Shown: positions 1-64,000 of the stretch, piece by piece | Layout: each line of letters starts with the position of its first letter | How positions within the stretch are numbered: the first letter of the stretch is position 1 | Origin: Asterias amurensis | Taxonomy: Eukaryota > Echinodermata > Asteroidea > Forcipulatida > Asteriidae | Assembly: GCF_032118995.1 (NCBI RefSeq) | Contig: NC_092648.1 | Coordinates: 2,371,001 to 2,435,000 of the forward strand | DNA length: 64,000 nt | Direction: 5' to 3' | Notes under the pieces: model-generated | The model's input: only the letters and a program-made list of their open reading frames with translations | Told to the model about the DNA's origin: nothing | Database searches by the model: none | Program-made: the position numbers and the translations under genes

Positions 1-945
1 GATAGGAAACATGTTTTTGATTAACAAGACCCCTTTAACTGTACAAAATTACAATTTTAAATAATTAAAAAGGTTTTTAGTACAAACCATTGATATTTCT
101 TAAGTTAAACCATTAACTAGGAATGAAATTAGTTCGCATTGTATGATAAGTAAAAGATCTGGAATGTGCTGTACACCATGCCTGATCTAAAACAAATTTA
201 CACAAATTTAGTTCAGGCAAATCGGATCCAATTTATTTAAGGTACACTTTGGCAAAATTGATTTGAAAATTTAAATGATGTATAAATGGAGTCATCCTTA
301 TTGGATCACCTTATTTTGATGACAAGGGCAAATTAAACGCCCCTAGTTATGGCTAGTTCATTTAATTATAATAAATTATAATAACAAATATAATAATGTG
401 CCATGTCTGTCTAAAATACACTCCTGGCGCAGGAGAGATGCAGAAGCAAGATTGCAATGAGTTACATTGTTAAGCATAAATAGAAGTTTTTGACTTCCTT
501 GTTTTGTGTCCTGTTACATCTTAGGACACCTCAATGTTTTCATCTCACAGCATAAAAAGGCTGATATCCTAAAACTTAGAGAGTGTAGCCAACAACTCTC
601 ATTACAATCTTTAAAGCTTCAGAGTTTGAGAGAAAAAGTAATTGTTATTATTGAAACCTCACAGTCTTCAAGGCATTAATGAAGGAATCCTAAATGAGCA
701 AGAAGCTTGTTGATTTCATTTGTAAGAAGACATGATAGTTATTTAATGTCGGAGGTAGATGTATCTAACATTCAAGTAAATGTTCTTGTAAAAAGTAAGT
801 GTACCATTTGCAAGCAAGCACACAATGTGTGTATTTTATACTCACAAAGTTGGAGAAAAATTTACTGTTTCTCGGGGTGGAATACTTCTCGAAAGAGTGG
901 CTTCAAGATTTCAGAAAGTTAGTGGGTCTGGTACAGACTTTTGTT
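1..945. other. AT-rich intergenic DNA
   Basis: I find no convincing gene or repeat here. The short open frames are overlapping, lack coding-like composition and show no family match I recognise. Confidence 0.6.
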
Positions 946-946
946 A

Positions 947-1100
947 CCAGGGCTCGATTTCACAAAGCAATAAAATCCATCGTAAGACAAATTTTCAGTG
1001 TCACCATAGTGATTTGCATTGTGACGTCACACTTTACTAAGCAACTACGACTGATTTGCAGTTGCGATCAATTTTAGCTCTCTGTGAAATCGACCCCAGG
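947..1100. mobile_element. MITE-like element with GGGxTCGATTTCACA ends
   Basis: The ends are inverted: CCAGGGCTCGATTTCACA on the left and its near-complement TGTGAAATCGACCCCAGG on the right. A related copy lies at 54868-55013, sharing the inner block around GATTTGCA and CTAAGCAA. The termini are also shared with the palindromic elements at 38246 and 49664. Confidence 0.7.
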
Positions 1101-1249
1101 AGGAAAAAAACCTTATCCTATAAACCAGACTTCTTGCAAGGTACACTTATTTTACTCCACAATTTAAAGCTTCACAAATTTTTAAAGGTAGCTCATAACT
1201 CTATAATTATAAGTAGCCATAATATTTGCATTTAATGTTTTTGACTTAA

Positions 1250-1426
1250 AGACACTGGACACTCGTGGTAATTACTTAATTGTTAGCATAAAAACTTACT
1301 TGGTTACGAGCATGGGAGTGCTGTTGATAGTATACAACTTTTTGAGAAACGGCTCCCTCTGAAGTGACATAGTTTTTGAGAAGAGGTAATATCTCACTCA
1401 AATCTTACGCAAGGTGTACAGTGCCT
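1250..1426. mobile_element. Short TTAA-flanked MITE (GGCAGTGGACAC family)
   Basis: Flanked by TTAA at 1246-1249 and 1427-1430. The ends read AGACACTGGACACTCG and TGTACAGTGCCT, inverted copies of each other. Its interior (TTACTTGGTTACGAG, GAAACGGCTCCCTCTGAAG) matches the longer copies at 45989 and 54358, so this is an internally deleted member. TTAA target duplication suggests piggyBac-type mobilisation. Confidence 0.75.
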
Positions 1427-1430
1427 TTAA

Positions 1431-2289
1431 GAGGTATTATTTGCATAGTGGACAAAGATCTTAAAAGCAAATTATTATTTGATATTAATGAAAAACTAAG
1501 CATTTAATAAAAATGTCCTTCACAAGTTTTGCCTAATAATATGTGACAGGCTGACGAGTCATTAAGTATTTTTGATACTTTCTTGATAAATTAATTAATT
1601 GACCAAGTGAAAAAACATAAGTTAAACTCAAATCCAATACCAGACATTGTAGTTTCTTGACAGGAATACCTGATATGACGACAGAACTGTTTCACCATAA
1701 TCAATTGGGCAAGAAAACATTCCTCATAGTAAAAAGTGTTACTAGCATACAATCTGTAGCAAACGATTTATCTATGATTTCTGGTATTTGGATTTTAAAA
1801 CTTGCACAATTTCATAGAGGTGCTTAAAGCCCCCAAAGTAGCTTAGAACAAACATAAATATGCTTACCAAAATATGGTTACCAGCCTAACTACCATGCTA
1901 TGTGAAAAATTTGTGACTGGTATGGTATCCTGCTCATTTCTGCTGAGCTGAAAACTGCTAAGCAATATTTTCAGCTAAAGCAGCTCTGTGAAGATTACTT
2001 TGTTGTGCTTAGCTACAAGAAGGGTCACGAGAGTGCATAAAACATCACTCTGCAAAAGATTCAAAGTTTATGCAAAATAAAACTAAATTAAAACTATTAG
2101 TATTGTCTTTGACTGATAAATATTACTTTGTTTACATTATAATATACTCTTTGAAGTTTGAGTTGTCAAATAAAATGATTCTATAAATGAAAAAAGAAAT
2201 CTTTCTATTTCCCTTACTTGATGTGCTATTGTTTTACATAAAATGTGTTGTGGATTATAAGTGTTAAAAGTAACTTAAAAGTATTAAAC
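1431..2289. other. AT-rich noncoding DNA with a dispersed repeat fragment
   Basis: No gene is visible. Bases 1850-2030 resemble segments at 39855-39975 and 59465-59665 (shared words TAAGCAATATTTTC, TTTGTTGTGCTTA, AAAGCAGCTC), so a dispersed repeat is present. The remainder is unrecognised. Confidence 0.55.
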
Positions 2290-3050
2290 TAAAAAGTATC
2301 ATACCACACCTTTAATATGAAAAACCCCTACCGTTAAATTACATCTGAGAACAACCACTTTAATAGAAATAGTTCCATCCCGTTACATATTTTGAATAAA
2401 GAATACTACACCACATCTTTAATGCAAAAAAAAACCCTTTCCATTAAATTACATCTAAGAATAACCACTTTAATAGAAAAAGCTCCACCCAACTAAATAC
2501 TTTAAATACAAGGTACCATACCACATCTTTAATACGAAAAACCCCTACCAATAAATTACACCTTAGATTTACCACTTTAATAGAAATAGTTCCACCTCAA
2601 TAAATACTTTGAATAAAAGTACCATACCACACCTTTAATATGAAAAACCCCAACCGTCAAATTACATCTAAGAATAACCACTTTAATAGAAAGAGTACAC
2701 CTCATTAAATACTTTGACTAAAAAGTACCATACCACACCTTTAATACAAAAACCCTTTTCATTAAATTACATCTAAGAATAACCACTTTAATAATACAAG
2801 TTCCACCCCATTACATACTTTAATAAAAGGTACCATACCACATCTTTAACCCCTACTGTTAAATTCACCCAAGAATAACAATTTTAATATAAATAGTTCC
2901 ACCCCATTAAATACATTAACTAAAAAGTATCATACCGTACCTTTAATACGAAAAACCCCTACCGTCAAATTACATCTAAGAACAACCACTTTAACAGAAA
3001 TAGTTCCACCCCATTAAATACATTAACTTAAAAGTATCGAAAAACACCCA
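2290..3050. repeat. Tandem repeat, unit about 105 bp, about 7 copies
   Basis: Each unit carries ATACCACACCTTTAATA, then AAAAACCCCTACC, AAATTACATCTAAGA and ATAGTTCCACCCCATTAAA. Units start near 2301, 2405, 2518, 2622, 2729, 2834 and 2929, with small indels. There is no coding potential. Confidence 0.85.
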
Positions 3051-3099
3051 TAATACACCACTTCAATGGATACCACCCACCTCCCCCGGATACCAACCA

Positions 3100-3640
3100 T
3101 CTCATCCCAACGTACCCCCTAGTCCTCGCAAGCTTTATTATGCCCGTCTCGGCCCAACACAACACTCACCCTCAACCCAAGTCCTCATCTCAAACAGCCC
3201 ACCCCATTACTCCTACCATCACCCAAACCCCCATCCCAAGCAGCCCATCCCACTCTCCTACCATCACCCCAAGTCCTCATCCTAAACAGTCCAGCCAATT
3301 ACTCCTACACCATCACCCAAACCCCCATCCCAACCAGCCCATCCCACTCTCCTCATCCTAAACAGTCCAGCCAATTACTCCTACACCATCACCCAATTCC
3401 TCATCCCAAACAGTCAAGCCCATTACTCCTACACCATCACCCAAGCTCTCATCCTAAACTGTCCAGCCAATTACTCTTACACCATCACCCAAGCTCTCAT
3501 CCCAAACAGTCAAGCCCATTACTCCTACACCATCACCCCAAGTCCTCATCCCGAACAGTCAAGCCCATCATCATTCCTACCATCACCCAAGACCTCATCC
3601 CAACCAACCGAGCCCACTGGCTAACCAGCAAACTCCCAGC
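3100..3640. repeat. C-rich minisatellite, unit about 48 bp
   Basis: The repeated words are CTACACCATCACCCAAG, CTCATCCCAAACAGTC and AGCCCATTACTC. Spacing is 48 bp in the right part (units at about 3385, 3433, 3481, 3529) and irregular on the left. The open frame at 3140-3361 is a by-product of low G on one strand. Confidence 0.85.
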
Positions 3641-3885
3641 CCCTTGCCCGGCAGTCTCAGAGCAGAGGCAACCCTTACCCTAGCCCACTGAGCAACCTCC
3701 TTGGCCCCTCAGCACTTAGAAATTTTACTCCTCCAGCCAAGCTCCAAGGCCCTTGGTAGGCCCTGGTCAACTCTCAGATCAGCTAGAAATCCAAGGGTTG
3801 AGCCAGGGAAAAATAAATTCTGAAATATTTTCTAAGTCAGCCATTTTTAACTTCATCACTCCAAAAACCGTTAGATTTTTATAAC

Positions 3886-3957
3886 AGCTCAGTAGCACAG
3901 CAGTGAGAGAAAGTGCTTACAGAGCGGAAGGTCCCCGGTTCAAGCCCTGCACATTTT
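3886..3957 (+). repeat. tRNA-like sequence (SINE head or tRNA pseudogene)
   Basis: A B-box-like GGTTCAAGCCC (about 3940) follows an A-box-like CAGTAGCACAGCAGTGAG. No good cloverleaf can be drawn, so I call it a tRNA-derived repeat and not a tRNA gene. Confidence 0.5.
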
Positions 3958-4000
3958 TGTCAGAATTATAAAAAAAGTCTTTTTTTAATGGTAAAAGGGT

Positions 4001-4083
4001 CCCCGGAGGGATTTGAACCCACCCTGCTCACAGCTCCAGGATTCCTGGGGCTGTGAGCTAGCCCACTGCGCTACGGCGGCTCT
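4001..4083 (-). repeat. tRNA-like sequence on the minus strand
   Basis: The minus strand reads CGTAGCGCAGTGGGCTAG (A box) and GGGTTCAAATCCC (B box). Between them is a long self-complementary arm (CTCACAGCCCCAGGA / TCCTGGAGCTGTGAG). The acceptor ends do not pair, so a tRNA-derived SINE or pseudogene is more likely than a functional tRNA. It faces the tRNA-like sequence at 3886. Confidence 0.6.
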
Positions 4084-4084
4084 T

Positions 4085-4589
4085 GAAAAAATTTGCTCGG
4101 AACTAATATTTAAACCTTAGAATGGAAAGGTCAAATAAAAAAATAAATGAGATGAACCCATGACCTTTGACCTTAGCAAGAGTCAAAAGAAGAAAAATAG
4201 AATAAAGACGTGTCAGTTGGTGTATGTTAAATAAAGGTTTATTTATAGAACAAAAATAAAGGATACAAATAAAGACCATTAAGAATACATTACATATTAA
4301 GTAGTTTAACATTTAAAAAGATACAAAAATTACTAAGAATTACAACAAAATTGTTTCTCAAGTAAACACAAAGACTAAAAACAAGTAGTTTTACAATTTC
4401 AGCTAACAAATAAATACTAGAAAATACTTTACAGAGTAACGAACCTCATGCACCTGACTTCATTTGCGTAAAGCGCAATCAACTACAGGTCCAATCACTA
4501 CACAGTGCGTATTGCCACCATTTTACCTCTAAAATCTATCAGTGCATTAGTTACATTATATAAACTAAATTTGCATAATACAAATTACT
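4085..4589. other. AT-rich noncoding DNA
   Basis: Nothing recognisable. The open frame at 4103-4312 is composed of AT-rich hydrophobic codons and looks random. Confidence 0.5.
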
Positions 4590-5175
4590 TGTCTTCCTTA
4601 AAAATTTAAGAGTAAAATGTAATTTATCCTATTGACAGTTCAAAAACTGTGTTCTCTTATCAAGTTGCCCCCCCCCCCTCAATTTACTACATCAGAGTTG
4701 AAAATAATACTAGTTAATTTAATCCATAATAAGAACTACACAGAGCTTGCACTGCAAGCGTTTTATACATACTTCAAAAATTCATGGCATAGTCTTCCTT
4801 AATAATTTTACAATAAAATTAATTTCCCCTATTAACAGTTCAAAAACTGTATTCTCTTATCAAGTTGCCCCCCCCCCCAATTTACTCCATCAGATTTAAA
4901 AAAAATATACTAGTTAACATAAGTCATAATAAGAACTACACAGAGCTTGCACTGCAAGCGTTTTATACATACTTCAAAAGTTCATGGCATAGCCTTCCTT
5001 AATAACTTTAAGTAAAATTAATTTCCCCTAATAACAGTTTAAAACTGCATTCCCCATCAAGTTGCCCCCCCCCCCCCCCAATTTACTCCATCAGAGTTTA
5101 AAAATCTACTAGTTAATAAATTTATAATAAGAACTACACAGAGCTCGCACTGCAAGCATTTTATACATACTTCAA
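4590..5175. repeat. Tandem repeat, unit about 198 bp, 3 copies with poly(C) tracts
   Basis: Units begin near 4590, 4792 and 4993 at TCTTCCTTAA. Each holds ATCAAGTTG followed by a run of C (about 10, 10 and 16 bases), TTTACTCCATCAGA, AAGAACTACACAGAGC and TTTTATACATACTTCAA. The C run grows from left to right. Confidence 0.9.
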
Positions 5176-5260
5176 TGTGGTATAGTTAAATGATTTAAAT
5201 TGGTTACTGCATAGAGGGTGCTCCGCTATCTCGCTGCCATTTTATTCGATCTTACTAACA

Positions 5261-7945
5261 GCACCCTCCTACACATGCCTCATTAACAAAACATTTCTTA
5301 AAAGTGGTTTTATAAAATGGAAGCTTACTTAAACTTAATAAACACATAGATTTAATGTTCACAGCATTTAATTACAACATTTCTTCTTTTCCTTATCACA
5401 GTTTATGTGTTACACGATACCCTTACAGAAAGAGAGGTTGCTTTGTTTTTCCCGGGTTAATAGATGCACCGACTGCGTTTAAAATGCACATTAATTTCCG
5501 ATGTCCGCTATCCGCAGCGCACGTTAACAAAGAACACACAAATTTTTTTTTTACCGACGCGACACAAGGTTTTTAAGCTCCTCAAAGCCTATCTTACACT
5601 AAGGTGTAACTCTATCAGTTTCACATTCTAGTTAGTGAAGTAAATTAGCTCTTCTTAAGTATTTCATATTATTATAGCATTAATTTTTAAACAATTAAAT
5701 GTGGTGCATAAATTGGAAAGCATAATGTACACAGACAGCTCAGTTAGATTGTTTTTAGTAACTAGATATCATACATGTATTTTCCTGTTTGTGATGATCA
5801 AAATTGTTGCAGATAATTTTATATATTTCATTTTCAAATTAAACTGTTTCATAAAAACTAAATTAAAATATTAATGTATGTAGGCCTGGCATCCCCCACT
5901 GATTATAAAGTTTATACGTGTGATAATTTAAATTAACTTGTATTTATTGTTTTTAGTGAAATAATTGTGTCCTTCCCCATTTTGTTAATGTAATTTTTAA
6001 TTTGTCATAAAATTGTTTGCATAGGATATATATTTATATTTATTTTATTCAAATGACATTGATAAATATTAGTTCTAATTTAGTTGTGGAAAGTTAGTAA
6101 AAGAAACTATCCTTATTACATATTGTTATAGTAGTTATTATTAAACTATACAAGATATTTAACTTTAATATTTAATTAGATAATTTTAATAGTTAATTTC
6201 CAGATTAAACTGTTTCATTAAAACTATATCATAATATTCATTTACATGTAGGCCTGGCATCCCCCACTGACTGTTATATAAAGTTCATCCTATTATTATT
6301 TAATGTTTAAATAAATGACATTGATAAATGTTGGTTCTAAGTTAGTTGTGGAATGTTAGTAGAAGAAACTAGCCTTCATTACATATTGTTAAAGTAATTA
6401 TAATTAAACTAAACACAATATTTAATTTATTTTCATGTGTTAGAGGTAAGATCTAATTAAATGTTAAAAAACAATCAAAATAAGTTGTTTTGTGAAAAAT
6501 AAGTTTATGCTTGTATTTGTTAAATTTTGTAATATCTACATTTGTCTGTGAATTATGAAGAAAAACGATAACACATTCCAGTGCATTACCTATGATGAAA
6601 TTAATTTCAATCATTACCTATGATGAAACAAATGTGATATTTCCGCAATATTCAACGCGCGACAACGTTACGTCCGTACGACTCGCGCTCAAACCATCAG
6701 CAGCAACCTCTTTCTTATACCAACAAATTTAACCCGTAAATACTTATTTGCCAACAGCACTCTCCTACACATTCTTATTAATAGAATATTTCTTAAAGGT
6801 AATATTTCATGTAGCCTAATCATACAATATAAAAGTGGTTTTACATTTATGAAGCTTACTTTAACTTTATAAACACACCGATTTAATATTCATGCATTTA
6901 ATTACATAATTTCTTGTTTTTCCTTACGACATGTATTACATGATTTACATGATACCCTTATTACATGATACCCTTACAGAAGCGAGGCTGCTTTTTTTTG
7001 CCCAACATAATAAATGCACAGACTGCGTATAAAATGCACATTAACGTCCGATATCAGCGCGCACTCCTAAAAAACAAACGTTGCAAACTCGTCATAGCCA
7101 ACCTTACACTTTAGTGTAACTCTTTCAGTGTCCGTTTATATTTATTGAAATTAATAAGTTCTTAATAATAATTTCATATTAAAGCATTAATGTTTGAATT
7201 TGATTGAATATTGTGCATAAATTAGCAAGAGAAATGTCTACATTCAGCTTGGTTAGACTGTTTTTAGTAACGACATACATGTATTTTCCTATTTGTGATG
7301 CTAAAACAATAGTGCAGATAATTTTATATATTTAATTTCCAAATTAAACAGTTTCATTTAAACTAAACCATAAAACTAATTCACATGTAGGCCTGGCATC
7401 CCCCCACTGATTATATATAAAGTTCATACCTGATATAATTTAATGTTATTTTGGTTAATGTAGTTTTTAAATTCAAATGACATTGATAAAGGTTAGTTCT
7501 AATTTAGTTGTGGAATGTTAGTGTAAGACAACTAGCCTTCATTACATATTAGGAATTATAATTAAACTATAAAAACCATTTAATTTATTATGAGATGTTA
7601 GTGGTATAAAGATCTAACTCAGTGTTAAAAAAAACCCAATCAAAGTAAGTTGTTTTACTTAAACAGACTTTGTTATTTACGAAGCCCAAATCATTAGTAG
7701 TTAGTTTCATGATTTATATTTTTATTTGATAAATTTTATATTATAATTTGTCTGTGAATTATGAAGAAAATACGATAACACGTTCCGGTGCAAGTAATTT
7801 ATATAAACAAGACCTACATGCCGAAACAAATAAGATATTTCAGCAATATTTTCAACGCCGACGTTATGTTCGCACGACTCACGCTCAAACCTATCAGCAG
7901 CAACCTCGTTTCTATACCAACAAATTTAACCAGTGAATACTTTTT
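5261..7945. repeat. Tandem segmental duplication, unit about 1.2-1.5 kb, 2 copies
   Basis: Unit 1 (about 5261-6757) and unit 2 (about 6758-7945) share in order CCTCCTACACAT, GAAGCTTACTT, TTAATAT/GTTCA, AGGCCTGGCATCCCCC (5882, 6249, 7388), TTGTGGAATGTTAGT, GATAACAC and ACCAACAAATTTAACC. A second copy of the AGGCCTGGCATCC block inside unit 1 shows an extra internal duplication of about 370 bp. No gene is visible in either unit. Confidence 0.8.
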
Positions 7946-8117
7946 TGGGTCTAAAACAACCAGCTTAAGGTACTGTAAACACCCATGATAAAGTTTAACA
8001 TCACAATTAAAAAAATAGTACCGGTAATGCATAGTTACATAAAGTACACCACAACAAGCATTTTGTTTCAGTTTGGCCTTACTTTGGGGGGGGGAATTTC
8101 TTCAAGATAATAAATTC

Positions 8118-9060
8118 ATGGGTTATCTTTACCTCAGCCTAAGGGAGTTTGACCGTGAAGAAGCAGCACGCACCTCCGCACAAGGCAGAAGTGGCACACA
8201 CCTCCGCATCAATGCAGAAGTGGCACGCACGCATGATAAGTGCAATCTCACAATGTCACCATTATAGGAGCTGACACTCCCATGATAAGAGACAGACTAT
8301 AATGGGATACACTGCAAGACATCATACTTGGGTGACACGCCTTCAACGCGATGGATTCTCCCAAAGTTGCCGTATTATTTGTTGCTAAGATTAGGGTAAG
8401 GGTTGTTCTATTCTGTTATATATTTACCATTTCTATTTTGGGGGATTGCTTTGACATAGTTTTAATTGATGGGCTGTCTTGTCCTGAGCCTAAGGGAGTT
8501 TGACCGTGAAGAAGCAGCACGCACCTCCGCACAAGGCAGAAGCGGCACACACCTCTGCATAAATGCAGAGGCAGCACGCACCTTGGCATGATAAGTGCAA
8601 TCTCACAATGTCACCATTATAGGAGCTGATACTCCCATGATAAGAGACAGACTATAATGGGATACACTGCAAGACATCATACTTGGGTGACACGCCTTCA
8701 ACGCGATGGATTCTCCCAAAGTTGCTGTATTATTTGTTGCTAAGATTAGGGTAAGGGTTGTTTTATTCTGTTATATATTTAACATTTCTATTTTGGGGGA
8801 TTTATTTGACATAGTTTTAATTGATGGATTATCTTTGCCTGAGCCCAAGGGAGTTTGACCGTGAAGAAGCAGCACACACCTCCGCACAAGGCAGAAGCGG
8901 CACACACCTCTGCATCAATGCAGAAGTGGCACGCACCTTTGCATGATAAGTGCAATCTCACAATGTCACCATTATAGGAGCTGACACTCCCATGATAGGA
9001 GACAGACTATAATGGGATACACTGCAAGACATCATACTGGGGTGACATGCCTTCAAAACG
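8118..9060. repeat. Tandem repeat, unit about 351-355 bp, 3 copies
   Basis: The anchor AAGGGAGTTTGACCG occurs at 8141, 8492 and 8847. Each unit contains GCAGAAGTGGCACACACC-type sub-repeats, ACAATGTCACCATTATAGG, AGAGACAGACTATAATGGG and GATTAGGGTAAGGG; the third unit is cut short after GGTGACATGCCTTC. The short open frames in it are not conserved. Confidence 0.92.
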
Positions 9061-9770
9061 CTGTATAGTCTCCCACATTTGTTTCAAATCCTTGCTTGTG
9101 ATGAACAACATATAATGCAGATATATTCCAGAACTAAACTTCTTTCACATAAAAGCTCATAATTATAAAACAATTTAAGTACAACATTATACATAAATAC
9201 ACCATCGCAAGTATTTTTTGTCATCAGATTTTGCTGATTGTCAACCTGGTAAGCTTTGTTCAATTAGCAGGGCTACCAACGTGCAGGTTCCAGGATACCA
9301 GCCCCACGCGCTTTCTGAGATCGTAAGAGCCAATTGCACCGCCCCTTAAGGGGACGGGTCCGGTCCACTGTCCCAACTTCGGCGCCAGGACAGCCTCCTT
9401 ACTCTTACTAACGCGGTCCCTAGTTGAAAGGACTAGGGACTACTTCCGTTGGTCAACCATTTGTGATAACACCGGCACCATCCTGACAGATGAGGAGCCC
9501 AAATGCACCTTTAAGATCAACCACCCAGTGGCCCGAGCCGGAAGTAGGACCCCACATGCCACGTGCACGTGTCCAGGTCCCTTTAATCTAACCGCCGCAC
9601 CACAAAGATCGCTAAATTTGCTTGCAAGCGCATTATGCAATTTCACAATTTATCGCAATTTCAAAGCGCAAACAAAATCGCATTTGTGCTTGCTTGCTTG
9701 CAATGGTGTACTCATTTACAAGATGTCAATTAAAATGATAATAACACATGAAGATACTTCTTAATAGCAC
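9061..9770. other. Noncoding DNA with a more GC-rich tract
   Basis: Bases 9290-9620 are more GC-rich than the surroundings and have short open frames on both strands, but no splice-bounded exon or family match stands out. No repeat relationship inside the window was seen. Confidence 0.4.
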
Positions 9771-9774
9771 TGGA

Positions 9775-10107
9775 TACCTTTGGTAATTGTCAAAGACCAA
9801 ATACACTCACTTGGTGTATCCCAACATATGCATAAAATAACAAATTTTGGCACAATTGGTCATTGAATTTGCAAGAGCATAATAAAAGAAAAACGCCCTT
9901 ATTGCATTACTTTGTGTGCTTTCAGATGCATAATAAAAGGCTTCAGCTGAAGTCTTTTATTATCTGACTGAGAATTTACTTCATTCACAAAAACTACATT
10001 ACTTCAGGAGCATTGTTTTATACTAACCATAGCTCTCAATGGTAAGTTAAACAGTAAATTTGTATGCTGAAAATTATTTTGAGTAATTACCAATAGTGTC
10101 CAGTGCC
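9775..10107. mobile_element. TTAA-type MITE, diverged copy
   Basis: TTAA at 9771-9774 precedes the left end AGCACTGGATACC/TTTGGTAATTGTCAAAG. The right end reads ACCAATAGTGTCCAGTGCC, and TTCA replaces the right TTAA. A central short hairpin GACTTCAGC/GCTGAAGTC separates the arms. It belongs to the same family as 33798, 39016 and 54358. Confidence 0.7.
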
Positions 10108-10149
10108 TTCACACCTCTACACAAAAGTAAGCATACCATTAAAAGAAAA

Positions 10150-10360
10150 CATATTTAAAAGGGGAGAGGTTACCAGCACTTACACCCTTAGCCAAGATCC
10201 TCAGCATCTGGCCATAAAAAAACAACACAGAAATGATCCGCTAAAACAATAATTAAAAGCACAAGAAGTGCACCATTAACTCAAAAGCATATTAAAAAAG
10301 GGGAGAGGTTACCAGCACTTACACCCTTAGCCAAGATCCTCAGCATCTGGCCATAAATAC
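10150..10360. repeat. Direct duplication of about 65 bp
   Basis: The block AAAGGGGAGAGGTTACC ... TCAGCATCTGGCCATAAA appears at about 10157-10219 and 10297-10357, with almost no difference, separated by about 75 bp. Confidence 0.85.
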
Positions 10361-10395
10361 AATGTAGAATTCATCAGCTTAAAACGAGTGCATCA

Positions 10396-10848
10396 TTATT
10401 TCAAAAACAGCTGGGTTTTCAGACGACTGTTGAAGGAATTGACCGAAGTAGCTTGGTGAACAATAAGAGGAAAACTGTTCCATAAGGTTGGAGAAGCATT
10501 GACCCCCATATTGCGAAGTAGAGAATTGATCTGGGGAGCTTGCAGCAGACACTGTGATGATGAACGAAGACAACGAGGAGGTGTATACGAGGTTGTAAGT
10601 TCAGAGACTCTGTGGGGAGCTTGCAGAAGACACTTTGACGATGAGCGAAGACGAGGGGGTTTATACGAGTTTTTAAGTTCAGAGATACATGCAGGAGCGA
10701 GATCATGTTGAGACTTGTAAGTGAGCAACCATGGCTTGGACACAACAGGGTCCTTGATGGGCAGACAGTGGAGACAGCAAAGAATAGGGATGATATGCTC
10801 ATTTCTTGGAGACTGTACCAAAAGCGGACAGCAGTGTTCTGAATACAT
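10396..10848 (-). pseudogene. LINE reverse-transcriptase C-terminal fragment
   Basis: The 150-residue minus-strand frame has the tail typical of L2/CR1-like non-LTR retrotransposon ORF2: LTYKSQHDLAPACISEL, CLRSSSQCLL, LWNSFPLIV, then NSFNSRLKTQLF. Nothing of the reverse-transcriptase core is present, so it is a 5'-truncated copy. An 81-bp in-frame tandem duplication (anchors at 10533 and 10614) repeats the PPR-LRSSS-CLLQAP block. Confidence 0.8.
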
Positions 10849-10859
10849 TGCACCTTATT

Positions 10860-11380
10860 CAGTTAATAAAAACACATTTATAATACCTTACTGTTCGAGA
10901 CAACAAACTAATTGTTACATCGATAATTGCTTGCAGCTTAGATGTCTTGAGGATAGCGATGTTTTAATATCACTTGCTCTCCTTTATACCACGTATCCTT
11001 GTTGATATCAGTAGTGGTGAATCCATTCTGCACTTCATTTCAGGAAACTATTCCTTTTATCTCCGTCTCTGAAAGGTCAAGTTTGAAGACCAGAAGTTAA
11101 AATCAGCCAGCAAATTTTAATGCATACTTTAAAACTACAAGTACAAACAGCTACAGATTTGTCTTGACAATCAGGTTTAAAATCTAGCTTGCCTAGGTGT
11201 TTTCCAAAATGTAGAAGGTAGTGATGGGACGAAGGATATCTCACTACCACCTGTGCCAAAAAAGCCGACCATAGTTTATCGCTCAAAAACAACATCGTCA
11301 ATCCGTGACTAACCAGCAAAAGCCTGCCAAACAATAAGCTACAGTGAACCAACTTCAGCAACAAATGTCATAGGAGCTGA
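10860..11380. other. Noncoding DNA between LINE tail and satellite
   Basis: I see no gene or repeat. The last 30 bases degrade into the first satellite monomer. Confidence 0.45.
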
Positions 11381-11389
11381 CGGTCAAGA

Positions 11390-14300
11390 AAGTAAAGTAA
11401 AGCAAAATTGGCAACCAGTGGCATACCACCAAAGGTCTGTCACTCAAGTAAAGTAAAGCAAAATTGGCAACCAGTGGCATACCACCAAAGGTCTGTTGCT
11501 CAGGAAAGTAAAGTTGTGCAACATTGGCAACCAGTGTCATACCACCAAAGTTCTGTTGCTCAAGAAAGTAAAGTTGTGCAACATTGGCAACCAGTGGCAT
11601 ACCACCAAAGTTCTGTTGCTGAAGAAAGTAAAGTAAAGCAACAATGGCAACCAGTGGCATACAACCAAAGGTCTAATGCTCAAGAAAGTAAAGTAAAGCA
11701 ACATTGGCAACCAGTGGCATACAACCAAAAGTTTGTTGCTCAAGAAAGTAAAGTAAAGCAACAATGGCAACCAGTGGCATACAACCAAAGGTCTGTTGCT
11801 CAAGAAAGTAAAGTAAAGCAACATTGGCAACCAGTGTCATACCACCAAAGGTCTGTCGCTCAAGAAAGTAAAGTAAAGCAACATTGGCAACCAGTTGCCT
11901 ACAACCAAAGGCCCGCTGCTCAAAAAAGTAAAGTACAGTAAAGCAACATTGGCAACCAGTGGCATACAACCAAAGGTCTGTTGCTCAAGAAAGTAAAGCA
12001 ACAATGGCAACCAGTGGCATTTAACCAAAGGTCTGTCGTTCAAGAAAGTAAAGTAAAGCAACATTGGCAACCATGGGCATTTAACCAAAGGTCTGTTGCT
12101 CATAACAGTACAGTAAAGCAACATTGGCAACCAGTGGCATTTAACCAAAGGTCTGTTACTAAACAAAGTAAAGTAAAGCAACATTGGCAACCAGTGGCAT
12201 TTAACCAAAGGTCTGTTGCTAAAGAAAGTAAAGTAAAGTAAAGCAACATTGGCAACCAGTGGCATTTAACCAAAGGTCTGTTGCTTAAGAAAGTAAAGTT
12301 AAGCAACATTGGCAACCAGTGGCATACCACCAAAGGTCTGTCACTCAAGAAAGTAAAGTAGAGCAACATTGGCAACCAGTGGCATACCACCAAAGGTCTG
12401 TCACTCAAGAAAGTAAAGTAAAGCAACATTGGCAACCAGTGGCATACCACCAAAGGTCTGTCACTCAAGAAAGTAAAGTAAAGCAACATTTGCAACCAGT
12501 GGCATACCACCAAAGGTCTGTCACTCAAGAAAGTAAAGTAAAGCAACATTGGCAACCAGTGGCATACCACCAAAGGTCTGTCACTCAAGAAAGTAAAGTA
12601 AAGCAACATTGGCAACCAGTGGCATACCACCAAAGGTCTGTCACTCAAGAAAGTAAAGTAAAGCAACATTGGCAACCAGTGGCATTTAGCCAAAGGTCTG
12701 TTGCTCAAGAAAGTAAAGTAAAGCAACATTGGCAACCAGTGGCATTCAACCAAAGGTCTGTTGCTCAAGAAAGTAAAGTAAAGCAACTATGGCAACCAGT
12801 GGTATTTAACCAAAGGTCTGTTGCTCAAGAAAGTAAAGTAAAGCAACATTGGCAACCAGTGGCATTTAACCAAAGGTCTGTTGCTCAAGAAAGTAAAGTA
12901 AAGCAACTATGGCAACCAGTGGCATTTAACCAAAGGTCTGTTGCTAAAGAAAGTAAAGTACAGTAAAGCAACATTGGCAACCAGTGGCATTTAACCAAAG
13001 GTCTGTTGCTTAAGAAAGTAAAGTTAAGCAACATTGGCAACCAGTGGCATACCACCAAAGGTCTGTCACTCAAGAAAGTAAAGTAAAGCAACATTGGCAA
13101 CCAGTGGCATACCACCAAAGGTCTGTCACTCAAGAAAGTAAAGTAAAGCAACATTGGCAACCAGTGGCATACCACCAAAGGTCTGTCACTCAAGAAAGTA
13201 AAGTAAAGCAACATTTGCAACCAGTGGCATACCACCAAAGGTCTGTCACTCAAGAAAGTAAAGTAAAGCAACATTGGCAACCAGTGGCATACCACCAAAG
13301 GTCTGTCACTCAAGAAAGTAAAGTAAAGCAACATTGGCAACCAGTGGCATTCAACCAAAGGTCTGTTGCTCAAGAAAGTAAAGTAAAGCAACTATGGCAA
13401 CCAGTGGCATTTAACCAAAGGTCTGTTGCTCAAGAAAGTAAAGTAAAGCAACATTGGCAACCAGTGGCATTTAACCAAAGGTCTGTTGCTCAAGAAAGTA
13501 AAGTAAAGCAACTATGGCAACCAGTGGCATTTAACCAAAGGTCTGTTGCTAAAGAAAGTAAAGTACAGTAAAGCAACATTGGCAACCAGTGGCATTTAAC
13601 CAAAGGTCTGTTGCTTAAGAAAGTAAAGTTAAGCAACATTGGCAACCAGTGGCATACCACCAAAGGTCTGTCACTCAAGAAAGTAAAGTAAAGCAACATT
13701 GGCAACCAGTGGCATACCACCAAAGGTCTGTCACTCAAGAAAGTAAAGTAAAGCAACACTGGCAACCAGTGGCATACCACCAAAGGTCTGTCACTCAAGA
13801 AAGTAAAGTAAAGCAACTATGGCAACCAGTGGCATTTAGCCAAAGGTCTGTTGCTCAAGAAAGTAAAGTAAAGCAACTATGGCAACCAGTGGCATTCAAC
13901 CAAAGGTCTGTTGCTTAAGAAAGTAAAGTAAAGCAACTATGGCAACCAGTGGCATTTAACCAAAGGTCTGTTGCTCAAGAAAGTAAAGTTAAGCAACATT
14001 GGCAACCAGTGGCATTTAACCAAAGGTCTGTTGCTCAAAAAAGTAAAGTAAAGCAACATTGGCAACCAGTGGCATTTAACCAAAGGTCTGTTGCTCAAGA
14101 AAGTAAAGTAAAGCAACATTGGCAACCAGTGGCATTTAACCAAAGGTCTGTTGCTCAAGAAAATAAAGTAAAGCAACATTGGCAACCAGTGGCATTTAAC
14201 CAAAGGTCTGTTGCTCAAGAAAGTAAAGTAGAGCAACATTGGCAACCAGTGGCATTTAACCAAAGGTCTGTTGCTCAAGAAAGTAAAGTAAAGCAACATT

Positions 14301-14512
14301 GGCAACCAGTGGCATTTAACCAAAGGTCTGTTGCTCAAGAAAATAAAGTAAAGGAACATTGGCAACCAGTGGCATTTAACCAAAGGTCTGTTGCTCAAGA
14401 AAATAAAGTAAAGCAACATTGGCAACCAGTGGCATACCACCAAGGTATGTTACTAAACAAAGTAAGGTAAAGCAACTATGGCAACCAGTGGCATTCAACC
14501 AATTAAGAACCG
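11390..14512. repeat. Satellite array of 60-bp monomers, about 52 copies
   Basis: The monomer centres on AGCAACATTGGCAACCAGTG, CATACCACCAAAGGTCTG and CAAGAAAGTAAAGTA. The period is exactly 60 bp, except for 5-bp gains or losses of the AGTAA/GTAAA micro-unit (near 11936, 11995, 12236, 12961, 13566). Because 60 is divisible by 3, long frames stay open on both strands with a 20-residue period (for example plus strand QHWQPVAYHQRSVTQESKVK and minus strand CHWLPMLLYFTFLSDRPLVV). Two monomer types alternate in blocks, AYHQ-type and AFNQ-type. Central monomers are nearly identical and the edges are diverged, as expected for unequal exchange. I treat it as noncoding satellite. Confidence 0.95.
12241..13920. 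repeat. Higher-order repeat within the 60-bp satellite
   Basis: Three blocks start with the same monomer pair, in which CTTAAGAA replaces CTCAAGAA and AAGTTAAGC replaces AAGTAAAGC, at 12241, 12966 and 13571. Block lengths are 725 and 605 bp, equal to 12 and 10 monomers plus 5 bp. Inside each block a run of AYHQ-type monomers is followed by AFNQ-type ones in the same order. Confidence 0.9.
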
Positions 14513-17060
14513 ACATTAGCAACCAATGGAATAGGACAAGAGGTATGCCACTCAAGAAACGACAGTGAACTGACATAGGCAACCAGTGGCATGGCACCAA
14601 ATGCTTGTCCCTTAGAAACGACAATGAACCGACATCAGCAACCAGTGACTAGCACCAGAGAAATGTTGCTCAAGAAACGAAAGTAAACCGACATCGGAAA
14701 CCAATGGCATAGCACCAAAGGCCTGTCGCTCAAGAAACAACAATGAACCGACATCGGCAATCAGTGACTAGCACCAGACAAATGACGCTCAAGAAACGAA
14801 AGTAAACCGACATCAGAAACCGATGGCAAAGCACCAAAGGAATGTCGCTCAAAAAATGACAATGAACCGACATTGGCAACCAGTGACTAGCACCAGACAA
14901 ATGTCGCTCAAGGAACGAAAGTAAACCGACATCGGAAACCAATTGCATAGCACCAAAGGCCTGTTGCTCAAGAAACGACAATGAACTAACATCGGCAATC
15001 AGTGACTAGCACCAGAGAAATGTCGCTCAAGAAACGAAAGTAAACCGACATCAGAAACCAATGGCAAAGCACCAAAGGTATGTCGCTCAAAAAATGACAA
15101 TGAACCGACATCGGCAACCAGTGACTAGCACCAGACAAATGTCGCTCAAGAAACGAAAGTAAACCGACATCAGAAACCAATGGCAAAGCACCAAAGGTAT
15201 GTCGCTCAAGAAACAACAATGAACCGACATCAGCAACAAGTGACTAGCACCAGAGAAATGTCGCTCAAGAAACGAAAGTAAACCGACATCGGAAACCAAT
15301 GGCATAGCACCAAAGGCCTGTTGCTCAAGAAACAACAATGAACCGACATCAGCAACAAGTGACTAGCACCAGAGAAATGTCGTTCAAGAAACGAAAGTAA
15401 ACCGACATTGGAAACCAATGGCATAGCACCAAAGGCCTGTTGCTCAAGAATCGACAATGAACCGACATCGGCAACCAGTAGGCACCAGAGAAATGTCGCT
15501 CAAGCAACGAAAGTAAACCGACATCGGAAACCAATGGCATAGCACCAAAAGCCTGTCGCTCAAGAAATGACAATGAACCGACATCGGCAACCAGTGACTA
15601 GCACCAGAGAAATGTCGCTCAAGGAAGGAAAGTAAACCGACATCGGAAACCAATGGCATAGCACCAAAGGCCTGTCGCTCAAGAATCGACAATGAACCGG
15701 CATCGGCAACCAGTGACTAGCACCAGAGAAATGTCGCTCAAGGAACGAAAGTAAACCGACATCGGAAACCAATGGCATAGCACCAAAGCCTGTCTCTCAA
15801 GAAACGACAGTGAACCGACATCGGCAACCAGTGACTAGCGCAAGAGCAAAGTCGCTCAAGGAGCAGAGTGAACCGACATTGGAAACCAATGGCATAGCAC
15901 CAAAGGTCTGTTGCTCAAGAAAAAGTCAGTGAACCGACATCAGAAAGCAATGGCATATCACCAAAGGCCTGCCGTTAATAAAACAACAGTGAACCCATAT
16001 TGGCAACCAGTGACTAGCATTCACTCAAGGAATGAAAGTGATTCTACATCGGAAACCAATGGCATAGCACCAAAGGCCTGTCACTCAAGAAACGACAATG
16101 AACCAACATCAGCAACCAGTGACTAGCACTAGAGAAATATCGCTCAAGGAACAAAAGTGAACCGACATTAGAAACCAATGGCAAAGCACCAAAGGTTTGT
16201 CGCTCAAGAAACGCACTGAACAGACATCGGCAACCGGTGACAAGCACCAGAGGTTTGTTGCTCAATGACAGTGAACCGACATCGGCAACCAATTGCATAG
16301 CACCAAAGGCATATCGCTCAAGAAATGACAGTTAAGCGACATTGGCAATCAGTGACTCAGCATCAGATAATTGTCGCTCAAGGACCAAAAGTGAAACGAC
16401 ATCATATCACCAAAGGCTTATCGCTCAAGAAATGACAGTGAACTGAAATCGGCAACCAGTGACTAGAGCACCAGAGGAATGGCACCCAAGAAACTAAACT
16501 GAACAACATCGGTAACCAATGGCATACCACCAGAGGCCTGTCGCTCAACAAATAACAGTTAACCAACATTGGTAATCAGTGACACTAATTAGCATCGGAT
16601 AATTGTCGCTCAAGGAACAAAAGTGACTCGACATCATATCACCAAAGGTTTATCACTCAAGAAATGACAGTGAACCTACATCGGCAACCATTTGCATAGC
16701 ACCAAAGGCATATCACTCAAGAAATGACAGTGAAGCGATATTGGCAATCAGTGACTCTAATTAGCATCAGATAATTGTCGCTCAAGGACCAAAAGTGAAC
16801 CGACATCATATCACCAAAGGCTTATCGCAACCAGTGACTAGAGCACCAGAGGAATGGCACCCAAGAAACTAAATTGAACGACATCGGAAACCAATGGTAC
16901 CACCTGTCCCTTAACAAACAGCAGTGAACCGACATTGGCAACTAGCACCAGAAGCCTGTCGCTCACGAAACGAAAGTGAACCGACATTGGCAACCAGTGA
17001 CATGCCCCAAAAAGTCAGTTGCTCAAGAAACGACAGTGAACCGGCATCGAATAATTACTG
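14513..17060. repeat. Satellite array, 119-bp dimeric unit, degenerating to the right
   Basis: Two diverged versions of the monomer alternate: one has GGAAACCAATGGCATAGCAC, the other CAACCAGTGACTAGCACCAG. AACCGACATC anchors at 14686, 14805, 14924, 15043 and 15162 give a 119-bp period. Order is clear to about 16000; beyond that, copies are mutated, with deletions, and fade out near 17060. The array is an older relative of the 60-bp family. Confidence 0.9.
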
Positions 17061-17385
17061 GCAAACCACTAAATGCCTGTTGCCCAGAAATGACAGTTAT
17101 TCGAAAATTGCAAACACAGGAAATACCTATTTGTACCTGGTTGGAGAGAAGCAATTAAGGCAAAGTGCCTCGTTCAAGGACACAATTGTTGCGACTAACC
17201 AGGATTTAGGATTGGAACCCATATTTCGTAAATTACAAAAATTGAGTCCACCGACGCAGGACGCTAGGCCCAGACATGTACAGTGCCTTTAAACAAGAAT
17301 TATAACATGCATTCTGCATAATTATTACAGAGCTCCATTTGTAACTGCGGTTAATATTAGAAGTAATCTTGTTATGAACTCGCCT
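17061..17385. other. Noncoding spacer
   Basis: The last satellite traces end here. No gene or other repeat is recognised. Confidence 0.4.
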
Positions 17386-17393
17386 TTGACTGG

Positions 17394-17478
17394 AGAGTGT
17401 AGCTCCTTCATCATCGGCTGGTCTTGGTTGGAGATCTACTTGAAGTCAGAGAGAAGTCTTTGCAGGTGTTAAGCCTGA
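17394..17478 (-). pseudogene. Exon-like unit copy 1 (degenerate)
   Basis: It begins after a GTGTTGCAG acceptor and ends at AAAG|GCGAGT, where the other copies have GT. It contains in-frame stops. It is the leftmost member of the repeated exon-like family on the minus strand. Confidence 0.6.
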
Positions 17479-17689
17479 CTGCAACACAAACCAACAAAAG
17501 ACGCAGTTTGTAACAGTTGATGTTTAAGACTACCCATCATCAAAACAGTCAAGTGCAGACAAATTGCTTTCAACTCTGGATTTGAAAAAAAAAACGTGTA
17601 ACAAAGTGAAGTGAGTGAAAAAAAACACGAAAAAAAAACACCTCAAATTAATTGTTAGCAACAATGGTTTAAAATAGTGTTGAAACCAA

Positions 17690-18500
17690 GACTTTTCCCT
17701 GAAGTCAATTCAAGTGGCAAGCAATTTTTCTCCAAGTCAAGTTAAGTCAAGTCACGAGTCAAATTTTTGCAAGTCAAGATAAGTCACACGCCAAATAATG
17801 TCCCAAAATAAGTCCACTCTCATTAAGTTGTGACAAACTCAAGTAAAATCAAACCTTTTCATCAACTACCTTTGTTTCGCCCTATGGGAACCACTTCCGA
17901 TGTGTTATTCAACAATGAAAAATAATGCATGAGTTTAATAAAACAAGGGGGAAAAATAACTTTAAAATATACTCGACTATTAATGACCATGCAGAGACAC
18001 AAGTAGTTTTTGTTTTATGTAGCGATGTATCGATCTTCACTGATTATAAGACCAAAGCTTTTGCAATTTTTGCATTTTTGTTTTTTAATTGCCATCAGTA
18101 AAGTTGTGAAAAACTAAAAACATCATCAACGAGTCAGCACACAAAAAATTGTGTGTGGGTGTGTGTGTGGAAAGTCAGGTGACAGTAGTCCGATTTCAGA
18201 CCGTCCAATACATATGGAGATACACCTGCATATGGATGTAAAAACCAGACATGGACCAAAGTGTGGCCACAGTCGGTGGAATCAAACTCGTGATAACAAA
18301 CAATATCGTGTGCGGAAGCAACTTGGTTTTTCATGAAAACATTTGGAGATAATTTGCAAACTTTATATTCAAGTCAATTCTAAACTCTCAAGTAATTTTG
18401 CGCAAGTCAAGTCAAGTCAAAAGTCATTTTTGTCCAAGTCAAGTCAAGTCAACAAAATTGGAGACTTGAGTCCAAGTCACTGACTCGAGTCAACAACAAC
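17690..18500. repeat. Two AAGTC-rich simple-repeat blocks flanking unique DNA
   Basis: Degenerate AAGTCAAGTC arrays occupy about 17695-17850 and 18365-18500. The DNA between contains a short TG-rich run at 18150-18170. No gene is evident. Confidence 0.7.
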
Positions 18501-18964
18501 TGGTTTCTAGGAACTCATGCATACATGTACATACCATTTGGATTGGTGCATTCCAAATATACAACAGTAAAACTTGGAAATGTCAATTGCCTGAAACAGT
18601 TCTCTTTGGGATTGCATGGTACTGTATGAACTGTTTTAATCATTGATCTATATCTCTCTTCCCAAATAAAAGTTATCTTGCAAATAGCATGCAACTTTAA
18701 AATAACAAAATCTATGAACTTGTCTTGATCATGATGTTCCAAATAAAGCTTACTATAAAAGCACTTTAAAATCAAACTGAAAAACACAGTCTGTCAACTG
18801 CGAAATGGCTGTAAGGCTACAGGGAAATGACGATAGTTTGTATTGATGCAAGAAAATGACTCACATTTGTTTTTGGTTTATTCCCAACACGGCTATGCAC
18901 ACTACTAGACTGCTCTGTTTAGGATCAGAAGTAAATATTAAAAGTATTATTGTAAGTTGTTCAC

Positions 18965-19055
18965 CTTTGACTTGAGAATGCAGCTCCTCAATTGAAGGCT
19001 GGTCTTGTAGATCTACTTGCTGATGGGTAGATGTCTTTGAAGATGCTGAGCCTTT
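18965..19055 (-). CDS. Exon-like unit copy 2, open frame
   Basis: The 91-nt unit is bounded by acceptor ATTTGTAG and donor AAAG|GTGAAC and reads KGSASSKTSTHQQVDLQDQP then SIEELHSQVK without a stop. Counting from TGTAG the frame enters in phase 0 and leaves in phase 1; an AG 4 bases downstream would give a symmetrical 87-nt exon (1-1). The family is unknown. Whether it is transcribed cannot be told from sequence alone. Confidence 0.4.
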
Positions 19056-19617
19056 CTACAAATAAAAATAGAAAATAAAAATCTAACAATTTGCAGCAAC
19101 AAAATAATGAAAATAAGCAAAAGTAATTTCATGTAGTCCAGCAAATGACATGCACAATGTAGATCACCAATGTTAAGGAGTTCGTCTTGATATTTTGGTT
19201 GCACATGAAGCTCACTCAGGCTATGTACCTTCCCAAAATCTTTCAAACCCCAAATCTTTCAAACCCAAACCAAACACTGATGTAAATGTATGTACAAACC
19301 AGGACAACTGAATAGGCATTCTGCAAAGAAAACTATAGTTGGAACAGGGTAAAGTTTTATAGCTCCTTAGCGTAAGCACAGAACCTGTCCAGCGCTTATG
19401 GAAGCAGGGAATTCTGTCCTTTCGGCAAGCGTATTTCATGGGTTAGCGGCGGAATTTGGCTTCTGCGTGTGCATACTCCATGTTACTAGGCATTCTATGC
19501 TTACAAGGCTCATGAATCATGTTTGTAAGTGCAGAATTCAGCGGTAAGCAGAGCCATAAAATTGGACCCTGGTCGTAACATGTGTTAATATTAACTGTTC
19601 ACTGTTTGGAAACTCAC

Positions 19618-20107
19618 GTTTTCTGGAGAGTGCAGCTCCTACGTCTTCTTCATCAAGTCGAGCGCCATGTAAAGTAGCTCGAGCCTGTCCAGTGTTTCTT
19701 GTCAAGATGTGTTGATCTAGCATGCCAGGAGCATTTAGTTCCTCAGCGCTGGCAAAGCCGGTGTCTCGTCTCAGGGTGTCTACCGTGTCTATGAATGTAA
19801 GACATCTTCTCCCACAAGAAGCCTTGCCTTGATGAGTGGGCTCCAAGAGGATGGTTGGGCAAGCAACAAGCTGAAAGGGGATGAACACACAGTGCCATGC
19901 AAACTTGAGTCGGTGTTTGCAGATCTCTTCTGTAGTCTTCCGCCAGCATACAGGTAGCAGTTTCTCTTGTGGTCCTGGCAGGAGATGTTTAGGGCCATAT
20001 ACGCAGCATCCTGGTGTAGCAACCGTCTAGAGACTCCAACGTCTTAGGTTGGTCTCGAACAGATCTGCTTATTGCTGGGTAGATATAATTGGAGATAATC
20101 AGCAAGA
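19618..20107 (-). pseudogene. Exon-like unit copy 3, split by a LINE fragment
   Basis: The two ends match the exon-like unit (acceptor TTTCAG at 20108, donor AAAAC|GTGAGT at 19617). Between them lies about 410 bp of a LINE ORF2 C-terminus: CLTFIDTVDTLRRDTGFASAEEL and the MALNISCQDH block, typical of RTE-like retrotransposons, with frameshifts. Confidence 0.7.
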
Positions 20108-20609
20108 CTGAAACACAAACAAGATCAAACGATTTGCAACATTTCGAGTTTCAAACTATGATTGAACATTTAAGCAGAGATTGGTTAAATTTTTGCTTTT
20201 ATATTGACACTTTCATTCATAAACAATTGAAGGTGAAAAATTGAAGGCAGCAGCAAGCTTGCAGATTAATATGAATCCAGCAAATGAAATGCGCACCTTA
20301 AAATACCAACAGCTACATGTAGAAGTTTGTTTTGATATTATGGTTTAACATAAAGCAACCAAAGGGATCTTCCGACAATATTTCAAACTCCAATGAAAAA
20401 CACAGCCCAGCCAACAGAAAACCCCTTAAGCAAAAACCCACAACTCTTCAATGCTGGCCACAGATATAATTAAACATCTTTGAATAATTTGGAAAACTTG
20501 CAAAAAAAATGAGTTGCATTTACTAACTTCTGGTTAACCCAACACAGCAACAAAATTCTTCACAGTTACTTGAGAGCTCTAATAGGATCAGAAGTAGGTA
20601 ATAATTATT

Positions 20610-20960
20610 TAGGATTTGAGGCATTGCATGGTGAGGTATCAATATATATTTGTTTGTTTTTATTTGGTAACATGCGTGCATCTACTTTCCAGGGAGAGTT
20701 TGTTCTTAGAGAACTGTCTTTCTTTATTCTACTACCACGGAGTAGATTATCGGATGTTCAGGAGACTTCTCAGTTCTGAAAAGAACTGTCCTGCTTTTTA
20801 ACTATTACCCGGGCGGATGGTATAGAAAATAGGCTGGGACTACTACTTTAGTTTACTCGATCATAATTAACTGTACTACCGTGGAGTCTGTTCTTAAATT
20901 GGACTCAACGTTCAGACTAGCTTGCTCTAGTCATCATCAGAAGACTGAAGAGGTAAGAAA
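20610..20960. repeat. Dispersed repeat (GCATTGCATGGTGAGG family)
   Basis: It starts near GAGGCATTGCATGGTGAGG, passes CAGTTCTGAAAAGAACTGTC (a short palindrome) and ends near AGCTTGCTCTAGTCATCATC. Other copies lie at 22885-23230 and 57860-58200. An inverted pair of its left end forms the foldback at 47508-47833. Confidence 0.75.
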
Positions 20961-21002
20961 GACGTGGGCCAATTTATAAATGCATTGTTGTGAGAAACTC
21001 AA

Positions 21003-21093
21003 CTTTTACTTGAGAGAGCAGCTCCTGTATCAAAGGCTGGTCTTGTAGATCTACTTGCTGATGGGTAGATGTCTTTGGAGACGCTGAGCATTT
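21003..21093 (-). CDS. Exon-like unit copy 4, open frame
   Basis: Acceptor TTTTGTTGCAG. The 91-nt frame reads KCSASPKTSTHQQVDLQDQP, LIQELLSQVK with no stop. The usual donor is changed to AAAG|TTGAG, leaving AAA|GTTGAG as the nearest GT. It lies in the first unit of the 2.3-kb segmental duplication. Confidence 0.35.
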
Positions 21094-21551
21094 CTGCAAC
21101 AAAAGCGAATTAAAAAAAAACAATTTGCAGCCACAAAAATGTCAATTGCCTGAAACACTTCTCTTGGGGATTAGTGCTGTATGAACTGTATTAAACATTG
21201 CTCTATATCTCTTTTCCCAAATAAAAGTTATCCTGCAAAAAGCAGCAGAAAAAGCATAAAAGAAAAAATCATCCATGAACTTGTCTTGATATCTATGTTA
21301 CAAATAAAGCTTACTATAAAAACATTTTTCAAAAATTTATAAAAGCCGACTAAAAAACACAACGCAGCCTGTCAACTGCAAAATGGCTATAAGGCTAAGG
21401 GGAAATGACTGATAGTTTGTATTGATGCAAGAAAATGACTCACATTTATTTTTGGTTAACCAAACACGGCAAACAACAATTCTGCACATTACTAAGGGGC
21501 TCTTTTAAACACCAGAAGTAAATATTAAAAGTTTTGTTGAGAGAAATTCAC

Positions 21552-21642
21552 CTTCAACTTGAGAGTGCAGCTCCTCGATTGAATGCTGGTCTTGTAGATC
21601 TACTTGCTGATGGGAAGATGTCTTTGGAGATGCTGAGCCTTT
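21552..21642 (-). CDS. Exon-like unit copy 5, open frame
   Basis: Acceptor TTTGTTGCAG and donor GAAG|GTGAAT are both good. The 91-nt frame is fully open and reads KGSASPKTSSHQQVDLQDQH, SIEELHSQVE. This is the best preserved copy by splice signals. Confidence 0.42.
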
Positions 21643-21933
21643 CTGCAACAAAAAAAAAACAAATCAAACAATTTGATTTTCATGGCTCTTTACTGTAAGC
21701 ACAGAATCGGCGCTTAAGGAAGCACAGAATTATGTGCTCACGGCAAGCGTATTTCACGGGTTAGCGGCGGATTTTGGCATCTGCACGTGCATACTCCATG
21801 TTACTAGGCATTCTATGCTTACAAGGCTCATGAATCATGATCGTAAGCGCGGAATTCAGCGGTAAGCAGAGCCATAAAATTGGACCCTGGTCGGAACATG
21901 TGTTAATATTAAGTTCACTGTTTGGGAATTCAC

Positions 21934-22403
21934 CTTTTCTGGAGAGTGCAGTTCCTACATCCTCTTCATCAAGTCGAGCTATGCAAAGTAACTTGAGCCT
22001 GCCCAGTGTTTTTTGTCAAGATGTGTTGATATAGCATGCAGGAGCAACTAGTTCCTCAGCGCTGGCAAAGTCGGTGTCTCGTTTCAGGGTGTCTATGAAT
22101 GCAAGACATCTCCCACAAGAAGCCTTGCCTTGAGTTGGCTCCAAGAGGATGGTTGGGCAAGCAACAAGCTCAGAGGGGATGAACACAGTGACCAACAAAC
22201 TTGAGTCGGTGTTCGCAGATCTCTTCTGAAGTCTTCCGCCAGTCAGCAATCAGGTTGCAGCTTCTCACATGGTCCTGCCAGGAGATGTTTAGGACCATAT
22301 GCAGCATCCTGGTGTAGCAACTGTCAAGAGACTCTGACATCTTAGGTTGGTCTTGGACATCTGGTTATTACTGGGTAGATATAATTGGAGATAATCAGCC
22401 AGA
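21934..22403 (-). pseudogene. Exon-like unit copy 6, split by the same LINE fragment
   Basis: The ends match the exon-like unit (acceptor GTGTTGCAG, donor AAAAG|GTGAAT). The insert of about 395 bp is the same LINE ORF2 tail as in copy 3, with CYTRMLHMVLNISWQDHV and LVACPTILLEPTQGKASCG. The same insertion point in both copies shows that the LINE landed before the segment was duplicated. Confidence 0.72.
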
Positions 22404-22884
22404 CTGCAACACAAACATTTCGAGCTTCAAACTATGATTTCATATTAAAGCAGAGATAGGTTAAGTTTTTGCTTTTATATTGACACTTTCATCTATAAAC
22501 AATTGAAAGGGAAATACTGAAAGCAGCAGCAGCAAGCTTGCAGATAAAATATGAATCCAGCAAATGAATTAGACACCTTACTAGAAATTTGTTTGGATAT
22601 TTTAGTTTAACATGAAGCATCCAAAGGGACCTTCCTAAAATCTTTCAAACTCCAATGAAAAAACACAGCCCAGACAACAGAAAACCCCTTTAGAAAAAGC
22701 CCACAACTGAACCTATCAACTCTACAATGATTGCCAGAGATATACATCTTTGAATAATTTGGAAAACTGCAAGAAAATTACTTATATTTACTAATTTCTG
22801 GTTAACCCAACACAGCATCAAAATTCTGCACAGTTACTTGAGAGCTCTAATAGGATCAGAAGTGGGTAATAATTATTTAGGATT

Positions 22885-23230
22885 TGAGGCATTGCATGGT
22901 GAGGTATCAATATATATTTGTTTGTTTTTTATTTGGTAAAATGCGTGCATCTACTTGCCAGGTAGAGTTTGTTCTTAGAGAACTGTCTTTCTTTAGTCTA
23001 CTTTACGCGGAGTAGTTAATCGGATGCTCAGGAGACTTCTCATTTCTGAAAAGAACTGTCCTGCTTTTTAAATATCACCCGGGCGGATGGTATAGAAAAT
23101 AGGCTGGGACTACTACTTTAGCTTATAGGATCATAATTAACTGTACTACCGCAGAGTTGGTTCTTAAATTGGTCTTTACGTTTCGACTAGCTTGCTCTAG
23201 TCATCGTCAGGAGACTGAATAGGTAAGAGA
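22885..23230. repeat. Dispersed repeat (GCATTGCATGGTGAGG family)
   Basis: The second copy, produced by the segmental duplication that also carries the 20610 copy. Confidence 0.75.
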
Positions 23231-23270
23231 CGTGGGCCTATTTATAAATTCATTGTTGTGAGAAACTCAA

Positions 23271-23361
23271 CTTTTACTTGAGAGTGCAGCTCCTCAATTG
23301 AAGGGTGGTCTTGTAGATCTACTTGCTGATGGGTACATGTCTTTGAAGATGCTGAGCCTTT
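23271..23361 (-). CDS. Exon-like unit copy 7, open frame
   Basis: Acceptor TTTTGTTGCAG. The 91-nt frame is open and reads KGSASSKTCTHQQVDLQDHP, SIEELHSQVK. As in copy 4, the end is AAAG|TTGAG in place of AAAG|GTGAA, consistent with the two being partners in the segmental duplication. Confidence 0.35.
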
Positions 23362-23962
23362 CTGCAACAAAAGCAAATAAAAAACAATATGCAGCCACAG
23401 ATATTGAAAACGGCAACAAAATGGTCAGTTGGGTTTTACCTACATACACTGATTTGTTAGTACTGTATACTCCTGAGTTTAGTGAAATAATAGCTGGAGG
23501 AACTAATGCAAAACACAGTTATTAACAAAACAAGTAAATGTAATTAGAAGGGGGGGTCAAATGCCTGAAACAGTTCTTTTATGAAGTATTGCTGATAGAA
23601 CTTTGTTTATATATCAGTGATCTTTCAGATAACTTGCTTTTACCTTTAGTTGTTTAATATTTTCAATCAATCAAGAATAACTGATGAAAAGCATAACAAG
23701 CAGCAACATGATAGTTTAACAACGACTGTCAAAATAAAATCTAATCTAGTAAATAATATTTACAATTTAAATTTATAGCAGCAACAGTTAAGAATTGAAA
23801 CCCTATACAAAAGGCCCACAACTGAACCTACCAACTGCAATAATAATTACTCACATTTACTTCTGGTTAAAACCCAGCACAGCGAAAAAAATTCTGTCTA
23901 TTACTATTTGCTCTGTTTACGACCAGAAAAAATATATAATACAATTCTTTTAGGGAATTCAC

Positions 23963-24048
23963 CTTGGAGGGTGTAGCTCCTCAATTGAAGGTCGGTGTAG
24001 GACATCAACTTGTGGATGGGTAGATGTCTTTGGAGATGATGAGCCTTT
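23963..24048 (-). CDS. Exon-like unit copy 8, open frame with shortened end
   Basis: Acceptor TTTTGTTGTAG and donor CCAAG|GTGAAT. The frame is open (KGSSSPKTSTHPQVDV, then RPSIEELHPP), but 5 bases are missing before the donor, so the 86-nt unit would leave in phase 2, unlike the others. Confidence 0.33.
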
Positions 24049-24529
24049 CTACAACAAAAGCAAACCAAACAATTTGCAGCAACAAAACATTGGAAACAGC
24101 TTTAAATATTAACAATTGTTTGAAGCTTACATAGTGCGGATAAATGGAGGCACAGAGATGGCTGACAGAAATAGCATGTTAAAAATCAAAACGAGCAACA
24201 CTAATTCGGAGGTGGGGGGGGGCAATTGTCTGAAAACATTTCTCTCACAGAGTAGTGCTGATATGAGTTTTATTTATTAACCAGGTAGCTCTCAAGTAGC
24301 TGGTTTATTCCTTCAGTTTTTTATTCTATCAATCAATTAAAACTAAATGAAGACAATTTTCAATTTAAAAATTACCAACAGTTCAGAATTTGTGTTTATC
24401 TTTTGGCTTAATAAAAAGCTCGCTGAAGTACCTTCCCAAAATTGTTCAAACCCAACAGAAACCTAACTTGTTAACTCTGAAATGACTGTCAAACAATTAA
24501 ATAATCAAATAAATAAGTGGGGAGGCTAA

Positions 24530-24780
24530 TCATCCTTACTCGCAGCTCAGAGCTAATTTGCGAAGGACGCGGCCAGAAAGTGTCCGAGAAGTAGGCTGCA
24601 CTTGGAAACCAGCCACATTTTCCCGAGGGAGGAGAACCGGATGGTCTGGAAAATCCTCGAGGCACAGTGGAGAACCAACGAACAACTCAACTCAAATATT
24701 GCCCTGGCCAAGTATCGAACCAGGGTGACCTTGGAAAAGGGCGAGCGCTTTACACACTAGCCATCCATGCCCCCTGTACA
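24530..24780 (-). repeat. tRNA-derived SINE remnant
   Basis: The minus strand begins GGGGCATGGATGGCTAGTGT (A box) and has CCTGGTTCGATAC (B box), followed by a tail with CGAGGATTTTCCAGACC and CCTCGGGAAAATG, the bracketed-hairpin tail seen in SINEs at 59030 and 60018. Confidence 0.6.
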
Positions 24781-25194
24781 ACACTTACACATCCTTGAGC
24801 AAATTGTAATATAAATTTTAAGCAACAGTTAAGAATTTGTCTAGATATTTTGGCTTAGTCGCTGATTATTACAAGACATTCAATCTTCGAGTCAATGGCT
24901 TTGTCGATTGATACCATGCTAGAAGAGCATGTGAGCAGCCAATTTGTCGCAATTTGTCACTGGACGGTTGCGGACCGTACGACCATGCATTGCCCCATGG
25001 AATCTGGCATACTGCATCGCAATAACATGAGCAACAGTAAACTTGGAAAATATCAATCGCTTGATTATCTTAAGGATTGATTATCTTGAGGATTGGTGCT
25101 GGGATAAACTCCAATGAACTGTGAGTTCCGTCTCTAATCTAGCAAACAGCATACTTAATTAATTTAGCCAAGAGTATACTTCTTGTGAATTTAC

Positions 25195-25282
25195 TTTCTA
25201 CTGAAGAGTGCAGCTTCTCATAAGCCTGAACTTTGACTTCAATTTGAGATTGGGTAGATGTCTTTGGAGATGGTAAGTCTGA
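25195..25282 (-). CDS. Exon-like unit copy 9, diverged but open
   Basis: Acceptor GTGTTGCAG and donor GAAA|GTAAAT. The 88-nt frame reads SDLPSPKTSTQSQIEVKVQA, YEKLHSSVE. It differs from the consensus at many positions and lacks one whole codon, yet has no stop or frameshift, as expected if the frame had been under selection. Confidence 0.42.
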
Positions 25283-26090
25283 CTGCAACACAAACATAAT
25301 GTACAATTTGCAGTATTTATTTCTTAAAAACAATACCTGTCATTCAAACTATTTGTTCCAGATAAAAAATATCTTTTACCCAAGGATTTGTTGTTTAATT
25401 TCAGTCAAAAATAAATGAAGACATTTTTAAAAACAGGAACAGTATGTTGAATTTGAAACTTTGCATGGTGGAAATACCATATGAAAAGGTTTGCGGTAAC
25501 ACCATGCAATGACTATCTCTAAATGAGTTGGGGGTGGTTCTGAAAAAAACTGTTGGTTTCAACTCAACATTTCGATCAGTATGCTCTATCGTCTTCTGGA
25601 GAAAAGAACAGTACGGTTGGAGGAGTTCTTGCACACTAGGAATATTTTGGCTGTAGTCAACATAACCAAGAATTACTCGAGATGTCGAATTAACAAAAAA
25701 AATAATGTTGTTTATTTATTTATTTGTTTCTATTTTTGTGTTTATTTGCTTGAAACAGTTCTTCTGAGGATTGGTTCTGGTATGAACTCTCAATGAGAAC
25801 AAAACTCTAGCAAATGGTACATATTTGCATGGGTTTTTCAAATGGGTTTTCCCCAAAATCTTTAAGACCCAACTCGCCCATGAAACTCTGATATGATTGT
25901 CTAACTACATGCAGACATCCTTGCAGGAATTGGAATAAGCAACATTAACTCAAGATGGCAATCACTTGAAACACTTCTATTGAAGATTGATGCTGGTATG
26001 AACTTTAATTATCTTTCAGCTCTCTCTCTCTCTCTCTCAAACAGCATGCTGAATTAAATTACTTAAAGAGTAAACTTTTAAGGAACTCAC

Positions 26091-26585
26091 CCTTTACTGG
26101 AGAGTGCAGCTTCTTCATCATAGGCTGGTCTTCATCATCTACTTGCTGATGGGTAGATGTCTTTGAGCTTCTTCATCATAGGCTGATCTTCAACATCTAC
26201 TTGCTGATGGGTAGATGATGTCTTTGAGCTTCTTCATCATAGGCTGATCTTCAACATCTACTTGCTGATGGCTAGATGTCTTTGAGCTTCTTCATCATAG
26301 GCTGATCTTCAACATCTACTTGCTGATGGCTAGATGTCTTTGAGCTTCTTCATCATAGGCTGATCTTCAACATCTACTTGCTGATGGGTAGAGGTCTTTG
26401 AGCTTCTTCATCATAGGCTGATCTTCAACATCTACTTGCTGATGGGTAGAGGTCTTTGAGCTTCTTCATCATAGGCTGTCTTCGATATCAACTTGTTGAT
26501 GGGTAGATGTCTTTGAGCTTCTTCTAGGCTGATCTTCAACATCCACTTGCTGATGGGTAGATGTCTTTGGAAGTACTGAACCTCA
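26091..26585 (-). pseudogene. Exon-like unit copy 10 with an internal 58-bp minisatellite
   Basis: The outer ends are normal: acceptor GTGTTGCAG-like at 26586 and a consensus GTGAGT donor at 26090. Inside, a 58-bp segment is repeated 8 times (anchors GGGTAG/GGCTAG at 26151, 26209, 26270, 26328, 26386, 26444, 26501, 26555; spacings 58, 61, 58, 58, 58, 57, 54). Because 58 is not divisible by 3, the frame shifts at each unit and stops appear. Confidence 0.75.
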
Positions 26586-27200
26586 CTGCAACACAAACAG
26601 AATGCACAATTGGCAGCATAATATTTCTTAAGAACAATACCTGTCGATTAAAACCATTAGTTTCAGATAAATCTATTTGTACACGAGGATTTATCGTGTA
26701 TTTTCGATTATAAATAAATGAGGAAAAAAGATTTATTGAAAGCAGGAACAGTATGATTGGAGGATTTCGTGCACACTAGGAATATTTTGGAAATTATTTT
26801 TGTCTTATTTTTTAGTTCAATTACTTAAAACAGTTCTCTTGTGGATTGGTTCTGGTATGAAATGTAGTTATAAGTGAACTCTCTATAAGAATGAAAACCT
26901 AACAAAAGGTACACATTTTCACAATATAAGTCACCAAAAGCTTAACATTTGTCTTGATGTTTTGACCAACCTTAAGGTTTTTCCCAAATCTTCAAAACCC
27001 TACAAACCCAACTCTGCCAGTCAACTCTGATACGATTGCCAAACAACAAACAGACCCGCTTGCAGGAATAGTATTGCTGCATGAACATGACTGATGTTAA
27101 CTTGTTTTTAAACAAGAACAACATGCATTCTGCACAATTATTACAGTGCTCCATTTTGAAAATTGGGTAAAATAAAAGTTAAATATTGGGGGGAATTCAC

Positions 27201-27291
27201 CTTTTAATGGACACTGTAGCTCCTCCATCATAGACTTGTCTTGGACATCTTATGGTTGGCAGGTGGATGTCTCAGGAGATGCTAAGCCTGA
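27201..27291 (-). pseudogene. Exon-like unit copy 11 (in-frame stop)
   Basis: Acceptor TTTTGCAG and donor AAAAG|GTGAAT are intact, and the length is 91 nt, but the frame has a stop at codon 14 where the consensus has CAG. Confidence 0.6.
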
Positions 27292-27540
27292 CTGCAAAAT
27301 TAAAAAACACACAACCCAGCCTGCAAACTTTGAAATGAATGCAAAACACCAAACATGAGAAGGAGTTAGCATGCTGCACGAGAATCACGAAATAACTTCC
27401 GCTTAAACCAAAGCAACAGCATGCCTTCTTAAGTGGCCGTTAGACCATATCTCATTAAAAAAAAATTCTCAACTTTTACAGAGCTCCATTTTGGACCAGG
27501 GGTAAATATTAATATTAGTGAACCTTTCGAGAATTCCATC

Positions 27541-27631
27541 TTTACTGGAGAGTGCAGTTCCTTTATCATAGGCTGGTCTTGGACATCTATTCGTCGACGG
27601 GTAGTGTCTTTGGAGATGCTGATAAGCGTGA
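27541..27631 (-). pseudogene. Exon-like unit copy 12 (frameshift, donor lost)
   Basis: Acceptor GTATTGCAG is present. A one-base shift in the ACA-TCT-ACC region brings in stops, and the donor has become AAAG|ATGG. It is the rightmost copy found. Confidence 0.6.
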
Positions 27632-27641
27632 CTGCAATACA

Positions 27642-28790
27642 AACAAAACCAAATACATCTTGACAAAGTTTGTGGTTTAAACACTACCCATCATTAGTAC
27701 CGTAGAATTTGGTTGAACTTTTCAAATGAAAGAAAAGACGAATAGCAACAGGAGCTCATGAATGCATATATCAGGTTTAGATTGCTGCAATCAAAATAAG
27801 CTACAGTAAAATTTGGTGATGTTAAATGCCTGAAACAACTTGAGGGTTGGTATTGGTAAGAGCTTTGTCAGTAAGCTCTTTATTAAAATGCTTTTAGTTT
27901 TTTCTTAATATTGGTGGTTATCAACAGGCTTGATACTTCACCGAGGCGACCATTGCCTCCATGTCCCCTGGTCATTGCCTTGGTGCTCTTGAAATGCTCC
28001 AGCTGAAACTTCAAATTTCCTCATAGGATGCCCTTTAACAAGGCAAACATGCCTTGGTGCCCTTGCCCTTCCAAAAATGAAGCATACAGGCTTGTATCAC
28101 TGCTGATCACTGCTGATAGACTTTTCTGAATTCTTTAAATCATACAAACATATTGCAGCGTTAGTGCAAAATCTTTGATTCTTAATTTTGCTGCTTTACA
28201 CACAAAAAGGCCCGGGGCAAAATTGTTGTGTATTGACACATACTTGTTTTGTGTTTTCATCAAAGCTATAGTCTAAGCAAGATATGCCGCATTGACAATA
28301 TCAAACTAGTGTGTAACATTAGGGCTTTTCTAGGAGACACTTCTTTAGCACTGACATGACATGACATGTGGAGAAAAATACTTTGCCTCATTCCAGTCCT
28401 TGAAGATTATCCACTTACACACATGCACCATCTGCAAAGAATCATACAATATTGGACAGTAATTAAGACAAAAAAACAACCTGTTGAATGCAGATAATTA
28501 GTGGTAAGAAACGAGTATTCTTTGTGTTCAGCTTCCATAATGATAATAATAATAATCGGTTCTTATAGCTCTTTACACACCCAACCCTCTAGTGTAACAC
28601 TACAGTTCCAGTTTTTTGGCTGAGAAGTCAGTCATGAATTTTTATTTGGTATCAAAAAATATTGGTCAATTGTTGTTTGGTAAATCAAAGCATGAAATAA
28701 AATAACACAGCAAGGTCTCCCGACAGTTACAAACATGTATACCTACATGCAAGTCCTTGGCGTGTAAGTAGCTACACACAAAAACAAAAG
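27642..28790. other. Noncoding DNA with one dispersed-repeat fragment
   Basis: Bases 27925-28090 are a minus-orientation fragment of the repeat whose words are GGGCACCAAGGCCAAG and GGGCAAGGC (other copies at 47855, 52788, 54045 and 62010). The rest is unrecognised. Confidence 0.5.
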
Positions 28791-29170
28791 GACTTCTGGA
28801 ACTTGAGTAGCCTCATAATCCAACTCTGGACCTCACATTCTGTCGTAAAGCTGACTCATGTGTATCAGCTTTTACAGAAGTCTGGTGCCGTTTCCATCAC
28901 ACTGCTCTTGGTCTGTCTAAATTTAGCTCCCTTCCCTGCCACTTCACCGGTTGAGTTTGAAGGACTCATGAAGTTTCAGGGTTTTCAATCTCATCAAGTT
29001 GTTGTCTCCATCTCTGCCCTGGACATTTACATGTAGAGTCTTTAATTGTCTTGAACTTCACAAGATCATCACTTGCTGGTGCAGATCTTCTTTACAAAAC
29101 AATTCAAGGCATCTTTCCTGGTCTATGTATTTGCAGCTGTGTTCCTTTCTGGAGAGTGCGCGACAATGGT

Positions 29171-29416
29171 CGTACTTCACCACTCTGGTGGGATGACAGT
29201 GCAATCATAAACTCCATCCATCATTTGCATCACTCTCAGCATTATCAATGGAGATGTCACATGTACTTTCTGGGGAGTGACTGTCTTCATGGTACATGTT
29301 GTCATTAGATTCAGATCTCATCCAGGTCTGATAGTCATACTTCACCACTCTGGTGGGATGACAGTCTAAACACCAACTCCATCCAGCCTTTGCATCACTC
29401 TCAGCATTATCAGTGG
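29171..29416. repeat. Direct repeat of about 81 bp, 165 bp apart
   Basis: The block TACTTCACCACTCTGGTGGG ... CTCTCAGCATTATCA occurs at about 29171-29251 and 29336-29416. The right copy overlaps the end of the DIRS recombinase frame, so the pair may belong to the element's terminal structure. Confidence 0.75.
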
Positions 29417-29875
29417 ATATTCAGATTTTGGAGAATTCCAATTATATGGCAGGTAACTTAATTTGGAATTATATTTCAACCTAGTCATCAGACTCACCCT
29501 GTATGGTTCAACACATAACGGAAGCCTGGACAGCTGTCCCAAACTCTGACGTTGACTAACTTCTCTCTTGTAAAACCTTGGTCTCTGATGAATGACCCAT
29601 CTGATGAATGACCCAGCAGCTTTCAGGATCTGTACTGTAGATACCCCTGCTCGAGCAGCTGCCGAGGTGGCTGCTCCCCTAGTAGAATTTGCCCGGTAAT
29701 TAGACACATCTATACCAGATGAAGCATAGATGGTTCTCAACCACTGTGCGATAGTAGCGGACACCAAAGCATGAATAGATTTCACAAATGACAAGAACAG
29801 ACTGGTAAATTTGTCCTTACCCTGTCCTCGGGCAGGCTTTGTCCTCTGAAGGTATACTTCCAAGGCTTTCACCAC
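29366..29875 (-). pseudogene. DIRS tyrosine recombinase, C-terminal catalytic part
   Basis: The frame contains TIAQWLRTIYASSGID and RGAATSAAARAGVSTVQILK, matching the DIRS recombinase core. At residues 63-66 it reads N-S-T-R, where the family has H-x-x-R, so a catalytic histidine seems to be lost (codon 29689-29687). A 16-bp tandem duplication near 29587-29622 shifts the frame before the expected tyrosine-containing end. Confidence 0.8.
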
Positions 29876-30208
29876 ACAGAGTTTACATGTTAAAATTCAT
29901 TTCTTGGTTGGCTGTAGAATGCTTTGTTGGTTTCACCATGGTTAACACAAAGGCTGTTCTAGTTTTTCCATAAACAGCAAGTCCAAAGCGATTAAGGATG
30001 AACAGCGTCCCGCTGTAACAAGTGCAACCAGCATAGCTGTTTTCAAAGTCAGAAGCCGAGAGAATGTTGACCAACGGAAGCTCCTTCCACCGGAACATGT
30101 GCTAAAGAAATTGCTGATCTATAAACATTAATTGTTCTATGTTGTAGTCCTTGCTGAAAAAGACTGTGCAAGAACTCAAGGATGTCAGCTAGAGGTGCTC
30201 AAATAGGA

Positions 30209-30553
30209 TCAACTTGGCGTTGACACGCCAGCTGTTCCATGGGTTCCATGATGAATTGAACTGGGCATTAGTGGATGGTGTCGGGATGATAGGATGGCGG
30301 CGGACACTTGCTGCGAAATACCTCTTGCTGATAAGGATTGCCTGATAGCTTCCATGCGGCTAACTGCAAGGTTTCCACATTGGATGATATTGGTAGTCAG
30401 TTGTGATATAACTTCAGAAGGGCCAGCTGACGAGGCAATAACACTGGAGTTCTCACTATGAGTTCTAACAGACGTGGGTACCAGGGTTGCGTTTTCAACA
30501 CAGGAGCTATCAGAAGTACTGTGGCCTCGTCTGCAAGCACCTTGTGAAGACAT
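30209..30553 (-). pseudogene. DIRS tyrosine recombinase, N-terminal part
   Basis: It contains MEAIRQSLSARGISQQVSAA, similar to the start of the DNA-binding domain of DIRS recombinases. After this the frame is lost; bases 29883-30098 hold further diverged recombinase-like sequence in another frame. Confidence 0.6.
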
Positions 30554-30590
30554 CTTGCGAGAAGTGCAAATGGGGGAAAAAAGTAAGCCT

Positions 30591-31342
30591 CTAGGTTACT
30601 TTAGTTGATGGTGAATGTGTCCACTCTCCAAACTGTGGAAGTTGTGTGTTGAGAGGGGATTCAAACAGATCTATTGATTGGCAGACACCAATCACCCGTG
30701 TGATTTTTCTGAAGACTTCGGGAAGAAGATGCCATTCTGTTCTATTGTTGAATATGCAAGACAGTTTGTCAGCTTCCATCTTTTGTACCCTCGGCAGATA
30801 TTCTGCTGCAATACATATTTGTAGTGTCATGTGCTTGGCTAAACACCATGTCCATATCTGTACTGCTCTATATTCTAGGCTTGATAGCTCATGAGAGTGT
30901 GTGCCCCCTTTATGATTGATTTGTTGTCTACCCAGATTTGGATGTCCCATTTCTTACTCACTATAAAGGACTTGAGAGAATAAAACACTGCCAGCAATTT
31001 GAGATGGTTGATGTGTAGACTGTTCCTGTAATGTCAGCCATTGCACTGCAGCTTCCCTAGGCAGGCACCCCAACCCTGGAGTGATGTGTCTGTCTGAATT
31101 GTCAGATCTGGAGTTGGGTTGAGAAGGGTTTGAACATTCCACACTCTGATGCAGCTTATCCAAGTTTCCAATTCCACTCGAGAGGCCAAGTAAAGTATCA
31201 ACTCAGACCCATAGGAAGTTTTTCTGTGTAGGACAATCCCCTTGTCCTGTTGTAGGCTTCGGTAGAACAGCGGTGCAGGAATGACTGCCTGAGTGCTCGA
31301 GGATAGGCAGCGGAGTAGTCGTGCAAGATCTCTCACCGCCAA
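30591..31342 (-). pseudogene. DIRS RNase H region
   Basis: The first frame (31034-31342) holds PDLTIQTDTSLQGWGACLG, with the catalytic Asp of this RNase H type. The second (30591-30950) holds CIAAEYLPRVQKMEADKLS and NRTEWHLLPEVFRKI. A frame change at about 30950-31034 separates them. Confidence 0.75.
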
Positions 31343-31374
31343 CTGTTTTGCTTTAGGAATACTTTTGTTATGTT

Positions 31375-31823
31375 CTACAATCTTTTGTTTTCTCCCCTGC
31401 CAAAGTCATTGTAGATGAATTGATGAGAAAACCAAGGGAAGTTAACTGGTGTGATGGGACAAAATGAGACTTGTCGTGATTTATCAAGAAGTAAGTTGGT
31501 CGTTGTGTTCAAGTTGTTGCATTCCTCTGATGTTTTGCCTAGAATGAAGATGTCGTCTTGGTAAAACATGACATCAAATTCCGATTTGACAAAAATGTGC
31601 AGCAACTGGTTTGATGAGGACTGTTGTAAATGTTCTTGGAGCGATTGAGAGGCCGAAGGGGAGACAAGCAAACTGAAACAGACTGTCTTGCCAAAAGAAA
31701 CGCAGGTAAATTGCAATATTCCATGGTGTGAATAGGTACAGTGAGGTAAGCGTCCTTTAGATCGATTGAGCCCAAGAAGTCATCTATATTTAACAAATCC
31801 TTTACTATATTGATTACTTCCAT
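31375..31823 (-). pseudogene. DIRS reverse transcriptase fragment
   Basis: Bases 31539-31823 contain DDFLGSIDLKDAYLTVPIH (conserved RT block with catalytic Asp), and the overlapping frame 31375-31716 contains VMFYQDDIFILG, the Y-x-D-D active-site box. The two blocks are in different frames, so the protein is broken. Confidence 0.82.
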
Positions 31824-32205
31824 CTGGAAGTGTTGATAGCCCTAACTTGTTTAGTGGACAAAGATTTATAATCGGACGAAGCTCTCCTGATTTCTATTGA
31901 ATTAAAAACAGAAAGGAAATGAATTAGCCCTCCACTGAATTTTCCAGTGTGATGGTTTTTTCTTAATTAACTTTTGCTTGCACTAACTCTACTTGAGGTG
32001 CGGAATCCATACGATTGGCAGGTTCTCTTTCCTGCAAATGGTGGCTTTACATCGACATCCTGTGGCCACAAACTGACCTGAGAATTCAGCTGTCTTGCGT
32101 TCGCGTTCTCCAGTGTTGAACAAAAAATACCAGATAACCTGTCTGAAGAAATTGAGCTACTTTTTCGACTTGTCACTATCATTCCAGTTGCCCTTGAATG
32201 TGTTG

Positions 32206-33282
32206 CTACGGGTAGACCACGATGACCTTCCAATTCCATAACTGGTGTAACTGATGAAGAATCGTACGATCTCCTCTGAATCTTTTTGCCACTGCTGAAG
32301 AATACAGAGAAAATCTACTCTTTTTTGATGATAGAGATGCCGATCCAGAAGTTCCTTTGATGACCTTGGAGCCTAATTTATTCGCCTTTTCTGCCTCCTC
32401 TTTATCTTTGACGAGATTACCACCGAAGAAGAAATCCATCGAGAATGCTTTCTTTATCAAAGAGTCAAAACGCTTGTTGAGTATATAGATCATCAAAGGC
32501 ATGTTGGGGAGCTAAGGCGAGGCTATGGCTAACTGATCCAAATAGAATAAGAGCTGAAGTAAAATGTTCCTTCACCATGGCTGTGTCGATTGTTTCAGGG
32601 CACATGGGATCCACAAGGGCATCAAAATAATGTACAAGGGAAGGGCAAACTTGAGAACATGGCCATGTGAATCTGAAAGGCAATCATCTTGACAGACTAA
32701 GGAAGATCTGGGAGGTTATTCAGCTTTGCAAAAAAAAATCTTGAGACAATTTGAAAGTTCTTCTTATCAGTCTGCTTCTTAAGTGTTTTCTAAACTTGTA
32801 CTTGAGCTTGTTGATGCGAAGCTGTACCCACCAAGAAAGTACCTCGTCAGTCACTAGAGTACCAATGGATTTGCGGTGCGGGTTGCGTCGAACCCGGACA
32901 TATATGAAGCCTCATCGACCGCAATGGTAAGATGATCGGCAGCACTGACAGAGTCAACAGCAGAAACATTGTGACTAGGGCCTAGTAGACCTACAACTCC
33001 AGATTCCCAAGTGGTGGGGCTCTGCCATGCTACAGATGATGTATGTACATGTAGTAGAAGTAGTGGGGGTATACGCTGTTGCTGAACTTGAGGCCATTGG
33101 GCTGTTGGTGGTTGTCTAAATTGTCCAAACATGCATCCCAGGCCCACCATAAAAAGGATACACGGGCGGCGCCATGTTGGTTTATATACTGCCCTATAGC
33201 ATTGGGGGGGGGGGGGGGGAGAATTCCAGTGTTGTTGGGCGTTCGTTAACGGCACGTTTTCTGGCAGTGCTGGGGAAACCAA
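32206..33282 (-). pseudogene. DIRS Gag-like region
   Basis: Three consecutive frames (32854-33282, 32465-32683, 32206-32502) lie where DIRS elements carry Gag. Composition is Gln/Pro-rich, then Lys/Ser-rich. Similarity to Gag is weak, and the call depends mainly on position. Confidence 0.45.
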
Positions 33283-33299
33283 TGGCGAGGTAAAGCCAG

Positions 33300-33795
33300 T
33301 ATTGGTGTTAGTAACAAAGTGTGCCTAAGTAACTCAAGAAACTTTCGGGGCCGAAGATGAAGAATGCCGTTGGGTTCTGTAGCTGTGAGCACTATATGGT
33401 CTCCTGACCAAGGGTTTGGTTGTTTTCTCTGTATCTGACTACATATTTAACTGAGGGGGGTCCAAAAACAATAGGCTTCTGGGGAACCGCTAGACCAATC
33501 CACAAACCAAGTTTGGAGTTGATATGCCAAGTCCATTTTGAGTTAATTGCTCTGATGATATTTCTTTTGTTTTATCAACAATGACCTTTACAATTGATCT
33601 AGGGGTCTAAAAACAATAGTCTTCCGGGGATCCCTAGAGCAGTCCACAAATTAATAAAGTTTGGAGTTTCTAAGCCAATTGTCCTTAATACACGTGTTTG
33701 ACAAATAATATGCGTTGTTTCTTTGCCTTCAAGACAACCTACTACTGGACAAAAACAACCACATCACAAAAAACACTAAATAAAACCAGTTCCTT
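33300..33795. other. Noncoding DNA with a diverged direct repeat
   Basis: Segments near 33454-33540 and 33598-33690 share AAAAACAATAG, TCCACAAA and AGTTTGGAGTT and appear to be two old copies of one unit of about 90 bp. No gene is seen. Confidence 0.5.
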
Positions 33796-33797
33796 AA

Positions 33798-34137
33798 AGG
33801 GAAGGTACACTATTGGTAATTGCCAAAGACCAGTCTTCTCAACATATGCATACAATAACAAACCTGTGAAAATTTGAGCTCAAATGGTCATCGGAGTTCG
33901 GAGAAAATGCTTGGAAAAAAAACCCCTTGTTGGACGAATTTGTGTGCTTTCAGATAGGAATAAAAGACTTCTAGCTAGAAGTCTTTTAATATTTTAGTGA
34001 AAAGTTACCTCTTTTTCAAAAACTATGTTACTCCAGAGGAAGTCGTTTCCCACAATGTTTTAAACTATCAACAGCTCTCCAATGCTAGTTACCAAGTCAG
34101 TTTTTAAGTTAATATTTGTTTTGAGTAATTACTTTGT
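33798..34137. mobile_element. TTAA-type MITE, right end decayed
   Basis: TTAA at 33794-33797, then AGGGAAGGTACACTATTGG and the family interior (AACAAACCTGTGAAAATTTG, GTCTTTTAATATT). A central hairpin GACTTCTAGC/GCTAGAAGTC divides it. The right terminus is no longer clear. Confidence 0.7.
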
Positions 34138-34640
34138 ACATAAAGTAATTTAGGGTCAAGATTTCACAAATTCATGAGGATCAGTGCTCATTTGGATGGA
34201 GACATTATTAGCTTGCATGCTTAGTAATAACATTCTTCAGTGACCGCTTTTTATTTGCCTCTATGGAACATGAGTTGCCAAGCTTTTAACTTGTTTTTAA
34301 ACTTCTATATACCCTCAGCCAACCCCCCCCCCCCAAAAAAAAAAAAAAAAAAAGAAGAAGAGGTTTTTCAAACCTAACAAAATGTACCCTGCTGACTTGT
34401 ATTGCCTTGGTATAAGTGCCTCAGTATTTCTTGAGTGATATTGAACTCCCCTGATAACATGCATACTATGGGTCATTTCATTTGGCATTTGGGTACAATT
34501 TAGGACACTTTAGGGGTTCATAAATACAATTGTTGTACCATTATATCAACAATAACGACATACATAAAATAGATCAAACCTGTACGACATTGGCACCAAA
34601 AAGAGTTAAATCAGTTGAGTTGTCCCCAAGTTGCCTCTAA
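34138..34640. other. Noncoding DNA with poly(C)-poly(A)
   Basis: A run of 13 C followed by about 20 A lies at 34324-34355. No gene is recognised. Confidence 0.5.
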
Positions 34641-34930
34641 ATAATAGAACCCTTACATGAAATATGCTAATTACATTCGCTCATGCGTACAGAACCTATA
34701 CCCCTCTCTTAATATTCATGCATGAGGTATGGTATCTAACCCAGGCTATAGGCGGAGCCACTGCAAGTGGGGGCTGACGTGCACCCATAGTCTCATTTTG
34801 GGTGAGAAAAATGGCATGCATGAGTGTTAAGAGTCGGCGTATTGGTCTGTGTAACACCATCATCATCCCTATACAAAAAGGCGCGATGTTCTTTCATTTT
34901 GCCAACCAAAATGTAGTGCAATTTACACAT
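34640..34930. repeat. Dispersed repeat related to 58740-58930
   Basis: Shared words in the same order are CATGAAATA, CTAATTACATTC, CATGCGTAC, GCGCGAT and CATTTTGCCAACCAAAA. The copies are diverged, and no terminal inverted repeat was found. Confidence 0.6.
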
Positions 34931-34974
34931 CATTGGAAGGTTCTACTGCTCCGAGCGACTGAGTTTTATATACT

Positions 34975-35216
34975 GGGTGCATTCGTTTAGCTTCCCTGGG
35001 TCGACCCCGGTCTGCCCCGGTACGTTCGAATAGCTTTGACAGGGCTCACCCGGGTCATCCCTCAGTGCCCCGCTTGTGGAGTGGGTCACTTGGGGTGACC
35101 GGAGGTGCATGCCGTCACCATGAGAGGGCGAGTGTGATCGTTCGTTTAGCTCTTTTCAGGGGCTCACCCGAGTGAGCACCGCAGGGTCGACCCAGGGAAG
35201 CTTAACGAATGCACCC
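34975..35216. mobile_element. 242-bp MITE with 33-bp terminal inverted repeats, TSD ACT
   Basis: The left end GGGTGCATTCGTTTAGCTTC is mirrored by the right end GAAGCTTAACGAATGCACCC, and the match continues through GGGTCGACCC. ACT flanks both sides (34972-34974, 35217-35219), a possible 3-bp target duplication. The interior is GC-rich, in contrast to the surroundings. Confidence 0.82.
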
Positions 35217-36489
35217 ACTGACTCACCTGAACAACTTGAAGTTGTAGACTGTGACATGCTGTTTATCAAGTCTATGTTTCTATGTTTTTTGCATGCTTCA
35301 CACTACTAGCAGGGAGGGACACATCTTTCAGTGCAGCAAACAGATGTGTGGTAACAAGCCTCCTTCATACTGGTTGGTTTACACTGCATTAAAAAAATAG
35401 CCAGACAGTCAAACACATGTTGGGCCTAAATAATGTAAATAAAAAAGAAATTTAAACCGATTAAGACATTACATTGAGCACAAGCTCTGACTTAAAAATG
35501 GTGCAGAGTTTCAGGCTTTAATCACAGATTTTTGATTTTGTTTGAAGAGCCCAAAAAATGCTTAACTCAAAACATGGTGTGTATGTAGACAAAGTGGTGG
35601 TTAAAAAAAAAACTTAAAAAAACACATAAAACAATGTTGTTAGAAACAAAATATTTTATAAGAATACCAAAAACAGTTTAGTTTTTTTGTTTTACTGCTG
35701 TAGAACAACTTGCTTTTACCGGGGCCAAAAAGAGATGAGTGCAAAAAGATGAAATCTAAAATAAGGTGCATTTTTTCATTTAAAAGTTTTCAAAGGAAAC
35801 TTTATGTGGGCGCCGCCATGTTTTCCCAATAAGTGGCGCCCGCAGGCAGCCATATTTTCATGTTTATTGGAGCCTGCACCATGCTGAATTGATGTGTCCT
35901 GGGGTAAATTTTGGGATACCTGTGGGTTGGGGGTCTGTGTTGTTTCATACCCCACAGGGTATGTGTGATTTACAGTCAAAGTGCCAGCGTGCAGTTTCTT
36001 CGGCGTTCCGTGTCAGCAAACAACAACGACAATGAACAATTACAATGCTTGATGGAACGGTGGCACGGAGGTGCCCGGGTAGAGCAGGTGGAAGGGAAGA
36101 GGCACATCCAGTGGTATGTGGGACTGGGGACAGGAGACCTACACAAAAATGATGGGGGAAAATGAAGAGGGCTGGGGAAATAATACAGGAAAGAAAAAAG
36201 ACAAGGGACAATGATGAATGGGACAGGAAAATAATAAACTGAACAGGAAAAATAAAATAACAAACAGGGTATAATATAGGACAGGAAAATTCAGCATCTA
36301 GACAGCAATAGTGCCGGGCCCTGAGTGAGACTGGAAAACATGGATGGGACCGACAAAGAATAAGCGATGGAAAAAAAGATGGGCCAGTGTACGATTTCAC
36401 TAACTAACTAAGAATACATTTGTCCCAACTTAGGATGGGTTGTTCATCTTCAACAACTACCACAGCAGGGACAGCGTCTCCAAAATGAT
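35217..36489. other. Noncoding DNA
   Basis: Overlapping open frames at 35911-36400 arise from A/G-rich low-complexity sequence and show no domain. Bases 35810-35870 are locally GC-rich (GGCGCC words). Nothing else is recognised. Confidence 0.45.
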
Positions 36490-36860
36490 AGATGATCTTC
36501 AATAGATGATCTTCAATCCAACCCAATACCTCATACCCATGATCCCAAGCAGTACTCGATCCTACCACAAATGTAAATACCAAACCATCCAGCAAGTCTC
36601 CAGCTCATACAAATATTCGTTTTTCCCACGAACAGTCTTGTGGTGGAATGCCCTCTCCAGCCAGATCCTCGAGCTCCCATCCATCGGGGTCTTTAAGGGG
36701 GCGGTTGGAGCAATCATTTAGCTACCTCCCAACTTTTTACTCGCACCTTGTACAATAAAATGCACCTGCAACACTTGGCACTGCACATGAGCAGCTATCC
36801 TTGGCGTTTATATCCTGACTGAAGGACTATGCCAAGTATCGAAGTAGAAGTAGAAGTGAT
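36490..36860 (+). pseudogene. LINE 3' end fragment with AAGTAG tail
   Basis: The frame ending at 36721 reads YKYSFFPRTVLWWNALSSQI then FKGAVGAI, the conserved end of CR1/Jockey-like ORF2 proteins (S-F-F-P-R-T-x-x-x-W-N-x-L). About 120 bp of 3' UTR follow, ending in GAAGTAGAAGTAGAAG, the short tandem tail typical of such LINEs. Confidence 0.75.
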
Positions 36861-37046
36861 CTGTAGCCAGCCTATCATCATGTGTATACAGTAACGACAG
36901 CATGTGCCACTCCCCCACTCCTACCCAAAATATATTTTATTTACAATTTTACGGTAACATTTTGTAATGAAGTCGACAACCTGAGAAAGTGAGTCTGACT
37001 TTTTCCCAAAACATCCATAATAAATAGTAATAAATTAAATGGATAA

Positions 37047-37188
37047 TTTCCGTAAGCTAGGCGTTATGGCGCCACCACTTTTTTACTCATTTTCACAAAA
37101 AGGGATGTCTCATTGAGGTAAATTAGATACTATATTGTTTCATATAGAATGTGAAAAAGTGGTGGCGCCATACAGAAACTTTCCCTGG
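37047..37188. mobile_element. Foldback element with TATGGCGCCACCACTTTTT arms
   Basis: The left arm at about 37065-37083 and the right arm at about 37154-37172 are perfect complements. The loop of about 70 bp is AT-rich. No clear target duplication. Confidence 0.7.
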
Positions 37189-37189
37189 T

Positions 37190-38245
37190 AAATAGCTACC
37201 TTTATTTGAAATTATCATTATTGGCAGAAAAAATTCTCATTTCCAGAGTAGTCTGTACCCACTGCCTGTGCAGTAAAATCAGCCGGCGCCATATTCGAAA
37301 CAATTTTACCGCTGGCTAAACATTTTAACTCGTAATTTTGGGGTACTTTGAAATTCTCCACAATAGTATATGTTTGATTATTTGAACGAGAAATACCTTA
37401 AGATACTATTTTATGCATTTCAGTTAAGAAACAAATGTGATAAATGAAGAAAAAAGAAGAAATTTACCTCGCTCATTTTTTGGTCACATGTTCTCGTCGT
37501 CGCTGAAAACCCAAGAAGGGTGTCCCACGTCGTTTAAAGGGCCCCGCTCAAAAGGGCGCCCTCTTGTGATTAATATTTATCAATCGAGTATAAGGGGTGC
37601 GTGTACGTGTATACCCTACTCGTAATAAAACTATTAGTAATACAGCTTTCTTTTTAAACTCTTAACTAATTTGAATGTATTCTAAATTCTGAAGTAACCG
37701 GCCTGTATTTGAGTCTAAACTTGTGTAATATTACACAGGGTTGTATGGGCGACAAAAAGGTAAAAAATGCCACTGGGAGTACGAAATGGTTTTAAAATTA
37801 TTTTATTAACAATTTTATTTGTACAACAAAACACACATAAGATTTGTCACTGTTAAGGAAGCTTGACCCCCCCCCCCCGAAAAGCCGTGCCCATGCACCC
37901 ACGAACAAAGAAAAGTTGCTCAAAGTGTTGTTCACCGTCAAAGGGGGGTGCGGAACCCCAAAGGAAACATACACAATCGTTATTCATCTGAATTAATAAA
38001 ATAAAAACTCATTTTTTATGGCAGGCGTAGGTAGAAATTCTTGTTTATTTGCAACCCATTAACTTTCGTTAGTCAGTCAGTGGCGTACTGGTTTAATTTT
38101 GCTCAGAAAGAGTATGAAATAAATTGACATTACACCATTTTAACTTGAGGTAAGAGACTTAACACCCCCCCCCCCTCCCTCCCTCCCACTTCTGGGGACG
38201 CCATTGATTGGAAATTGGGTGCATCACAAAACTGAATTAATAGAC
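37190..38245. other. Noncoding DNA, includes likely 3' UTR end of the 38.6-41 kb gene
   Basis: AATAAA hexamers on the minus strand near 37812-37820 could end the upstream transcript. Poly(C) runs lie at 37868-37879 and 38165-38178. No further gene is seen. Confidence 0.4.
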
Positions 38246-38424
38246 CTGGGGTGGATTTCACAAAGGTAGTCCTAACTTAGGACTAGTCCTAGGCAATGCT
38301 AAGAGATAGGACCAGTCCTAAGTTAGGATGAGTTACTGGTCCTAACTTAGGACCAGTCCTATCTCTTAGCATTGCCTAGGACTAGTCCTAAGTTAGGACT
38401 ACCTTTATGAAATCCACCTCTGGG
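38246..38424. mobile_element. Near-perfect palindromic MITE, arms about 80 bp
   Basis: The left arm GGTGGATTTCACAAAGGTAG runs on through CCTAACTTAGGACTAGTCC and GCAATGCTAAGAGATAGGAC; the right arm repeats all of it inverted. A copy with the same structure lies at 49664-49842. The element probably sits in the 3' UTR of the minus-strand gene ending at 38610, where RNA would form a long hairpin. Confidence 0.9.
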
Positions 38425-38609
38425 GGCCTCTCTTGAAATACTAATTATTTTTATGTGAAAGGCTGGATGGCTAAATAAAATCGGTGTTTATCTTGGCTTG
38501 ATAAGACGATAATCTCACATTCTACAATAGTATCTTCCATAAACCAAACAAACTTGTATTGGACTAGTTGGAACTTGTAGTGTGACGTCATAATATTATT
38601 GATTGATAG

Positions 38610-38673
38610 TTAATAAACATCATTTCTCAGCAAGGCTGGTGGGACGTTGCTCAGGGCTTTGTATCGACGTCTT
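38610..38673 (-). CDS. Terminal exon 4 of the putative myristoylated protein
   Basis: The acceptor is ATTTTATTTTCAG. The first base completes an Arg codon, followed by RRRYKALSNVPPALLRNDVY and TAA at 38612-38610. The short length makes this the least certain exon, but the acceptor is strong and the phase fits. AATAAA hexamers on this strand near 37812-37820 are candidate polyadenylation signals, implying a 3' UTR of about 800 nt. Confidence 0.5.
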
Positions 38674-40934
38674 CTGAAAATAAAATCGGAAAATAATTGT
38701 TACTATGTAACTAATTCTGGACAAACAAGTATTTCGTGAGTCAACGAATTTTTTTAACATAATGTTTTAGCGATATTCAATTCGATTACAAATATTTAAA
38801 TTGTATTTCATATGTTTTTCTTCAGAATAAAACATTTTATTAATTACACATCCCACGGCGATCATTACACCACCAATAACAAAAATGGGAAAACCCGGTC
38901 TGAGTTGGGATTTGAACCGAGGTCCACGAAAGTGAAAGTCAGGAGAAAACTCACTGATAATCAAACCGAAGGAAGAAAACAAATGCAACATACTGAATAA
39001 TAGTAGGGCTGTTAAAGACAGTGGACACTATTGGTAATTGTCAAAGACTAGTCTTCACAGTTGGTGTTCCTCAACATATGCATAAAATAACAAACCTGTG
39101 AAAATTTGAGCTTAATCGGTCATCGAAGTTGCGAGATAATAATGAAAGAAAAAACACCCTCGTCTTAAGAAGTTGTGTGCTTTCTGATGCTTGATTTCGA
39201 GACCTCAAATTCTAAATTTGAGGTCTCGAAATCATTTTGTGGAAAATTATTTCTTTCTCGAAAACTACGTCACTTCAGAGGGAGCTGTTTCTCACAATGT
39301 TTTATACTATCAACCTCTCCCCACTACTCGTAATCAAGCAAGGTTATATGATAATAATCATTTTGAGTAATTACCAATTGTGTCCACTGCCTTTACAACT
39401 GTCCAAGCTTGAACAGAAAACCCAAAGACAAACAAACACAAACACGAAGATGAGACAAACAGAATATACAAAACAAAGTATTGAGTCTCACCTTCTTGTA
39501 CCACGTGATAGTTTGTCACCGGATGCAGAATTCTCTTCGGTTGACCCTGTGAATAATGGATGAGATTTCTATAAGAATGACCGACAGACAAACCGTGTTG
39601 GCACGGCAGACGGACAAACAGACATTCAAATGTGGGATCCGCCGTCCAAGTCAGTACCAAAAAACAATGGGCCAAAACGATAATGGAAATAGTTATTGAA
39701 TCCAAAAAATAAAAAAATAATGACAGTATCAATATTGTGCTTTTACGATCTGTCTTTTGTTAAATCGGGGGTATTTATTACAGACCCAACTTTTTCTAAA
39801 AATTATTTTTTAACTATCCATTTTTGAGTGCTACTTTTTTCCAAATGCTTCAAAAGCGCTGCTTAACAAAAAAAATGTAGTCAACCCAAATACCAACCAC
39901 ATTAGTGGTAACCTGCTGATTTCTACTAAGCAGGAATTTGGTAAGCAATATTTTCTGCTTCAGCAGCCCTGGTTACAAAACATATAAATAACGCCATTCT
40001 GAATGTTTACCTTTCCCTAGACCAGGTTGGTTTTCATCTCCGTCTGATTTCTCCTTATTTTCACTCGATTCCGATCCGTCTGGAGTTGCCCCCTTCGCAT
40101 CCTCGTTTTGCTCATCGGTACCTGCTGCTCCGCTCTCGTCCTTCTCTTGTGCAGTTTTGTTCTTGGTAAACAAAATTGAATCCGTCAATATGATATCAAA
40201 TAAATTATATAGTATATATAGTCCATGGCATGGGACATTATTTACAGGCAACCAGTTCCAGTCAATCTCCAAGAAGAAAAGCTATTCATTTGGGGAATTG
40301 TTATCATTAAAAAAAAAAAAAAAATATTAGGGACTGAAATACATTGTTTGATTGAAGAATGACACTATCATGCTACCAAGTCCAAAGTGTTCATTTTGCA
40401 TACACACTTGGTTGCCTCCAAGTTGCCTGTAAAAGTTACTGTGGGAACGCTTCTCAGAAAGTCAAGTTTCGGGGCAAAACAAAATGATGTTCTTCCCGTC
40501 TGATTATGAAAATGAGGATGAAGTTACAGAAAATATACCTTTGATTGGTCAATCTCCATCATAGTTGCAGCACACGTGACACAAGTCACCCCCTGGGGAA
40601 GATCAGGATGATTAGTGTCAACCTCGTCGACCCCTTGAGGCATTAGCTCATGAATATGGCCATCCTCTCTTCTCAAATTCTTCTCCGTTTCTCCGCTCAC
40701 ATCAGCGAAGACCTCTTTCATCAACTCCTTCTGCTGAGAGTCAATGTCTTCTCGTATGACTTGAGTGTCATCCTCGAAGTTCCTCCTGTAGCCAAGATAG
40801 AAGGCATCATCCTTCACCCCAAAGTCGGAGAAGGTTGCGAAGACACCGTTTCTCCCTACGGGGCCATGCGGCTCGTTGACCCTGTACTTCCCCCGTCTTG
40901 ACTTACGTAAACACGCACTAGCACTACCACCCAT
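38610..40934 (-). CDS. Unrecognised acidic protein with N-myristoylation signal, 4 exons
   Basis: I join exons 40539-40934, 40011-40161, 39492-39546 and 38610-38673. All introns are GT-AG (donors GTATAT, GTAAAC, GTGAGA) and phases are continuous (0, 1, 2), giving 221 residues. The start MGGSASACLRKSRRGK fits M-G-x-x-x-S myristoylation, a nearby Cys8 that could be palmitoylated, and a basic patch, so I infer a lipid-anchored peripheral membrane protein. Residues 24-76 look folded (VFATFSDFGVKDDAFYLGYR); residues 133-200 are very acidic and Ser/Gly/Asn-rich, probably disordered; the end is basic, RRRRRYKALSNVPP. ATG 40934 has A at -3 and G at +4. The frame stays open upstream, and an in-frame ATG at 41159 would add 75 residues and hide the myristoylation site. 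I do not recognise the family. Confidence 0.62.
38874..38965 (-). repeat. SINE remnant with tRNA B box
   Basis: The minus strand has CTCGGTTCAAATCCC (B box) followed by CAGACCGGG. It lies in intron 3 of the minus-strand gene, and the A-box half is poorly preserved. Confidence 0.45.
39016..39391. mobile_element. TTAA-type MITE, nearly complete (about 376 bp)
   Basis: TTAA at 39012-39015, left end AGACAGTGGACACTATTGG, right end CCAATTGTGTCCACTGCC, followed by TTAC. The central hairpin is GATTTCGAGACCTCAAATT/AATTTGAGGTCTCGAAATC. It lies in intron 3 of the 38.6-41 kb gene. Confidence 0.88.
39492..39546 (-). CDS. Exon 3 of the putative myristoylated protein
   Basis: The acceptor is ATTATTCACAG and the donor AAG|GTGAGA, a near-consensus site. 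The 55-nt exon enters in phase 1 and leaves in phase 2, and encodes STEENSASGDKLSRGTR. Its intron toward exon 4 carries a TTAA-type MITE and a SINE remnant. Confidence 0.55.
40011..40161 (-). CDS. Exon 2 of the putative myristoylated protein (acidic region)
   Basis: The acceptor is TTTACCAAG and the donor GGAAAG|GTAAAC. The 151-nt exon starts in phase 0 and ends in phase 1. It encodes a Glu/Asp/Gly/Ser/Asn-rich, low-complexity segment. Confidence 0.65.
40539..40934 (-). CDS. Exon 1 of the putative myristoylated protein
   Basis: This exon encodes residues 1-132 and ends in phase 0 at AAG|GTATAT. The open frame continues upstream to about 41183, so either the protein has an alternative N-terminus or the leader happens to be open. 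It holds the only folded-looking part of the protein. Confidence 0.65.
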
Positions 40935-41183
40935 TATTCCTCGTTCGTTTGCTCCTAAAGTATTTAAGATTTGTTTTAAGAGAGTGGCAGTTAACTTGAA
41001 ACAAGTCGTCCCCAGTAAATGTCGAGTGTTTGATAGAACGCATTTCATCACTTTGCTGACGCGCGGTAGGAGCGTAGGAGTGAATGCGAGCGCCCATCGG
41101 TCAAGTGTCTTTTTAGACACCGCGTTTACATCACGCGCGTCATAAAGTGATGCTTTCATTGCTTTTCTCCGACCGCCATCCAA

Positions 41184-41433
41184 AGTGGGTGGTAGAGCTC
41201 AATTTAATTTAAGGCCTTGTCACACAAAGCTATTTAACAGGCAACTTGGAGGCAACCTACCGCAGTGCTTGCTAAAGGAACACTTCGGCAGCAAATATAA
41301 TTTATTTTTTATTTTTTAATAAGATCCATAAGAAAAATAATGTGAACTTTCAAACGGGAATGCCTTCTCTTCATGGATATTGCCTCACGTTTTGGCCAGT
41401 AAACTATTTTTGCTAAGCAATACTAAATATTAA
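41184..41433. promoter_or_regulatory. Upstream flank of the myristoylated-protein gene
   Basis: This lies directly 5' of the first exon on the minus strand and must contain or adjoin its promoter. I see no TATA box at a convincing distance and no other signal. Confidence 0.3.
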
Positions 41434-41775
41434 AGGCAGTGGACACTATTGGTAATTGTCAAAGACTAGCCTTCACAGTTGGTGTATCTCAACATATACA
41501 TACAATAACAAACCTGTGAAAATTTGAGCTCAATCGATCATCGAAGTTGCGAGATAATAATGAAAGAAATAAAAAACAGCCTTGTCACACGAAGTTGTGT
41601 GCGTTTAGATTGTCGATTTCGAGACCTCAAGTTCTAAATCTGAGGTCTCGAAATCAAATTCGTGGAAAATTACTTCTTTCTCGAAAACTATGGCACTTCA
41701 GAGGGAGCCGTTTCTTACAATGTTTTATACCATCAAACTCTCCCCATTACTCGTCACCAAGAAAGGTTTTATGCC
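41434..41775. mobile_element. TTAA-type MITE, 3'-truncated
   Basis: TTAA at 41430-41433, left end AGGCAGTGGACACTATTGG, central hairpin GAGACCTCAAGTT/ATCTGAGGTCTC, and TACTCGTCACCAAG near the break. The last part of the right arm is missing. Confidence 0.82.
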
Positions 41776-43212
41776 AACTAAAGACAAATTAAGACAACTT
41801 AAAAAATGACAACAGGCACACATCAGAAGTTGTTGTTTGTTATTCTGTTATTGACAGAGATGATTTTTTTTTCACAAGTAAAAACATATAGAATGTACAC
41901 GTACAACTACGATCTCTTTTAGTCTTATCCTATCTGAAATAGCAGCTCAAACTCTACATTAAAACAAGTCTGGAATGGGTTGATTGCAAAAACCTCACAA
42001 ATTTCACCCAAATCCTCTCTGAATTTGTGAAACTTTGCAATCTTTTAAGTGCATCGAATGCTAAAAATCATCAAGGATGGCGAACGTAAGCCATGTGGGA
42101 TACGTGACGTCATATCAGGGACATTCACTTTCCCAAATATTCTATAGTAATATCATAAAGCGACAGGCTTGTGTAGGACAAAACTTCCTTTAAAAATGCA
42201 CAAAATTGCATTTTATATACTTATTTACGACACTACAAACAATATATTTGATGCATAAAAAAGTATACACGAATTAGCCTATAGTACTCGTACAATTAGT
42301 ACTCAATTCAGTCAGAAGTTTTGTGCAACACGAAATTTGAGGTGAAGACGATAACAACAAATAGAACATGATTATTACAATTTAAAAAACTCATGGTTAA
42401 ACACTGTCTGTTTATAAAACACTTTAAAATATCACATATACCACCAGTCACAGGAGTTGATTTACTACAACAAAAGTGTAAATTTGTTACTCTGTAAATG
42501 CAAAAAAAAAGTGAAAAAGCACTCTCTGAAGAGCCATACAAGGGACAACTCTTTATCGAGTGGTCTTCACCTCTTTTAGATTGAAGTTTGCATCTTTAGG
42601 GGTGTTTTTTTTTGTTGACTCTGTCCTGGAGTGAAGCTCCTCTAAAGGAGTGAAATAACCACCACTCTTTTAACGAGCCATATGAGGGACAACTCGAAGT
42701 GTAAAGATTGGTGTTTTTTAATCTTTTACATTTAGGGAGTATGCTCAGCTACTTTTTGTACAGTATGTCATACTGGACCTAAACGCTTTAAAAATTTATG
42801 TTCAGCCATTATTTTAGTTCCCTATAAAATGTGAAAGTGGACGTAGGAATCTCAAATTAATATTTATACACAAAATACTTTTGGCAATTAATAAAGTTAA
42901 TTTGGTGATCCTTTTTGGATAAACATAGCAGCTCTATGCCAAGGTGTGACACAAAACAACAACAAATCAATACATCTGTAATACTTATAGCACATTTTTG
43001 ATTCAAACACGCATTCATTTTTTAACAAATAAATTAACACAATAGATAATTTTAACATAATTTAATTAGTTTATACAATCTCATACCGTATATTTCAAAC
43101 AACAAAATAGTAATTTAAAAAAATCCATTCAAAAATGTGGTTTTACACATCTCCTTTAAATATTCATGCTGAAGTACATGTATAACGCTTTGGCAAGAAT
43201 TAATGCCTCAAA
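41776..43212. other. AT-rich intergenic DNA
   Basis: Two related segments (about 42525-42575 and 42660-42720) share GAGCCATA, GGGACAACTC and surrounding words, an old duplication. No gene is recognised. Confidence 0.45.
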
Positions 43213-43535
43213 AGGCCCTTTACAACACAACAGCTTCGGCTCCAGATTCGGCTAAGGTTACAATCCTGGCCATATCTCGTTGGGCCCCCCCTGCCCCCTT
43301 TAAATGTTGGTTCTGATTGCACGGTCTTCTGCGTTACATTCAACATCAAACGGGTAACGGGGGCTGGGGGGGGGGGGGGCAGGGGAGAGAATGATTGTCA
43401 GTGGGAAGTGTACATGGAAAGGTTTTATGTAACATTAGAAATGGGTGACCCAAGCATTTTGGCTCAGGCTTCAGATGAGAGAGCGAAGCCTGAAGCCGAA
43501 TCTGAGAGCGGAAACCAGGGATTTGTAAAGGGCCT
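43213..43535. mobile_element. MITE with AGGCCCTTTACAA terminal inverted repeats
   Basis: AGGCCCTTTACAA on the left and TTGTAAAGGGCCT on the right; the arms also share CTTCGGCTCCAGATTCGGC/GCCGAATCTGAGAGC. The interior has a 13-base G run near 43367. No obvious target duplication. Confidence 0.78.
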
Positions 43536-43768
43536 ATATCGATCCCTATGTGATGAATATTCATAAACTTAATGACCTTCGACCTTTTGTTGACCAACCA
43601 ACTACTCTAAAAAATACAGTGGTTACACGCACAAAAATACAACACTTTTTAAAGTCTCTCAACCCCCATTAAACATCTCTTCATCTTAACAAGTTTTCTG
43701 CTAGGCAAGACTAAGCAGTAAAACAGCCTCAAACAGTTCCTATATGGTATTTTGGCTGGCAACCTTAA

Positions 43769-44131
43769 AGCCATTGGACCCTTTCGGTACAGAAAAAAAA
43801 AAAGTTCACAGATTTACAAATAACTTACAGGGTTTACAGAAGGTAGTGGTGAAATACTTCTCTTGAAATATTATTCCATGAAATGCTTTACTTTTTGAGA
43901 AAACAGTAAAACAATATCAATTCTCGTTAACGAGAATTACGGATTTATTTTAAACACATGTCATGACACGGCGAAACGCGCGGATACAAGGGTGGGTTTT
44001 CCCGTTATTTTCTCCCGACTCCGATGACCGATTAAGCCCAAATTTTCACAGGTTTGTTATTTGATATAGAAGTTGTGATACACGAAGTGTGGGCCTTGGA
44101 CAATACTGTTTACCGAAAGGGTCGAATGGCT
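43769..44131. mobile_element. TTAA-type MITE, AGCCATTGGACCC family
   Basis: TTAA at 43765-43768, left end AGCCATTGGACCCTTTCGGT, right end ACCGAAAGGGTCGAATGGCT, TTAA at 44132-44135. It is related to the copy at 55327. The core palindrome CTCGTTAACGAG lies near 43923. Confidence 0.85.
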
Positions 44132-44135
44132 TTAA

Positions 44136-44497
44136 AGGAACACGTTGCCTTGGATCGGTCGAGTTGGTCTTTGAAAAGCGTTCTGTAACCGTTTGTTATA
44201 AAATGCATATGGGTAGAAAGATGTAAAAATAGAATACAATGATCCACACACATTTGCATGGTTTCCCTTTTACCTTGCGAACTAACACGGTCGGCCACTT
44301 GTGGGAGTCAAATTTTGACCCCCAAAATGGCCGACCGTTGTAGTCGACAAGGTAAAAGGAAAACCATGCAATTTCAAGTGATACTTGTGTAGATCATTGT
44401 ATTCCAAACATATTTCTAACCATATGCAATTTATGGCACAAACAGTTACAAACGCTTTTCAAAGACCAACTTGACCGATCCAAGGCAACATGTTCCT
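44136..44497. mobile_element. TTAA-type MITE, AGGAACACGTTGCC family
   Basis: Left end AGGAACACGTTGCCTTGGAT, right end ATCCAAGGCAACATGTTCCT, TTAA on both sides (44132-44135, 44498-44501). A second member is at 44699-45080. The centre is an inverted GGTCGGCCA/TGGCCGACC. Confidence 0.88.
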
Positions 44498-44672
44498 TTA
44501 ATACATGAGTCTGGTAAGCACAAATTGTGCTTAGTAACTTTTTGTAAATAAGTAGTAATTCTATGAATATGGGCTCTGGTACACGATTATAGTTACTTAA
44601 TTTGTACTGAATTATGGAATATAAAAAAATCACAATGCTGGAAAGAGGAACCTGTACATTATTTTAATGAGT

Positions 44673-45219
44673 CAGGGGTGGATTTTACAAAGAGTTAAAG
44701 GAACACGTTGCCTTGGATCGGTCGAGTTGGTCTTTGGAAAGCGTTTGCAACCGTTTTTTATAAAATGCATATGGGTAGAAAGATGTTGTAAAAGTAGAAT
44801 ACAATGATCCACACAAACATGCTTCGAAATTGCGTGGTTTTCCTTTTACCTCGTCGACTAACACGTCGGCCATTTATGGGGGTCAAAATTTTGACTCCCA
44901 TAAATGGCCGACCATGTTAGTTCGCACAGTAGAAGGAAAACCACGCAATTTCGAGGCAAACGTGTGTGGATCATTGTATTCTACTTTTAAAACATCTTTC
45001 CAACCATGTGCATTTTGTAAAAAACAGTTACAAACGCTTTTGTTTTGACCAACTCGTCCGATCCAAGGCAACGTGTTCCTTTAAGACTAGTCTTATCTTG
45101 AGTTAGGACAAGTTACGCATCCTAACTTAGAACCAGCCTTAAGTTTTAAATATCTCCTAGGACTAGAAGAAGTCCTAAGTTAGAACTAGTCCTAACTCTA
45201 TGTGAAATCAATCCCGGGT
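44673..45219. mobile_element. Palindromic MITE interrupted by a TTAA MITE
   Basis: Left part 44673-44698 (AGGGGTGGATTTTACAAAG) and right part 45081-45219 (ACTAGTCTTATCTTGAG ... GTCCTAACTCTATGTGAAAT) are the two sides of one GGTGGATTTCACAAAG element, as at 38246. The AGGAACACG MITE (44699-45080) sits in it with TTAA on both sides. Confidence 0.78.
44699..45080. mobile_element. TTAA-type MITE, AGGAACACGTTGCC family, second copy
   Basis: TTAA at 44695-44698 and 45081-45084 and complementary ends AGGAACACGTTGCCTTGGAT / ATCCAAGGCAACGTGTTCCT. Nearly full length, only moderately diverged from the 44136 copy. Confidence 0.9.
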
Positions 45220-45391
45220 CATATGAAAATTTTCCTGGGTATAAATGAATATATACACTGGTAAACTCCTGATTATATTCTACAACAATGCACTTATACG
45301 CGTCCAATATTTGCATAATATTCACTGGTAACCTGTAGTACATTGTAGTTGGTAACTCAAGCATCCTTACACATTTTGCTCATCCTTTATG

Positions 45392-45561
45392 AAGCCTGGT
45401 TCATACTTCATGCAATGCGAATTTGACGCCACAACTCTCCTTTCGCAGCGATATTCGGAAGTGAGTCGAGCAGAGTTGAACCGCTGCGAATTATTTGTTG
45501 CGAATTTGTGACGCCAACATTCGCTTCGCATGCGCATTCGCAGGAAGTATGAACCGGGCTT
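45392..45561. mobile_element. 170-bp MITE with AAGCCTGGTTCATAC ends
   Basis: The left end AAGCCTGGTTCATACTTC matches the inverted right end GAAGTATGAACCGGGCTT, and the interior repeats GCGAATTTG/ATTCGC words. Single ends of the same family occur near 49337 and at 51700-51875. Confidence 0.8.
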
Positions 45562-45984
45562 AAGTCTTCTTTCTACATTTAAGACAAAGTACATGTATAC
45601 CTTTGGTTTTTTGAAACATTCAATTGCTTGAAAACAAAAGTGTAGATGTATACATCAAAACAAACATGTGAAAATTTCAATTCAAAAGGTGGTCATTTTT
45701 TTTGAGATGATATGCCCTCTCATGATCAAATGTATGATTGGGTTGCACTTACATGATTTATGATACATTTTGATTCCATACCAAAAATCGTACATATATC
45801 TGTACATGTATAATAATGGTACTTTTGGAAAACTAACTTTTTTTGTACGTACAATTGTTTTATTATCGTGTATTTAATTATTTTTATGTTTCAGTGCTTA
45901 GGAACCCTGTATCAAGCGCTACATCACTGCATGTTATTATTATTCTTAATACATTACATAGGTCATACCATAAAACATGTAGCA
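45562..45984. other. AT-rich noncoding DNA
   Basis: Nothing recognised. Confidence 0.45.
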
Positions 45985-45988
45985 TTAA

Positions 45989-46369
45989 AGGCAGTGGACA
46001 CTATTGGTAATAACTCAGAACAATCATTAGCATAAAACCTTACTTGGTAACGAGTAATAGGGAGAGGTTGAGAGTATAAAACATTGTGAGAAACGGCTTC
46101 CTCTGAAGTGACGTAGTTTTTGAGAAAGAAGTAGTTTCCACAAATTTGATTTTGAGACCTCATATTTAGAATTTGAGGTCTCGAAATCAAGCATCTGAAA
46201 GCACACACTTTTGTGTGACAAGGTGTTTTTTCTTTCATTGTTATCTCGCAACTTCGACGACTGATTGAGCGCAAATTTTCACAGAGTTTGTTATTTTATG
46301 CATATATATTGAGGAACACCAAGTGAGAAGACTGGTCTTTGACAGTTACCAATAGTGTCCAGTGTCTTC
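45989..46369. mobile_element. TTAA-type MITE, near full length
   Basis: TTAA at 45985-45988, left end AGGCAGTGGACACTATTGG, right end ACCAATAGTGTCCAGTGTC; the right TTAA is mutated. Central hairpin GAGACCTCATATT/AATTTGAGGTCTC. Confidence 0.85.
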
Positions 46370-46502
46370 CAAGACTCAACGTGAGTCTACTCTTTCAATC
46401 ACAACTTTGGCCCCTTGTTATACATACTGTTTTCAGGCAGATAATAATTAAAGAAAAAAAACCCTTGTTAAACTTACTGTTGTTATGAATTCATTACTGC
46501 TA

Positions 46503-46703
46503 AGACTTGTGGACAAGTCGTTAGTGGTCCCACGCGGTGAGACAGTCGAGTTGTGGCAGTGCTCTCGCGCGAACTGCTGGTTGCCCGACTTCTACTCCGA
46601 CCGTAGTCGTGGAGGCAGTAGTCTCACGGAGCCAGCAGTCTCTCGCGGGGAGAGTTGGAACGCTATCGTCGCGACAGACATTTAACGACTTGTCCACAAG
46701 TCT
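46503..46703. mobile_element. 201-bp foldback element with GC-rich core, TSD GCTA
   Basis: The ends AGACTTGTGGACAAGTCGTT and AACGACTTGTCCACAAGTCT are perfect complements, and GCTA flanks both (46499-46502 and 46704-46707). The core is about 60% GC with further TCTCGCG/CGCGAGA-type pairing, very unlike the surroundings. It lies just downstream of LCLAT1. Confidence 0.85.
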
Positions 46704-46931
46704 GCTACCACTTTGATATTATTTTTTAGTTAATAAAACAATTTCCACTGTAATTAGTACCAGATCAAACCTGCGATCATTCACATCTCGTGATTAATTC
46801 TGGCTTTTCTTGCCGATAAAAAGATCTTTGTGAGATGATTGTCCTGAGTATACAACAACAACTGACTAAACAAAATATTCCACACAAGTTCCTCTTCCTT
46901 TCTAACTCTAACTATCACAACTGCGAGTGCT

Positions 46932-46937
46932 TTTATT
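46932..46937 (-). terminator. AATAAA hexamer just after the LCLAT1 stop codon
   Basis: The minus strand reads TAA, three bases, then AATAAA. If this signal is used, the 3' UTR would be only about 15-30 nt. I see no other AATAAA on this strand before the inverted-repeat element at 46503-46703. Confidence 0.4.
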
Positions 46938-46939
46938 TT

Positions 46940-47430
46940 TTACCCGTAGTATCTCCGACACGACGACATTATAATGCTTTCCACTCCACCGTTTACAACA
47001 AGCTGGTACGTGCAGAAACAAGGAACGATGACTAGGAAACACCACGCTACAGAGGAGTTCATTAAAAGCCACACCACAGCAACTAAGAACAGCATCCAGG
47101 AGACCAGCGCCATGTATAGAATCATTCGTCTAGATCCCTCAGACTCCTGGCAAGCTTTAGGCAATCCGTCCCCTTCACATCCGGGGAGTAGCAACCGACT
47201 CTTGTCCCCAGTGTAAAACGCCTCCAGCGCCGTTTCCTTCTCCTGCCATCTCTCGACGCACCAAGACTCTAGATTTTCCTTTGTGGATGGGAGGGACGAG
47301 TTGGAATGTTTCCTGATGTGGAACCCTACTTTGGACGGCAGCGAGCCGAAGATAAAGTTAAACTCCCCGAGCTCGGGTATCGTGTCTGGGTAGGTGACTG
47401 TCACATCATATAGACTGTCGAGAAGATTTT
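46940..47430 (-). CDS. LCLAT1: LCLAT1 terminal coding exon 6
   Basis: It follows the acceptor CTGTTTTAG and encodes residues 214-376, ending at TAA 46942-46940. It contains LYDVTVTYPDTIPELGEF, corresponding to the conserved D-I-T-V-x-Y-P block after the catalytic domain, then WCVERWQEKE and two hydrophobic segments likely to span the membrane. An AATAAA hexamer begins three bases after the stop codon. Confidence 0.9.
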
Positions 47431-50400
47431 CTAAAACAGATGATATTTTAAAACATAAATTTATAATTATATATGATTTGAGCCATTGCATGGTGAGGTA
47501 TCAATAAATATTTGGTTTCCGATAACACAATGTGTGTATCTACTTGCCAGGTAGAGTTTGTTCTTAAGAAAACTGTCTTGCTATTTATTCTATTACACTA
47601 GAAACCAATTTAAGAACTGACTCCGCGGTAGTGCAGTTTATAATAATCCTATAAACTAAAGCAGAAGTCCAAGCCAATTTTCTACACCATCCACCAAACT
47701 AGTAGTTAAAAGACAGTTCTTTTCAGAACTGACAAGTCTCCCGTGGTATTAGAATATACAGCAAGACAGTTCTCTTAAGAACAAATTCTATCTGGCAAGT
47801 AGGTACACACATGGTGTTACCGCAAACCAAATATATATATCATAGAGATGATAGGCCTGGAGCTTAGAGAGGGCAAGGCCATTTTCATTTTGCAAATGGC
47901 ACTTCTGTAAGAAAAGTAAATGGGAAACTTTTATAGGGGCACCAAGGCCAAGATCAGGACATCGGAGGCCATGACCTTTATGTTTTCCCTGTAGTTCCAA
48001 GCCTGATAATTATTAAATCTCTGAATTAAGAAGGGAACAAGAGCTTTTTAAGCCTCTGTCACTAAAACAATTTTGTGCTTATTGAGAAAGCCATACATGT
48101 ACTCCAATAAAGCTTCAAGAGTTTCCAGAAGGGGCACCAAGGCCAAGACCAGGGCAATGGAGTTCCAGGCCTAATAATGATTCAACCTCTAAATTGAAAA
48201 GGTAACGAGAGCTTTTCAAGCATCTCCCACCATAAAGCTTCAAGGGGTTTCAAAAGGGGCACCAGGGCCAAGACCAGGGCAACGGAGGCAGTTGGTGTAA
48301 TAGGAGACGTTTGAGACGCTTGGTGGCAGCAGACTTACCAGGTAAAATCCATTGTTCTCTGTAATGTGCGCATCCTAAGAACTACCTAAACAATGGACAT
48401 TTACCTGGTAAGTCTGCTGCCACCTAGCGTTCAAAAGTCTCCCATTCAAGGCCCGATATAAAAGTTGCACTTACTTTGTCTAAGTTCCTGTGTGAGAAAC
48501 ACAAATCCTGTGGTCCTTGGATGTAAGCAATAATTATATTCCGGACGGTTACTCTTCTTGGCAAATTTATTGCTACTCTCCTTTGTTTTCATGTCAAAAT
48601 TTGTGCCTGCAATTCAAACAGAAAGTGAAATTGTTTTCATATACTCTGTAGAGACTAATTGGCAGTTTTCTCTAGGAATGTGAAAATGAAACTAAATACA
48701 ATGTACATGTTTAATATTGATCCTGTTGTATACTTAGGTTGCAGTAACACCATGTGTATATCATCTACCTGCCGAGTAGATTACATATGTTCTTGAGAGC
48801 TTGTCTTGCTATTTATTACAGTAGTATCAATAGCGTACGTATCTACCAACAATTTGCTCAAGGCGCTGAGTACATACATTTATACAGAAAGATAGACTAT
48901 TGAAATTATGAATTCTTAGACCCAATTAAATAGCACCTTATTATGGTGTACAAGGTGCTACTGTGCATCCAGCAGCCACAGCCAAGAACACCAGAGCGAA
49001 CCCCTTCTCTTTTCGATAAGTGCACTGGGTTCTTTTACATGAGTTAAATAACACATGGGACCAACGGCTTTACGTCCCGTCCAAAGGACAAAGCAAAGGT
49101 TAAGTGTCTTGCTTAAGGACACAAGTGTCACGACTGGGGCAAAGTAGATTTATCGGAATTCAAGAGACTGAAAAGAAATCCCTTACTGTCTGAGCAATCA
49201 ATATCATCCACCGCAGTTTTAAAATGGTAGATCATTAACCATGTCAGCCTGCAATATGATATCATATGAAACACATCTCTTTGGTTTCAAATAGTTGGCC
49301 AGCTCACTGGAAAAGGAGTAAAAGTGGAGGACGGGCTAAACCTGGTTCATACTCCCTGCCACATTGAATGCGAAGTGAGTTACATGAAACAAACAATCTG
49401 GAACGTGCTGTTTTCCAAAGGGGTATTCGCTTCACTTTCACAATTCCAGGCTTTAGCAATTAAACAAGGAAGTTTAAAGGGAAGGTGTTTGGTAGTCACT
49501 CTTGAAGTTTATGGCAATAAAAACTTACTTGGTTAGATAAGAAGCCTACAGTAGCTTTAGATAGTATAAAGCAATTTGGAAACATTTCACTAGAAAGGAT
49601 GGTAAATCAATCTTTATTGAGCAAATCAATATTAAACAAAATATCAATAGGCATAGGTTAAGCCCAGGGGTCGATTTCACAAAGGTAGTCCTAACTTAGG
49701 ACTAGTCCTAAGCAATGCTAAGAGATAGGACTGGTCCTAAGTTAGGACCAGTAACTCATCCTAACTTAGGACTGGTCCTATCTCTTAGCATTGCCTAGGA
49801 CTAGTCCTAAGTTAGGACTACCTTTGTGAAATCCACCCCAGGTCATTTATCATGGTCAACCACAAAGTTGGCCATGGTAGAGTGCAGGGCAGACAAAACA
49901 AGATAAATGCGAGACATAACACCGAGTGCAACCAAAATAACTTAACTTCGAAGAACAAAAACTACAGATGCAGGTGAGGTTGGTCAGTAGACCCCCAAAA
50001 TAGTTCGTGGCGAGCATTCCATTATGCTGTAGCTACAGAGGATGGCAATTCTACTAAGTTCCTTTTTGAGAGACTAAGGAGCTTTGGTTTTAGTGAATCA
50101 GCAAATGTCTGAAATCCTAGAAGTGGTTTCAGGAGTGACCAGACCACGTGAACCAATTTCAATGCAGGTGATGTTGCAATTCTATCCATTTTGTGAGATG
50201 TCGGCTACCAGGTTTGGGGTATTTTTGGTGTTTTCGTTCATGAGCCTTGGATATGTTTTGTTCAAATGGCACTGTCAGTTCAACTAGATGGACGTGTTTT
50301 GTTTGGGTATTGTGTAGTTGTGTAAAAACATATCAGTTTTTATGCCCCAAATCTGATTCTGAGAAGTGTTTCTGTCGGATACTTTTCTCAGATTGTGTAT

Positions 50401-53400
50401 TCATAGGGATTATTCTTCCTGTGTGGACATGACCGCTCCGGATTTTCGCAATATCTCAAAAACGTGAAGTGTAACCAGGCTTTAGAGATTCAAGAAGGGA
50501 GTTTGAGACATTCTAATTAGAAGTGTCATGGCAGAGTGGTTTCTGATCAGCAGAGTATGAGTTCGAATCCCCAGCCGTGACACTCGTGTCCTTCAAACCC
50601 ATTGCTTCCTCCTTCAGAGGGGACGTAAAACCATTGGTCCCGTGTGTTGTGTAACTCACAAAAAGAACCCAGTGCACTTATTGAAAAGAGAAGGGGTACG
50701 CCCCGGTGTTCCTGGCTGTGGCTGCTGAATGCGCTGTAGCACCTTGTAAACCATTACACGGTATGCTACGGATTAGGTCTCATAGCTCAAAAAACTTTGT
50801 CCCACTCACCTTGCAGTAAAAATACTTGGCACTTTGGAAAAGCGCATTATAAATACAGTTAATATTATTATTATTATAAGTACCTTCTGGGAATATAAGA
50901 AACTGTCCCTTGTAGCGGAGAAGCCCATAGTACTCCAGGAGAGCCGACAGCCAGGGTTTGTCCGTATCCCATCGTCGCCTTAGAAAGATGTAACAAGCAA
51001 TCTGCATTGCCCATCCTGAAATAATTGACAATATTAAAAAACAATAATGATAATATGTGAGAGTAGATCTGTTAGAGAATGTGGCGCATTTGAGAACAGC
51101 GAGGATCCTGCTGCCGTTTGCAACAACCTCTTCCTAACTTAGGATTAATTTTAGGACTTAGGATGAGTCCCAGCCTTGTACTGTAACATGTACACCTTAA
51201 GTTTAATCCTATTTTAGGATTAGTTACTCGTCCTAACTTGAGATAGGATTATTCCTAGCGTTTCATGAAATTGGCTGCTGAGAAAGCATTTTGAGGTTCG
51301 GCTCATGACAAGATCGACGTCTGAAATCAAGGAGCTCTAGCTCGTCCAGTCCCTCTTAACTGTTTCAGTCGTCGAACTTTTCATGTACTTAATTCTGAAT
51401 TTGGTTCGACGCGATTCTGGAGCTTCTGTATGAAATGGGTGTTACTTGAGCAGGACGTGAACCAACGACAGCCAACTTAACATACCTGTGCTCAACCAAC
51501 TAAGCTATCCAGATATCCTTGTTAGGTGGTGCAAGTCAGAAGCCATATAAAAAGTCTCAGGTGATCCCCAGGCTCCCGCTTCCCATACTGTATTGTAAAC
51601 CTTGGTGTGATCCCTGGCCACACGACAGCTGACCATTGTATGGTTTCTGACTGTCACCTCTGGAGGAGATATTGACTGGTTTATAAAATACTTCCTGCAA
51701 ATGCGATAAGAATATTGAAGCCACAAATTGGCAACAAATTGTTCGCAACAGTTGAGCTGTGCTCAACTCCTGCGAAACCTTCGCTTGGAAAACAGGGCTG
51801 CAACATCAAAATTCTGATCGCATTGGCGTAATGCAAGAAGTACTTGTATGAACCGGGCTTAATAGAGAGACCAACATAAGGCTAGATAGCTCAGTTGGTA
51901 TAGAGCCGGTACTTTAATCCGGAGGTTGTTGGTTCAAGTCCCGCTCCAGTCACTTTGTCTTTGTTCAAAACCAAAACTACTTAATTACAATCACACTGAC
52001 CGAATCCAGGCATGAACTTGGGATCACTCTTCAAGATAATCTTCTCTGTGCGTAAATTGCTCTGACGATGAAGGACCAGCCAGAAGAACATCCAATCAAG
52101 ACGTGTGCGGTGATTCATGATGATTATACTGCCCTCGTTGGCAGCGACTGTGTCGCCCGTCATCGATACTGTTACACCAAACACTATTTCTGTGTCACAA
52201 ATGATTACAGGAAAAATGACCCATGAATGTTGCAAGTTTTAAAAAAGAAATTAAAGTTTAATTAATTTAAATTAATTTTGGGGGTTGAACAAAGAATTGA
52301 CTAGAGTGGGATTTGAACCAACGTCCTCCGGATAATCTGGAGGTCGTTGGTTCGAATCCCACTCTAGTCAATTCTTTGTTTAACCATCCGGAGGTCGTTG
52401 GTTCGACTCCCACTCTAGTCAATTCTTTGTTCAACCCCAAAATCATTTCAAAATTTACCCAGTCAGTTTCCCTTGTGGTTTATACTGATAATTAAAATTA
52501 AAGTGGACAAAATGACAAACGTTTAAAATCATTCTAGGATACAAATATATTCTTTCAATGAATTCCTACAGAAATTAATTACAACCAGTGAACATAAAAT
52601 ATATAATATATGTAAAAATGAAACATTTAAAATACAACTTCAAGAATATAAACCATACATACAATTTACACAATGTACTTAATGTTAGAAAGATAACCAG
52701 GACAGGAATTACATACATACATGTAGTAGCCACAGAAGCCTTTGGCCCCTCAGTTGCCCTGGTCTTGAACTCCATGCAGCTTCCAGACCAGGAACTTCAT
52801 CTTTGAGAGGGCAAGGCATTTTTCATTTTGCAAAAGGCCCTTCCACACATTTGTGTGAAACTTTTGAAGGGGCACAAAGGCCAAGAAAAGAGGCATTGGA
52901 ATCCATGTCCCCTGTGGCCTTAACTTTACTGTAGGCTTTCCCATTGACTTCCCCAGTTGAAGTGTCCTTTGAAAATAAAAAAATTAATGGCCTTGCCGCC
53001 TCAAAGATGAAACTCCTGGTCTGCATAACTTTTACATGAAGCACTTGCAAATTATCAAAAAATGCCTCAATTTCTTAAAGCTGTTTAGTCAAAAACTTGC
53101 CTATATTGAGTAAATCTTCTCAACAAAAAAATAAGTGACCAGTCACAAGTAACTGGTTTCTAGGCTGAGCAGATTTTTGTGCTTAACAGCTTTGTAAAAT
53201 ACTGGATTTCAGATACTGGTAATGATTAAAATAAAGAGGTATCCAAAAAGACTTACCCATTAATGCCTGAATGATGCCAATCAGCGACGAACATGAAACA
53301 AAAAGAGAAGAAAAAACATTTCATAAGACAACATTTTGGTTTGGTATAAATGAAACCAACAGTGTTGTTCTTTTGATAAAAATGTAAGCGAGTGCCTAAT

Positions 53401-56400
53401 GATTACATGAGTAAAACTGAACAAAAATCAGCTTTATAATAAGGGAATCAAGTTGCTGTCATGTTTATCTATTTGCTTAAATGATACCTGTAAATGGCAG
53501 AAAGTTACAGTTGGATATTAAATAAATTAATGAAAATAAAAAACAGGACTCTAGTATACTATGCTGGAAAAGTATCAGTGTATGGGTAAAACACAATTGT
53601 TGCTCTCTCAAGATTAAAATGGGCTAGTAGAAGCTTTCCCATCTTTTAGTCCTTAAAACTCTGCTCTTGAGAAATCACATACAAAAAATTGAATAAATTA
53701 TGTTGGTACACGATTTCTCTCTGTTCACAGATGTTTGCAAAAGAATATTTTTCAAGGAATAATCGTCTTGCGAAAGAACATGTGTCAATAACCATTGCAG
53801 ATAGCTAAGTGCTATCCATAATCAGCACTACATGTACAGCATCAAGAAATGTTTGCTTTTAAAAAAGTATTTGATTTTACTTTCTTGTGACTTAAAGGTA
53901 GGGTCATACGCATTTTTGTAAGGACAATTATACAGAGAGATAAATAAAAGTCACCAGTGAGAGTTTTAGCTGAATACAATGTCTTCTTGCTGAGAAAACA
54001 GCAACAACAAATGCAAGATCTGACAATTACAAACCGGGAGTTTCAATTTTGAGAGAGCATGGCCTATTTTCATTTTTTATTTGCAAAGGGCACATCCATT
54101 GAATAACTTTGAAGTCTATTGGAAACTTTTGAGGGGGCATTTAGTTAGGCAAAGACCAGGAGCAACAGAGGCAATGGTCTACGTCACCTACGTATATATA
54201 TGATATCCCAGGCCTGAAATAGCACCAACAATAATGTCATGCAGTTACTGCAATCCTAGCAACAACAATAAATTCATGTAGGCCTACATGTGTAGTTAAC
54301 TGCTATCCTAAATAACAAAACATACAAAATTAACAGTTCATTTGCAACAAAATTTAAAGGCAGTGGACACTATTGGTAATTACTCAAAATAATTATCAGC
54401 ATAAAACCTTACTTGGTAACGAGTAATGGGGAGAGGTTGATAGTATAAAACATTGTGAGAAACGGCTCCCTCTGAAGTGACGTAGTTTTCGAGAAAGAAG
54501 TAATTTTCCACGAATTTGATTTCGAGACCTCAAGTTTAGAATTTGAGGTCCCGAAATCAAGCATCTAAAAGCACCCAACTTCGTGTGACAAGGCTGTTTT
54601 TTATTTCATTCATATCTCGCAACTTCGACGCCCAATTGAGCTCAAATTTTTCCAGGTTTGTTATTTTATGCATATGTTTAGATACACCAAGTGAGAAGAC
54701 TGGTCTTTGACAATCATGACAATTACATGTACCAGTAGTGTCCACTGTCTTTAAGCTACTTTAGTTTCTGATTTTTTTGCCAATTTAAACTAGGCAGTAT
54801 GCTCTGTCTAGTCAAATAGCTGCTAGCCTCACAAATATGGCCACTCTTGATACACCACTACAAACAACTGGGCTGGCTTTCACAAAGCACTCAGTTCATC
54901 TTTAATTGTCAATATCACCATGGTGATTTGCACTGTGAGATCACACATTGCTAAGCAATTAAGATTGATTCACAAATAAGATCAATCCTAGCCCTTTGTG
55001 AAATCAGCCCCAGGTTGCCCTGTGACAAAGCAAGTCTTGAGCATTAGTAAAATCTACAACAAGTGAAGGCCATCTAATGTACGTATGCGATGGTGTACAT
55101 GTACGTCTTGGCAGAGAACTTCAAAATATTCAACCATAAATTACTTCCCTCAACCCAGGTGTACAAATTGAGATATAATCTATCAGGCTCAAGTTGGTTA
55201 AAGGCATTGGACACCTTTTTTAACTGTCAAAGACCAGTATGCTCACTTGGTGTATCCCAAAATAATAACAACAAATCTGTGACTCATTTGTGTTCTACTT
55301 ATTTTGGCTAAGCAGAAAATATTTAAAGCCATTGGACACTTTCGGTAAACAGTATTGTCCAAGGCCCACACTTCGTGTATCACAACTTGTATATAAAATA
55401 ATAAATCTGTGAAAATTTAGGCTCAATCAGTCATCAGAGTCGGGAGAAAATATCGGGGAAACCCGCCCGTGTTTCACCGTGTCATGACATGTGTTTAAAA
55501 TAAATCCGTAAATCTCGATATCGAGAATTGATATTGTTTGAATGTTTCCTCAAAAAGTAAAGCATTTCATGGAATGATATTTCAAGAGAAGTCTTTCACC
55601 ATTACCTTCTGTAAACCCTGTAAGTTATTTGTAAATCTGTGAACTTTTAATTTTTTTTATAATAATAATATAATAAGCTAGCATTTATAAAGCGCCTTTT
55701 CCATGAGTTACAAAGCGCTTGGATATGTCCAACACAGATCAAAAGTCAAAATCAAAGACAAAACAAGTGAGTCTTTAGAAATTTCTTGAATGAATCAACT
55801 GAGCTTGCTTTTCTGCAGCTATCAGGAAGTGAGTGCCACAGAGCTGGGCCTGCATTTGAGAAGGCTCGGTCTCCTGCACTAGTGCTTGTCCTATGCTCAG
55901 TGAGAAGGTTGCGTGAGGAAGAACGCAGCATGCGTGATGCTTGATGTTGCTCAAGCCTTTCACAGATCCGAAAGCAGCTCCAAGAAATTGGGCCCTTGTG
56001 AAGACCTGTAGCACTAATACAGTAATTAGTGTAAAGCCATTGTCAGTAAAGCCATGGAGCGACCTTGCTCTGTGGAATGGCGTAATTAGTCAAAGTCTTA
56101 TGCCTCATTTCATTTCCAATTTATTTTCAACCAACAGGCTTCCTTTATCATCAGATTGTAAATAATGACAAGCCACAACAATACCAATAACATAATTGGT
56201 TTTTGCAGTAGAAGGAACTGTCAACTAATGAGCAATTATTATAATCGTCAATAGTCCTTTTCCACCTCTGAAGCAAAACATAAATTTGTAAAAAAAACCT
56301 CAAAAACTCTACATTATGTATTCAAGTTACTAGAGAACATAGATAGTCTTATATAGCGCACGTATCTACCAAACAAGGTACTCAAGGCACTGAGTATATA

Positions 56401-59400
56401 CAAACTTTCAGAAAGATAGGTCATTGCAGTGATGAATTTTGAGACCCAATTATTTAGCACCTTATAAGGGTTTACAAGGTGCTACGGCGCATACAGCAGC
56501 CACAGCCAGGAACACCGGGGCGAACCTCTTCTCTTTTCGAAAAGTGCACTGGGTTGTTTTACATGCGTTACACAACACATGGGACCAACGGCTTTACGTC
56601 CCATCTGAAGGACGAAGCAATGGTCAAGTGTCTTGCTTAAGGACACAAGTAGCACGGCTGGGGATTTGAACCCACACTCTGCTGATCAGAAACACCAGAG
56701 TTTGAATTCGGTGATCTTAATCGCTCGGCCACGACACTTCCACAAACTTCATAATGCTTTATAATATTGAAAGCTGCTCTAGGCTTCTGACCAAAAGTTT
56801 GTAATTGTCATTAATGTTAAGAGTGATTGCCAAACGTCTACCTTCCCTTTAGCCCAAGTCGATAGCAGGTACACAAGCCTGTGTTGTGAAAATTTAATTT
56901 AAAAAAGGTGACAAGGTTTCTGAGAACAGCAAGCTACAATGGCGTGTACAGTCGATGGTTTTTATTGCACTCGTACTTTTATAACACTCCTTCAAATTGC
57001 TCTTCCAGTCAATACAACTCGACTGGAGTCAATGCACATTGTACATTAGCAAATTCGACACATATAATGTATCCTTCTTGACTACATGTATTCTAGACAA
57101 AGGTAATAACAACACATCTCTGCATAAAATCAGGTAGTCTGGTACTGTTTTTTTAGCATTTTTTTATGGACCTTAGTACATGTACATTGACGTCACAGCT
57201 GTCATCTTACAATAAACAGGATGAAACAACAGCCATAGATGGAACAATAAATGTTGTTTTCCTAGGACTTAATTTTCAAAGTGTATTTTATCCACCATAC
57301 ATGTACGTGTATTTCCATCTCTTAACAGCTTAAAGGTCATGTGTAGTAAAGTACATTTTGTCACAATTTTCTCAAAGCGATTTAGTGGTTAAAATGATAG
57401 GCTTTGGCAAATCATTTTTTGGGTACAAATTATTGAAATATCTAATACTATTGTTAAAATTTTCAGCAATGTTCAGGACCTAACCTGTAAAGCTAGTAGT
57501 ACATGAACATAGTTACAGCTTTAACTCAGAAAGAAGTCAGCTTTGCTTTGGTATGAAATTTAAAAGCTCGAAAACAGTATCAGCCTTTGAAACAGCAGTT
57601 TTAAAAATAGTCCAATTTCAACCACGATCTTCTCTATAAACATAGAGTTTTTGTACAAGGATTTGTAGGACTCTTTGTGCTGGCGGTTTTCAAGATCAAG
57701 ACCAACAAATTTGATTTTCAGTCCCATGGGTTGAGCATCAAGGCACATCAACATTGCTACCTCTTGCATGAAACCGTATGCTGTATCAATTTACATTCAT
57801 CATGGATGATTTGAAAGCAAGGGCTAATGTAAATAACCATAGAGAAATAAGCCAGGTACTTTATGATTTGAGGCATTGCATGGTGAGGTATCTATAATTA
57901 TTTGGTTTGCGGTAACACCATGTGTGTATCTACTTGCCAGGTAGATTTAGAGAACTGTCTTGCTTTATGTTCTGCTATCGCGGAGTAGATTTTCAGAATT
58001 CGGGAGACTTCTCAGTTCAGAAAAGAACTGTCCTGCTTTTTTAACTACTAGGACCTACATGAACCTGGGCAAAAAGGTAGAAAATTGGCATTGACTACTA
58101 TTTTAGCTTAGGATCCTTATTAAAACACTATAGCGAAAGGAGGTCTTAATTGGTCTCAACGTTTCAGATAGCTTGCTCTAGTCATCGTCAGGAGACTGTT
58201 TAGCTCTTAATGCACGACATGCATTGGAACAAAGAACTGACCACAATTACAAACACCTTTTCATTCCTGAGAGAAAATATATCAAGAATTCGATGTACTT
58301 TGCAAATGACTGATTGTCCAATAAATAAACACCTTATCTTTACCGAGAGAAACTATAAAGAACAAGATGCAGCTCCTTTAAAGGCAGTGGACACTATTTG
58401 ACTCAAAATAATTATGAGCATGACAACTTACTTGGTAACGAGTAATGGGGAGAGGTTGGTAGTATAAAACATTCTGAGAAACGGCTCCCTCTGAAGTAAC
58501 GTACATGTAGTGTTCGAGAAAGAAGTAATTTTCCACGAATTTGATTTCAAGACCTCAGAATTAGATTGTGAGGTCTCGAAATCAAGCATTGAAAGCACAC
58601 ACCTTTATGTGACAAGGGTGTTTTCTCTTTCATTATTATCTTGCAACTTCGAAGACCAATTGAGCTCAAATTTGCACAGGTTTGTTATTTTATGCATATT
58701 TGTTTAGATACACCAAGTGAGAAGACTGGTCTTTGACAATGGACCTTTCGCATGAAATACTAATTACATTCAAGCATGCGTACGGACCCTGTTGGTTAGC
58801 AAACACCATAGAGTTGTGCACTAAGCAGACGCGCAGTCGCGTGTGCGTCACACACCCATTAGCCGTGTACTAAACAGCGCGATTTTCCCTCATTTTGCCA
58901 ACCAAAACGTTAGTGTCTTTAAATTCTAGTCGCCAAAATAGACGATATTTTGAAAGCAAGATTAGGCTTACAATGAGCTACATTATTATGGATCTGGATT
59001 ATTCTCAACACTCTAATTAGAGCCAAACAAGAAGAGAGAAGACAATGAGGAAATTTCAGTGTTAGATGTGGGAGGAAAACCCAAGAGACTTATTCCAGGG
59101 AAAACCCACGCAGTCAAGTAGGGACTGCACCCAAATCCACATAGTGCCCTGGTGGGAGTCGAATGGGGGTTCCAGAGGTGGAAGGCAAGGCAAGACACCA
59201 ATACCCTGACCGCTATTGTTACTACATCACAAGGGCGGACGGCATCTTCAAGGTAAGGGCTAAACTTTAACCATTTTGATTCTGAAACTTTTGATTGCTT
59301 GCTGTGCTCTGTGGCTATACACATCCATGGGTTAACTGCCAAAGGCACCTACACATGGCTGTGGCTCGACCACATTGTAGTAGCATTCAATTCAGTTTCT

Positions 59401-59886
59401 AAGCTGTGAGTAAAAGGCCTCCCAAATAACTAGGCCAATCATTGTTGGTGCTCTACGCACTGATCTGTGCCCAATTTCGCAGAGCTGCTTTAAAGCAGAA
59501 AAAATTGTTTAGCAATTGTCTACTTACTAGGCAGAAATGAACAGTACAGTCACAAATTGTGCATGTGACATGCTATATTGTATTTTGTCTGGTAACCTTA
59601 TTCTGGTAAGCATACTTTGTTGTGCTTAACTTGTTTTTGTGGTTTTAAAGCAGCTCAATGAAATTGGGCTCAGCGCTAAGCCAAAAGTTGAAACATTGGT
59701 TTAGCTTACCACAGGTAGAAGTAACCACATACTCATGAGGTAATCTGTGACCCATCTGAATAGGGACGGACTGAAGAACATGAGCGGCAGCACCGGTCCC
59801 ATCAAAAACACTGAGCCGAAAAACGCTGTGATGATCAATGACAGGGTACCGATCACTCCCTTACAGACTCCTAGTGCGGACGTCAT
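46940..59886 (-). CDS. LCLAT1: Lysocardiolipin acyltransferase 1-like (AGPAT family), 6 coding exons
   Basis: Membrane acyltransferase that transfers an acyl group from acyl-CoA to lysophospholipids; the vertebrate enzyme remodels cardiolipin and phosphatidylinositol in endoplasmic reticulum-associated membranes. I join exons 59710-59886, 53257-53266, 52001-52189, 50884-51015, 48475-48606 and 46940-47430. All introns are GT-AG, phases agree, and the sum is 1131 nt, or 376 residues plus stop; from memory this matches a human LCLAT1 isoform in length. Visible features: an N-terminal membrane segment (about residues 10-30); acyltransferase motif I NHRTRLD (residues 88-94, the H-x4-D catalytic box); FPEGT (167-171); LHPRTTGF (197-204), typical of LCLAT1; and two C-terminal hydrophobic segments (about 316-338 and 340-358). 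Start ATG 59886 has G at -3. LCLAT1 is favoured over AGPAT5 and LPGAT1 by similarity along the whole chain. The introns carry SINEs, MITEs and a LINE tail. Confidence 0.9.
47508..47833. mobile_element. Foldback of two inverted GCATTGCATGG-family ends
   Basis: The left arm ATATTTGGTTTCCGATAACAC ... is mirrored on the right by GTGTTACCGCAAACCAAATAT; the arms pair for about 75 bp. It lies in LCLAT1 intron 5. The sequence is the left end of the dispersed family seen at 20610 and 57860. Confidence 0.82.
47855..48290. repeat. Fragments of the GGGCACCAAGGCCAAG repeat, 3 partial copies
   Basis: The words GGGCACCAAGGCCAAGA and CAGGGCAACGGAG-like sequence occur at about 47935, 48128 and 48257, with intervening direct repeats (GAGCTTTT, AAGCTTCAAG). 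An internal tandem duplication inside LCLAT1 intron 5. Confidence 0.7.
48302..48443. mobile_element. 142-bp foldback element, arms about 44 bp
   Basis: The left arm contains TTGGTGGCAGCAGACTTACC and the right arm GGTAAGTCTGCTGCCACCTA. The outer ends are GGAGAC/GTCTCC. No other copy in the window. It lies 32 bp from LCLAT1 exon 5. Confidence 0.82.
48475..48606 (-). CDS. LCLAT1: LCLAT1 coding exon 5
   Basis: The acceptor is GAATTGCAG and the donor a consensus GTAAGT. The exon is 132 nt, phase 1 at both ends, encoding residues 170-213: TNFDMKTKESSNKF, then NYCLHPRTTGFVFL. The HPRTTGF stretch is highly conserved in LCLAT1. The longest open frame here is short, so the exon is easily missed by frame scanning and was found by matching phase and family sequence. 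Confidence 0.88.
48826..49145 (-). repeat. tRNA-derived SINE, 5'-truncated
   Basis: It matches the SINE at 56338 along GTACGTATCTACCAA, CACAGCCAAGAACACC, GTGCACTGGGTT and TGGGACCAACGGCTTTACGTC. The tRNA-like head is missing. It lies in LCLAT1 intron 4. Confidence 0.78.
49664..49842. mobile_element. Near-perfect palindromic MITE, second copy
   Basis: Same structure as 38246-38424: GGTCGATTTCACAAAGGTAG ... CTACCTTTGTGAAATCCACC with TCCTAACTTAGGACTAGTCC blocks in each arm. It lies in LCLAT1 intron 4. Confidence 0.9.
50525..50880 (+). repeat. tRNA-derived SINE with TTA-repeat tail
   Basis: Head GTCATGGCAGAGTGG (A-box-like) and GAGTTCGAATCCCC (B box), body ACCATTGGTCCCGTGTG and GTTCCTGGCTGTGGCTG, end ATAATATTATTATTATTATA-type. 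Its 3' end abuts the donor of LCLAT1 exon 4 on the opposite strand. Confidence 0.82.
50884..51015 (-). CDS. LCLAT1: LCLAT1 coding exon 4 with the FPEGT motif
   Basis: The acceptor is TTATTTCAG and the donor GTACTT. Phase 1 at both ends joins GWAMQ to the previous PGF, as in vertebrates. It encodes residues 126-169 and ends inside FPEGT, the second core AGPAT motif. Just downstream in the intron lies the TTATTA-rich tail of a SINE inserted on the opposite strand. Confidence 0.9.
51128..51282. mobile_element. Diverged palindromic MITE copy
   Basis: It has CCTAACTTAGGATTA, AGGATTAGTTACTCGTCC and TTTCATGAAATTGG, clearly of the GGATTTCACAAAG family but worn. LCLAT1 intron 3. Confidence 0.6.
51700..51875. 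mobile_element. Fragment of the AAGCCTGGTTCATAC MITE family
   Basis: The right end GTATGAACCGGGCTTAA is intact, while the left end is not found. LCLAT1 intron 3. Confidence 0.55.
51880..51952 (+). pseudogene. tRNA-Lys-like sequence (pseudogene or SINE head)
   Basis: ATAGCTCAGTTGGTATAGAGC (A box, D arm), ACTTTAATCCGGAGG (anticodon arm like tRNA-Lys-TTT but one T short) and GGTTCAAGTCCCG (B box). Six of seven acceptor pairs form. The short anticodon loop and the flanking relatives at 52277-52442 make a retroposed copy more likely than a working tRNA. Confidence 0.6.
52001..52189 (-). CDS. LCLAT1: LCLAT1 coding exon 3 with the H-x4-D acyltransferase motif
   Basis: The exon follows the acceptor GTGACACAG and ends before a GTCAGT donor, entering and leaving in phase 1. 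It encodes residues 63-125 and contains IIIMNHRTRLDWMF, the catalytic motif I of glycerolipid acyltransferases, and closes with MPGF. A second AG 6 bases downstream is possible, but it would delete two residues relative to the human protein. Confidence 0.9.
52277..52442. repeat. Three tRNA-Lys-like 3' halves, one inverted, forming a hairpin
   Basis: An inverted half at 52277-52333 faces a direct half at 52335-52385, with only about one base between arms, and a second direct half follows at 52386-52442. Each contains GGAGG(T/A)CGTTGG, TTCGAATCCCAC or similar, and TAGTCAATTCTTTGTT. They match the 3' half of the sequence at 51880. LCLAT1 intron 2. Confidence 0.85.
52788..53021. mobile_element. 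MITE with AGACCAGGAACTTCATC ends
   Basis: Left end AGACCAGGAACTTCATCTTT and right end AAAGATGAAACTCCTGGTCT are inverted over about 33 bp. The interior is the GGGCACAAAGGCCAAG sequence found as fragments at 27925, 47855, 54045 and 62010, so this is the best whole copy of that family. LCLAT1 intron 2. Confidence 0.78.
53022..54044. other. LCLAT1 intron sequence around the microexon
   Basis: AT-rich, without recognisable repeats except the microexon at 53257-53266 and its pyrimidine tract. Confidence 0.45.
53257..53266 (-). CDS. LCLAT1: LCLAT1 microexon, 10 nt (coding exon 2)
   Basis: Exon 1 ends in phase 0, but both usable acceptors of the motif-I exon need one carried base, so a linking exon of length 3n+1 is required. 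At this place the minus strand shows a long pyrimidine tract, a TCAG acceptor, the ten bases GCATTAATGG, and a perfect GTAAGT donor. Inserting them gives LPV-ALM-E-IVFGV, the same length as the human segment LPVALLETMFGV recalled from memory. The exact fit of phase, length and residues supports a real microexon. Confidence 0.82.
54045..54230. repeat. Fragment of the AGACCAGG MITE family
   Basis: Contains TTTGAGAGAGCATGGCC, TTTGCAAAGGGCAC and GAAACTTTTGAGGGGGCA, as in 52788-53021. Ends not preserved. Confidence 0.6.
54358..54750. mobile_element. TTAA-type MITE, complete, both TTAA present
   Basis: TTAA at 54354-54357 and 54751-54754; ends AGGCAGTGGACACTATTGG and CCAGTAGTGTCCACTGTCT. Central hairpin GATTTCGAGACCTCAAGTT/AATTTGAGGTCCCGAAATC. 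This is the best full-length copy of the family (about 393 bp). LCLAT1 intron 1. Confidence 0.92.
54868..55013. mobile_element. MITE related to 947-1100
   Basis: Ends CTGGGCTGGCTTTCACAAAG and CTTTGTGAAATCAGCCCCAG; interior ATCACCATGGTGATTTGCA, as in the 947 copy (ACCATAGTGATTTGCA). LCLAT1 intron 1. Confidence 0.75.
55327..55650. mobile_element. TTAA-type MITE, AGCCATTGGACAC family, 3'-truncated
   Basis: TTAA at 55323-55326, left end AGCCATTGGACACTTTCGG, interior ATTTCATGGAATGATATTTC as in 43769-44131. A short fragment of the GGCATTGGACACC type precedes it at 55198-55275. Confidence 0.75.
55655..55960 (-). pseudogene. L2/CR1-like LINE 3' end with ORF2 C-terminus
   Basis: The minus-strand frame ending at TGA 55752 reads RMLRSSSRNLL, then GDRAFSNAGPALWHSLP and SVDSFKKFLKTHLF, the standard end of such LINE polymerases. 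It is open across the piece seen. A 3' UTR with GCGCTTTGTAAC follows, ending in a TAATATTATTATT tail at about 55660. 5'-truncated insertion in LCLAT1 intron 1. Confidence 0.85.
56338..56742 (-). repeat. tRNA-derived SINE, full length (about 405 bp)
   Basis: The minus strand starts AGTGTCGTGGCCGAGCGATT (A box, like tRNA-Ser/Leu), continues GTGGGTTCAAATCCCC (B box), has the body shared with 48826, 50525 and 60190, and ends near GCGCTATATAAGAC. LCLAT1 intron 1. Confidence 0.87.
56746..57855. other. LCLAT1 intron 1, no recognised element
   Basis: AT-rich sequence. The 69-residue open frame at 57560-57769 has no recognisable features. Confidence 0.4.
57860..58200. repeat. Dispersed repeat (GCATTGCATGGTGAGG family)
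   Basis: Same start and end words as 20610-20960, including CAGTTCAGAAAAGAACTGTC and AGCTTGCTCTAGTCATCGTC. LCLAT1 intron 1. Confidence 0.75.
58382..58740. mobile_element. TTAA-type MITE, right end lost
   Basis: TTAA at 58378-58381, AGGCAGTGGACACTATTTG, central hairpin and AAGACTGGTCTTTGACAAT at the break. The right end runs straight into the 58740 repeat (GGACCTTTCGCATGAAATAC). Confidence 0.82.
59030..59225 (-). repeat. SINE (GTTTTCCC-tail type)
   Basis: The minus strand has CATTCGACTCCCACC (B-box region) followed by GTGGGTTTTCCCTGGAATAA and GGGTTTTCCTCCCACATC. The tail matches 60018-60185. Confidence 0.65.
59465..59665. repeat. Dispersed repeat related to 1850-2030 and 39855-39975
   Basis: Shared words GCTTTAAAGCAG, CTGGTAAGCATACTTTGTTG and TTGTGCTTAAC. 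It lies next to LCLAT1 exon 1. Confidence 0.6.
59710..59886 (-). CDS. LCLAT1: LCLAT1 coding exon 1 (residues 1-59)
   Basis: The exon runs from ATG 59886 to a GTAAGC donor at 59709. It encodes the N-terminal membrane anchor, including FFGSVFLMGPVLPLMF, which matches the start of vertebrate LCLAT1. It ends in phase 0 after ...WLLLPV. The untranslated part probably extends upstream to an acceptor (pyrimidine run, then TTACAG) that would start the exon at 59931. Confidence 0.88.
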
Positions 59887-59907
59887 CTCGCTACGTTGGC
59901 ACACCAC

Positions 59908-59931
59908 TTACATGTAAGCTTTCAACTTGTT
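59908..59931 (-). promoter_or_regulatory. LCLAT1: LCLAT1 5' leader with a start-stop uORF (ATGTAA)
   Basis: If the leader exon starts after the acceptor at 59932, it contains ATG followed at once by TAA at 59913-59908, 21 nt upstream of and in frame with the main ATG. Start-stop elements of this kind can stall ribosomes. The same bases also make a perfect GTAAGT donor, so this could instead be the end of a noncoding exon. The sequence cannot separate the two. Confidence 0.4.
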
Positions 59932-60017
59932 CTGTAACGAAAAAAATATAGATTTTATATTTTAGTTTTGAGAAGCCAAGGCGAACTTAATCACTTCAAG
60001 CCAAGAACCCAAATGGA

Positions 60018-60185
60018 GAGAAGACCAGGAAGGAAGTTTCAGTTTAGATGTCGGGGGGGAAAAACCCAAAGAATTATTTCAGGGAAAACACACACAGTTC
60101 GAAACCCAATCCCATAGTAGGATTTGAACCGAGGTTGAAGAGTTGGACGGCAAGGTAAGATACCATCTGCACTGCCAAATACATT
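60018..60185 (-). repeat. SINE remnant (GTTTTCCC-tail type)
   Basis: Matches 59030-59225 along AGATGTCGGGGGG/AAAACCCAAAGA, CAGGGAAAAC and GGATTTGAACCGAGG (B box on the minus strand). Upstream of LCLAT1. Confidence 0.65.
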
Positions 60186-60194
60186 GTATTCTAC

Positions 60195-60660
60195 TGGAGT
60201 CACGTTGCCAAGCGGTGAAGTGTTGGACTCGAGCTCTGGTGTGTGTGGGCATGACTACGCATTCAAACCGAGGACTTTAACAAAAAGGATTCAGGAAAAA
60301 GTCTCACAGAGGACGCCCTCGATTTGATTTTGTGTACAAAACCAATGGGGAAGTCTGAAAATAAACCATGTCCAAACAATGGTGACAAAGAGAAGTCCTC
60401 GGTTGACACCATAAACACAGCTGTGTGAACAGCCGAGTGTGGGTTCGAGTCCCTGTCATGATAATTGTGTCTTCTTGAGCAAGACACTTAAAACCAGTAG
60501 GCCCCTATTGCTTCGTCCTTTGGATTTAACCTGTTGGTCCTGTGTGTTGTATAAAGCAAGTAACAGAATCGAGTTACACGTATCGCAAAGAGAAGGGTTT
60601 GCCCGCGACGTTTCTGGTACTGGCTGCTGAGGACACTATCAGTTTGTACATAAATGGACC
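60195..60660 (+). repeat. tRNA-derived SINE interrupted by a short insert
   Basis: The head GTTGCCAAGCGGTGAAG (A box) is at 60206, but the B box GTGGGTTCGAGTCCC follows only at about 60438. Between them, about 60266-60400, lies an insert bounded by inverted CCGAGGACTT/AAGTCCTCGG. The body (GTCTTCTTGAGCAAGACAC, CTGTTGGTCCTGTGTG) is that of the 56338 SINE. Confidence 0.72.
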
Positions 60661-62592
60661 TCATACATTTACATGTAACTCAAAACAGAGCAAATCCTTG
60701 TAGACAGATAAATATTGAGTGTTTTGATTAAGCCCCTGGGGATGTGACAAATGGGCTATACAGGAACCCATAATATTATTATAATTAGACTCTTGAAGTG
60801 AAATAAATAAATACAGCAAATGGGAACTTACACATTTGAGAATGGATAGCATGGCATGAGCTGTTCATGCTAGCCTGCACTATAAATGCAAATTTGACGA
60901 ATTAAAAAAAGTACTTTTTAAATTTTCAATAAATTTTCAGTTTTGCAAAAAAAGAAAAAAGTGTGTTGAAGAAATGGGAACATACGAAGGCAAGGCATAA
61001 TGCTCATTTTTTGTTTGGACCTGTAGGGGGGAGGGAAAGTTTAATTTACAGTCCTCATAGAAAAACTGTTTCCCCTACCTCCACAGAAATTCATTTTTTT
61101 TTTTTTTTTTTTTGATAATTGGGTAGCTTACTGGTACATGTATGGACTTTGTGAGCTTTCAGATTAAAGGAAAGGCATTACCTGTACGTCTGGTAATCAC
61201 TCTTAAATATAAAATGTATGACAATAACAACTATTGGTAAAAAGCCTAAAAACAGCAACTTTCGATAGGAAAAGCATTTTCAGAAACATTTTAGTTTGGA
61301 AAATTGTAGTTACTGTAAAAAGTTTCAGTTGTTATGCTCCCAAAAATTGAACCTGAGATAGGGATCATTATTCCTGCATATTTAGACATTGCTCCAGATT
61401 TTCTGTCAAAAAACCTCAACCTTTTCAAATGACATGTTCACATTATAGTTTTATTGTGAATGCATAGATTTATAAGGGATTTAAACAATCAAACTGTCTC
61501 CCTCACAATTAATGTCTAATGTGCCTTTAAAACAATTATTGATTGTATAATGAATATAATATAGTGATATAGTATTACAGTGTTGTTGAAAGTACAAAGT
61601 CACACACAGCAGAAGGAAACTGCATGGATTATCATTTGCAAAACTGAAGCCAATGTCAAAGCTGAGTTGTGAAAAGACAAAAAGTGCAAAGGTCAGGGCA
61701 TTCAGTGTTACTAATCTCTTGTACACATTGTGTTGGCAACATTCATTGTGAATGAGAGGCCAGAGTCCATTCTAAACATTAAATTTGGGGAAATCAAATA
61801 AACATCATATTGGTTTCTGTTTGTAATACAAAGTATCATGGAATCCAATCAAATGTACGTAGCTAACAAAACAAGGTTGAAACAAATTTATTTTCAGTTT
61901 TAGAAGAGTGCAGGTTTTGGTTTTAACTCAAAGATTTTGTTTTGGACTGGAAATGTTCCAAGTGTCTATTACATGTAGACATAATTGGAGAGCTGAACTC
62001 TGTAGATCAAAATGCTTGAGAGGGAAAGCCATTTTTATTTTGCAAAGGGCGCTTGCACTGGAAAATCTTAAAGTCTATGGAAACGTTTGAAGGGGCACCA
62101 AGGCCAAGACCCAGGGCAACATAGGCCACGATTAAGGCATGTTGGTGCTGAGGTCACAATAACTGAGGGAGCATAGTGGTTGAACAAGTGTCATCCCGAC
62201 AAATCTACGTTTATGGCTCCCGAGATCAATCAGCGACGATGATTCCATTGCATAGGCCTAAACAAAGTGATTTCCTTTTAAAAGGATTGTAATTTGAAAT
62301 GTCACATTTTAACAACCCTTTGGTATCCATTGACTGTGACTAGCTGAGTTGTGATCAACTTTAAATGAAAGTTGCAAAAAGTTTTAGGCATATTAGTTGT
62401 TTGCACAGAGCCTACTTCCAATTACAAAGCAATTCAGGCCTGTACATATTGCTTTAACAGTGTTGAAAGGGCAAGGGCACCAAGGCATTTTCTCCTTGGT
62501 AAAAGGGCACGCTATGAGGAAATTGTAAATTTCTACTGTGAGCACTTCAAGGACACCAGGGGGCATCGAGGCAATTGTCATTTTAGTTGCCT
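60661..62592. other. Upstream intergenic DNA, mostly unrecognised
   Basis: It contains a 20-base poly(T) at about 61096-61115 and fragments of the AGACCAGG MITE family at about 62010-62145 (GGGCACCAAGGCCAAG) and 62455-62590 (GGGCACCAAGGCATTTTC). A promoter or leader exon of LCLAT1 may lie here but is not identifiable. Confidence 0.4.
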
Positions 62593-62600
62593 CTGTGAAG

Positions 62601-62960
62601 TAAGCTTGGGCGATATCGATTTAATTTATTCACGATATATCGCCGACAATATATCGCGATATTCGATATTATCGCGATTAATTAAATTTGACATCACCAG
62701 TCTTCAAACTCCAAGTGAAAGTTGTAGAAGAGACAGTCATAGCATTTAAGAGAGGTGTTCTAATGACCTATTCTTCTGGTTTTACTCCAAACCTATGGGG
62801 TGCAAGATGTCTCAGCTAGGAAATACATTGTGATAAGGCGATATTTAATCGATATCGCGATATATCGATATTTCGATTAAAACCAAATCGATCCGATATC
62901 GAAATCGTTTCCAAATTAATATCACGATATTCGATAATATCGTGATATCGCCCAAGCTTA
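62601..62960. mobile_element. 360-bp hAT-like MITE, TSD CTGTGAAG
   Basis: Ends TAAGCTTGGGCGATATCG and CGATATCGCCCAAGCTTA are perfect inverted repeats, with an exact 8-bp duplication CTGTGAAG at 62593-62600 and 62961-62968. Eight-base duplications are typical of hAT transposons. The arms are filled with ATATCG, TATCGCGATA and TCGATATT palindromes. No transposase is present. Confidence 0.9.
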
Positions 62961-63047
62961 CTGTGAAGTATCAGACCTGCTGGGACAACAGTGCCAAGAC
63001 TATTCCTTGCTCTTCCTTGATACATTGCATCCTGACATTTACATTAA

Positions 63048-63220
63048 AGACACTGGACAATATTAGTAGGCCTAGTTGTCAAAGATCAGTCTTCTCACTT
63101 GGTGTATCTCAACATGCATAAAATAACCAACCTGTGAAAATTTGAGCTCAATCGGGCATCGTAATGGCGAGATAACAATGAAAAAAAAAAAACAGGAAAA
63201 AAAACCTTGTCACACGACAA
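63048..63220. mobile_element. TTAA-type MITE, left half only
   Basis: TTAA at 63044-63047, AGACACTGGACAATATTAG, TTGTCAAAGATCAGTCTTC, AACCTGTGAAAATTTGAG. It breaks after TTGTCACACGACAAGG. Confidence 0.75.
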
Positions 63221-64000
63221 GGGTGATATTGGCAGTGATATTGTTAACAGAACAGGTGAGTTTGGACAAGTGTTTGAGTGTACTGACAGGATTGTTGATT
63301 ACAAAGAGAAATTGGTAGTTTATTCCACAGTTTGGGAGCAGCAGTTGTAGTAGTGAAGGCATTATAGCTATTATATATTGACTAGAGCGCTAACACTCGT
63401 TATTACACACACTAAGATTTTGAAGCCGTGTGGGCGCATCCATGTTTATGTACAAACCAACTCAAAAGCTTGAAATTTTGTACGGCAATTGTATGGCTAT
63501 TTGCATGATAGTGCCTTTGTTCTTTTCTATGTGTCAAAGAACAAAAAAATGCAGCAAATGTGAACGCACAATCTGTTGATGAGCGTACAAACTGCAAGCG
63601 TCATGTGCGTCATGTTAAAAAGGCACGTATACACACATGTACCTTTTGTAGTCACCAATCAATTTGAACTTACGGTTTTTGTAGCGCGGGCGTACGCGAA
63701 TGAGCTGTTGCGTACATAAGCGCTCACGCCTCATGTAAACAAATTGCTGTGGTTTCTCTTAAAAATTTGCGTAAAAAAATTATATGGACTCGCGTCTGGG
63801 AACCAGGCGTCTGATTCATCGACGCGTGTCCATATATTTTGTACACAAAGCATGGATCGAGTTTTTTTTTATATTCTAGGACAGACGAACATGTGCGATA
63901 ATTCTCCACGTTTGTCCTGGGAAAAAAATAATATGCGCACGCTCGTCACGTGTCGTGACTTCGCGATGCGTTCGGCAGAGTTCGGGGACAATCAGCTTAA
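63221..64000. other. Intergenic DNA with one small inverted repeat
   Basis: Bases 63778-63838 hold AATTATATGGACTCGCGTC against GACGCGTGTCCATATATTT, a small foldback. The last 350 bases are richer in CpG than the rest. No gene is identified. Confidence 0.45.

Follow-up and report, generated by a model that had tools for sequence, protein, structure and literature searches.

The window studied here, a stretch of 64,000 nucleotides from the sea star Asterias amurensis, carries an array of short exon-like units. This array may represent the exon-rich stretch of a locus belonging to a multi-copy family, the transcripts of which would be long non-coding RNAs with tandem spliced exons, acting in the way of FIRRE. 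We give this reading a probability of about one half. That the units are copies of one another, that they belong to a family, that splice signals have been kept and that the reading frame has been lost can be read from the DNA itself. In the process that we propose, the short tandem exons would be transcribed and then spliced through conserved GT/GC-AG signals, and the product would be an RNA made of many similar exons. This RNA might bind a single RNA-binding factor multivalently or be retained in the nucleus, after the fashion of the exonic repeats of FIRRE.

A profile built from five copies finds twelve units between positions 17,384 and 27,631, all on the minus strand and each with E ≤ 2.4e-8. 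The next-best match in the 64 kb window reaches only E = 0.89, and the units are absent elsewhere in it. Their lengths range from 86 to about 495 nt. Starting at the upstream end, u12 (27,524–27,631) has lost its original donor (AAAG/ATGGAA, the slash marking the exon end), the next GT lying 16 nt downstream (AAAG/GTTCAC); donor relocation of this type is also found in a copy, L049, at C1:4.868M. There follow u11 (27,201–27,291; 91 nt, with a stop in frame), u10 (26,091–26,585; expanded by an eight-copy internal repeat of 58 nt, with stops, its donor GT one base late), u09 (25,195–25,282; 88 nt, open, donor AAA/GTAAAT), u08 (23,963–24,048; 86 nt, open, donor CAAG/GTGAAT) and u07 (23,271–23,361; 91 nt, open, with the weak donor AAAGTTGAG). 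The array continues with u06 (21,934–22,403; about 470 nt, carrying an insert, both splice sites kept), u05 (21,552–21,642; 91 nt, open), u04 (21,003–21,093; 91 nt, open, again with the weak donor AAAGTTGAG), u03 (19,618–20,107; about 490 nt, with the insert seen in u06 and both splice sites kept), u02 (18,965–19,055; 91 nt, open) and u01 (17,384–17,478; 95 nt, with a stop and the GC donor AAAG/GCGAGT). An earlier note on this DNA had described a block of about 91 nt recurring about twelve times: the count of twelve stands, but u03 and u06 bear an insert and u10 is internally expanded. Upstream of the array, on the same strand, a further exon-like piece, MVHVCKWIIFKDWNEAK (28,381–28,431), lies between CTTTGCAG and GTATTT; elsewhere in the genome it has one clear match (C1:5.392M) and one weak one (C1:4.691M, E 2.8).

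The splice signals of these units are well kept. Each of the twelve follows a pyrimidine-rich tract with CAG or TAG at its end, and GT stands at the exon end in seven (u02, u03, u05, u06, u08, u09 and u11). The donor AAAG/GTGAA, which the earlier note saw each time, is present in most units, not in all: that of u01 is a GC, those of u04 and u07 make a weak GT one base early, that of u10 lies one base late and that of u12 is lost. In four of the twelve units the donor is weak, a GC or displaced. The GC donor is common to all eight units of the orthologous group to which u01 belongs (G1). In human and mouse, GC donors are described as commoner in lncRNAs than in coding genes (PMC7242645).

Comparison between loci points the same way. 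Six groups of orthologous exons were drawn up, comprising 41 of the 60 units found at nine loci; nine units fitted no group and stayed outside the group tests (u09 to u12, four at C1:5.49M and one at C10). Counting changed cells, which are not independent of one another, the acceptor AG differs in 1 of 82 and the donor dinucleotide in 2 of 82; the figure for introns is 742 of 6907 (10.7%) and for exons 165 of 3659. Eighteen diverged loci – chosen by place from exon-peptide matches, near pairs included and ten with E > 0.001 – keep the acceptor AG in 14 cases (78%), above every one of 55 dinucleotides of the upstream intron, the mean of which is 44%. The donor is GT in 11 of these loci (61%, against an intron mean of 36%) and GC in three more. 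In the same loci agreement with the consensus is 82.5% at exon sites and 66–67.5% in introns, some exon dinucleotides being better kept than the acceptor AG. Exon-like units with conserved splice signals, as the earlier note had it, are borne out by the twelve T-rich CAG or TAG acceptors and by dinucleotides that rarely change across loci.

An exon insert of about 360–400 nt recurs across the family, and u03 and u06 carry the same one, of about 380–400 nt. Both splice sites are kept in nine of the ten insert-bearing units at the nine loci, the exception, at C10, having lost both; two of the ten, at C1:2.76M and C10, were missed by the profile and were added on closer inspection. The eight that were measured have exons of 451–490 nt. 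Internal expansions of 58 nt and of 50 nt are found in exons of the family.

Beyond the window the family is large: there are at least 42 loci on 12 chromosomes, 14 of them on C1. The profile finds four to seven units at each of eight other sampled loci, with an array composition that varies from locus to locus. Dispersal as an ordinary repeat, named beforehand as a finding that would speak against a genuine exon array, is thus seen in part: the units are dispersed, but the nine loci examined closely are exon-like arrays with kept splice signals. The array itself belongs to a larger unit, at least about 38 kb long, parts of which are found again elsewhere in the genome; copies lie on several chromosomes and in both orientations, some of them 93–96% identical over kilobases. 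Directly after the exons come minisatellite arrays of 60 bp and 119 bp (11,384–17,063), present at seven other array loci too, and the remainder of the multi-copy unit occupies positions 1–11,383, extending beyond the window start to about C1:2361001. The open reading frames that stand out in the shared unit are minisatellite frames and tails of what we take to be retroelement type. Downstream of the array, on the same strand, lies a D-glutamate cyclase-like gene (PF07286, PF14336). The array was considered as a set of upstream exons of this gene, and the idea was rejected: PF14336 occurs only at that gene and PF07286 there and at C10:11.60M, neither of them at array loci.

How well are exons kept, compared with introns? 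Pairwise comparison of nine units within the window (36 pairs) gives a likeness of 63–96% for the exons, but for the flanks mostly no more than shuffled sequence would show. Exon and intron have been copied together, as had been claimed, the block u07-u06-u05 having been duplicated in tandem, recently, as u04-u03-u02 (18,578–23,420, minus strand, about 11% diverged). In this duplication the exons differ at 17 of 182 sites and the rest at about 224 of 2003; divergence being alike in exon and non-exon, constraint has been weak or absent since the duplication. Among 54 filtered pairs (of 129) exon divergence is the lower one in only 36, with groups G5 and G7 reversed and G6 level; G2 furnished no pair, its flank having failed the filter. 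Exons are thus better kept than introns in most comparisons, not in all.

The reading frame tells another story. Six units of the window are indeed open in the KGSASPKTSTHQQVD frame, as the earlier note had counted (u02, u04, u05, u07, u08 and u09); the other six have stops, frame breaks or an insert, and stops and frame breaks affect many units at most sampled loci. Of the 21 exon indels seen in the 41 units of the six orthologous groups, 17 are not multiples of three, and introns behave alike, with 61 of 72 breaking the count of three. A hand-picked sample of 34 units (18 places of peptide matches, seven further units of the family and nine of the window) is biased toward the peptide's frame, since most of it was drawn by that query. 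In this sample the three codon positions deviate alike (18.4, 14.5 and 17.8%), the first, upstream AG is kept in 28 units and the second in 22, while 21 units have a length divisible by three when counted from the second AG, 14 of these being also free of stops. Pairwise dN/dS among copies spans 0.24 to 1.82, some copies lying at 0.24–0.6, values that a coding gene would yield as well; the value near 1 among open copies that was to count against coding came out mixed. The proposal that a downstream AG (NNAG/GC) would make the exons symmetrical at 87 nt fares likewise: it agrees with the 21 units just mentioned and with two C11 copies that lack the upstream AG yet retain TCAG/GC, but the second AG is the less kept of the two, and three of the six groups have consensus lengths (95, 86 and 95 nt, G5 being one of the 95s) unfit for that symmetry. 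Searched with the 30-residue exon peptide, neither Pfam (E up to 0.1) nor PDB (E up to 10) gives a match. No convincing conserved long reading frame was seen in the examined parts of the shared unit, few frames having been run against Pfam. A present-day repeat protein, one of the possibilities in the earlier note, finds no support, given frame-breaking indels as common in exons as in introns, codon positions that vary to a like extent and many stops; mutually exclusive coding exons are hard to reconcile with six broken units out of twelve and with such disparate lengths. With the frame lost and the splice signals kept, a spliced RNA is the most likely product, rather than a repeat protein.

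Several other explanations must be weighed against this. The most serious, though we hold it to be less probable than our own reading, is that the arrays are decaying segmental copies of a former coding gene with repeated 29-residue exons, a decay that began lately or that gene conversion has held back, with nothing depending on the units now. Stops and frame breaks would follow, as would the failing donors of u04, u07 and u12 and the C10 unit bereft of its splice sites; the block duplication of the window shows no clear advantage of exons over introns in conservation, and G5 and G7 show the reverse, while part of the exon lengths fit an old phase-1 frame. Yet a passive fossil should lose its splice signals at about the rate of introns, whereas between loci the splice dinucleotides show roughly a sixth of the change seen in introns, and the signals survive in old copies with little shared intron and around the insert in nine units of ten. 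The family may have begun as a gene for a protein, with phase-1 exons of 29 residues, but there are only hints of this; gene conversion could keep the exons alike.

It is rather improbable that the family is still coding, with variable numbers of a Ser/Pro-rich repeat of 29–30 residues and with the window as one partly broken member. The 14 stop-free units of the sample would suit it, as would some dN/dS values of 0.24–0.5 and the C8 copies L044 and L045, which are open exons of 96 nt. The indels and codon positions go against it, as do the use of the upstream AG, which gives a 91-nt exon and shifts the frame, and the failure to find a Pfam match or a conserved long frame. Even harder to defend is the idea that the exons were captured by a mobile element of great size (about 38 kb or more) and spread by its transposition. 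Copies in both orientations on several chromosomes, some of them highly similar, are what it would leave behind, but no ends showed up in the stretches examined, which ran to 30 kb each at most, and none of the listed frames was recognised as a transposase or recombinase belonging to the element. A large share of the loci lies on C1, and the arrays differ in composition from one locus to another. The array was also considered as a host of small RNAs, and this was rejected: Rfam gives nothing at E up to 1 (17,000–28,600), and introns are less conserved than exons. No conserved RNA structure is predicted for the exon (23 sequences), and an exact 30-base pattern matches nothing in viral contigs.

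LncRNAs assembled from arrays of similar exons are, to our knowledge, few; the best of them, FIRRE, occupies one locus in mammals. Some coding genes, those of the titin PEVK type, contain arrays of short symmetrical repeat exons. Tandem exons of about 84–90 nt, which would be in phase 1 with use of the second AG, make the present array similar to these; it differs in that it does not maintain a frame. XIST, for its part, is a lncRNA that is the fossil of a coding gene. The JPX lncRNA locus is described as retaining sequence of its coding ancestor after loss of the frame (PMC5577775); unlike JPX, the array has its exons amplified at many loci, and the likeness rests on the possible coding ancestor. 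In FIRRE the exonic repeating RNA domain (RRD) is reported to make up 7 of 13 exons in human and 11 of 23 in mouse, other repeats being intronic, and FIRRE is presented as one locus whose repeats are rare elsewhere (PMC4820808). The array is comparable in that its repeated unit would form several separate exons, as predicted from sequence, and in that the repeat seems free of protein-coding constraint, to judge from its indels and codon positions, dN/dS being mixed. It departs from the single-locus FIRRE in that its unit, of about 91 nt, occurs at many loci. SNHG14, with SNORD115 and SNORD116, is described as a non-coding host of tandem exon–intron units, with 29 and 48 introns (PMC11608373). 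The array too consists of tandem exon–intron units, of a putative non-coding transcript; in SNHG14, by contrast, introns yield the snoRNAs, while here conservation favours the exons and Rfam gives no match. Open-access literature yielded nothing on non-coding tandem exon duplication in echinoderms and no multicopy lncRNA combining tandem repeats with exon duplication; papers on sea star lncRNAs, judged by their titles and the start of their abstracts, include none on arrays.

What could the family be for? It is a tentative thought, and one we would not press, that selection maintains in dozens of loci the very quality of being an exon – short, tandem, spliced and non-coding, with splice signals at both ends – leaving frame and internal length free, and that the RNAs serve as multivalent scaffolds, or else draw off splicing or RNA-binding factors as decoys, perhaps in descent from a gene for a repeat protein. 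If the non-coding reading is true, the tens of members, at all stages of divergence, would make selection on splicing and on exon sequence measurable without coding constraint, and one could test directly if the action of repeat exons depends on their number. If there is only decay, the family would still show clearly, as a worked example, how splice signals outlive a reading frame.

The earlier note described about twelve exon-like units with splice signals on the minus strand, a description that proved right in outline. Across the window, which spans C1:2371001-2435000, a profile built from five copies picks out 12 units on that strand between 17.4 and 27.6 kb, and no further unit outside the array (next best place, E = 0.89). 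A pyrimidine-rich CAG or TAG precedes all twelve. Seven of them have a GT donor right at the exon end, and in u10 the GT sits one base late; u01 has GC, u04 and u07 show a weak GTTGAG, and the donor of u12 has been relocated. Two units contain an insert of about 380-400 nt, while u10 is expanded internally by a 58-nt repeat in 8 copies. Similar internal expansions occur at C1:854.2-855.7 kb, where the exon core returns every ~50 bp in about 25 copies, and in two exons of another retrieved stretch, L046.

Exon and intron were said to have been copied together. Self-comparison of the window indeed shows whole exon-intron duplication: u07-u06-u05 (23,420-21,137) is duplicated head to tail as u04-u03-u02 (21,135-18,578), the two copies of this three-unit block differing at about 11% of sites. 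Among nine window units (36 pairs), exon identity is 63-96% and the 200-nt flanks are mostly at the level of shuffled sequence, except that some pairs still have flank in common.

The array is a member of a family, not a single gene. In its own genome (491.5 Mb searched, in 23 contigs), exon DNA matches at least 71 places, a diverged copy at least 67, and the exon peptide at least 129 up to E 10. When the places found with the two DNA queries and a subset of the peptide places at E up to 0.001 are joined within 40 kb, repeats within expanded exons being excluded, the exon unit is present at 42 loci or more on 12 chromosomes. Seven further loci, lying on C1, C6, C8 and C16, have the same minisatellites and more shared sequence after their array, and sequence from beyond the window start matches 12 other places, mostly near array loci. 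Since this repeated unit continues to about C1:2361001, its length here is ~38 kb or more. Elsewhere the sharing between loci also reaches kilobases upstream of the array, something the window did not show. A 60-bp minisatellite common to other array loci (11384-14502) has long open frames on both strands, of 225 and 228 codons, and looks non-coding. At L041:5186-6978, in a further retrieved stretch, the repeated unit has received a ~1.8-kb element with ~60-bp inverted ends, several copies of which, 96-99% identical, exist in the genome.

In the window, the repeated unit lies between an acyltransferase gene (pieces at 46943-52238, minus strand; PF01553, PF16076), which we take to be of the LCLAT1 type, and a D-glutamate cyclase-like gene (minus strand; PF07286, PF14336) just beyond the window, in C1:2351001-2361000. 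The latter does not belong to the repeated unit: its C-terminal domain has this single matching place, PF07286 pieces occurring additionally at C10:11.60M. A tRNA gene is matched by Rfam at 51880-51952 (plus). The minus-strand ORFs at 29369-33324, with no Pfam family above its cut-off, resemble a DIRS-like retroelement; ORFs at 10399-10854 and 55755-56089, also without Pfam support, have the look of C-terminal tails of non-LTR retroelements. The ORF at 10399-10854 sits within the repeated unit and is found again at other loci.

Nine loci yielded 58 units by profile (u10 counted once) and two more by checking; six orthologous groups take in 41 of them and the insert-bearing group G3 another ten, the other nine being set aside. 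Within the six, departures from the group consensus number 1 among 82 acceptor cells and 2 among 82 donor cells; for introns the figure is 742/6907 (10.7%) and for exons 165/3659 (4.5%). The exon advantage shrinks under a stricter pairwise filter (7.7 vs 10.8%), being present in 36 of the 54 pairs retained out of 129; it comes from G1 and G4, G6 being level and G5 and G7 reversed. G3, outside this test, keeps both acceptor and donor in nine of its ten units across nine loci, with exons of 451-490 nt (eight measured); both are gone from the remaining unit, which lies on C10. In eighteen diverged loci, taken by place from the peptide matches, where ten of the eighteen had E above 0.001, AG is kept in 14, above every one of 55 upstream-intron dinucleotides. 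The donor is GT in 11 and GC in 3, GT alone tying with the best of 50 downstream-intron dinucleotides; some exon dinucleotides are better kept than the splice dinucleotides, up to 94%. Three more copies, two on C13 and one on C2, keep both signals, though the query that retrieved them included these same copies.

A repeat protein, one of the proposals made for the array, is not supported: 17 of 21 distinct exon indels in the 41 units break the frame, as do 61 of 72 in their flanking introns. Neither are mutually exclusive exons. A broader set of 34 units leans toward the peptide frame, because most of them came from the peptide query; 14 of the 34 have no stop and a length of 3n counted from the second AG (the one just inside the exon), and deviation by codon position is 18.4, 14.5 and 17.8%. 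The dN/dS comparison proposed earlier gave a mixed answer, with pairwise values of 0.24-1.82 among ten window units. Such frame and dN/dS data could reflect a coding past; they do not show present coding constraint.

What can be read from the DNA is thus exon arrays with kept splice signals and a lost frame, at many loci, and a family of spliced non-coding exon arrays is the most likely reading, to which we give a probability of about 0.5. Its main rival, passive decay of array copies, is less likely, and draws on the block duplication, where exons differ at 17/182 sites and the rest at about 224/2003, hence no clear constraint since that event. Also weighing against the favoured reading, RNAalifold predicted no structure for the exon unit on 23 sequences. 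Gene conversion between units could also mimic exon constraint; it would less easily mimic kept splice sites around freely changing interiors.

As to origin, a downstream AG was predicted to make the exons symmetrical. This holds for units of 91, 88 and 100 nt, which, being 1 mod 3, would become symmetrical phase-1 exons if the second AG were used, and fails for G1 (95 nt), G4 (86) and G5 (95). Together with two C11 copies (L043, L047) that carry the second AG only, these lengths hint weakly at a possible coding ancestor with 29-residue exons. The array would then resemble those lncRNAs that are fossils of coding genes (PMC5577775).

For an RNA made of exon arrays, the closest working model is FIRRE, whose RRD repeat accounts for 7 of the 13 exons in human and 11 of the 23 in mouse and serves as a nuclear retention signal, with a part played by hnRNPU (PMC4820808). 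FIRRE is confined to a single locus whereas the exon unit here occupies at least 42, so we do not file the family as a FIRRE-like member. In the favoured reading, the array would be transcribed, splicing would give RNAs that each contain many similar exons, and such RNAs may act by repeated binding of one factor.
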